NCBI GenBank assembly: GCA_030037065.1
Contig: JASHRW010000426.1
Location: 1 to 39,988, forward strand
Reading direction: 5' to 3'
DNA length: 39,988 nt
DNA from: Xanthobacteraceae bacterium
Lineage (GTDB): Bacteria > Pseudomonadota > Alphaproteobacteria > Rhizobiales > Xanthobacteraceae
In this document: positions 1 through 39,988 of the stretch, in pieces
Position numbering within the stretch: the first letter of the stretch is position 1
How the letters are laid out: each line of letters begins with the position of its first letter
The notes under the pieces: generated by a model
Databases searched by the model: none
What the model saw: the letters and a program-made list of their open reading frames with translations, nothing else
What the model was told of the DNA's origin: nothing
Made by a program: the position numbers and the translations under genes

Positions 1-178
1 CGCGCAACATCTGCTGAAGCAGCGCCGGCCACGGCACGGATACACCCTTACCTGCGGTGTTGCTCGCGCCGAGCGCGACGATGCGCATCGTCGCCGCGCT
101 CGCTGCTGATGGTAAGCCAGCCATCGCCAGGATCGCGAGGACGAAGCCGATCGAGCGGGCTTTTGCGATCAATCGCAT
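1..178 (-). CDS. GDSL/SGNH-type arylesterase, partial (N-terminal part; continues beyond window start)
   Basis: Minus-strand reading from ATG at 178 gives MRLIAKARSIGFVLAILAMAGLPSAASAATMRIVALGASNTAGKGVSVPWPALLQQMLR, near-identical in pattern to the adjacent 271-795 protein, including the GASNTAGKGV block. Confidence 0.7.
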   Translation of the reverse strand, partial: MRLIAKARSIGFVLAILAMAGLPSAASAATMRIVALGASNTAGKGVSVPWPALLQQMLR

Positions 179-270
179 AGACTTTGTTCGATGCTGCGGG
201 CGTGTCGCAATTGCTGAATGCAGGGTCCGAAAGTTGGGTGGCCTGACGAAGTCATAGGAAAAAGCAGCCG

Positions 271-795
271 CTAGTGACGACCTTTCCCCAGCGCTGCAAT
301 CACCAGGGGAAGCAGGCGCGCGGCGACGGCGGCGTGACCTTGCTCGGTGATATGGAGTCCGTCCGGCTGAAGGTGATTGTTGGCCCATGCGTGCATGCTT
401 GGGATGACGATGAGCTTGATGCCGCGCGCTGTTAAGCGCGCGCGGATTTGGACGACCGCCGGATGGATGCTAACGCCGTGGCCTGCATTGTTCCCTCCCT
501 TGTCGAGGATGACGAGCTGGGTCCCGTCGGGAACCGCGCTATCAAGGCGGGCCAGCATTTGATCAACATCTTCGCCACTGATGCCCGCGTTGGTGACTTC
601 AGCATCGTATCCCCTGGCGCGCAGCATCTGCTGAAGCAGCTCCGGCCATGGGGTGGATACACCCTTTCCTGCGGTGTTGCTGGCGCCGAGCGCGACGATG
701 TGCATCGTCACAGCGTGCCCCGCCGACGGGAGAGCGACCGTCGTCATGATCGCAAGAATGAAACCGATGGAGCGGAGGTTAGAGATCAAACGCAT
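271..795 (-). CDS. GDSL/SGNH hydrolase family arylesterase, secreted
   Basis: 174 aa; signal peptide; IVALGASNTAGKGV block I; DGLHITEQGHAAVA (DxxH catalytic block V). Confidence 0.85.
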   Translation of the reverse strand: MRLISNLRSIGFILAIMTTVALPSAGHAVTMHIVALGASNTAGKGVSTPWPELLQQMLRARGYDAEVTNAGISGEDVDQMLARLDSAVPDGTQLVILDKGGNNAGHGVSIHPAVVQIRARLTARGIKLIVIPSMHAWANNHLQPDGLHITEQGHAAVAARLLPLVIAALGKGRH

Positions 796-1523
796 TTAAT
801 TTCTCCAAAGCATATAAATTGGTCCGTAGAACAGCTCAACAAAAACCAGACATCAGCACAGACAATACTGGCCTATACCGCCGCCAGCGTTCCTGGTCGA
901 GCGAGATTGGTGCTTGCAGCGGATGAGATACGCAGCAACCGGCGCCGGACGCGCGCGAAGGCATGGCCGACGCGGCTCAGACTGCCGATAGTTGGTGCCG
1001 GTCGACGACGGCCCGCAATCGGAAATCAAGCAGTCTATGCTCGGCCTATCGCCACTGAATGAGATCGCACATGGCGTAAACGAAGGGAGCAGCCCAAATT
1101 GCGATCGACGCGGCGGTGATCCAACCGATGACCTGGTACTTCATCACGCCCCTCCATTCTTATCGCTTGCAGCCGGTCAAGCCCGGCCGTCCCTTCCAGG
1201 CAATGCCCTGGCGATTATTGGACGCGCTGACGAGCCAAAAGGTTCAGTTAACCTTAACGTCGGGCGATTCTCTCCAAGATCCAATAGGTTACGGCACTGC
1301 CGAGCGCAAAATACAAAATAGTTGCGGCCGGCTCTTGGGGGAGAGCCGGCCGTTACGCGCTGACCCGATCAGAGGGTCGGGGGGAGGATGGGGGATCGGA
1401 TCAGCAATTGCCTATTTGGACGCACCATCCTGGGCAAAGGTTCAAAGGCTAAACCGCACCACCACCGACCCAAGGCGCTCAGCGGACCCAAAGAGGAGCC
1501 CGGGGCTCGGCGTCGTCAAACAA

Positions 1524-1561
1524 GCAGAGCCGCCCGGCGGTTTCGCGCCCGGCGGCTTTGC
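1524..1561 (-). terminator. Possible hairpin terminator downstream of the 1583-3709 gene
   Basis: gcagagccgcc (1524-1534) / ggcggctttgc (1551-1561), 11-bp stem with one wobble, just past the minus-strand stop; no strong T-run. Confidence 0.35.
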
Positions 1562-1582
1562 TCAGAGCAACGCGCAGTCCGC

Positions 1583-3709
1583 TCAATCGGCAAGCGGATT
1601 GGGCCGTACCTGGATGTGCACGACGATCGGCCGATCGCCCTTGCCGCCTTCCTTGAGCCACGGCGTGCGATCGCCCTCCGCCGACCATAACCCCCTGCCC
1701 TTCCAGCCGGCCTTGGGATTGTCGATGCGCGCATCAAGACCCTTGGCGTAAAAGCCCATCGGGTACGGGATGCGCAGCACGATCATCTTGCCGTTGACCA
1801 GCGCGTCGAAGCCGTCGTTTTCGTTGCCGGTGGAAATCGGCACGTCCTTGCCGAGCCCGACGGCGTCGTGCTGGTCGACCCAGGTGTAGTAGCTCGCCTC
1901 GGCGCTGTTATCGCCGATACCGGCAAAGCCAGGGCCCGGATATTTGTAGAAGGTCCAGCCTTCGGGGCAGATGTCGCCGGTTGCCGCCTTCGGACCGTTG
2001 AGCGGCCCTTTGCACTTTGAACGGTCGAAACTGCCCAGATGGCCGCTGCCGAGCGACACCCAGACGACGCCCTTGCTATCGATATCGCCTCCGCGCGGAC
2101 CGAAGCCCGGCATTGGAATTTTATAAAACTCCGAAAGCTTGGTCTTCGGATCGAAGCGCACGATGCCGGCCTGGCCGGCGAAGACATTGTCTGTGTACCA
2201 AACCGAGCCGTCGACCGGATTGGGCATCACCGCGTAGGTGCCGGAGCCGCCAATCAGCATGTCCTTCTTCGGATCCATCGGCTGACCCGGCTTGTTGAAC
2301 TCGGCGGTGATCTTGCCGGTGCCGGTGGTGTCGAGCACGAACGGCGCCCAGCCCTCCGCCTTCTGCACGCTGCCAGTCTCGTCGAACACCTTAGTGTCGA
2401 GCCAGCCGGCGCGCTCGCCGGCGCCGCTGACCCACAGTGTTTCGTCCTTGTCGAAGCCGAATTGCAGGTGGTGCGTGCCGAAGCAGGTATCGATGAAGGT
2501 CCATTTCTGCGTCTTCGGATCGTACATGACGAGCTGACGCTCGTTCGTATCGATCGGATCGACCTTGGCGTAGGGATTATCCGAGCCCGCGCGGCAATAC
2601 GCCGGCGTGCCGGGAGCGTGATTGGTGCCGGTCAGCCAGAGCCTGCCCTTGGAATCGAACATGTCGTTGTGGTTGTTGATCTTTGAATCATGGATATGCT
2701 GCATGCCCCAATAGGCCGAAGGGGCCAGCGGGTCCTTGCCGTCGGCATGTCCCGGCCCAAGCGCCTCGGGCACGTCCGGGCCTTCCGGCGGCGTGATAAA
2801 GCTCGCTTGCGCGGTCTTCGGATCGAGCACCGGCAGGTGATCGGTCGAGTATTCGGTCGAGCCATAGAGCTTGCCGTAGGCGTTCACCGTCGGATGCACC
2901 TTATCGGTGGAGATCAGGTCGTGCAGATATTTGTCGTCCTGACCCCAATCCCAGATCGTGACCACGAGGTTGCGTTCGACTCCGGTCGGCCGTGGCGGCT
3001 TGTCGGGCGGTAACGCGCCGTTGGCGATGGCGTCGGTCCACTCGCCGAAATATTTGAGCGGCAGGTCGTTGAGGCTCCCCATCGCGTTAATCATCAGCGG
3101 CGCCGACTGGCCTGACTGGATGCGCCGCGCCCAGGCTTCCTCACCGGTCTTGAACGTGCCGAACGCCGCCGGAATGGTCCGCGTTCCCAGTTGGCCCAAT
3201 TGATGGCAGCCGACGCAGGCCTGATTCTTGATCGCGGTCAGCCATGCCTGCTGCGTGACCTTGGGCGGAATGTCGCTCTTGCCCCCGAAATCACCGGCCG
3301 GTGGTATCTTCAACATCGCGAACCAGTAGATCGCCGGGTAATATTGCGCGGCGGCTGCATCGTTCGGCGCCGGGACGGCGGTCAGATTGAGATGCTTGCC
3401 GGGAGTAGCCTCCACCTTGGGCGAGTCGATCAGGCCATAGCCGCGGACCCAGACCTCATACTTGGCGTTCGGCAGATCGGGCACCACGTAGCGGCCACGA
3501 TCGTCCGTGACGACGATCTTGGCGTAGCGGGTCGGCAGGTCGTGGGTTTCGGCGATCACCCAGACCCCGGCTTCCGGCCCATGCGGGCCGCTAACCACGC
3601 CGCCGATATCGTGCCTATCGATGCTCTGAGCGCTGGCCGGCGCAGGTATTGCAGCAAACAAGGCGGCGACAGCCATCGCCGCAACGCTCGAACATAACAT
3701 GCGCTTCAT
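1583..3709 (-). CDS. Secreted carboxypeptidase-regulatory-like domain protein with a CxxCH heme motif and a beta-propeller-like C-terminus
   Basis: 708 aa; signal peptide; N-terminal GGVVSGPHGPEAGVWVIAET...YVVPDLPNAKYEVWVRGYGL (CarboxypepD_reg-like); NQACVGCHQLGQLG (c-type heme site); repeated GRLWLTG/ETLWVSG/GVVWVSLGSGHLGSFD blades. Confidence 0.75.
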   Translation of the reverse strand: MKRMLCSSVAAMAVAALFAAIPAPASAQSIDRHDIGGVVSGPHGPEAGVWVIAETHDLPTRYAKIVVTDDRGRYVVPDLPNAKYEVWVRGYGLIDSPKVEATPGKHLNLTAVPAPNDAAAAQYYPAIYWFAMLKIPPAGDFGGKSDIPPKVTQQAWLTAIKNQACVGCHQLGQLGTRTIPAAFGTFKTGEEAWARRIQSGQSAPLMINAMGSLNDLPLKYFGEWTDAIANGALPPDKPPRPTGVERNLVVTIWDWGQDDKYLHDLISTDKVHPTVNAYGKLYGSTEYSTDHLPVLDPKTAQASFITPPEGPDVPEALGPGHADGKDPLAPSAYWGMQHIHDSKINNHNDMFDSKGRLWLTGTNHAPGTPAYCRAGSDNPYAKVDPIDTNERQLVMYDPKTQKWTFIDTCFGTHHLQFGFDKDETLWVSGAGERAGWLDTKVFDETGSVQKAEGWAPFVLDTTGTGKITAEFNKPGQPMDPKKDMLIGGSGTYAVMPNPVDGSVWYTDNVFAGQAGIVRFDPKTKLSEFYKIPMPGFGPRGGDIDSKGVVWVSLGSGHLGSFDRSKCKGPLNGPKAATGDICPEGWTFYKYPGPGFAGIGDNSAEASYYTWVDQHDAVGLGKDVPISTGNENDGFDALVNGKMIVLRIPYPMGFYAKGLDARIDNPKAGWKGRGLWSAEGDRTPWLKEGGKGDRPIVVHIQVRPNPLAD

Positions 3710-3889
3710 GCGAGCCTCCCTTCGAGATGCGACGCGCTGCCCTGGCGCACGCCGTCGTTTCCCGAAATGTGCCCGACGAACCGTCCCCGCTGCAAGGGAA
3801 AATCCACGGGCGGGAACCCGTCATGTGCGGACGGCGAGACGTGCGCTGGGATGGCCGGCCTCGGCGAGTTGGGATTTCGTCGATCAGGC

Positions 3890-5305
3890 TCAATGCGAGG
3901 AGGCGCTGACGGCGCTGGCCAGCTTGTCGAACAGGCCGGCGATATCCTTGCGAATGGTCGACAGTTTGGTGAACTGATCGGCCAGACTCGCGACGCGCTC
4001 TTCGAGTTCGTGCTTGGCGTCGGCGAAAGTCTTCACTCGCGCGGCGAGGTCGCCCTCTTCGCCCCCCTCGACCTGGCGGACTCTCATGATCAGCTTTTCC
4101 CGCGTGTTCTCCAGTTCCTCGATCAGCTTCGCGACGCCGGTCTCATCAGATTCAAGTGGCGCCAAGCGCAATTGCAGGTCGTCCAGCTTGCTCTTCAATT
4201 GTTCAAGAACAAGGACGCGGCCCTCGATGCCTTCGAATTGGCTTCGCGTCTGCTCGATGAAGCGCGAGACATCCTCGATGCGGCCATCAATGTCAGGCGT
4301 GCCGTCTTCCGTCTTGGTGCTTGAAACCGTGCTGAGTGCGCGGTCGATCGCGGCTAACAGTCCGGCGAGGTCCTTACCCAAGCCGGCCAGTCTGGAAAAC
4401 TGCGCATGCAGATGCGCAATACCGTCGTCGAGCCGCTTTTTGTCATCGGCCAATTTCTGCACCCGGTCGACGAGCGCGCCGTCGGGCGCACGCTCGAGCA
4501 GATCGATGGTCGCGGCGATGTCGTCGCGTTTTGCACTCAGCTCCCTCACGCGGGCGGTGATGCCGTCCTCGACCGCCGTCAACGGCGCAAGGCGCGTGGT
4601 CAGATCCGCACACGCCTCCTTCAGGGCCGCGACCGTCTTTGCGGCGTGCTCGATATGATCGCAGCGGGCGCTGCCCTGCCTGGCGAATTCGGTGAGGTTT
4701 TTCAGGCGAATTTCCAGAGCCGTGCCGTCATCGCCGCTGGCCACCTCGGCAAGCGACCGCTCGATGTCGTGCTGGCGGCCGTCGAGTTCGGCGAACATCT
4801 GCTCGATCGCGCGCCTGGTTTCAAGCACCGGAGCAAGCCGGTCGTTCAGCGCCTGTTGCTGGGCGCGAATCGCGCTGACGCGAGAATCGAGATCGGCCAT
4901 CTGGTTGCGGCTGTGCTGGATCTCGGCGAAGCGCTCCGCCTCGGTGATCCGCCGCTGCAGCGCGGCGATAGCATCTTCGGGATCGGTACGGGTGAGATGT
5001 TGCACGTCGGCTTCGGCATCGGCCTGAACCTTGGTCGCGTCCTTGGCGCGCACACGCACGCTGTTGAGGCGCAGCTCCAGCGCCGTGACGGCTTGGCGTT
5101 GGCGCACCAGCCGATCCCAGAGCCACACCGCAAACGGCAGCATAACAAGCGGGACGAGAACGATAACGGCCCATGCGATCTTGTGCAGCAGCGGTTCAGA
5201 ACGGTAAGCCGCAATCAAGGCGGCCATTTCCGACCCTTGGGCCAGGACCACAAACCCGACCGCCAGCACGAAAAACACCACGGAAACGCCGACAAATCTA
5301 CCCAT
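3890..5305 (-). CDS. Membrane-anchored coiled-coil protein with two N-terminal TM segments and a tandem internal repeat
   Basis: 471 aa; hydrophobic helices at about residues 5-22 and 43-63; remainder charged heptad-like; two about 133-residue internal repeats visible by eye. Confidence 0.7.
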   Translation of the reverse strand: MGRFVGVSVVFFVLAVGFVVLAQGSEMAALIAAYRSEPLLHKIAWAVIVLVPLVMLPFAVWLWDRLVRQRQAVTALELRLNSVRVRAKDATKVQADAEADVQHLTRTDPEDAIAALQRRITEAERFAEIQHSRNQMADLDSRVSAIRAQQQALNDRLAPVLETRRAIEQMFAELDGRQHDIERSLAEVASGDDGTALEIRLKNLTEFARQGSARCDHIEHAAKTVAALKEACADLTTRLAPLTAVEDGITARVRELSAKRDDIAATIDLLERAPDGALVDRVQKLADDKKRLDDGIAHLHAQFSRLAGLGKDLAGLLAAIDRALSTVSSTKTEDGTPDIDGRIEDVSRFIEQTRSQFEGIEGRVLVLEQLKSKLDDLQLRLAPLESDETGVAKLIEELENTREKLIMRVRQVEGGEEGDLAARVKTFADAKHELEERVASLADQFTKLSTIRKDIAGLFDKLASAVSASSH

Positions 5306-5435
5306 CGGAGCGCTTCACCCAGCCAACGCGACACCGGGTCGTTGGTACGACAGGAATGCGACACACACAAGTCGCCGCAGCATAGCAAATCAGGAAAGCT
5401 GCGAGGGGACGTCGAGCGCCGGCCGCCGGATGCGC

Positions 5436-6662
5436 TCACACGGCGACGACCGTTTGGCTCCTTCGGAACGCAAGCGCGCTGATGATCGTGAAATTGATCA
5501 TGCTCACCGCCACGCCGGCGGCGAAAGCGGGCGCATAAAAGCCGAAATAATCGTATAGGATGCCACCGAGCCAACTGCCGGTAGCCATGCCGGTGCCGCT
5601 GCACAATAAGAGCGTCGGAATTCGCCAATAAGCTTCGCCGACCGGGAACAGCTCGCGCGACGCCAGAATGTTGGCGGGCACAAGTCCGCTGAACCCGAAG
5701 CCGAACGCCGCCGAGACCGTGAACAGGCCGAATTCGTTCTGCGTGAGCAGAAACGCCGCCAAGCCGGCGGTTTGGCACGCCGATCCCGCTAGCATCGTGT
5801 AGAGCCCACCGAGCCGATCGGAGAGAGCGCCCCAGACTTGGCGGCTGAGAAACGCTGATCCGAGCAGGACCGACAACATCGCCGCGCCGTGCACGGGGCT
5901 GATGCCAAGATCACTGCAGAAGGCGACCAGATGCGCCTGCGGCATCGACATCGGCACACAGCAGGTGAAGATCGCGCCGGCCTGCAACACGAAAACGAGG
6001 TTGGGCGGCCAACCCAGCACGGTATCGCTGCTCTGCGTTGCGCCGGCGAGTGTGACGCGATGCGCACTATCGGGCGGCCGGCCCAACACGATGGCGGCGG
6101 CGGGCACGATCAGTAACAGCTCCACCAGCGCATAATAGAGCATCGTCTGTCGCCAGCCGGCATAGGCGATGGCACGCTCGAAGATCGACGGCCAGATTGC
6201 TCCGGCAAGAAAACTACCGCTGGAAATCAACGCCAGCGCCGAGCCGCGGCGGCGGTCGAACCAGCGGCTCACGTAAACATAGAACGGCGCGTTGATGCCG
6301 CCGAGCCCGAGCAAGCCGATGAACAGACCGTGGCCGACAAACAGCGGCAGCGACGGCCCGAAGGTCGACAGCGCAAGTCCGGCGGCAATCATCGAGGCGC
6401 CACCGATAACGGTCCAGCGCACGCCAACCCGCTCGGCGACGCGGCCCATGAGAATGCCGCCGACACCGGAGCCGAGCCAGACCAGCGCCCCGGCGAGAGA
6501 CGGAATCGAGCGTTCGCCGCCGACCTCAGCGGCGATGTTCTTAAGCGCAACCACGGTGATCCAGGGCGCGCCGAATGCCACCGCCATGATCATCAGCGCG
6601 ACACTGGCCACGACCCACGACCTCCGTGTCTCCACTGATGGCAGCGATGATGCTTGCAGCAT
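5436..6662 (-). CDS. MFS transporter (monocarboxylate/OFA-like)
   Basis: 408 aa, about 12 hydrophobic segments, LVWLGSGVGGILMGRVAERVGVRWTVIGG MFS motif. Confidence 0.8.
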   Translation of the reverse strand: MLQASSLPSVETRRSWVVASVALMIMAVAFGAPWITVVALKNIAAEVGGERSIPSLAGALVWLGSGVGGILMGRVAERVGVRWTVIGGASMIAAGLALSTFGPSLPLFVGHGLFIGLLGLGGINAPFYVYVSRWFDRRRGSALALISSGSFLAGAIWPSIFERAIAYAGWRQTMLYYALVELLLIVPAAAIVLGRPPDSAHRVTLAGATQSSDTVLGWPPNLVFVLQAGAIFTCCVPMSMPQAHLVAFCSDLGISPVHGAAMLSVLLGSAFLSRQVWGALSDRLGGLYTMLAGSACQTAGLAAFLLTQNEFGLFTVSAAFGFGFSGLVPANILASRELFPVGEAYWRIPTLLLCSGTGMATGSWLGGILYDYFGFYAPAFAAGVAVSMINFTIISALAFRRSQTVVAV

Positions 6663-6841
6663 GTCTTTCGCGTTGCTGGCGCGCCCCGGCAGGGCTTTTG
6701 GGCCGACTTATCGGTATAGCAGCCGACTCGACCCGCCGCCCACCAAAATAAATTCGGCGACGGGAATAAAGGTGAGTCTCCGCCGATCAGGTCCGCGAAG
6801 CCCACATGGCTTTGCGCGACATGACCTTGCAGGAGACCCGA

Positions 6842-7159
6842 ATGAGCCAACAGGACCGCGACGACGGCGTTGACCGTCGAAAAATTCTCGAATGCATGAC
6901 CTGGGTCGGTACCGGCGTTTTATGGACCATTTCCGGCGGGGTTCCCCACTCGCTCGGCATCATCGACGAAGCGGTCGCCAAGGAAACGCGCGGTCTCACC
7001 TTCGTACAGATCAGCGACAGCCATATCGGCTTCAACTTCAAGACGCCGTATCCGGGCGCAGTCGGCACGCTGACCGAATGCATCGCCAAGGTTAGGGCGC
7101 TGCCGACCACGCCCGCCTTCATGATCCATACCGGCGACATCAGCCATTTGTCGGCGTAG
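6842..7159 (+). pseudogene. Truncated metallophosphoesterase (N-terminal fragment only)
   Basis: MSQQDRDDGVDRRKILECMTWVGTGVLW (Tat-like N-terminus) ... GLTFVQISDSHIGF (DxH) ... MIHTGDISHLSA-stop; the remaining metal-binding motifs are absent; ggag upstream. Confidence 0.7.
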
Positions 7160-7650
7160 TTCTTTCGGGGGCCGCCGCCGCGGGCATAGTGCTCACCGTT
7201 TTCCGCAACGACCGGGAGCAGACCGTCGCCGACGAAGTCGTCTCGGCGCATATCCGTTCGCTGCAGCCCGGCCATCTGATGGACGTGCAGACCAGCGATC
7301 AACACACGGTCAAACCCTGGTTCGACGGCAAGGTCGACGTCGCGCCGCCGGTCATCGAGCTGACCGCGGAAGGCTTCACGCTGCTCGGCGGATGCCTCGA
7401 TTACATCGGCGGCGAGCCGGTCGCCTGCGTCGTCTATCGCCGCCGCAAGCACATCATCAATCTGTTCGTCGCCCAACGCTTGGGCAGCGGGCACGCTTTC
7501 GTGAACGCAAGGGCCGTCCAAGGCTATAACGTTCGCCATTGGTCGGCCCAGGGGCTCGACTTCTGGGCGGTGAGCGACCTCGATCCGGAAGAGCTTGGCG
7601 AATTCGTCGAAAAAATCTCGGCGGCGCTGCGCCCGAATGGCTCCTCCTGA
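7150..7650 (+). pseudogene. Anti-sigma factor C-terminal fragment lacking its cytoplasmic zinc-finger/N-terminal region
   Basis: VGVVLSGAAAAGIVLTVFRNDREQTVADEVVSAHIRSL...SDQHTVKPWFDGKVDVAPPVIELTAEGFTLLGGCLDYIGGEPVACVVYRRRKHIINLFV...FWAVSDLDPEELGEFV resembles the periplasmic part of alphaproteobacterial anti-sigma factors; an ORF-like stretch 7189-7650 (GTG) is intact. Confidence 0.65.
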
Positions 7651-7763
7651 CTGGCCTCGCTTGCCGTTACCCGTTAAATAATTGGCGAATCAATTGTTTG
7701 TGCTTGCCCAGTCGGCCTGGTATCGCGCAACGTCCTTTCCCGCCAGACGTTTAGTCAGGAGTC

Positions 7764-8882
7764 ATGGATCAACGCGTTACCAACGAACATCAGCAAGAGG
7801 CGGCGCCGAATCTGGAGGCGAAACCCGCGCGTGGCGGCGTAAAGCAAGACTCGTCCTGGCTGACGCGTTTGCGCGAACGTCGCGGCCTGGTCCTGGCGAT
7901 CACCGCGGTTTGCATTCTCGTGCTCGTGGGAATCGTGGTCTGGTGGGTTAACGCCAGCGGCTACATATCGACGGACGACGCCTTCATCGACGCCCGCACC
8001 GTCACCATCAGTTCCCAGATCAGCGCCCAGGTCGTTGACGTGCCGGTCACCGATAACGAACTCGTCAAGGCCGGTACCGTGCTGGTCGTTCTCGACAAGA
8101 GCGACTATCGGGCGCAGGTCGACCAGGCCAAAGCTCAGGTCGATCAGGCGCTGGCCAATATCGCCAACATCGCCGCGCAGATCGGCGCGCAACAGGCGCG
8201 CGTCGACCAAGCCAACCGGCAGGCGACCCAGGCGCAAGCGGCGCTGATTTTCGCGCGGCAGCAGGACGAACGCTATTCCGGATTGGCCAAGAGCGGTTCG
8301 GTCACACAGGAGCAGGCGCAGCAATACCACTCTAGTTTTTTGCAGGCGCAGGCGAGCTTTGATGCCGCTCAAGCCAACGCCGCCGCGACTGCAAAGCAGC
8401 TCCCGGTGCTGCAGAGCCAGAAACTGCAGGCGCAGGCGCAGCTCGAACAGATGCGGGCCACGCTGGAGATCGGCAACATCAATCTGTCGCGCACCGAAAT
8501 CACAGCGCCGGCCGACGGCTACGTGACCAACCTGACGGCGACGAAAGGCAATAATGCCGCGCCCGGACAGGCATTGATGATGTTCGTGCCGCGCAACGTG
8601 TGGGTCACCGCCAATTTCAAGGAAACGGAACTTGTGTCGGTCAAACCCGGTGCACCGGTGAGCATTACGGTTGACGCCTATCCCGGCCGAAGTTTTGCGG
8701 GCCGCGTCGCCAGCATCCAGGCCGGCAGCGGTACCGCCTTCAGTCTGCTGCCGCCGGAAAACGCAACCGGCAATTATGTCAAGATCGTGCAGCGCGTGCC
8801 GGTCAAGATCGTGTTTGACAATCCGCCCGACGTCCTGCTCGGGCCGGGCATGTCAGTCGTTCCGACGGTCACGATCAAATGA
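7764..8882 (+). CDS. HlyD/EmrA-family membrane fusion protein (MDR efflux adaptor)
   Basis: 372 aa; single N-terminal TM; YISTDDAFIDARTVTISSQISAQVVDVPVTDNELVKAGTVLVVLDKSDYRAQVDQAKAQV; ATGA overlap with the next gene. Confidence 0.9.
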   Translation: MDQRVTNEHQQEAAPNLEAKPARGGVKQDSSWLTRLRERRGLVLAITAVCILVLVGIVVWWVNASGYISTDDAFIDARTVTISSQISAQVVDVPVTDNELVKAGTVLVVLDKSDYRAQVDQAKAQVDQALANIANIAAQIGAQQARVDQANRQATQAQAALIFARQQDERYSGLAKSGSVTQEQAQQYHSSFLQAQASFDAAQANAAATAKQLPVLQSQKLQAQAQLEQMRATLEIGNINLSRTEITAPADGYVTNLTATKGNNAAPGQALMMFVPRNVWVTANFKETELVSVKPGAPVSITVDAYPGRSFAGRVASIQAGSGTAFSLLPPENATGNYVKIVQRVPVKIVFDNPPDVLLGPGMSVVPTVTIK

Positions 8883-10495
8883 GCGACGACGGCGGTGGAA
8901 GATCAGGGTGGAATCCCAGCCGTTCTGCCGCGGGCGGCCGTAATCCGTGGCTCGTCGCGATCATCGTTTCAATTGCTACATTCATGGTGGTGCTCGACAC
9001 CTCGATCGCCAACGTTTCGCTGCGCTATATCGCCGGCAGCCTCGGCGCCAGCATCGACGAGAGCACCTGGGTAATTACCACTTATCTGATGGCCAACGCC
9101 GTCGTGCTGCCGGTGAGCGGCTGGCTGTCCAATGTGCTCGGGCGAAAGCGCTTCTATATGATCTGCGTAGCCTTGTTCACAGCCAGCTCGCTGCTGTGCG
9201 GCCTGGCGCCCAATCTCGGCGCGCTGATCATCTTTCGAGTCCTGCAGGGACTCGGCGGCGGCGGCATGCCGACCAGCGAGCAAGCGATCCTCGCCGACAC
9301 CTTCCCGCCACACAAGCGCGCTCAGGCGTTCGCGCTCTACGGCATCGCCGTCATCGTCGCGCCGACCATCGGCCCGACGCTCGGCGGCTGGATTACCGAC
9401 AATTACTCCTGGCACTGGATCTTTTTCATTAACGTGCCAATCGGTATTGCCTCGCTGGCGCTGGTGCACTGGTTTGTGATCGAGCCGGAAGCGCTCGAAC
9501 GCGAGCGTCGCACGCGCTTAGCCGGCGGATTGAAAGTCGACTGGATCGGGTTTGCATTGATCGCCATCGCTTTCGCGAGTCTCGAATGGGTGCTCGACCG
9601 CGGTCAGGAGGACGATTGGTTCCACTCCAACGTCATCATCACCTGCGCCACGATTGCCGCCGCCTCCTTCATCTTTTTCATCGTCTGGGAGCTGACCGAA
9701 GAGGATCCAATCGTCGACATCCACCTGCTTTGCCGCCGACAGTTCGGCATGTCCTTTGTGGTCATGCTGGCGGTCGGCGCCATCCTTTTTGGGTCCACCC
9801 AGATCATGCCGCAACTGCTGCAGACAAGCTTCCCCTATACGGCGGAACTCTCCGGCCTCGCGATCATGCCGGGCGGACTGGCGATGCTGGTCGTGATGCC
9901 CATTGCCGGCCAAATCGCCGGATGGATGCAACCCAAATATTGGATCGCGCTCGGTCTCGGCGGAATCGCGCTGGCGATGTGGCACTCGACCAATCTCGTT
10001 CCCGATGCGGACTTCGGCTTTTTCGCGACGATGCGCGTCTATCAGATGATCGGCCTTCCCTTCCTGTTCATTCCAATCAATACCATCGCCTACGACGGCC
10101 TACCGCAGGACAAGACCGCTCAGGCGTCGGCACTGATGAACGTCGCCCGCAATCTCGGCGGCGGTGTCGGGGTTTCTCTTGCCAATACCGAACTGCTGCA
10201 GCACAGCCAGTTGCACCAGGCGCGCCTGGTCAGCAACCTGACGCCGTCATCGCCAGCATGGCAAACGAACCTTAATCACATCACGCACTACTTTACCGAA
10301 CATGGCGCGCCGACGGCGGCTGCACAATCGCATGCCTACGGCTATATCGGCCAGCTGGTGAGCGGACAGGCATCGCTCTTGGCCTATATCGACATATTCC
10401 GCACTTGGGCGATTTTTGCCGCGCTCCTCGTCCCCGTCGTGCTAGTACTGATAAGGCGCGTGTCCGGCGGCGGCCATGCTGCCGCAATGCATTGA
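8879..10495 (+). CDS. DHA2-family MFS multidrug efflux permease (EmrB/QacA type)
   Basis: 538 aa, 14-TMS pattern; MVVLDTSIANVSLRYIAGSLGASIDESTWVITTYLMANAVVLPVSGWLSNVLGRKRFY; directly follows the EmrA-like gene. Confidence 0.92.
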   Translation: MSDDGGGRSGWNPSRSAAGGRNPWLVAIIVSIATFMVVLDTSIANVSLRYIAGSLGASIDESTWVITTYLMANAVVLPVSGWLSNVLGRKRFYMICVALFTASSLLCGLAPNLGALIIFRVLQGLGGGGMPTSEQAILADTFPPHKRAQAFALYGIAVIVAPTIGPTLGGWITDNYSWHWIFFINVPIGIASLALVHWFVIEPEALERERRTRLAGGLKVDWIGFALIAIAFASLEWVLDRGQEDDWFHSNVIITCATIAAASFIFFIVWELTEEDPIVDIHLLCRRQFGMSFVVMLAVGAILFGSTQIMPQLLQTSFPYTAELSGLAIMPGGLAMLVVMPIAGQIAGWMQPKYWIALGLGGIALAMWHSTNLVPDADFGFFATMRVYQMIGLPFLFIPINTIAYDGLPQDKTAQASALMNVARNLGGGVGVSLANTELLQHSQLHQARLVSNLTPSSPAWQTNLNHITHYFTEHGAPTAAAQSHAYGYIGQLVSGQASLLAYIDIFRTWAIFAALLVPVVLVLIRRVSGGGHAAAMH

Positions 10496-10556
10496 AAACT
10501 AACCGGGTTTAGGTAATAAGCGAACCGAGTGGCCGTCGGGCAAGGAACCGGGAACC

Positions 10557-10952
10557 GTGCCTCAGCCGTACGTGATCGGACGCCTCCTTGCCATTTTCGC
10601 AATCGCTTGCCTCCTATCGGCAGCGAGCGGTGCGCCGAAGCCCGTCAAAGTCACCGTCATCATGGTCGATTACCGGTTCGAGCCTGACCATCTGACTTTT
10701 CAGCATGACGTTTTTTACCGGCTGCATTTGGAAAATCACGGTAAGGAAACGCACGAATTCACCGCACCGGTCTTCTTCGCCACCGCCACCATCGATAATC
10801 CCGATGTTCTCAGCAACGACCGCAGCGAAGTGCTGATGCAGCCAGGCGACAAGAAGGACGTCTTTCTCACGCCCCACAAGCCCGGCACTTATGATCTGCG
10901 CTGCGCCGACCACGACTGGTACGGCATGGTGGGCGGGATCACCGTCAAATAG
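10557..10952 (+). CDS. Cupredoxin-domain periplasmic protein
   Basis: 131 aa, GTG start, signal peptide; type-1 Cu ligands ETHEF ... LRCADHDWYGMVGGITVK (H...C-x-x-H...M). Confidence 0.8.
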   Translation: MPQPYVIGRLLAIFAIACLLSAASGAPKPVKVTVIMVDYRFEPDHLTFQHDVFYRLHLENHGKETHEFTAPVFFATATIDNPDVLSNDRSEVLMQPGDKKDVFLTPHKPGTYDLRCADHDWYGMVGGITVK

Positions 10953-11270
10953 CGCAGTTAGTGCGAAAGGCTGCGGCGGCGGCCAGCACCGCCTGCGCCA
11001 CGGGCAGACCGCCACAAAATCTGCACCTTCAAGCAGCACTCTGACATTCCCCGCGCCATCGCCGCTCGGCCGGGAGAGAGCAAAAAAGCCAGCGAAGACG
11101 CCAAGCCGCGATCAGTGCGGCTTGTTGACGCCTGCCGGCAGCGTTGCGCTCAAATGTCTTTTACTGTTTTGCGACGGCACCATTCTTGCTTGAAGTCGTT
11201 GTCGGAAGGGTTGCGGGGCTGTGCATCGGAAGCCCTGGGAAGTGCACACCCGGGAAGAAAGGAGTCGCCA

Positions 11271-11684
11271 ATGTGTGACTTTAGCCTTCAAAGCGTACGC
11301 TCAAGGCCGGCGGAAGTCGGCGACAAGCTGGTAACGCGTGATTTCGGGACGGGAACGCGCGGGTTCGCCGCCTGCGACGACCCTGGATTGGCAGTGTGTG
11401 TGTTGCCTGGAACGGAGCTCGCGTTCGCCAGTGACGTTGCCTGCCTGCCGGCCGGCCTTCTGGGATGGAAGACCAAGACGATCAACCATCGCACCGCCAT
11501 CTTCCGGCAAGTCAACAAGGACAAGCTGGCGGCGCATCACGACGCCCTCGAATTTCCCGACGGGCGCATCGTGCTGCTGACTCTTCTGTGCGAGGGTCAG
11601 GAGGCGACCGTGCTGCAATTGCCGGCGCAGCCGACCACTACGGAAGAGGCGCGCGAGCAGGAGCGCGTTGGTTTCCTCGGCTAA
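11271..11684 (+). CDS. Conserved hypothetical protein
   Basis: ATG at 11271 with upstream gaaaggag; MCDFSLQSVRSRPAEVGDKLVTRDFGTGTRGFAACDDPGLAVCVLPGTELAF...; preferred over the longer 11115 start. Confidence 0.7.
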   Translation: MCDFSLQSVRSRPAEVGDKLVTRDFGTGTRGFAACDDPGLAVCVLPGTELAFASDVACLPAGLLGWKTKTINHRTAIFRQVNKDKLAAHHDALEFPDGRIVLLTLLCEGQEATVLQLPAQPTTTEEAREQERVGFLG

Positions 11685-11712
11685 CTGCGTTACCTCGACC
11701 GCGACCTGAAAA

Positions 11713-11743
11713 CCGGCCGCCAGCAATGGCGGCCGGAATTTTT
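11713..11743 (+). terminator. Rho-independent-like terminator after the 11271-11684 gene
   Basis: ccggccgcc-agcaat-ggcggccgg perfect 9-bp stem followed by aattttt. Confidence 0.75.
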
Positions 11744-11786
11744 GTGCCAATCGCTGCTTCCGACTCCAATTGATGCATCACCGTGT

Positions 11787-12170
11787 TTAGGCGCCGCCAC
11801 CCGGCACGAAACAGCGGATCACCACTTGATCGTCGTAAATGCTGTACCAGACGACAGCGTCGTCGACCGGATTACCGACGTTGTCGAGGACGGCGTCGGG
11901 CGGCACCGGCATCCATGTGCCGTTGATCGGAACCCAGTATCGATCTTTACGCATTTGGAAGTCGGTGCGGTGGCCATCGGCGATATCACAGCATGGAATG
12001 CCATGCGGCGATTTCACATTGTGAAACCAAGTCCGCACCGCGGGCGTCACGTTGGTAAACTGGCCATTGTCGTGCGCCGCAGCAGGAGTGCAAATGACAA
12101 TAACTGCTAGCGTACCACGCAGGAGGGTCGGCCTAATTGCAGCACGTGCGCGCACGCCACTCACTCTCAA
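11787..12170 (-). CDS. Small secreted hypothetical protein
   Basis: 127 aa; signal peptide LAVIVICTPAAAH; WFHNVKSPHGIPCCDIADGHRTDFQMRKDRYWVPINGTWMPVP. Confidence 0.7.
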   Translation of the reverse strand: MRVSGVRARAAIRPTLLRGTLAVIVICTPAAAHDNGQFTNVTPAVRTWFHNVKSPHGIPCCDIADGHRTDFQMRKDRYWVPINGTWMPVPPDAVLDNVGNPVDDAVVWYSIYDDQVVIRCFVPGGGA

Positions 12171-12355
12171 TTGACGAACAACTCATCACGGCACCACATC
12201 GGCTCCCGAGTCGGCAAAGCGACTTAACGGGCGCCGCGGATCTCCTCCGCCGAAACTAACGCCAAGCAAAAAAATTGGTTGCACGCCGCGCGACGGTGAG
12301 TTCCGGCGAATCAGTCGGCAGTGGATGAACGGCGCAACTGATCAGACTCGCATCA

Positions 12356-12784
12356 TCAACTCGTCGCCGCGGGCGCCGTGTCGGCGAAACAGCGCACGCC
12401 GGTATCGACGATCTTTCGACTGTCGGAGACGAGGCGGCGGCTGTCTTCGCTGAACATGTTCAGCCATTCGCCCAGCCATTCCTGATAGGCGGAAAACGCA
12501 TCGGGCACCGAGCGCGCAGCTTTGAGCTTGTTCGGCAGTTTTAAGGCCAATTCTGCCTCCGCGGTTGCACGCGAAAACCATTCCTGGCCGATGTCCGAAA
12601 AAAGCGTGAGCATCGCCTTTTGCAGGCGCAGACCGGCGGTGACGCCCCGCGGTCCGAGTTCGCCGAACGGCGAACTCGCGCTCGCCGTCAACGACCTTTC
12701 GCTACGGGATCGTTCGGCGCGCATGTGCTCGGCGCGGTGAGTTTCGGCGCGTGGGCTTTCGCTGCGTGGACTGTCTTGAGGCAT
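12356..12784 (-). CDS. Phasin-like protein with Arg/Glu/Ser-rich N-terminal extension
   Basis: Start MPQDSPRSES at 12784 preferred; FSDIGQEWFSRATAEAELALKLPNKLKAARSVPDAFSAYQEWLGEWLNMFSEDSRRLVSDSRKIVDTG resembles phasin helices. Confidence 0.55.
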   Translation of the reverse strand: MPQDSPRSESPRAETHRAEHMRAERSRSERSLTASASSPFGELGPRGVTAGLRLQKAMLTLFSDIGQEWFSRATAEAELALKLPNKLKAARSVPDAFSAYQEWLGEWLNMFSEDSRRLVSDSRKIVDTGVRCFADTAPAATS

Positions 12785-13119
12785 GGTGTGGCTCCCGTTA
12801 TGTGTCGTCTCGCTGTCCAGCCGGAGCGCCGCCATCCGCACAGTCGTCACAGCGCGGTGGCGTCCCACCCTCAATTCGCGTCATATACGTATTCGCCGGT
12901 TGCGTTGTGAGGGCCTCATGCCGGGAACGGCGCAACCTCCGCCCGCGTTTGGCCACAATACCCCCGGCCGGGCTGGCGCTGTGCTTTGTACGGATTTGTT
13001 CGTAATGCATCGGCTACGATTGCAGAGAAGGATGCGCGAATCGAAATATTCAGGCGGCCGCCGAAGAAGCCGCGCAACCATCAATTCTTCACGATGAATC
13101 ATCCGGCCAGCATCAATCA

Positions 13120-14676
13120 ATGAACCAGTCGGTCGATCAGCCAACCGAGTCGCACGATGCTGTCGGGCAGGCTGCGTCAAACGACGCGCCCGCGGATGCG
13201 GCGGCTGACGCGACTGCGCCGCGGCAGAAGCATTTGTTTCTCATGGTCTTTCCTTCGATCATGCTGCCGATGTTCCTGGCCGTTGCCGACCAGACCATCG
13301 TCGCCACCGCGCTGCCCACCATTGCCTCGAATCTGGGAGAGATCGAGCGCGCCTCCTGGGTAGTCGTATCCTACCTGATCGCCAATACCATTGCGGCGCC
13401 GGTCTATGGACGGCTGGGCGACACCTTCGGCCGGCGCGCCATGATGACCATGGCGCTGGCGATCTTCATGGTCGGTTCGGTGCTGTGCGCGCTCTCGCCC
13501 AGCATCGAATGGCTGACGGCATTTCGCGTGTTGCAGGGATTTGGCGGCGGCGGGCTGATGACGCTGTCGCAAGCGCTGATCGGGGAGACCGTGCCGCCGC
13601 GTGAGCGCGGCCGTTATCAGGGCTATCTTGCCGGCGTATCGGTCAGTTCCAGCACCTTCGGTCCGGTCGCCGGCGGCTATCTGACCCAGGCCTTCGGTTG
13701 GCAATCCATATTCCTTGTCAACGTGCCGCTCGGGCTTATCGCCGTCGTCCTGGTCTTGCGCCTGGCATCGCGTCCGGCAGATCGCCGCCGCACCACCTTC
13801 GATATTCCGGGGCTGGTTCTGTTCATCATGTTCGTCAGCCCGGTGATCCTGGCGCTCGAACAATTGCAACAGCTCCGCACCAGCACGCTACCGATGGCGC
13901 TCGGACTCTTGGCGTTCGGCCTTCTGGCGCTGGCGGCGCTGATCTGGCAGGAGCGGCACAGCACCTCTCCGCTCATCCCGCCGCGGCTTTTCCGCGAGCC
14001 GTCGATCTGGCGCAGCGACGGCCTTGCCGCCTGCCACGGCGCCGCGCTGGTCTCGCTGATCACGTTCCTGCCGATCTATCTGCGCGCAGTGCGCGGCGCC
14101 TCGCCGGCAGAAACCGGCCTCATGCTGCTGCCGCTGACGTTCGGCATCGGCGTGGGTTCGATGATTACCGGCCAGATCGTGACCCGAACCGGGCTCACCG
14201 CAATATTCCCGTCGTGCGCAATGCCGCTGGCGACGCTGGGCTTGGTGTTCCTCGCCTTCTGGACCCCGCACTTGTCCATCGCGGTGTTGCCCTGGGTATG
14301 GTGCGCCATCGCGACGTGTATGGGTACCGTCATGGGCGTGGTTCAGCTCACTGTGCAGTCGGTGTCGGGACCGCGCCGGCTTGGCACCGGCGCCGCCATG
14401 GTCCAGTTCTCCCGCTCGGTCGGCGCCGCCTTCGGCACCGCGCTGGTCGCCGCAATCTTGTTCGCCGTTCTTGCCGGCAGCGATCGCGAAACGTCCGGTA
14501 TGATTGGCGCCATCATGGAGGTAGGGCCGGAAGCCCTAGCGAGGCTCGCGCCGGCGCGGCAAGCGATCGTGCAGGCGGAAATCGCCGATGCCTTCCGCTC
14601 CGCCTTCATCACCATCGCGATATTTACCGGCATCGAATCGGTATTGGCTTGGACGCTGCCGATGCGCCGCGTCTAG
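13120..14676 (+). CDS. DHA2-family MFS drug transporter (EmrB/QacA type)
   Basis: 518 aa; LAVADQTIVATALPTIASNLGEIERASWVVVSYLIANTIAAPVYGRLGDTFGRRAMM; 14-TMS pattern. Confidence 0.9.
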   Translation: MNQSVDQPTESHDAVGQAASNDAPADAAADATAPRQKHLFLMVFPSIMLPMFLAVADQTIVATALPTIASNLGEIERASWVVVSYLIANTIAAPVYGRLGDTFGRRAMMTMALAIFMVGSVLCALSPSIEWLTAFRVLQGFGGGGLMTLSQALIGETVPPRERGRYQGYLAGVSVSSSTFGPVAGGYLTQAFGWQSIFLVNVPLGLIAVVLVLRLASRPADRRRTTFDIPGLVLFIMFVSPVILALEQLQQLRTSTLPMALGLLAFGLLALAALIWQERHSTSPLIPPRLFREPSIWRSDGLAACHGAALVSLITFLPIYLRAVRGASPAETGLMLLPLTFGIGVGSMITGQIVTRTGLTAIFPSCAMPLATLGLVFLAFWTPHLSIAVLPWVWCAIATCMGTVMGVVQLTVQSVSGPRRLGTGAAMVQFSRSVGAAFGTALVAAILFAVLAGSDRETSGMIGAIMEVGPEALARLAPARQAIVQAEIADAFRSAFITIAIFTGIESVLAWTLPMRRV

Positions 14677-14744
14677 CAGACTGACCCACGACGTATTGCG
14701 GCACGGCATCGCAAGCGGCAAACTCGTTTTCCTGATCGTTTCGC

Positions 14745-15371
14745 ATGACCAAAATCCTTCTCACCCGCCACGGCCACGTCGAAGGCATAAAGCCCGAGCG
14801 CTTCCGCGGCCGCGAGCCGCTCGAGCTCACGGCGCGCGGCAGGCGCGAAGCCGCCGCCGTCGCCGATCGCATTGCCGGCGCCTGGCAGCCCGCCAAAATC
14901 TACACCAGCCCGATGGGACGCTGCGTCGCCACCGGCGCCGCTATCGCCAAAGCCTGCGGCATCACCGCCGAGATTTGCGACGATCTCAACGACATCGATT
15001 ACGGTGCCTGGCAATTCAAGACTTTCGATTTTGCCAAACGGGATGATCCATCGCTGCTCGCCGCCTGGTTCACGACCCCGCATCTCGTACGGTTTCCCAA
15101 CGGCGAATCGCTGCAGGATGTTGCGGCGCGCGGCGCCAATGCGCTGCGCTTCGTTCTGAGCCGGCATCGCGACGACACCGTCGTGCTCGTCGGTCACGAC
15201 AGCGTGAATCGCATTTTGCTGCTGCAATGTCTCGATCTGCCGCTGTCGGCCTATCGACGCATTGCGCAGAACCCGTGCTGCCTCAACGAGGTGGACATCG
15301 ACGGCGAAAAGATTTGTGTCGTGCGGATCAACGAAACGCATCACCTGGACGCGATAGCGGCGATTGAATGA
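14745..15371 (+). CDS. Histidine phosphatase family protein (phosphoglycerate-mutase-like)
   Basis: 208 aa; LLTRHGHVEGIKPERFRGREPLELTARGRREA and VLVGHDSVNRILL; ATGA overlap with next CDS. Confidence 0.9.
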   Translation: MTKILLTRHGHVEGIKPERFRGREPLELTARGRREAAAVADRIAGAWQPAKIYTSPMGRCVATGAAIAKACGITAEICDDLNDIDYGAWQFKTFDFAKRDDPSLLAAWFTTPHLVRFPNGESLQDVAARGANALRFVLSRHRDDTVVLVGHDSVNRILLLQCLDLPLSAYRRIAQNPCCLNEVDIDGEKICVVRINETHHLDAIAAIE

Positions 15372-17704
15372 AGGCGATGACCCGTTCGCAACAATCAATC
15401 GGCTTGGGCGCGATGACCTTCGTCGGTCGCTCGCTGCCGCGGCTCGAAGACCGGCCGCTTGTCACCGGCCGCGGTCTGTTCGCCGCCGACGTCAATTTCG
15501 CCCATCAATTGCATATGCGCGTCGTGCGTTCCGCGCACGCCCACGGCCGCATCGTCGCGATCGATGCCAGTGCGGCCCGCGCGGCGCCGGGCGTCGTCGC
15601 GGTATGGACGTCGGCCGACGTAACCACCGTTCCGCCGATCGATTTTCGCCTCACCCGCATCGAAGGGCTCGATCCCTATCGGCAGCCGATCCTGGCCACC
15701 GATTGCGTGCGCTACGTGGGCGAGCCGGTCGCTGTCGTGTTCGCGACCGATGCCTACCTCGCCGAGGATGCCGCCGATCTGGTGAATGTCGAGGTCGAGG
15801 AACTGCCGCCGCTACTCGCCGCCGACGCGCCGCCCGGCGTATTCGGCCAAAATCACTCAACCGAAGTCGCCCTCGTCCGCAAAGGCTTCGGCGACGTCGA
15901 AGGTGCGTTCGCTGCGGCGCACGCAATTGTCGCGCTCGAACTCGCGATCGGCCGCCACAGCGGCGTGCCAATGGAGACGCGCGGCGCCATTGCACGGCAG
16001 GCGCGCGGCATCATCGAACTGCATGGCGCCGCCAAGGTGGTGCACTGGAACAGGGACGCACTGGCTCGCATGCTTGGCCGGCCCGCCTCCTCGGTGCACC
16101 TGCACGAAGGCCATGTCGGCGGCGGCTTCGGCGTGCGCGGCGAGCTTTACCCGGAAGACGTTCTGGTCTGCCTCGGCGCGCTGCGGCTTGGCCGCCCGGT
16201 GAAATGGATCGAGGATCGGCGCGAGCATCTTCTCGCCACCAATCATTCGCGCCAGGCCCATTTCCGCATTCGCGCCGCGGTCGACGCCGATGGCCGCCTG
16301 CTCGCCATCGACGGCGAGTTCTTCCACGATCAAGGCGCCTATGTGCGCACCCATGCGGCGACCGTCCCCGATCTTGCCGCCGCAATGCTGCCGGGGCCGT
16401 ATCGACTCGCCGCCTATCGCATGGTGGGGCGCATCCGGCTCACCAACAAAACGCCGTGCGGCACCTATCGCGCGCCGGGACGCTACGAGAGCACGTTCGT
16501 GCGCGAGCGGCTGATGGACGCCATCGCGGCCAAACTGAAAACCAACCCGGTCGAAATCCGGCGCCGCAATCTGATCGCCAATACCGACATGCCGTACGCG
16601 CTCAATTTCGACACGCTCGGCACCGAACTCACCTACGATTCCGGCGATTACGCCAAGCTTCTCGACAAGGCGCTGGCCGCAATCGGCTGGCTTGCGATGC
16701 AGGAGGAACTGAGGCGCCGCCGCGCCGGCGGCGAAGCGGTCGGCGTAGGCCTCGCGATGTTCGTGGAAAAAAGCGGCCTCGGGCCGTTCGACGGCGTGCA
16801 CGTCTCGATCGACGATAGCGGTGCGGTGGAACTCGTGACCGGCTCGGCGTCGGTCGGCCAGGGCATGGAAACCGCGCTCGCGCAAATCTGCGCCGATGCG
16901 CTGGGCGTCGACTACGCACGCGTGCGCGTGGTGCACGGCCAGACCGACCGCATCGCCTTCGGCATGGGCGCCTTCGCTTCGCGGGTGACGGTGATGACCG
17001 GGGAAGCCACCCGCATCGCCGCGACAAAACTCCGCGCCAAAGCGATTACCGCTGCCGCAGCGCTGTTGCAGGCCGCGCCGGAAGCGCTCGATGTCATCGA
17101 TGGCCGGGTGGTGAGCAAAGGCGCCGCGCATGGCCCCTCGGTCAGTCTCGGCGACGTGGCGAAAGCGCTCGCTCCGGCTTCCAGGCTGCTCGGTGACGCA
17201 AATCCCGGACTGAGCGCGGAAGGCTGGGTCGAGCAGACCCACATGGCCTATCCGTACGGGGTCCACATCGCCGTGGTGCGCGTCGACCGCGACACTGGCG
17301 CTGTCACGGTCGAACGTTATCTGGTCGCCTACGATATCGGCAAGGCCGTCAACCCGATGCTGGTCGAGGGCCAGATTGCCGGCGGGACGGCACAGGGACT
17401 TGGCGGCGCGCTGTTCGAGGAATTTCTTTACGACCCGAGCGGCGAGCCGGTGAGCGTCACCTTCGCCGACTACCTCATGCCGACCGCACGCGAGGTTCCC
17501 CGAATCGAAACGCTCATTACCGAGGACGCGCCGAGTCCGCTCAATCCGCTCGGGCTCAAAGGTGCCGGCGAAGGCGGCGCCAATCCGGTTGGCGCCGTCA
17601 TCGCCTCGGCGATCGACGATGCGCTTGGCAAGCCGAGCGCGGTTTCCCGGCTGCCGGTTTCGCCCGCGCGATTGCGTGAAATGCTCGCGCACCAGCCCTC
17701 TTGA
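15368..17704 (+). CDS. Xanthine dehydrogenase/aldehyde oxidase family molybdopterin-binding large subunit
   Basis: 778 aa; LPRLEDRPLVTGRGLFAADVNFAHQLHMRVVRSAHAHGRI; HVGGGFGVRGELYPED; CGTYRAPGRYESTF; LGLKGAGEGGANPVGAVIASAIDDAL. Confidence 0.93.
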   Translation: MKAMTRSQQSIGLGAMTFVGRSLPRLEDRPLVTGRGLFAADVNFAHQLHMRVVRSAHAHGRIVAIDASAARAAPGVVAVWTSADVTTVPPIDFRLTRIEGLDPYRQPILATDCVRYVGEPVAVVFATDAYLAEDAADLVNVEVEELPPLLAADAPPGVFGQNHSTEVALVRKGFGDVEGAFAAAHAIVALELAIGRHSGVPMETRGAIARQARGIIELHGAAKVVHWNRDALARMLGRPASSVHLHEGHVGGGFGVRGELYPEDVLVCLGALRLGRPVKWIEDRREHLLATNHSRQAHFRIRAAVDADGRLLAIDGEFFHDQGAYVRTHAATVPDLAAAMLPGPYRLAAYRMVGRIRLTNKTPCGTYRAPGRYESTFVRERLMDAIAAKLKTNPVEIRRRNLIANTDMPYALNFDTLGTELTYDSGDYAKLLDKALAAIGWLAMQEELRRRRAGGEAVGVGLAMFVEKSGLGPFDGVHVSIDDSGAVELVTGSASVGQGMETALAQICADALGVDYARVRVVHGQTDRIAFGMGAFASRVTVMTGEATRIAATKLRAKAITAAAALLQAAPEALDVIDGRVVSKGAAHGPSVSLGDVAKALAPASRLLGDANPGLSAEGWVEQTHMAYPYGVHIAVVRVDRDTGAVTVERYLVAYDIGKAVNPMLVEGQIAGGTAQGLGGALFEEFLYDPSGEPVSVTFADYLMPTAREVPRIETLITEDAPSPLNPLGLKGAGEGGANPVGAVIASAIDDALGKPSAVSRLPVSPARLREMLAHQPS

Positions 17705-17812
17705 CGCCTTCTGCACCGCCGCAGGAATCGGGTAGGCCTTCAGGCGTTGCCGGACTATGTGTTTGGTACTGGAAGCGGAGAAGCCGACCGCACGCCGGCT
17801 GCAGAGAATTGA

Positions 17813-18523
17813 ATGCCGCCTGTTCAAGAGCGAATTGACACATATGATTGGAGCGCTATCGGCGCGGAGCTAAACGCCTATGGCTGCGCCATGCTGCAAA
17901 AATTGCTCAGCCCGCGCGATTGCAAGGAACTCGCCGCACTCTATCCGCACGAAGAGCCTTTCCGCAGCCGTGTCGTCATGGCGCGGCACGGCTTTGGCAA
18001 GGGCGAGTACAAATACTTCAAATATCCGCTGCCGGACTTGGTTGGCGCGCTGCGCTGCGCACTCTATCCGCATGCGGCCAAGATCGCCAACGCCTGGAAC
18101 GAACGAATGGACATCGACGCGTGCTATCCGAGCGCGCACACCGACTATCTGACAATTTGCCACAAGGCCGGGCAAACGCGGCCAACGCCGCTGTTGCTGC
18201 AATACGCGCCTGGCGATTTCAATTGCCTGCACCAAGATCTTTACGGCGAATTGGCCTTTCCACTACAGGCGACGGTGCTGCTCTCCGATCCGGCGCGCGA
18301 TTTCACCGGCGGCGAATTCGCACTCACCGAGCAACGTCCGCGCATGCAGAGCCGCGTCGAAGTGGTGCCGCTGGCCCAGGGTGACGCAGTGATTTTCGCG
18401 GTTCACAATCGTCCGGTGCAGGGAACGAAAGGCGCGTATCGCGTCAACCTGCGCCATGGCGTCAGCCGGTTGCGTTCCGGCCGCCGCCACACGCTCGGCA
18501 TCATTTTTCACGATGCGAAGTAA
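17813..18523 (+). CDS. 2OG-Fe(II) oxygenase (prolyl-hydroxylase-like)
   Basis: 236 aa; CLHQDLYGELAFPLQATVLLSDP (HxD) and GAYRVNLRHGVSRLRSGRRHTLGIIFHDAK C-terminal region. Confidence 0.82.
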   Translation: MPPVQERIDTYDWSAIGAELNAYGCAMLQKLLSPRDCKELAALYPHEEPFRSRVVMARHGFGKGEYKYFKYPLPDLVGALRCALYPHAAKIANAWNERMDIDACYPSAHTDYLTICHKAGQTRPTPLLLQYAPGDFNCLHQDLYGELAFPLQATVLLSDPARDFTGGEFALTEQRPRMQSRVEVVPLAQGDAVIFAVHNRPVQGTKGAYRVNLRHGVSRLRSGRRHTLGIIFHDAK

Positions 18524-18533
18524 GCGTGCGACC

Positions 18534-19394
18534 TCACCTCGGCGGCTTGTGTGCCAGCCAGCGGCCAGCCTCGGCGGCGGCGAACAAATCCGAGAGCGCG
18601 GCATTGAACGCAGCCGGCTCCTCGCTATTGATGTTGTGGCCGGAGCGCGGCACGACCAGTAACGCCGCACTGGGGACGACGCGCTTGAGAAACACGCTGC
18701 CTTCGAGGCAGGGATCGTCCTCGTCGCCGGCGATGATGAGCAGCGGCACCGCGTATTTCTTCAGGTCCGCCTGCATGTCCCAGAACGTCGGGCGCCTGGC
18801 TTGCACCATGGTCATGGTCAGCGCGTGGCCCTGCGCCGAATGCTCGGCGAGCATCTGCGCAAACTCGGCGTAGCCGCGCGGGTCCTTGTGCTTGTGCGCG
18901 TGGCGCATCGGCTGGTCGCCATAGATCGCCGCCGCCTCCGCCATGCCTTTCTCGGTGAACATCCGCGCGGTGTCGGCGGCGACCTTGCGCATATTCTCGC
19001 GCGCTGCCGGATCGGGCAACGAGCCCCAGCCGCAGCCGGCGGCGGTCACCGAGATGCAGCGTTGCGGATTTTTGATGCCGACGTGCAGCGCGGTGTAGGC
19101 GCCCATCGAATGACCTACCACGTGCGCGCGGTCGATGCCGAGCGCATCCATCAGCGCGATCACGTCGCTGCGCAAAATGTCTTGGCCGTAGCGCGCCGGA
19201 TCGCTCGGCACGTCGGAGGGTGGGTAGCCGCGCTGACTGTAGGTGACGCAGCGATGCAGCCGGGAGAAGTAGCGCATCTGCGGCTCCCAGGTGCGGTAAT
19301 CGCCGGCGTATTCATGGACGAACACCACCGGCGTGCCGCTGCCGGCTTCTTCATAATAAAGGCCGGTGCCGTCGGCTGTTTTGATCTTCAGCAT
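18534..19394 (-). CDS. Alpha/beta hydrolase
   Basis: 286 aa; GTPVVFVHEYAGDYRTWEPQM; HVVGHSMGAYTALHVG nucleophile elbow; C-terminal RSGHNINSEEP. Confidence 0.9.
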   Translation of the reverse strand: MLKIKTADGTGLYYEEAGSGTPVVFVHEYAGDYRTWEPQMRYFSRLHRCVTYSQRGYPPSDVPSDPARYGQDILRSDVIALMDALGIDRAHVVGHSMGAYTALHVGIKNPQRCISVTAAGCGWGSLPDPAARENMRKVAADTARMFTEKGMAEAAAIYGDQPMRHAHKHKDPRGYAEFAQMLAEHSAQGHALTMTMVQARRPTFWDMQADLKKYAVPLLIIAGDEDDPCLEGSVFLKRVVPSAALLVVPRSGHNINSEEPAAFNAALSDLFAAAEAGRWLAHKPPR

Positions 19395-19409
19395 GTTTCC
19401 CCTCCCCGA

Positions 19410-20261
19410 TCAGCGTCGCGTAATGGCGCGTGCCGCATCGCCGAGCGCTTCGACCGCCCCGTCGCCGGCGTCGAAGATCGCCAGAACGCGGCACGGGCAG
19501 GCCTCCAGACCTTCGTAGCGCCAAGGAAAGGCGCCGATGACGCAGCGCTTGCCGAGCACGCTTGGCAGATCGCCGCCCAGATTCTCGGCGTGGAGCAGTC
19601 CTTCTTGGAACGCGTAATTGTGGAACGGAAACACGTCGGTCCGCACTTTGCGGCCTGAGCGCTTATGCACGTATTCGAAGGTACCGAAATACTCGGCCGG
19701 CGGCTTGCCCATGACCTTCTCGAATTCGCGGGCGATGTCCGGCCGCATAGTGCGAATGGACGTGTTCATCGGGTGGTCGCAGGAGCCGGTGTCCATACCA
19801 AACCATTTGATCTTCTTTTTCAGCATCCATTCGAGCGTGGCGAAGGTCGGCCCCGGGTGATAGCAGAAATAGCGCACCAGATCCTGTTGGCGCTGTCCTT
19901 CGTAATATTTTTGCCAGCCGGTGTGCAGAATGAGAATGTCGCCTTCGCGGATATCGGCGCCGGTTCTTTCGATCATCTCCGGCGTGATGGCTGTCCAGTC
20001 CGTCACCTGCGGCTCAAGATCGACGACAACGCCGTGATTGATCAAATAGTCGAGCGGCAGCGAGGCCATGTCACCCGAGCGACCGTCAGTGGCGTGCATC
20101 GCGCCGTCAAAATGCGTGCCGGCATGTAGCGACGTTTCGATGCGCTGCGCCACGATGCCGACCGTCTGCAGGTTCTGCGCGTAATACATTTTGTTGCCGG
20201 CATATCCGACCCAACCGGGCGTGTGGATGCTCATCGTGTGAGAGAGGTCGACGATCTTCAT
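19410..20261 (-). CDS. Cyclase-family metal-dependent hydrolase (kynurenine formamidase/isatin hydrolase-like fold)
   Basis: 283 aa; ETSLHAGTHFDGAMHATDG motif; DLSHTMSIHTPGWVGY. Confidence 0.87.
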   Translation of the reverse strand: MKIVDLSHTMSIHTPGWVGYAGNKMYYAQNLQTVGIVAQRIETSLHAGTHFDGAMHATDGRSGDMASLPLDYLINHGVVVDLEPQVTDWTAITPEMIERTGADIREGDILILHTGWQKYYEGQRQQDLVRYFCYHPGPTFATLEWMLKKKIKWFGMDTGSCDHPMNTSIRTMRPDIAREFEKVMGKPPAEYFGTFEYVHKRSGRKVRTDVFPFHNYAFQEGLLHAENLGGDLPSVLGKRCVIGAFPWRYEGLEACPCRVLAIFDAGDGAVEALGDAARAITRR

Positions 20262-20273
20262 GCAAATATCCCG

Positions 20274-21356
20274 CTATGCCGGCTGCAGAGAGGGCGCGAG
20301 TGCGATCTCGCAGAGCTGTGTCACCGGCTCCGGCAGCTCGGCGCCGGTGACATCGTAGCCGATGGTGCGCAAAAGTCCGCGGGCCGGACACATGGCGGCG
20401 GCGAGTCGCGTATAGGGATTAAGCACCGGCGCGCGCACCCAGTCGAAGCCGCGATCGGCAAGCGAGCCACCCCAGCCAACCAGCGACTCGCGGCGGGCGC
20501 GGCTGAAGCCTGCGGCTTCGGCGAACGAAGACTTGAGGAAGCGGCGGGTGCCGATCCGCCCTTCCCAGCGCGGCCGCTCCGGCAGCCAATCGTTGGCGGC
20601 GCTGGTGTCGTCCTCACGGGTGACGAAGCCCGTCTCAGTCCGCTCGATCACGCAATTTTCATGGGCCGCGCAGCCGATCAGCGTGAAAATTGCCGGACGC
20701 GCGATCGGCATTGTCTCCAGCACGCGCCGCGCGGCGCCGTAATCGCCGCAGATTTCAAACGTGTGGCGCAGAAGCTGATCCGGTGGCATGCGATCCGTAC
20801 ACTTCCAGCCGGCGAGCATATTCACCGCGAAGTCGTAAGGACGCAGCCATGGATGCGCGGTCCGGCGCCGCATCGGCGCCTGGTTGATACAGGCGGCGAA
20901 GCGAAACGGCGCCATCGCGGTGAGCGTTCCCACATAGCCCGGCCAAGTAACGCTGAAGAAATCGCCGCCGACCCCGCGCATTCGCGCCACTGCGGCGTGA
21001 CGGCCGAGCCCGCGAAACGGCCAATCCAAGGTACGCACCAGCCACGGCGCGCCGTCATGTTCGCGCGCCAGCGAAGTGCAGGCCCATTGATACGAGGCGT
21101 TGAGCAGCCATACGCCGGAAAAGCCGAGGACATCGGCAATCTGCGCAATCTCCTGCACATAGGGCGAGCGCGACTGTTTCAGAAAGCGCCGCGCCGCTTT
21201 GTCGAACAGCGGCAGCGCCGGCATCAGCGAGGGCGGGAAAAAGCCGAGGCAGGCATCGCGCAACGCCCGCGCCTGCATGGCGCTTTGTTGCGCGTGAAGC
21301 GGCGGCCCGCCGTCGCGAATATCAATGACCGGAATTGCCGGCGCTGCGCCGTTCAT
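20274..21356 (-). CDS. Linear amide C-N hydrolase / acid ceramidase-NAAA-like Ntn hydrolase
   Basis: 360 aa; WACTSLAREHDGAPWLVRTLDWPFRGLGR resembles the autoprocessed Cys-Thr-Ser...R-x-L-D-W motif of the acid ceramidase/NAAA beta chain. Confidence 0.65.
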   Translation of the reverse strand: MNGAAPAIPVIDIRDGGPPLHAQQSAMQARALRDACLGFFPPSLMPALPLFDKAARRFLKQSRSPYVQEIAQIADVLGFSGVWLLNASYQWACTSLAREHDGAPWLVRTLDWPFRGLGRHAAVARMRGVGGDFFSVTWPGYVGTLTAMAPFRFAACINQAPMRRRTAHPWLRPYDFAVNMLAGWKCTDRMPPDQLLRHTFEICGDYGAARRVLETMPIARPAIFTLIGCAAHENCVIERTETGFVTREDDTSAANDWLPERPRWEGRIGTRRFLKSSFAEAAGFSRARRESLVGWGGSLADRGFDWVRAPVLNPYTRLAAAMCPARGLLRTIGYDVTGAELPEPVTQLCEIALAPSLQPA

Positions 21357-21544
21357 GAAGAAGCCGTGCTAGAATGCATTGCACGCCTCAATGTGGCTGC
21401 CTCAGTTCCAAGTCAAGCAAGTCATCAAGCAAAATTGTCGAATGGGGCTTGCGACCGCTTGCAATTGCCCGCCAAGGGAATGCAAAATCGCCTTGCAAGT
21501 TGGTTGCGGGGGGCGGTCTGCTGGCAATTCAAGGAGCGAAATAA

Positions 21545-21868
21545 ATGACGCACTTGAAGTCGGTCTTTGTCGCTGCGGCGATCGTCAGTGCCGCCATGAT
21601 CGGTGGCGCGTCGGCGATGCCGGCCACCAATCTCACCCCAACCGTTCAAACAGCACCCGGATTGCAATCCGGCCTGCAGCAGGTCCGCTGGGTCTGCCAC
21701 TATGGGTGCTGGCACCACCGGGGTCCCTGGTGGGGGCCGCGCATCTGGTGGCCGCGGATATGGTTGCCGCGTATCTGGTGGCGCCCTGGTCCTCCATGGT
21801 GGGGGCCGTGGGGCTGGCACCGTCATTATTATTGGCGGCATCATTACTGGCATCGCCGGTGGCGGTAG
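21545..21868 (+). CDS. Small secreted Trp/Arg/Pro/His-rich protein
   Basis: 107 aa; clear signal peptide VFVAAAIVSAAMIGGASAM; C-terminus GPWWGPRIWWPRIWLPRIWWRPGPPWWGPWGWHRHYYWRHHYWHRRWR; aaggagcgaaat upstream. Confidence 0.7.
   Translation: MTHLKSVFVAAAIVSAAMIGGASAMPATNLTPTVQTAPGLQSGLQQVRWVCHYGCWHHRGPWWGPRIWWPRIWLPRIWWRPGPPWWGPWGWHRHYYWRHHYWHRRWR
21737..21781 (+). repeat. 3 x 15-nt tandem repeat inside the Trp-rich CDS
   Basis: ccgcgcatctggtgg / ccgcggatatggttg / ccgcgtatctggtgg encoding PRIWW-PRIWL-PRIWW. Confidence 0.85.
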
Positions 21869-21901
21869 CCACAGCGACGCGGTGATAGGCGGCAAACCAG
21901 C

Positions 21902-22633
21902 CTACGCCACTTCCAGCAGCATCTCGGCAAGCCGCTCGGGCATGTCGATCATGACGTCGTGCCCGCACAGCACCCCGTAGGTCCGCCACGAGGGGTCGGC
22001 CTTCTTGGCGAGGTAGTACTTGTCGAAGGCCGGCTGCGGATATTGCGGCGCGCGGATGTAGATCTTTTTAGCCACGCGTTCGCGCGCGCCGGTGAGCTTG
22101 ATCGGCTGCAACTGCACGCCGACCGGGTGCGGCGTCAGTTTGGAGTCGACCCAGGCACGGTCCCTCTCGTTGACGCCGAATCTGGCAGCCGGTGGCGGGG
22201 GTTGAGAAATTTCGCCCTTGGCGACCGCCTCCATCGTGGCCTTGCGCGTAAAGTCGGAAGCGAGGTCGAGGCTTTTCTGGCCGTCCTCGGGCAAGAACGC
22301 ATCGATGAACACCGCTGCGGCAACCCGATCGAAGATTTGCTCGATCGCGCCGGATACCGGAAAGCCGGCATAAGAATGGGCGGCGAGCACGACGCCGCCG
22401 AGATCCTCCCACTTCACCAGATTCACGATATCCGCAATGTGGGTATCCAGGTTGATGTCACGGTGCAGGAGATGGGAGCGCTCGCCGAGCCCGGTCAGCG
22501 TCGGCGCAAAAACTCTGTGACCAGCTTTCTCCAAAAGATCGGCGACCCGGCGCCAGCACCAGCCACCATGCCATGCGCCGTGAACCAAAACGAAAGTCTT
22601 TCGCGCAGGAGTCGCCGCGCCGCCTGAAACCAT
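21902..22633 (-). CDS. Alpha/beta hydrolase (methylesterase/hydroxynitrile lyase-like)
   Basis: 243 aa; FVLVHGAWHGGWCWRRVADLLEKAGHRVFAPTLTGLGERSHLL; VVLAAHSYAGFPVSG; CGHDVMIDMPERLAEMLLEVA. Confidence 0.9.
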   Translation of the reverse strand: MVSGGAATPARKTFVLVHGAWHGGWCWRRVADLLEKAGHRVFAPTLTGLGERSHLLHRDINLDTHIADIVNLVKWEDLGGVVLAAHSYAGFPVSGAIEQIFDRVAAAVFIDAFLPEDGQKSLDLASDFTRKATMEAVAKGEISQPPPPAARFGVNERDRAWVDSKLTPHPVGVQLQPIKLTGARERVAKKIYIRAPQYPQPAFDKYYLAKKADPSWRTYGVLCGHDVMIDMPERLAEMLLEVA

Positions 22634-22654
22634 TGCCCAACCCCAGGTCTTATT

Positions 22655-23464
22655 TCAACGGTCGCGGATCTTGTCCATCAAGACCTTGTCCTGGCCGCCG
22701 TCGATCTCGATCATCGTGCCGTTGACGAAGAAAGCGAGATCGGAGGCGAGATAAGTGACCAGATTGGCAACCTCTTCACATTCGGCAATGCGGCCGAGAG
22801 GAATGCTCGACGGAGCCAGCTTGTCAGCTTCCTCGAAACTCAGATTCATATCGCGCGCCATCGCGTTGACGAGGCCGGTCCAGCGCTCGGTGCGCACCGG
22901 GCCGGGATTGACGGCGACAAAGCTGATATTGTCCTTACCGTACTGGCTCGCCAGCGACAGCGTCAGGTTTTGCCCGGCCGCATTGGCGGCGCCTGGCGCG
23001 ATCTCCCAGTAGGAGACTTTTACGCCGTCGTTGCCGATCAGGTTCACCACCCGGCCCTTCTTTTGCTTCTGCATGATCGGCAGAACGTGCTTCAAGCAGC
23101 GCACGTAGCCCATGAATTTGAGCTGCAGCGCGCCCGCCCAATCCTCCTCGCTCAGATGCTCGATGACCCCGCCAGGCGCCGATCCGGCATTATTGACGAG
23201 AATGTCGATCCGGCCCAAAGCGGCGTGCGCCTGCCGGATGAAATTCTCGGCGTCCGCCGGTTCGGTCAGGTCGGCAACGATGGGAACGATCTGACGATTG
23301 GTCGCCCGCGAAATCTCGGCGGCGGCCGCCTCAAGCGGCCCCTCGCGCCGCGCGCAGATGGCGACATCGACGCCTTCCTTGGCGAACGCCCAGGTAATCG
23401 CCTTGCCGATGCCCTCGCTGGCGCCGGTGACGGCCGCCTTCTTCCCGGTCATGCCCAAGTCCAT
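22655..23464 (-). CDS. SDR-family oxidoreductase
   Basis: Start MDLGMTGKKAAVTGASEGIGKAITWAFAKEG (TGxxxGIG) at 23464; ILVNNAGSAPGG (NNAG); 269 aa. Confidence 0.9.
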   Translation of the reverse strand: MDLGMTGKKAAVTGASEGIGKAITWAFAKEGVDVAICARREGPLEAAAAEISRATNRQIVPIVADLTEPADAENFIRQAHAALGRIDILVNNAGSAPGGVIEHLSEEDWAGALQLKFMGYVRCLKHVLPIMQKQKKGRVVNLIGNDGVKVSYWEIAPGAANAAGQNLTLSLASQYGKDNISFVAVNPGPVRTERWTGLVNAMARDMNLSFEEADKLAPSSIPLGRIAECEEVANLVTYLASDLAFFVNGTMIEIDGGQDKVLMDKIRDR

Positions 23465-23826
23465 CGCAATCCTCCCGACCCCATTCTTGACATTGCTTTT
23501 ATACCCGGCAAGCAAGCCAGAATGGCCGTGTGTGTCAACATCAGGCGCGGGTGGGATCTTAATGCTTACGATACCAAGCGCGCACCGGCGCGGCAGGAAG
23601 CGCCGCGCGCCCCGGTTGAGGCTATCAGAGCGGTGCCGAACCAAGGCTGTGTGGGGCACGCCAGCGCCAAACCATGGCGGCATGCGGACGATGCGGCGAA
23701 ACGGGCAAAAAAGTCAGCCACGCTCTATGGGAGAAAGCCCAAAAGTGTTTGGAGATCCTGCGCTGCCACAACTCGGTTGGGACGACCCATTGACGGCACG
23801 CCATCAAGATGGCCACGGCCATCCAT

Positions 23827-23862
23827 CATGCGTCAAAGAACTTTCATGCGTCCAAAAATTTT
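23827..23862 (-). repeat. 18-bp imperfect tandem duplication at the 3' end of the 23844-24641 CDS
   Basis: catgcgtcaaagaacttt / catgcgtccaaaaatttt, 15/18 matches. Confidence 0.8.
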
Positions 23863-24641
23863 CGCACCAACGGTTCGAGCACATCCAGCCGCTCGACCTG
23901 CGGAACGTGGCCGCAATCCTCGATGATTTCCACGCGTGCGCCGGGAATGCGGGCGGCGAATTCCTTGGCGTAAACCACCGAGATCAGCGCATCGTCCTCG
24001 CCCCAGACGATCAAGGTCGGCGCCTTGACCCGGTGCAGCCGCTTTTTCAGCCCCTTGTCGGGAATCGGCCAGACGAATTTTCCGGTGGCGCCGAGCGCCC
24101 AGACCAGATCGGCGGTGATCACCGCCACCTGTTTTGGATCGTCCGGCATTTTCAGCGCCGCCTGCACGGGCGGCGAGTCGAGATGCTTATATAAAGTCGC
24201 CACCAGCTTATCCGGCGGCATCAGCATATAGGGTGCGACCGGGGCGTCGTCACGCCACAGCCCGACCGGGTCGAGCAGCACCATCTTGCTGACGCGTTCG
24301 GGCCGATGCGCGGCGAACTCGCAGGCCATCATGCCGCCGAACGAGGTGCCGATCACCGGCACCGCACCGAGCCCGAGCGCATCGAAAAGCTCCTCGTAAA
24401 TCAGGAGGAGGTCCCACAAGCTTTCGACCGCGTAGATGGAGTCGCGCGCGGTTTCGCCGGTGCCAGGGTGGTGGGGCGCATAGACCGTGTAACGCCCGCA
24501 CAATCCCTCGACGAACGGGTCCCAGATCGGGCCACCCGCAGCGTGCAGATAGACGAGCGGCGGCCCGCTGCCGGCGGTTTTCACCTTGGCTTCGAAATTG
24601 CAGTGCTTGATCGAGATCGTCTTTATCGTGGAGGCAACCAT
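23844..24641 (-). CDS. Alpha/beta hydrolase
   Basis: 265 aa; GPPLVYLHAAGGPIWDPFVEGLCGRYTVYAPHHPGTGET; VIGTSFGGMMACEFA; DCGHVPQVERLDVLEPLVRKFLDA. Confidence 0.92.
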   Translation of the reverse strand: MVASTIKTISIKHCNFEAKVKTAGSGPPLVYLHAAGGPIWDPFVEGLCGRYTVYAPHHPGTGETARDSIYAVESLWDLLLIYEELFDALGLGAVPVIGTSFGGMMACEFAAHRPERVSKMVLLDPVGLWRDDAPVAPYMLMPPDKLVATLYKHLDSPPVQAALKMPDDPKQVAVITADLVWALGATGKFVWPIPDKGLKKRLHRVKAPTLIVWGEDDALISVVYAKEFAARIPGARVEIIEDCGHVPQVERLDVLEPLVRKFLDA

Positions 24642-24695
24642 GTTTCACATCCGCTGCTGCATTGAGGTGATCGCGGAACGCTCTGCGCAATCGCG

Positions 24696-25964
24696 TCAGG
24701 CCGTTGCCCTCTCGCGCTGTTGCGCTCCGCGCTTGCGCAGTGTCTTCGGCCACCAGTGATTTTCCCAATTCTGGTCTTCCCAGATTTTCTGCAAATGCGG
24801 GAGAACCTCGCGGCCGAACAGATCGATGTTCTTTTCCGCCTGGGCATGCGGCATGGAGCCGAACTGCAGCGCGACCATCAGGTGGCCGACATTGAGCCGC
24901 TTGGCCATGGCTTCGAGCTTGGCGCGAACCGTCGCCGGGCTGCCGACCACGACGAATTCCTTCTCGATCATGGCCTTCGCCTTCAGCGGTTTGAGATCGA
25001 CAGTGAAATCGCTGATTTGAATGAGGTCCTTACCGGAGAGAAAAATGTTCAACAGGCTCTTGTAGTCGGCGTTGCCTGGCGGAGAAATGTATCCGATCGG
25101 CAGATGCAGGAGCTTGTGATAGAAATATTCGACGTGCTTGCCGTATTCCTCTTCGGCCTTGCGGTCGGTTTCGGCAACGCCGACGATCTGGAGGAATGAC
25201 GCGCGATACGGATTGGCGTCCTTGCCCTTGGCCGCCGCGCGGGCCCAAAACCGGTCCATCACCTGTTCGGCCGATTTGCCGCCGAAATAGCTCAGATAGG
25301 CGTAGGGGAAATCCCGGTCATGGCAATAATCCCAGGTCGATGAACTGGCCGCGCCCGGGATCAAAACCGGCGGATGCGGCTCCTGCACCGGCCGCGGCCA
25401 CAGGTTCACTTTGGGCAACTGGTTGTACTTGCCGTTCCAGGCGAAGAATTCCTTGGCCGTCCATGCCTTGAGCATCAGGTCGACGCCCTCGCGCCAGCGC
25501 TCGCGATGCTCCATCGGCGTGATGCCGTTGCTGATCGACACGTCATTGCCCAGTCCAGTCGGCAGGCCGGCGATCAGCCGGCCGCCGCTGAGGCAATCGA
25601 GCACGGCATATTCCTCGGCAAGTCGAATGGGCGGACACGACGAAATGGTGGCGCCGAGCTGGACCAGCGCGACATGATCGAGGCCCTGGTCGCGCGTCAT
25701 CCTGGCCAGGGTGGCGCCGAACAAATTTGGATTGCACATGAAGCCGTAAGGATTCTGATGGTGTTCGTTGAGGCCGACGCCGTCAAAGCCGAGCTTTGCC
25801 GCCAGCATCAGTTCATCGATCGACCAGTTGTAATAATCGGTCACTTTGCTGGCGTCACCGTATTGCCACCACGGTGTATCGACCCATGCCGAGGCCAATC
25901 CCTTGGGGGGAAAGTCCGCGGGCAAATCGCGGTAGGGCATGAAATGAAACATCGTGACCTTCAT
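24696..25964 (-). CDS. LLM-class (luciferase-like) flavin-dependent oxidoreductase
   Basis: 422 aa; MKVTMFHFMPYRDLPADF; KLGFDGVGLNEHHQNPYGFMCNPNLFGATLARMT; RLAEEYAVLDCLSGGRLIAGLPTG. Confidence 0.92.
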   Translation of the reverse strand: MKVTMFHFMPYRDLPADFPPKGLASAWVDTPWWQYGDASKVTDYYNWSIDELMLAAKLGFDGVGLNEHHQNPYGFMCNPNLFGATLARMTRDQGLDHVALVQLGATISSCPPIRLAEEYAVLDCLSGGRLIAGLPTGLGNDVSISNGITPMEHRERWREGVDLMLKAWTAKEFFAWNGKYNQLPKVNLWPRPVQEPHPPVLIPGAASSSTWDYCHDRDFPYAYLSYFGGKSAEQVMDRFWARAAAKGKDANPYRASFLQIVGVAETDRKAEEEYGKHVEYFYHKLLHLPIGYISPPGNADYKSLLNIFLSGKDLIQISDFTVDLKPLKAKAMIEKEFVVVGSPATVRAKLEAMAKRLNVGHLMVALQFGSMPHAQAEKNIDLFGREVLPHLQKIWEDQNWENHWWPKTLRKRGAQQRERATA

Positions 25965-26012
25965 GGTCGCACCTCCGTGTCACACTTTTTGGCCGGACAT
26001 TGCCGATTCGGA

Positions 26013-27134
26013 TCAGAGCTTGCCGAAGCGAACGATCGGCTTGACGGTGAGTCCGCGTTCGCTGTCACTCGCCGCCTCGTTGATGTGGTCGAGCGGATAG
26101 AATTTGGTCAATCTGTCGAACGGGAAGCGGCCCTGCATATACAGGTCGACAAGCTGCGGAATGAATATGTCCGGCACGCTGTCACCCTCGATGATGCCGT
26201 ACAGCGTTTTCGACATCTGCATGAACTCGGTCACGTCGAGCTTGATATCGGTGCCGGGCGGCGCCGCGCCGACGATGCCGCACATGCCACGCACGCCGAG
26301 TGCGTCGACGGCTTGCCGCACGACTGGACTCAATGCCGTGGTCTCAAGACTGAAGGCAACGCCGCCGCCCGTGATCTCCTTGATTGCCGCCACGGGATCT
26401 TGCTCCTTGGCATCGACCGTATGCGTCGCCCCGACCTCTTTGGCGAGCGCAAGCCGCGCGGGCACGATGTCGACGGCGATGATCGTGGTCGCGCCGACGG
26501 CGCGCGCCGCCATCACGGCACTCAATCCGACCGCGCCCGCGCCGAACCCAGCGAAGGACGCGCCGGGGCCGACTTTGAGCGAATTCATCACCGCGCCGGC
26601 GCCGGTTTGGATGCCGCAGCCGAGCGGCCCTAGTAATTCAAGCGGCGCATCCTTGCGCACTTTCACGACATTGCGCTCATTGGCGAGCGCGAGCGTGCTG
26701 AACGACGATTGGCCGAAGAAGTGATCGTGCAGCTCTCCCTTGTCATCGCGCAGGCTGCGCGTGCCATCGACCCGCCCGCCGCTGAAATTATGCGCATTGA
26801 AGTTGAGACAGTTGGCAGGACGGCCTTCCTGGCACTGCCGGCAACGGCCACATGGCAAAAAGCTTAGGACCACGTGATCGCCAGGCTGCACCTTGGTGAC
26901 GGCCGCGCCCACGCTAGCAATGACGCCCGCGCCCTCATGCCCCAGCACGATCGGCTGCGGCACCGGATAGACCTGATCGCGCACGACCATATCGGTATGA
27001 CACATCCCGGTCGCGACAATGCGCACCAAGACCTCGTCAGCGCGCGGCGTTTCGAGCTGCAGCGTCTCGATGCTGAACGGACCGCCTTTACGGCGAACAA
27101 CAGCGGCGGTTACAGCATTCGACGAGGCCAGCAT
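26013..27134 (-). CDS. Zinc-dependent alcohol dehydrogenase (aryl-alcohol dehydrogenase-like MDR)
   Basis: Start MLASSNAVTAAVV at 27134 preferred; GMCHTDMVVRDQVYPVPQPIVLGHEGAGVIASVG; CGRCRQCQEGRPANC structural Zn site; FGAGAVGLSAVMAAR. Confidence 0.92.
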   Translation of the reverse strand: MLASSNAVTAAVVRRKGGPFSIETLQLETPRADEVLVRIVATGMCHTDMVVRDQVYPVPQPIVLGHEGAGVIASVGAAVTKVQPGDHVVLSFLPCGRCRQCQEGRPANCLNFNAHNFSGGRVDGTRSLRDDKGELHDHFFGQSSFSTLALANERNVVKVRKDAPLELLGPLGCGIQTGAGAVMNSLKVGPGASFAGFGAGAVGLSAVMAARAVGATTIIAVDIVPARLALAKEVGATHTVDAKEQDPVAAIKEITGGGVAFSLETTALSPVVRQAVDALGVRGMCGIVGAAPPGTDIKLDVTEFMQMSKTLYGIIEGDSVPDIFIPQLVDLYMQGRFPFDRLTKFYPLDHINEAASDSERGLTVKPIVRFGKL

Positions 27135-27383
27135 GACTTCTCTCCCCGATAGTCCGACGATCCGCCAAGCGGACCACAATGAATTTACCGCGGCAGAAGA
27201 GAAGCTCCTAGTGCCGCCGGCAATCGGCCTCATGGGCCGAACCGCCGCGCGGGGAGGAGCACTCCGGTTCTCGGCAGCGCGGATCGCCGCAGGCCGCGCC
27301 GATTGTTAGACGCGTTTCCCGCAATTGTTCCCACTCGGTCAAATCCGCGCCCTAAACTATTCCAGTCGAATGCAAAAGTCTTT

Positions 27384-27398
27384 GTTCGCTTTGCGAAC
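27384..27398. promoter_or_regulatory. Candidate IclR-family operator (GTTCG-N5-CGAAC)
   Basis: gttcgctttgcgaac, perfect 6-bp arms, in the divergent region between the ADH operon and ABC importer 1; same pattern as sites at 33982 and 34929. Confidence 0.5.
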
Positions 27399-27523
27399 GC
27401 ACGACAAGTTTCTGGACCGGCCATTTCGCATACGTTATGGTGCGCGCAATCACCATTTTTGTTCAATCTGGTTCACCGTCAAACGGGCGACGCCGCAAGA
27501 AACCACACTCGGGGAGGAAGATA

Positions 27524-28864
27524 ATGAGATCGAGCAACCGGACTGAAACCCGGAAACCGTTAGCCGCCAAAATCGGCGTATCGCGGCGCGATTTCGTCAA
27601 GCGCGCAGCGGCTGGCGCCGGCGGCCTTGCGCTCGCCGGCAAAGTTTCGGCGGCTTTTGCCCAAGCGAGCGACGTGATCAAGATCGGATTTGTCAGTCCA
27701 CGCACCGGCCCGCTCGGCGGTTTCGGCGAATCCGATCCCTATGTGCTTAGCCTGGCGCGCAAGGCGTTCGCCAGCGGACTCGCCTCCGGCGGCAAGAAAT
27801 ACAAGGTCGAGATCCTCGACAAAGATTCGCAGTCGGATCCGGCACGCGCCAGCCAACTGGCGAAATCGCTGATCAACAACGACAACATCGATCTGATGCT
27901 CACGACATCGACACCGGAGGTGGTCAATCCGGTCGCTGATGCTTGCGATGCGGCCGGCATGCCGTGCGTATCCACCATCCTGCCCTGGGAATCGTGGTAT
28001 TTTGGTCGCGGCGGCAAACCGGGACAAAAACCGTTCCCGTTCAAGTGGAGCTTCCACTTCTCGTTCGGCGTCGCCCAATTCGCGCAGGCCTACATTTCCG
28101 AATGGAATAAGGCGCCGTTCCCGACCAACAAGAGGGTCGGCGTCATGTTCCCGAACGACGCCGACGGCAACGCCTTGCGGGAGCACATAATCCCGCTGTT
28201 CGAAAAGGCCGGTTTCACGGTGTTCGATCCGGGCGGCTACGAGGACGGCACCACCGACTATTCGGCGCAAATCGCGAAATACAAGCAAGCCGGAGTGCAA
28301 ATCTTTACCGGCGTGCCACTGCCACCCGATTTCGCCGTTTTCTGGCGGCAGGCCGCCCAGCTTGGTCTTGCCCGGACTGTCAAAATCCAGAGCATCGCCA
28401 AAACCGGCTTGTTCCCCTCGCAGATGGAAGCGCTGGGTTCGCTCGGCTATAACATTGCGGCCCTCGCTTATTGGCACCCGACCTTCCCGTACAAGTCGCC
28501 GCTTACCGGTCACTCCTCTCAGGAGCTCGCCGACGGCTACGAAAAAACCACCGGGCGGCAATGGAACCAGCAGCTTGGCGGCACGCAATCGCTGCTCGAC
28601 GTCGGCGCCGAACTGCTCAGATCCACCGACCCAAAGAACAAGCAGGGACTCGTCGACAAGCTCAACACGTTCAAGGTCACCACCGCGGTTGGCGTCATCG
28701 ATTTCGCCCACGGGCCGGTGCCCCACGTCTCCACGACGCCGCTGATCGGCGCCCAATGGATCAAGGCCAAGCCGGGCAGCAAGCACAAGCTCGACCTGGT
28801 AATCGTCGACAACGCCGATGACCCCAACGTACCGATTGGTGCTAAGCTTAAGCCGTACAGCTGA
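27524..28864 (+). CDS. Liv-type ABC transporter substrate-binding protein (importer 1)
   Basis: ATG at 27524 preceded by ggggaggaag; Tat-like signal SRRDFVKRAAAGAGGLALAGKVSAAFAQ; IKIGFVSPRTGPLGGFGESD. Confidence 0.92.
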   Translation: MRSSNRTETRKPLAAKIGVSRRDFVKRAAAGAGGLALAGKVSAAFAQASDVIKIGFVSPRTGPLGGFGESDPYVLSLARKAFASGLASGGKKYKVEILDKDSQSDPARASQLAKSLINNDNIDLMLTTSTPEVVNPVADACDAAGMPCVSTILPWESWYFGRGGKPGQKPFPFKWSFHFSFGVAQFAQAYISEWNKAPFPTNKRVGVMFPNDADGNALREHIIPLFEKAGFTVFDPGGYEDGTTDYSAQIAKYKQAGVQIFTGVPLPPDFAVFWRQAAQLGLARTVKIQSIAKTGLFPSQMEALGSLGYNIAALAYWHPTFPYKSPLTGHSSQELADGYEKTTGRQWNQQLGGTQSLLDVGAELLRSTDPKNKQGLVDKLNTFKVTTAVGVIDFAHGPVPHVSTTPLIGAQWIKAKPGSKHKLDLVIVDNADDPNVPIGAKLKPYS

Positions 28865-28878
28865 GCTGAGGGTCAGGA

Positions 28879-29634
28879 TTGCAAGACACGGCCGCGAGCA
28901 GCGTCGACAGCGGCCTGCTCGTCGGCGCCGGTGTCTATAAAAGCTTCGGGGCGCTCAGCGTCCTCGAAGGCGTGAATTTCACGCTTGCCGCCAATGAGGC
29001 CGTCGGCATCGTCGGCCCGAATGGTGCCGGCAAGACCACCTTGCTCAATGTCCTTGCCGGCGCCTATCGGCCGACGACGGGCACGGTCTATTTCGAGGGT
29101 TCCGACGTAACGACGCTCGATGCCGCGGAGCGCTGCCGCATCGGCATAGCGCGTTCACACCAGATCCCGCGGCCCTTCGGCGGCATGACCGTGTTCGAAA
29201 ATTGCTTCGTCGCCGCGACCACCGGCGGCAATCTTTCGGGCCAGCGGGCCTATCAGTGCACCGTCGACTCGCTCGAACAATGTCAAATGCTGCACATCGC
29301 CAATCGCCGTGCCGAAACGCTCGGGCTCCTCGACCGCAAGCGCCTGGAGCTGGCGCGGGCGCTGGCAACCGGGCCCCGCGTGCTGCTGCTCGATGAGATC
29401 GGCGGCGGATTGACCGACGAGGAAGCCAATCACCTCGTCGAAACCATCCAGATTATGCGCAGCCGCGGACTCGCCATCGTCTGGATCGAGCACATCGTGC
29501 ACGTGCTTATGCGTGTGGTCGAGCGCCTGGTCTGCATGGATGCAGGGCGGATCATCGCCGACGGCAAGCCCGAGGCGGTGATCGCCGACGCCGCAGTGAT
29601 CGACGCCTATGTCGGCGGCAAGGCCGCGCCATGA
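28879..29634 (+). CDS. ABC transporter ATP-binding protein (LivG-like, importer 1)
   Basis: TTG start; GIVGPNGAGKTTLLNVLAG Walker A; RVLLLDEIGGGLTDEE Walker B. Confidence 0.92.
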   Translation: MQDTAASSVDSGLLVGAGVYKSFGALSVLEGVNFTLAANEAVGIVGPNGAGKTTLLNVLAGAYRPTTGTVYFEGSDVTTLDAAERCRIGIARSHQIPRPFGGMTVFENCFVAATTGGNLSGQRAYQCTVDSLEQCQMLHIANRRAETLGLLDRKRLELARALATGPRVLLLDEIGGGLTDEEANHLVETIQIMRSRGLAIVWIEHIVHVLMRVVERLVCMDAGRIIADGKPEAVIADAAVIDAYVGGKAAP

Positions 29635-30353
29635 CGCTTCTCGCGGTCGAACAACTGGAGGCGCGTCATGGGCTTCTTCAGGCGGTCCGTGGGGTCAGTT
29701 TCACCGTCGATGCGGGCGAGACCTTTGCATTGGTTGGCGCCAATGGCGCCGGCAAGACGACGCTGCTGCGCACGATCGCCGGCGCGCATAGGCCCGCGGC
29801 CGGCCGCATCAGCTTCGACGGTGTCGATGTAACTGCTGTCCCCGCCTATGCCCGGCTTCGCACCGGCATTGCACTCGTCCCTGAAGGCCGACGGCTGTTT
29901 GCCGGAATGACGGTAAAGGAAAATCTGTTGGTTGCTGGGGCCTATGGCAGGCGGGGACATTGGACGCTCGAGACTGTGCTCGATGCTTTCCCGTTGCTGC
30001 AACGGCGGCTCAACAGCCGCGCGGGCAATCTATCCGGCGGCGAGCAGCAGGCCACTGCCATCGGCCGCGCCTTGATGACCAACCCCAAGCTGCTGTTGCT
30101 CGACGAAGTATCGCTCGGCTTGGCGCCGATCGCCGTCGAGGCCGTCTATCGCTCGCTTGAAGCCCTGATCAAAGCCAAGGCCACAATCATCGTGGTGGAG
30201 CAGGATATCGGGCGAGCGCTCGGTGTATCGACGCGCGTTGCCTGCATGCTGGAAGGCCGCATCATCCTCACCGGAAGCGCCAGGGACATGACCCGCGAAC
30301 AGGTGACCGAAGCCTATTTCGGTCTGCAGCGGGCGCGGCGGGCGACTTCATGA
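29631..30353 (+). CDS. ABC transporter ATP-binding protein (LivF-like, importer 1)
   Basis: ALVGANGAGKTTLLRTIAG; NLSGGEQQATAIGRALMTNPKLLLLDEVSLGLAPI; ATGA overlap. Confidence 0.93.
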   Translation: MTLLAVEQLEARHGLLQAVRGVSFTVDAGETFALVGANGAGKTTLLRTIAGAHRPAAGRISFDGVDVTAVPAYARLRTGIALVPEGRRLFAGMTVKENLLVAGAYGRRGHWTLETVLDAFPLLQRRLNSRAGNLSGGEQQATAIGRALMTNPKLLLLDEVSLGLAPIAVEAVYRSLEALIKAKATIIVVEQDIGRALGVSTRVACMLEGRIILTGSARDMTREQVTEAYFGLQRARRATS

Positions 30354-31252
30354 TCTGGATTACGCAGCTCCTCAACGGCGTGCTGCTCGGCGGCTATTAT
30401 GCGCTGCTCGCCTGCGGCCTTTCCTTCATGTTCGGCGTCATGCGCATCATCAATCTCGCCCATGGCGATCTCGCCATTTTGGGCGCCTGCGTCGTGTTTT
30501 TTGTCGCTGATGCGACTGGCATCTCGCCTTTCGTTGCGCTTGTGGTAGCGCTGCCGCTCATGGCGCTGATCGGCTTTGGGCTGCAGCGCTGGATGTTGGA
30601 ACGCAGCCTGCGCGCCGGCCTGCTGGTGCCGCTTTTGACCACGTTCGGATTGGCCATCATCATCGAAAACGGCCTGTTCGAATACTTTGGCGCCGACTCG
30701 CGCTCGCTGGCGCCCTATATCGGGGATTTCGCTTTCGACAGTTGGGCCATCACCGGCAACATCTATATCGGCTCGCTTGCCTTGCTCATTTTTGTGGTGG
30801 CCGTCGTCCTGCTAATCGGATTGAAGCTGTTTCTGACGCACACCTCGCTTGGTCGGGCGATACGCGCGACCGCGGAAGACTCAGACACCGCCGAGCTTGT
30901 CGGCATCAATGCCCGATACGTCTACGCCGTGGCCGCGGCAATCGCTGTGGCGTCGGCTGGACTGGCCGGTGTCTTTCTCGCCATGCGCGAGACCTTTTCT
31001 CCGTATTCTGGGCCGACCCAGCTCATCTTCGCCTTCGAAGCCGTGGTGATCGGAGGAGTCGGCTCGTTGTCGGGGACCCTGGTGGGCGGCATCGTGCTCG
31101 GCGTCGCGCAGACGTTCGGCGCCCAGATCAATCCTCAAGGCTTCCTCATCGCCGGTCACGTGGTCTTTCTGATCGTGCTCGCCGGGCGCCTGGCAGTTGG
31201 CGCGATACGGACCCGCGGCGGCATGTACGGATTATTTGCAAGGCGGCCATGA
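30350..31252 (+). CDS. Branched-chain amino acid-type ABC permease (LivH-like, importer 1)
   Basis: 300 aa; GVLLGGYYALLACGLSFMFGVMRIINLAHGDLAILGA; ATGA overlaps on both sides. Confidence 0.93.
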   Translation: MIWITQLLNGVLLGGYYALLACGLSFMFGVMRIINLAHGDLAILGACVVFFVADATGISPFVALVVALPLMALIGFGLQRWMLERSLRAGLLVPLLTTFGLAIIIENGLFEYFGADSRSLAPYIGDFAFDSWAITGNIYIGSLALLIFVVAVVLLIGLKLFLTHTSLGRAIRATAEDSDTAELVGINARYVYAVAAAIAVASAGLAGVFLAMRETFSPYSGPTQLIFAFEAVVIGGVGSLSGTLVGGIVLGVAQTFGAQINPQGFLIAGHVVFLIVLAGRLAVGAIRTRGGMYGLFARRP

Positions 31253-32280
31253 AAAGCGAGGTCAGCAGCGAAACCCGCTTCATCGTCGAGCGATGGACGC
31301 CGTTATCTGCCGCAACGAGCATCGTCGCCGCAGCGCTGTTGGTGATGTTGGCATTCGGGCCGCTGCTGTTCGGTGCGAACATTGTCGACAATCTCACCAA
31401 TCTGTTCATTTACGTCATTCTGTCAGTGATGTGGAACGCACTCGCCGGTTATGGCGGCCTCGTCTCGGTCGGACAACAGACTTTCTTCGGACTCGGTGCC
31501 TATTTCGCCATCCAGCTCTCTTATTACGGCGTGGCAGTCTATCCCGCGCTTCTCCTCGGAGCAGCGGTCGCGGCGCTCGTCTCGTTGCCGATCTCGGCGC
31601 TGATGCTGCGGCTGCGGGCCGGCGAATTCGCCATCGGCATGTGGGTCGTCGCCGAACTTGCGCATCTCCTCGTCGCTCTGGATCCGCTCATCAACGGCGA
31701 GACCGGAGTTTCGCTGCTGGCGCTGAATGCTTTCAGCCCGAATACGCGCCGCGACGACAATTACTGGCTGGCGCTGGCGTCGATGGCGGTCCTGCTCGCC
31801 ATCGTCTTTGCTCTATTGCGCGGCCGGCTCGGCGCCTCCGTGCAGGCGATTCGGGACGATGAGGATGCGGCCACCTCGGTCGGCGTGAAGGTGATGCGCG
31901 GCAAGTGGATTATTTTCTTCCTGGCGGCCTTTGGCTGCGCGCTGGCCGGGACATTGTGGCTCGCGACCTCCATCACGTTCCAGCCCAACACCTATTTCGG
32001 CGTGCAATGGGCGGCCTACATGATCTTCATGGTGCTTGTCGGCGGTCTGGGCACTTTCGAAGGCCCGATCATCGGCGCCGTTATTTTTTTCCTGATCGAG
32101 TTCTTCTTCGGCCAGACCGGGGTATGGTACCTGATCGGACTGGGCGCGGCCGCCACGCTATTCGCGCTGTTTTTGCCGCGCGGTCTGTGGGGCACGATCG
32201 AGGACAAATTCGGATTGAGACTGCTGCCGGTCGGTTATCGCCTGCGCATGCTCGGTCCCCAGCGGGCGAACACAGATTAA
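31249..32280 (+). CDS. Branched-chain amino acid-type ABC permease (LivM-like, importer 1)
   Basis: Start at 31249 overlapping livH-like stop; NALAGYGGLVSVGQQTFFGLGAYFA; VGGLGTFEGPIIGAVIFFLIEFFFG. Confidence 0.92.
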   Translation: MKSEVSSETRFIVERWTPLSAATSIVAAALLVMLAFGPLLFGANIVDNLTNLFIYVILSVMWNALAGYGGLVSVGQQTFFGLGAYFAIQLSYYGVAVYPALLLGAAVAALVSLPISALMLRLRAGEFAIGMWVVAELAHLLVALDPLINGETGVSLLALNAFSPNTRRDDNYWLALASMAVLLAIVFALLRGRLGASVQAIRDDEDAATSVGVKVMRGKWIIFFLAAFGCALAGTLWLATSITFQPNTYFGVQWAAYMIFMVLVGGLGTFEGPIIGAVIFFLIEFFFGQTGVWYLIGLGAAATLFALFLPRGLWGTIEDKFGLRLLPVGYRLRMLGPQRANTD

Positions 32281-32347
32281 TTCTATGACGTCAAGCTGGA
32301 CGGCGGCTTGAGGGCATGAACGGGTAGCTCAACGCGAGCGCATCATC

Positions 32348-33967
32348 CTATTTGGATAACGCCGGCCGTCCGCTGCGCAAGACGTGATAGCTCAGTTCGC
32401 CCGGGTCGGTGAGATCGGGGACCTTCCAACCTTCGAGATCGTATTCGGCCATGCACTCCTCGGCGAAGCCCTTGAACTTCGCAGCGTTGCCGGAGGCTTG
32501 CGCGCCGAACAGGCAATAGCGGCGAATTTCCTCGGTCGAGCCGCCATAATTGATTTCATAAAGCTCGTGCCGCCCGCCGAATTCGCTGGCGAGGCAGTCC
32601 CACAGTAGTTTGAGAAGTTTCACGCGCTCTTCAGCCTTGTAGCCGTTGGAGCCGCGCAGATAGCGGTCGAGATAGGGCCTGATCTCCGCGCTTTTGAAAT
32701 CACGCGCGTGGCTGTTGAGATAGATGAGCCCCGACGCCACGGTCTGCTCGATCAGATATTTCACGCGCGTATAGGCCATGGTCGCGATGATCTGGTACGC
32801 ATTGCCGGGATCCATGTTCGGCAGTAAGTACTCGCCGATCCATGGTTTCGGATCGCGCACCATCGCATCGGAAAGGCCCCAGAATAGATTACGCCAAGCG
32901 ATCACCTCGCCGACGTTGGCTTGCACGCCGCGATAGTCTTTGGTGCCGGACGCTTCGGTCGCCTTCAAGAGCAGGCCGGAGATGAAGTCGAGCTTGACCG
33001 CAAGGCGCGTGCAGCCGTGCACCACAAAGCGCGGCAGGAAGCCCGTTCGCGGGAAGAAATTGTTGGCCTTATCGATGTCGCCGTAAACGAACACGTTCTC
33101 CCAGGGCACCAGCACCTTGTCGAGAATGAAGACCGCGTCGTTCTCGTCCAGCCGGCTCGATATCGGATAGTCGAACGGGCTGCCCATGGCCGTCGATGTC
33201 ATTTCGTACGAAGCGCGACAGATGAATTTGACGCCCGGCGCATTGGTCGGGATCATGAATACCACGGCGAATTTTTTGTCTTGGACGGGAATGAGTCCGT
33301 GATGAGCGACGAAGGTGAAATTGGTCAACACCGATCCGGTGGCGACTACCTTCGCGCCCGACACGATGATGCCGGCGTCGGTTTCCTTCTCGACGTGACA
33401 GCACACGTCGCTGACTTCATTCGGCGGACGGTCCCGGTCGACCGGCGGATGGATGATGGCGTGGTTGATGAAGGGCACGCGCTCTTGAGAGTATTTATAC
33501 CAGCGCTTCGCGTTGTCCTGGTACGGATCGTAGAAGTCGGCATTGGCGCCGAGCGTGGCGAGAAATGCCGCCTTGTAGTCGGGCGAACGGCCGAGCCAGC
33601 CGTAGGTGATCTTCGCCCATTCGGCAATCGCGTCGCGGCCGGCAACGAGTTCTTTCAGAGTCTTGGGCGCTTTGAAGAAGGCGTGCGTCACGCCACCGTT
33701 GCCGGTCTCGGTCGGCAACAGGAGCTTGTGCTTGCGTTTGTCATCGTGCAGTGCGTCGTAAAGCCGGGCGACCATGCGCGCGGTATTGCGGAACGCCGGA
33801 TGCGTGGTGACGTCTTTGACGCGTTCGCCGTAGATGAACACCGTGCGATCGTCGCGCAGCGACTCCAGATACTCCTTGCCGTTCTGCGGCCGGTCGACTT
33901 TGGCTTTGCCGATATGCTCGGGCTGCAGCTTGCTTGCGGCATTACGCTGCACCTGCACTTTCGCCAT
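32348..33967 (-). CDS. HpaB-family (4-hydroxyphenylacetate 3-hydroxylase-type) FADH2-dependent monooxygenase oxygenase component
   Basis: 539 aa; [99 protein letters not shown]. Confidence 0.9.
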
Positions 33968-33981
33968 GGCGTTCCTCCCGC

Positions 33982-34015
33982 GTTCGGATACCGAACAAGT
34001 GTCCGTATTCCGAAC
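33982..34015. promoter_or_regulatory. Paired IclR-type operator candidate upstream of the hpaB-like gene
   Basis: gttcggataccgaac (33982-33996) and gtccgtattccgaac (34001-34015), offset exactly 19 bp; 15-48 bp upstream of the ATG at 33967. Confidence 0.6.
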
Positions 34016-34069
34016 TCAACGATAGAAGCGCGGCCTTCGCGTGGCAAGAGGCGATACCTTCAGCGTCAC

Positions 34070-34864
34070 TCAGATGCCAAGCGATGCCGACAGTTGGGTA
34101 GCGATCCGGTTGAGCTCCGGAAGAAACTTGTCCCGCATCTCGTTGCGCGTGGTTCGGGTGCTATGGGTGGACAGATTGATCGCCGTTACCGCCTGACCGG
34201 ATCGATCGAGCACCGGAACGGCGAGCGCCCGCAAGCCGCGTTCAAGTTCTTCGTCGACAATCGAAAAGCCCTGTTCCTGGTCCGACTTGACGCGATCGAA
34301 CAGCGCGTGGACGTCGATGATCGTGTACGGCGTAAAGGCCTCCATCCGGAGCGACATGAGCCGACGCCAGATTTCCGCTTCGTCGAGGTAGCCGAGTTGG
34401 GCCCGGCCAAGCGCCGTATGGAAGGCCGGCAACCGGCTGCCAACCGCCAGCGCGGTCGACATGATGCGGCGGGCCGTGATCCGCGCGACATAGACAATTT
34501 CAGTGCCCTGTAGGATCGCCGCCGAGCACGACTCGCCGAGACGCTCGCTCAATTCGCGCATCAGCGGCACTGCGCGATCGACCCAGCTCTGCGTCGACAG
34601 ATAGGCAAAGCCGAGTTCGACCGTACGCGGCGCCAGCGAGAAGACGTGGCCGTTCTGCTCGACATAACCGAGCGCGGTGAGCGTGCGCAGCACGCGCCGA
34701 GCGGCCGCGCGCGATAGACCGGCAATCTGGGCCGCTTCGGACAGCGTCATCGTGGGACGCTCGCGTCCGAAAGCGCCAAGGACCGCGAGACCCTTGGCGA
34801 GGGTCGACATGAATTCCTTGTCGTCGCGATGATGCGGCCGCGGTGTCTGTGGGCTCATAATCAT
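34070..34864 (-). CDS. IclR-family transcriptional regulator (PcaR/PcaU/PobR-like)
   Basis: Start MIMSPQTPRP at 34864 preferred; FMSTLAKGLAVLGAFGRERPTMTLSEAAQIAGLSRAAARRVLRTLTALGYVEQNGHVFSLAPRTVELGFAYL. Confidence 0.93.
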   Translation of the reverse strand: MIMSPQTPRPHHRDDKEFMSTLAKGLAVLGAFGRERPTMTLSEAAQIAGLSRAAARRVLRTLTALGYVEQNGHVFSLAPRTVELGFAYLSTQSWVDRAVPLMRELSERLGESCSAAILQGTEIVYVARITARRIMSTALAVGSRLPAFHTALGRAQLGYLDEAEIWRRLMSLRMEAFTPYTIIDVHALFDRVKSDQEQGFSIVDEELERGLRALAVPVLDRSGQAVTAINLSTHSTRTTRNEMRDKFLPELNRIATQLSASLGI

Positions 34865-34909
34865 TGGCGCGCCGGGCGTTGACTCCGCATCGGCTTTTGT
34901 CGGACACTG

Positions 34910-34943
34910 TTTCGAATAACGAACGAACGTTCGATTATCGAAC
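34910..34943. promoter_or_regulatory. Paired IclR-type operator candidate between iclR and importer 2
   Basis: tttcgaataacgaac (34910-34924) and gttcgattatcgaac (34929-34943, perfect 7-bp arms), offset exactly 19 bp. Confidence 0.65.
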
Positions 34944-35058
34944 AAAAGGCGCACCCGTCAAGCGCCGCGCGGCATCAACGACCGCATGGCGTTGGTTCGG
35001 CGCCATCGATCTCGGGCGTCCGATACTGCGTTGGCATTTTTGGAGGGAGGACGCGCCA

Positions 35059-36381
35059 ATGAAAAGCCGCAAGCCAGACCGCGACATCAACCGCCGCACA
35101 CTTCTTAAATACACCGCCGCCGGCGGCGCCGTTGCGGCCGCAGGAATTCATGCGCCGGCGATCGCGCAACAGCGAGCAGTGAAGATCGGCTATGTCAGTC
35201 CGCAGACCGGACCGCTGGCCGCCTTCGCTGACGCCGACAACTTCATTATCGACAATTTCAAAGAGGCCACTAAGGGGCAAATCAAACTCGGCAGCGCCAC
35301 CGTCCCCGTCGAGGTGATCGTCAAAGACAGTCAATCGAATCCGAACCGCGCCGCCGAAGTCGCCAAAGATCTTATCGTTCAGGACAATGTCGATCTGATG
35401 CTGGTCGCTTCGACGCCGGAGACGACCAACCCGGTCTCGACGCAATGCGAAATCCAAGAAGTGCCGTGTATTTCGTCAGTGGCGCCGTGGCAGTCATGGT
35501 TCATCGGCCGGCAAGCCAATCCGGGTGGTGGTCCCCCGGCGTGGAAGCCGTTCAATTACACTTACCATTTCTTCTGGGGGCTTGAGGACGTAATCGCCGT
35601 CTACACAAACATGTGGGGCCAAGTGCAGACCAACAAATCGGTAGGCGCGCTGTTCCCCAATGACGGCGATGGCAATGCCTGGGGCGATAAGGTCGTCGGC
35701 TTTCCGCCGGTGCTCGCCAAGCTCGGCTATAAGCTCACCGACCCCGGCCGCTACCAGGATCTCACCGATGATTTTTCCGCGCAGATTTCAGCGTTCAAAT
35801 CGGCAAACTGCGAGATCATCACGGGCGTCGTCATCCCGCCCGATTTCACCACTTTCTGGAAACAGTCCCTGCAGCAGGGCTTCAAGCCGAAAGTGGCGAC
35901 TATCGGCAAGGCGATATTGTTCCCGAGCGCGCTGGAGGCGTTGGGTCCTGACGGCAACAATCTGGGATCCGAGGTGTGGTGGACGCCGAGCCATCCGTTC
36001 AAATCCTCGCTCACCGGCGCAACGGCGAAATCGCTTGCCGATGCTTATGAGAGCGCAACCAAGAAGCAATGGACGCAGCCGATCGGTTTCGTGCACGCCT
36101 TGTTCGAACTAGCCGTCGACGTGATGAAGCGCACACCGAAGCGCGGCGATCCGAAGGCGATCGTTGCGGCCATCGCCGCGACCAATCTCGACACCATCGT
36201 CGGGCATCTACAGTGGAACGGCGCCAACCTGCCGCCGTTTGCCCATAAGAACATCGCCAAGACACCGCTGGTTGGTGGCCAGTGGCGGCTCAAGCCCGGC
36301 AACAAATACGAGATCGTCATCACTGAAAACAAAACCTTCCCGGCGATCCCACTTGGCGGCAAAATGGAGCCAATCACCTGA
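35059..36381 (+). CDS. Liv-type ABC transporter substrate-binding protein (importer 2)
   Basis: ATG at 35059 preceded by ggagggagg; Tat-like NRRTLLKYTAAGGAVAAAGIHAPAIAQ; VKIGYVSPQTGPLAAFADADNFI; clear paralogue of the 27524 protein. Confidence 0.92.
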   Translation: MKSRKPDRDINRRTLLKYTAAGGAVAAAGIHAPAIAQQRAVKIGYVSPQTGPLAAFADADNFIIDNFKEATKGQIKLGSATVPVEVIVKDSQSNPNRAAEVAKDLIVQDNVDLMLVASTPETTNPVSTQCEIQEVPCISSVAPWQSWFIGRQANPGGGPPAWKPFNYTYHFFWGLEDVIAVYTNMWGQVQTNKSVGALFPNDGDGNAWGDKVVGFPPVLAKLGYKLTDPGRYQDLTDDFSAQISAFKSANCEIITGVVIPPDFTTFWKQSLQQGFKPKVATIGKAILFPSALEALGPDGNNLGSEVWWTPSHPFKSSLTGATAKSLADAYESATKKQWTQPIGFVHALFELAVDVMKRTPKRGDPKAIVAAIAATNLDTIVGHLQWNGANLPPFAHKNIAKTPLVGGQWRLKPGNKYEIVITENKTFPAIPLGGKMEPIT

Positions 36382-36385
36382 GCGC

Positions 36386-36439
36386 TTGAGCATGATCCCG
36401 AAAAGTGAAAAGCCGGTTTTCGGATAAGATCATGCTCAA
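36386..36439. repeat. Dispersed palindromic intergenic repeat (gagcatgatc...gatcatgctc family)
   Basis: ttgagcatgatc (36386-36397)/gatcatgctcaa (36428-36439) perfect 12-bp arms; nested ccgaaaa (36398-36404)/ttttcgg (36417-36423). Confidence 0.8.
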
Positions 36440-36449
36440 TCAACAACCT

Positions 36450-36490
36450 GATCCTGATTCGATCCGATTCAATTGAATTGGATCAGGATC
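36450..36490. repeat. Second palindromic element adjacent to the dispersed repeat
   Basis: gatcctgat (36450-36458)/atcaggatc (36482-36490), and ccgattcaa (36464-36472)/ttgaattgg (36473-36481) with one G-T. Confidence 0.7.
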
Positions 36491-36517
36491 TAAAGCAACG
36501 ATCGACGGCGTGCCTCT

Positions 36518-37237
36518 GTGTCGCTCCTGGAAATTCGCGGCTTGCGGAAATGCTTCGGTTCGGTGGTCGCGGCGGACGACATTACTTTCGCCGTGGAGCC
36601 GGGCGAGGCGCTTGGCATTATCGGACCGAATGGCGCTGGCAAGACAACGCTGTTCAATCTGATCGCCGGCGGCCTGTTTCCTGATTCCGGCACCATCCAT
36701 CTCGATGGCCGCGACATCACGACGGCGCGGCCCCACGAGCGCTGCATCGCTGGCGTCGCCCGGTCCTACCAGATACCGCGGCCGTTCGAGACGCTTACCG
36801 TGTTCGAAAATCTGCTGGTGGCGGCGGTCTACGGCCGGCGTAAGAGCGAAGCCGATGCGGCGCAGGCCTGCGGCGAAATTCTCGACCAGGTTGGCTTGAT
36901 GCGGCGCGCCAACGTGCTCGCCGGCTCGCTGACCTTGCTCGAACGCAAGCGTTTGGAGATGGCGCGCGCGCTCGCGACCTCGCCGCGCCTCCTGCTGCTT
37001 GATGAGATCGCCGGCGGGCTCACCGAAAGCGAGTGCGGCGCGCTTGTCGACACCATCAAAGCACTCCATGACAGCGGCGTTACGATCGTCTGGATCGAGC
37101 ACATCGTCCATGCGTTGACGGCCGCGGTCGGAAGATTGATCGTACTCAATTTCGGCAGGAAGATCGCCGAGGGCAACCCGGATGCGGTCATGAGTTCTGC
37201 GGACGTGAGGCATATTTACATCGGCATCGAGGCGTGA
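36518..37237 (+). CDS. ABC transporter ATP-binding protein (LivG-like, importer 2)
   Basis: GTG start; GIIGPNGAGKTTLFNLIAGG; RLLLLDEIAGGLTESE. Confidence 0.92.
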   Translation: MSLLEIRGLRKCFGSVVAADDITFAVEPGEALGIIGPNGAGKTTLFNLIAGGLFPDSGTIHLDGRDITTARPHERCIAGVARSYQIPRPFETLTVFENLLVAAVYGRRKSEADAAQACGEILDQVGLMRRANVLAGSLTLLERKRLEMARALATSPRLLLLDEIAGGLTESECGALVDTIKALHDSGVTIVWIEHIVHALTAAVGRLIVLNFGRKIAEGNPDAVMSSADVRHIYIGIEA

Positions 37238-37244
37238 GGCCGGC

Positions 37245-37946
37245 ATGGCGCTATTGGAGACGCGCAGGCTCACGGCCTTCTACGGTGACTTTCAAGCGCT
37301 CTACGGCATCGACACGGTTCTCCAACTCGGCGAGACAGTCGCGATCATCGGCGCCAACGGCGCCGGCAAATCGACTTATCTCAAATCGATCGCCGGGCTG
37401 ATCCGCGGACCGGCCGAATCGGTCTGGTTCGACGGCCAGCCGATCGGCGCCCGCCAAGCGGCCGACGTGATGAAGCGCGGCATTACGCTGGTGCCGGAAG
37501 GCCGCCGGCTATTCCCTTCCCTCACGGTCGAGGAGAATCTCTTGATCGGCCGTTATGGGCGCAACGTGCCGGGACCCTGGTCGCTGGACGCAATCTACAC
37601 GCTGTTTCCGGCGCTCAAGGCGCGCCGCAACAGCGCCAGCACGACGCTGTCCGGCGGCGAGCAGCAGATGGTGGCGATCGGCCGGGCGCTCGTCTCAAAC
37701 CCGCGCGTGCTGCTATGCGACGAGATCAGTCTCGGGCTTGCGCCGATCGTCATCCGCGACCTGTACAACGCCCTGACGCAAATCAAGGCAGCGGGAACGA
37801 GTGTCATTGTGGTCGAGCAGGACATCGTGCAGGCGCTGCGGGTGTCGGATCGCATCTACTGCTTCCAGGAAGGCCGCTGCTCGCTGTCCGGCCGCCCGAC
37901 CGACCTGTCGCGTGAACAGATCCACCTCGCCTATTTCGGCACCTGA
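37245..37946 (+). CDS. ABC transporter ATP-binding protein (LivF-like, importer 2)
   Basis: AIIGANGAGKSTYLKSIAG; TLSGGEQQMVAIGRALVSNPRVLLCDEISLGLAPI. Confidence 0.93.
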   Translation: MALLETRRLTAFYGDFQALYGIDTVLQLGETVAIIGANGAGKSTYLKSIAGLIRGPAESVWFDGQPIGARQAADVMKRGITLVPEGRRLFPSLTVEENLLIGRYGRNVPGPWSLDAIYTLFPALKARRNSASTTLSGGEQQMVAIGRALVSNPRVLLCDEISLGLAPIVIRDLYNALTQIKAAGTSVIVVEQDIVQALRVSDRIYCFQEGRCSLSGRPTDLSREQIHLAYFGT

Positions 37947-37947
37947 T

Positions 37948-38817
37948 ATGACGCTGTGGGCCAATGCGCTGATGGAAGGCGTCCTGCTCGGTGGACTCTA
38001 TGCACTGTTTGCCGCCGGTCTATCGCTGATTTTCGGCATCATGCGGCTGGTCAACCTGGCGCATGGCGATCTGATCATTCTCGCAGCGTTCGTCGTCCTC
38101 AGCGTTGCCGCGTGGCTCAATATTGATCCGTTTGCCGCCACGCTCGCGGCCCTGCCCATCATGTTCCTGGCCGGCTTTGCCCTGCAATACTGCATTCTGA
38201 ACCGCACCCTCGGCCGCGGCCTCTTGCCGCCGCTGCTGGTGACCTTCGGCCTGTCGATCATCATCGAAAACGGCTTGCTCGAACTCTATTCGGCGGACAG
38301 CCGCCGCTTGCACGGCGGTTCGATCGAAACGTCCTCGATCGCACTCGGCCATAGCATCGGCATCGGCGTGGTCCCGCTGCTGACCCTTGCCTCTGCGATC
38401 GTCGTCATCCTGGCGCTCAATTTCATTTTTTATCGCACCGCGCTCGGCCGCGCCTTTCGCGCCACCGCCGACGATCTCGAAATCTCCCAGCTCATGGGTA
38501 TCGATCATCCGCGCATCTTCTCGATCGCCATGGGTCTCGCTTTCGTCGTCATCACGATTGCGGCGCTGTATCTCGGCATGCGGGCCAATTTTGATCCGAC
38601 CATAGGACCGGAACGCCTGCTCTATGCGTTCGAAGCGGTCATTATCGGCGGCTTGGGCAGCTTCTGGGGCACGCTGGTGGGCGGCATCATCATCGGCGTC
38701 GCCCAGACGGTCGGTGCCCAGATCGATCCGGAGTGGCAGATTCTCGCCGGCCATGTCGCCTTCCTGGCCGTTCTCGTATTTCGCCCCCGCGGCCTCTTTC
38801 CGCTCCCTGTCGACTAG
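37948..38817 (+). CDS. Branched-chain amino acid-type ABC permease (LivH-like, importer 2)
   Basis: Start MTLWANALMEGVLLGGLYALFAAGLSLIFGIMRLVNLAHGDLIIL at 37948. Confidence 0.93.
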   Translation: MTLWANALMEGVLLGGLYALFAAGLSLIFGIMRLVNLAHGDLIILAAFVVLSVAAWLNIDPFAATLAALPIMFLAGFALQYCILNRTLGRGLLPPLLVTFGLSIIIENGLLELYSADSRRLHGGSIETSSIALGHSIGIGVVPLLTLASAIVVILALNFIFYRTALGRAFRATADDLEISQLMGIDHPRIFSIAMGLAFVVITIAALYLGMRANFDPTIGPERLLYAFEAVIIGGLGSFWGTLVGGIIIGVAQTVGAQIDPEWQILAGHVAFLAVLVFRPRGLFPLPVD

Positions 38818-38827
38818 GGACGCGCCA

Positions 38828-39904
38828 ATGGCAAAGCACAGCAAATCCTTGGCCGGCACCGGACAATACCGCATCGTAACCGGAACGCCGGTCTCGCTGG
38901 TGGCGGCAGGGGGCACACTCATCTTGGTCGCCGTGCTGACCGCACTGCCCTTTTTCGCCGGACGCGACCTCCTCGAAAACATGATCTTTGTTTTCTACAT
39001 GCTGGCGCTGGCACAATGCTGGAATTTGCTGGCGGGCTACGCCGGGCTGGTTTCGGTCGGTCAGCAGGCCTTTGTCGGTCTGGGCGGCTACCTCTTGTTC
39101 GCCCTGACGATCATCGCCGGCATTGATCCGCTTGTCGCCATTCTTCTTGCCGGGGCAATTTCCGCGCTGTTTGCGCTGCCGACGGCGCTCATCGTGTTCA
39201 GGCTGCGCGGCGCCTATTTCGCCATCGGCACCTGGGTGGTCGCCGAAGTCTATCGCCTGTCGTTTGCCCAATTTCGGCAATTGGGCGGCGGCACGGGAAC
39301 ATCGCTCGGTCCCGATATCACCAACGCGGTTTTTGGCATTGACTGGGTCAAATCGCTGCTTGACGTACGGACGCCCGCCGCGCGCGATGTCATCTCGTAC
39401 TGGGCGGCACTGGCGCTTGCGGTCGGGACCCTCCTGCTTGTCTATCTCATTCTTCGCTCGCGCCGCGGGTTGGCGCTCGGTGCCATCCGCGATTCGGAGG
39501 AGGCGGCGGCGAGCGTCGGGGTGAACAACGCACGGGTCAAACTGGTCGTCTATATCATCGTCGCTGCCGTCACCGGCATGATCGGTGCGCTGATTTACCT
39601 GCAGAAGGCGCGCATTTCCCCCGACGCGGCGTTCTCGGTGCTGGATTGGACCGCCTATGTCATCTTTATCGTCGTCATCGGCGGCATCGGCACGATCGAG
39701 GGCCCGATTCTCGGCACGCTGATTTTCTATCTGCTGCAGAACTATCTCGCGAGCTACGGTCCCGTATACCTGATCCTTCTGGGCGCGCTCGCCATTCTGG
39801 TCATGTTGTTCGCTCCCAAGGGGCTGTGGGGTTACGTCTCGCAACGCTATGGGGTTGAGTTGTTGCCGATCCGGCGCCGCCTGGTCTGGAAGAAGGACCC
39901 ATAA
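38828..39904 (+). CDS. Branched-chain amino acid-type ABC permease (LivM-like, importer 2)
   Basis: Start MAKHSKSLAGTGQYR at 38828; NLLAGYAGLVSVGQQAFVGLGGYLLFAL; IGGIGTIEGPILGTLIFYLLQNYL. Confidence 0.92.
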   Translation: MAKHSKSLAGTGQYRIVTGTPVSLVAAGGTLILVAVLTALPFFAGRDLLENMIFVFYMLALAQCWNLLAGYAGLVSVGQQAFVGLGGYLLFALTIIAGIDPLVAILLAGAISALFALPTALIVFRLRGAYFAIGTWVVAEVYRLSFAQFRQLGGGTGTSLGPDITNAVFGIDWVKSLLDVRTPAARDVISYWAALALAVGTLLLVYLILRSRRGLALGAIRDSEEAAASVGVNNARVKLVVYIIVAAVTGMIGALIYLQKARISPDAAFSVLDWTAYVIFIVVIGGIGTIEGPILGTLIFYLLQNYLASYGPVYLILLGALAILVMLFAPKGLWGYVSQRYGVELLPIRRRLVWKKDP

Positions 39905-39988
39905 TGGGCGGCGCGGCGGCACGTTTGGACGGTTTTTGTCGGTTCGCCGTCGAGATCATCGGAGAGATCACGGTCGGCGCGCCCGCGC
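39904..39988 (+). CDS. Possible start of another operon gene, truncated by window end
   Basis: TAATG stop/start overlap; open reading MGGAAARLDGFCRFAVEIIGEITVGAPA to the edge; too short to assign. Confidence 0.3.
   Translation, partial: MGGAAARLDGFCRFAVEIIGEITVGAPA

Follow-up and report, generated by a model that had tools for sequence, protein, structure and literature searches.

The window analysed here is a stretch of 39,988 nt from a Xanthobacteraceae bacterium (contig JASHRW010000426.1). Near its end, a gene for an IclR-family regulator lies between an hpaB-like oxygenase gene, read in the same direction, and the divergent operon of an importer (importer 2). The features considered are collected in Table 1. 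At 15368-25964 the window also carries a cluster with genes for a molybdenum hydroxylase large subunit, a luciferase-like monooxygenase, a cyclase, a short-chain dehydrogenase and three alpha/beta hydrolases. The cluster may encode a pathway that breaks down aromatic or heterocyclic compounds supplied by the importers.

Table 1 Features of the window that enter the analysis. All promoters are predictions.
Feature	Position	Strand	Basis or remark
hpaB-like flavin-dependent phenol monooxygenase, oxygenase component	32348-33967	-	Pfam HpaB_N and HpaB; TIGR02310
hpaB-side operator	33982-34015	.	perfect palindrome 33982-33996 and one-mismatch copy 34001-34015
Predicted hpaB promoter, TTGCCA-N17-TATCGT	34019-34047	-	consensus scan; ends 3 bp before hpaB operator
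iclR, PcaR/PcaU/PobR subfamily, 264 aa	34070-34864	-	NCBIfam TIGR02431; presumed operator owner
Predicted importer-2 promoter, TTGACT (34879-34884) and -10 GACACT (34903-34908)	34879-34908	+	abuts operator
Operator copy 1, TTTCGAATAACGAAC	34910-34924	.	exact sequence and coordinates checked
Operator copy 2, perfect palindrome GTTCGATTATCGAAC	34929-34943	.	GTTCG-N5-CGAAC in 31/31 orthologs
Predicted iclR promoter, TTGACG-N16-GATAAT	34934-34961	-	consensus scan; -10 within perfect palindrome
Importer-2 substrate-binding gene, first in divergent operon	35059-36381	+	Peripla_BP_6, Tat signal, synteny
Importer-2 operon remainder, two ATPases and two permeases, branched-chain-amino-acid (Liv) type	36518-39904	+	
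Lone palindrome before importer 1, GTTCGCTTTGCGAAC	27384-27398	.	without third box; doubtful regulon member

The IclR protein contains the Pfam domains IclR_C and HTH_IclR and scores 292.3 bits against the TIGR02431 profile, whose cut-off is 284.75, which places it in the PcaR/PcaU/PobR subfamily. It matches the PcaR structure 8eju (E=2.9e-54) and retains the R-A-A-x-R-R of the PcaR helix (IPRAAVRR in 8eju, LSRAAARR here), where the recognition-helix arginines R52, R56 and R57 align with 8eju and are invariant in ten orthologs. With regard to the beta-ketoadipate pathway, the targets in the window are the hpaB-like gene and the importer, with no pca genes among them. For the HpaB-like protein, the TIGR02310 score of 684 bits lies under the equivalog cut-off of 885, and its substrate is therefore not assured and its pathway not fixed.

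The operator between iclR and importer 2 comprises two 15-mers that the sequence-only reading had described as lying 19 bp apart. Their sequences and coordinates proved exact, and the two copies on the hpaB side are offset by the same 19 bp, as had been proposed. The distances to the flanking genes also hold, the operator being separated by 45 nt from the iclR ATG (34864) and by 115 nt from the ATG of the importer-2 substrate-binding gene (35059). However, the further inverted repeat that had been singled out in the gap, GAACGTTC, is incidental, as it arises from the spacer GAAC and is not conserved; the inner inverted repeat that orthologs do conserve is CGAAC-N4-GTTCG. Here, the right half-site of copy 1, CGAAC (34920-34924), serves as what we refer to as the third box, which is conserved, and the left half-site of the same copy is the variable fourth box.

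When considering how rare such sites are, it should be noted that the 40-kb window holds six single GTTCG-N5-CGAAC sites with at most one mismatch, where 2.6 are expected, so that single palindromes in one window are weak evidence and undecisive alone. Exact palindromes number 12 in the 4.39-Mb genome, as compared to 7 for a reversed-pattern control. Three of these fall inside the window, and the others do not rise above background. The four-box form is a different matter. With no more than 3 of the 20 fixed bases allowed to be wrong, the iclR-side and hpaB-side operators were its sole matches in the 4.39 Mb, and the reversed control gave none. Two copies of the exact three-box form, GTTCG-N5-CGAAC-N4-GTTCG, are present in the genome, one in the iclR operator and one beside a second PcaR-like regulator (contig C225, plus strand), the TIGR02431 score of which is just below the cut-off. 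This second site, GTTCGTAGACCGAACATATGTTCG (positions 2052-2075 of C225), lies between the regulator and a Rieske/LigXa-like oxygenase gene starting at 2043 on the minus strand, and the same 24 bases are found beside a homologous regulator in another genome (G014, contig C66).

A lack of preservation of the palindromes at orthologous loci had been named beforehand as one of the findings that would refute the proposal, and it was not borne out. We compared 31 loci with 64-92% protein identity to the IclR of the window; these are not independent, as many are from Bradyrhizobium and nine share contigs with another locus set, although several genera are spanned. A perfect palindrome lies upstream of iclR in all 31, at 70-185 bp 5' of the aligned start; the loci were recovered through perfect arms, yet every ortholog possessed one. 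On the iclR strand, GTTCG follows at exactly +19 in 29 of the 31, and at no other offset between 14 and 29. On the hpaB side, a perfect palindrome stands between iclR and hpaB in 26 of 27 orthologous loci with hpaB (the exception being L090) and in none of the four without hpaB. A neighbouring half-site, CG(G/C)AC, accompanies it in 26/26, and the conserved unit there thus also consists of three boxes, oriented to hpaB as the iclR-side operator is to importer 2. Accordingly, the PcaU-type arrangement, in which a palindrome is joined at fixed spacing by a half-site outside it, is seen in 29/31 cases on the iclR side and in 26/26 on the hpaB side.

An anchored comparison of ten loci leads to the same unit. 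The three boxes are invariant and the flanks are near random or unalignable, while the fourth box retains only one invariant G. Of the two equal palindromes that had been proposed, the pair thus exists in the window, but the core that is conserved is one palindrome with one extra half-site, the fourth box being subject to decay. The gene order of substrate-binding gene, iclR and hpaB is likewise kept across Xanthobacteraceae and Bradyrhizobium, in both related genomes and named Bradyrhizobium genomes. For another 21 matches (L094-L114), whose identity does not exceed 42%, no perfect palindrome was found in the region scanned. This sets no rule for the wider family, as GTTCG-type tandem sites are present in other distant relatives (L017 and L029). 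Taken as a whole, the operator is real, functional-looking and strikingly conserved in soil alphaproteobacteria, and it is very probably the binding site of the regulator.

Three single loci deserve mention. In L088, which has no divergent importer gene, the palindrome stays, but both the third box and the -35 element of the importer are gone. This might mean that the third box acts on the importer side, although no clean rule follows, as L090 also lacks a divergent gene and yet retains that box. L063 (JASHOJ010000061.1), at 92% protein identity to the window, presents the same locus but is filed under a Candidatus Binataceae MAG; all other close relatives of the locus are Hyphomicrobiales, and the contig is probably mis-binned or the product of recent transfer. 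In L089, a Bauldia MAG, the iclR ortholog is divergent from pobA-like and pcaB-like genes (3165-3974 and 1541-3064, both on the minus strand), neighbours that would connect the regulator of the window with the breakdown of hydroxybenzoate. The pobA-like frame aligns with its profile at the two ends only, by deletion, as a pseudogene or through an assembly fault.

A search for additional members of the regulon in 12 genomes yielded remaining three-box matches that were scattered and near control level. The lone palindrome before importer 1 is retained in one close relative (L044) and missing from two (L046 and L047), and it is doubtful as a third member.

A consensus promoter scan of the region gave three promoter-like sites, as compared to 0.2 expected. 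For iclR, the predicted -35 element is retained in most orthologs. For importer 2, the -10 sequence GACACT is a poor match to the consensus in the window, and some orthologs come closer to it, as L013 does with GATAAT. A TTGAC element directed toward the divergent gene, whose distance from the operator hardly varies, is found in all 29 loci with such a gene and is missing in both loci without one (L088 and L090). The hpaB -10 sequence, TATCGT, recurs in seven of the eight loci compared (TATTGT in L012) and in the ortholog consensus. If these predictions hold, the importer-2 and iclR promoters are placed face to face, with both start sites inside the operator.

Combined, these observations suggest that the operator belongs to the adjacent IclR, a reading to which we assign a probability of roughly 0.85. 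The protein would repress importer 2, hpaB and itself until released by a ligand, with three boxes essential and the fourth auxiliary. The half-sites begin at 0, 10, 19 and 29 bp, which spaces them by roughly one helical turn and would put all four on much the same side of the helix, with room for two dimers or a tetramer, as has been described for IclR proteins with tandem sites of 18-22 nt (PMC8222616). Uninduced IclR would cover the start sites of the rightward importer-2 promoter and of its own leftward promoter, thus repressing both, and the operator just past the hpaB -10 element would place the oxygenase under the same control. Repression would then be lifted by the ligand, probably the imported hydroxy-aromatic acid or one of its products, as suggested by the HpaB-type oxygenase and by the pobA-like and pcaB-like genes of L089. 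Autoregulation with divergent control, as put forward in the sequence-only reading, remains the best account, given an operator upstream of iclR at every ortholog locus and a TTGAC element that comes and goes with the divergent gene. What we observe are the sites, their geometry and conservation, their co-occurrence with the genes and the subfamily of the regulator; the binding by IclR, the essential boxes, the promoter use, the repression and the ligand are inferred.

The sign of the control is less certain than the identity of the operator. The predicted position of the operator relative to the promoters favours autorepression and repression lifted by ligand, and we consider repression to be the better supported mode, though by no means secure. 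With the same protein and operator, ligand-bound IclR might instead activate importer 2 and hpaB and repress only itself. PcaU and PobR of Acinetobacter are described as activators in work on the family, and P. putida-type PcaR represses or activates by site position (PMC12455658), a change of role that leaves room for activation in the present case as well. However, both operators are downstream of the predicted -10 elements of importer 2 and hpaB, where a bound protein would normally obstruct polymerase, and activation therefore appears to be a minority possibility, albeit one to be taken seriously. Somewhat more tentative still is a reading in which three half-sites over face-to-face promoters act as a switch. 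Dimers would pair in alternative ways, on boxes 1+2 or on boxes 2+3, and the fourth box would tune the outcome. If true, a single regulator could adjust its own expression independently of that of the importer, and the operator would offer a natural test case for alternative dimerization, which has been proposed for IclR proteins and is so far unvalidated.

The sites could also be bound mainly by another IclR-family protein, such as the C225 paralog, which falls just short of the subfamily cut-off. As this paralog has its own exact three-box site, cross-binding is possible. Yet the operators accompany the window-type iclR gene in the 31 ortholog loci, and the C225 site differs in its centre (TAGAC, as opposed to A/T-rich here) and adjoins its own regulator and the Rieske oxygenase; we thus regard the paralog as an improbable main owner. 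A still weaker case can be made for RNA hairpins acting as leaders or attenuators. Each palindrome could fold into a stem of 5 bp and a loop of 5 nt in 5' leaders, but the arms are invariant in the 31 orthologs, which were recovered through perfect arms, and therefore present no compensatory change, the second hairpin is broken in several orthologs while its inner half-site persists, the 19-bp spacing is fixed, and the three-box unit serves both strands. Taken together, this makes a role in RNA very improbable. Finally, the modest excess of single sites in the window might recall chance repeats in a GC-rich intergenic region, yet the four-box pairs are unique in the genome and preservation of the operator across genera refutes chance, leaving it a negligible probability.

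The assembly of importer, iclR and hpaB should thus be seen as a well-conserved aromatic module of Bradyrhizobium and Xanthobacteraceae with an assignable operator, unnamed in the literature examined. A literature search for the Bradyrhizobium hpaB-iclR locus found nothing specific, and the main text of PMC8222616 names neither a Bradyrhizobium nor a 4-hydroxyphenylacetate case. An assignable operator makes the regulator and its ligand testable in culturable Bradyrhizobium strains, and, as the fourth box is lost by degrees from species to species, the loci form a natural series in which to ask how many half-sites an IclR operator requires.

In PMC8222616, PcaU sites are given as TTTGTTCGATWATCGMACAMA with a required extra direct half-site, and the PcaU and PobR operators of Acinetobacter baylyi use the box found here (GTTCGATWATCGMAC for PcaU) and follow the same plan of a palindrome plus an external half-site. 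The present operator departs from these in that some species have a partial fourth box with which a second palindrome is complete, in having a Liv-type importer and an HpaB-type oxygenase as its targets, and in its predicted position, which speaks for repression. As to P. putida, the PcaR site GTTCGATAATCGCAC is one base apart from GTTCGATAATCGAAC on the minus strand of the window, although it is described as a single box of ~15 bp in the pca promoter and serves other target genes (PMC12455658). Tandem IclR sites with 18-22 nt between centres are reported for 94 ortholog groups (Suvorova and Gelfand 2021, PMC8222616), and the 19 nt from centre to centre found here lies in this preferred range. 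The same source describes the TtgV operator complex (PDB 2XRO), in which an IclR-family protein sits on DNA as a tetramer and which may serve as a model for two dimers per operator, although the match of TtgV to our IclR is distant (E = 9.2e-11). With a regulator of the PcaR/PcaU/PobR subfamily, near-identical published sites and tandems of 18-22 nt, this kind of operator has therefore already been described. Its motif and geometry are known, while the species and the target genes are the new part.
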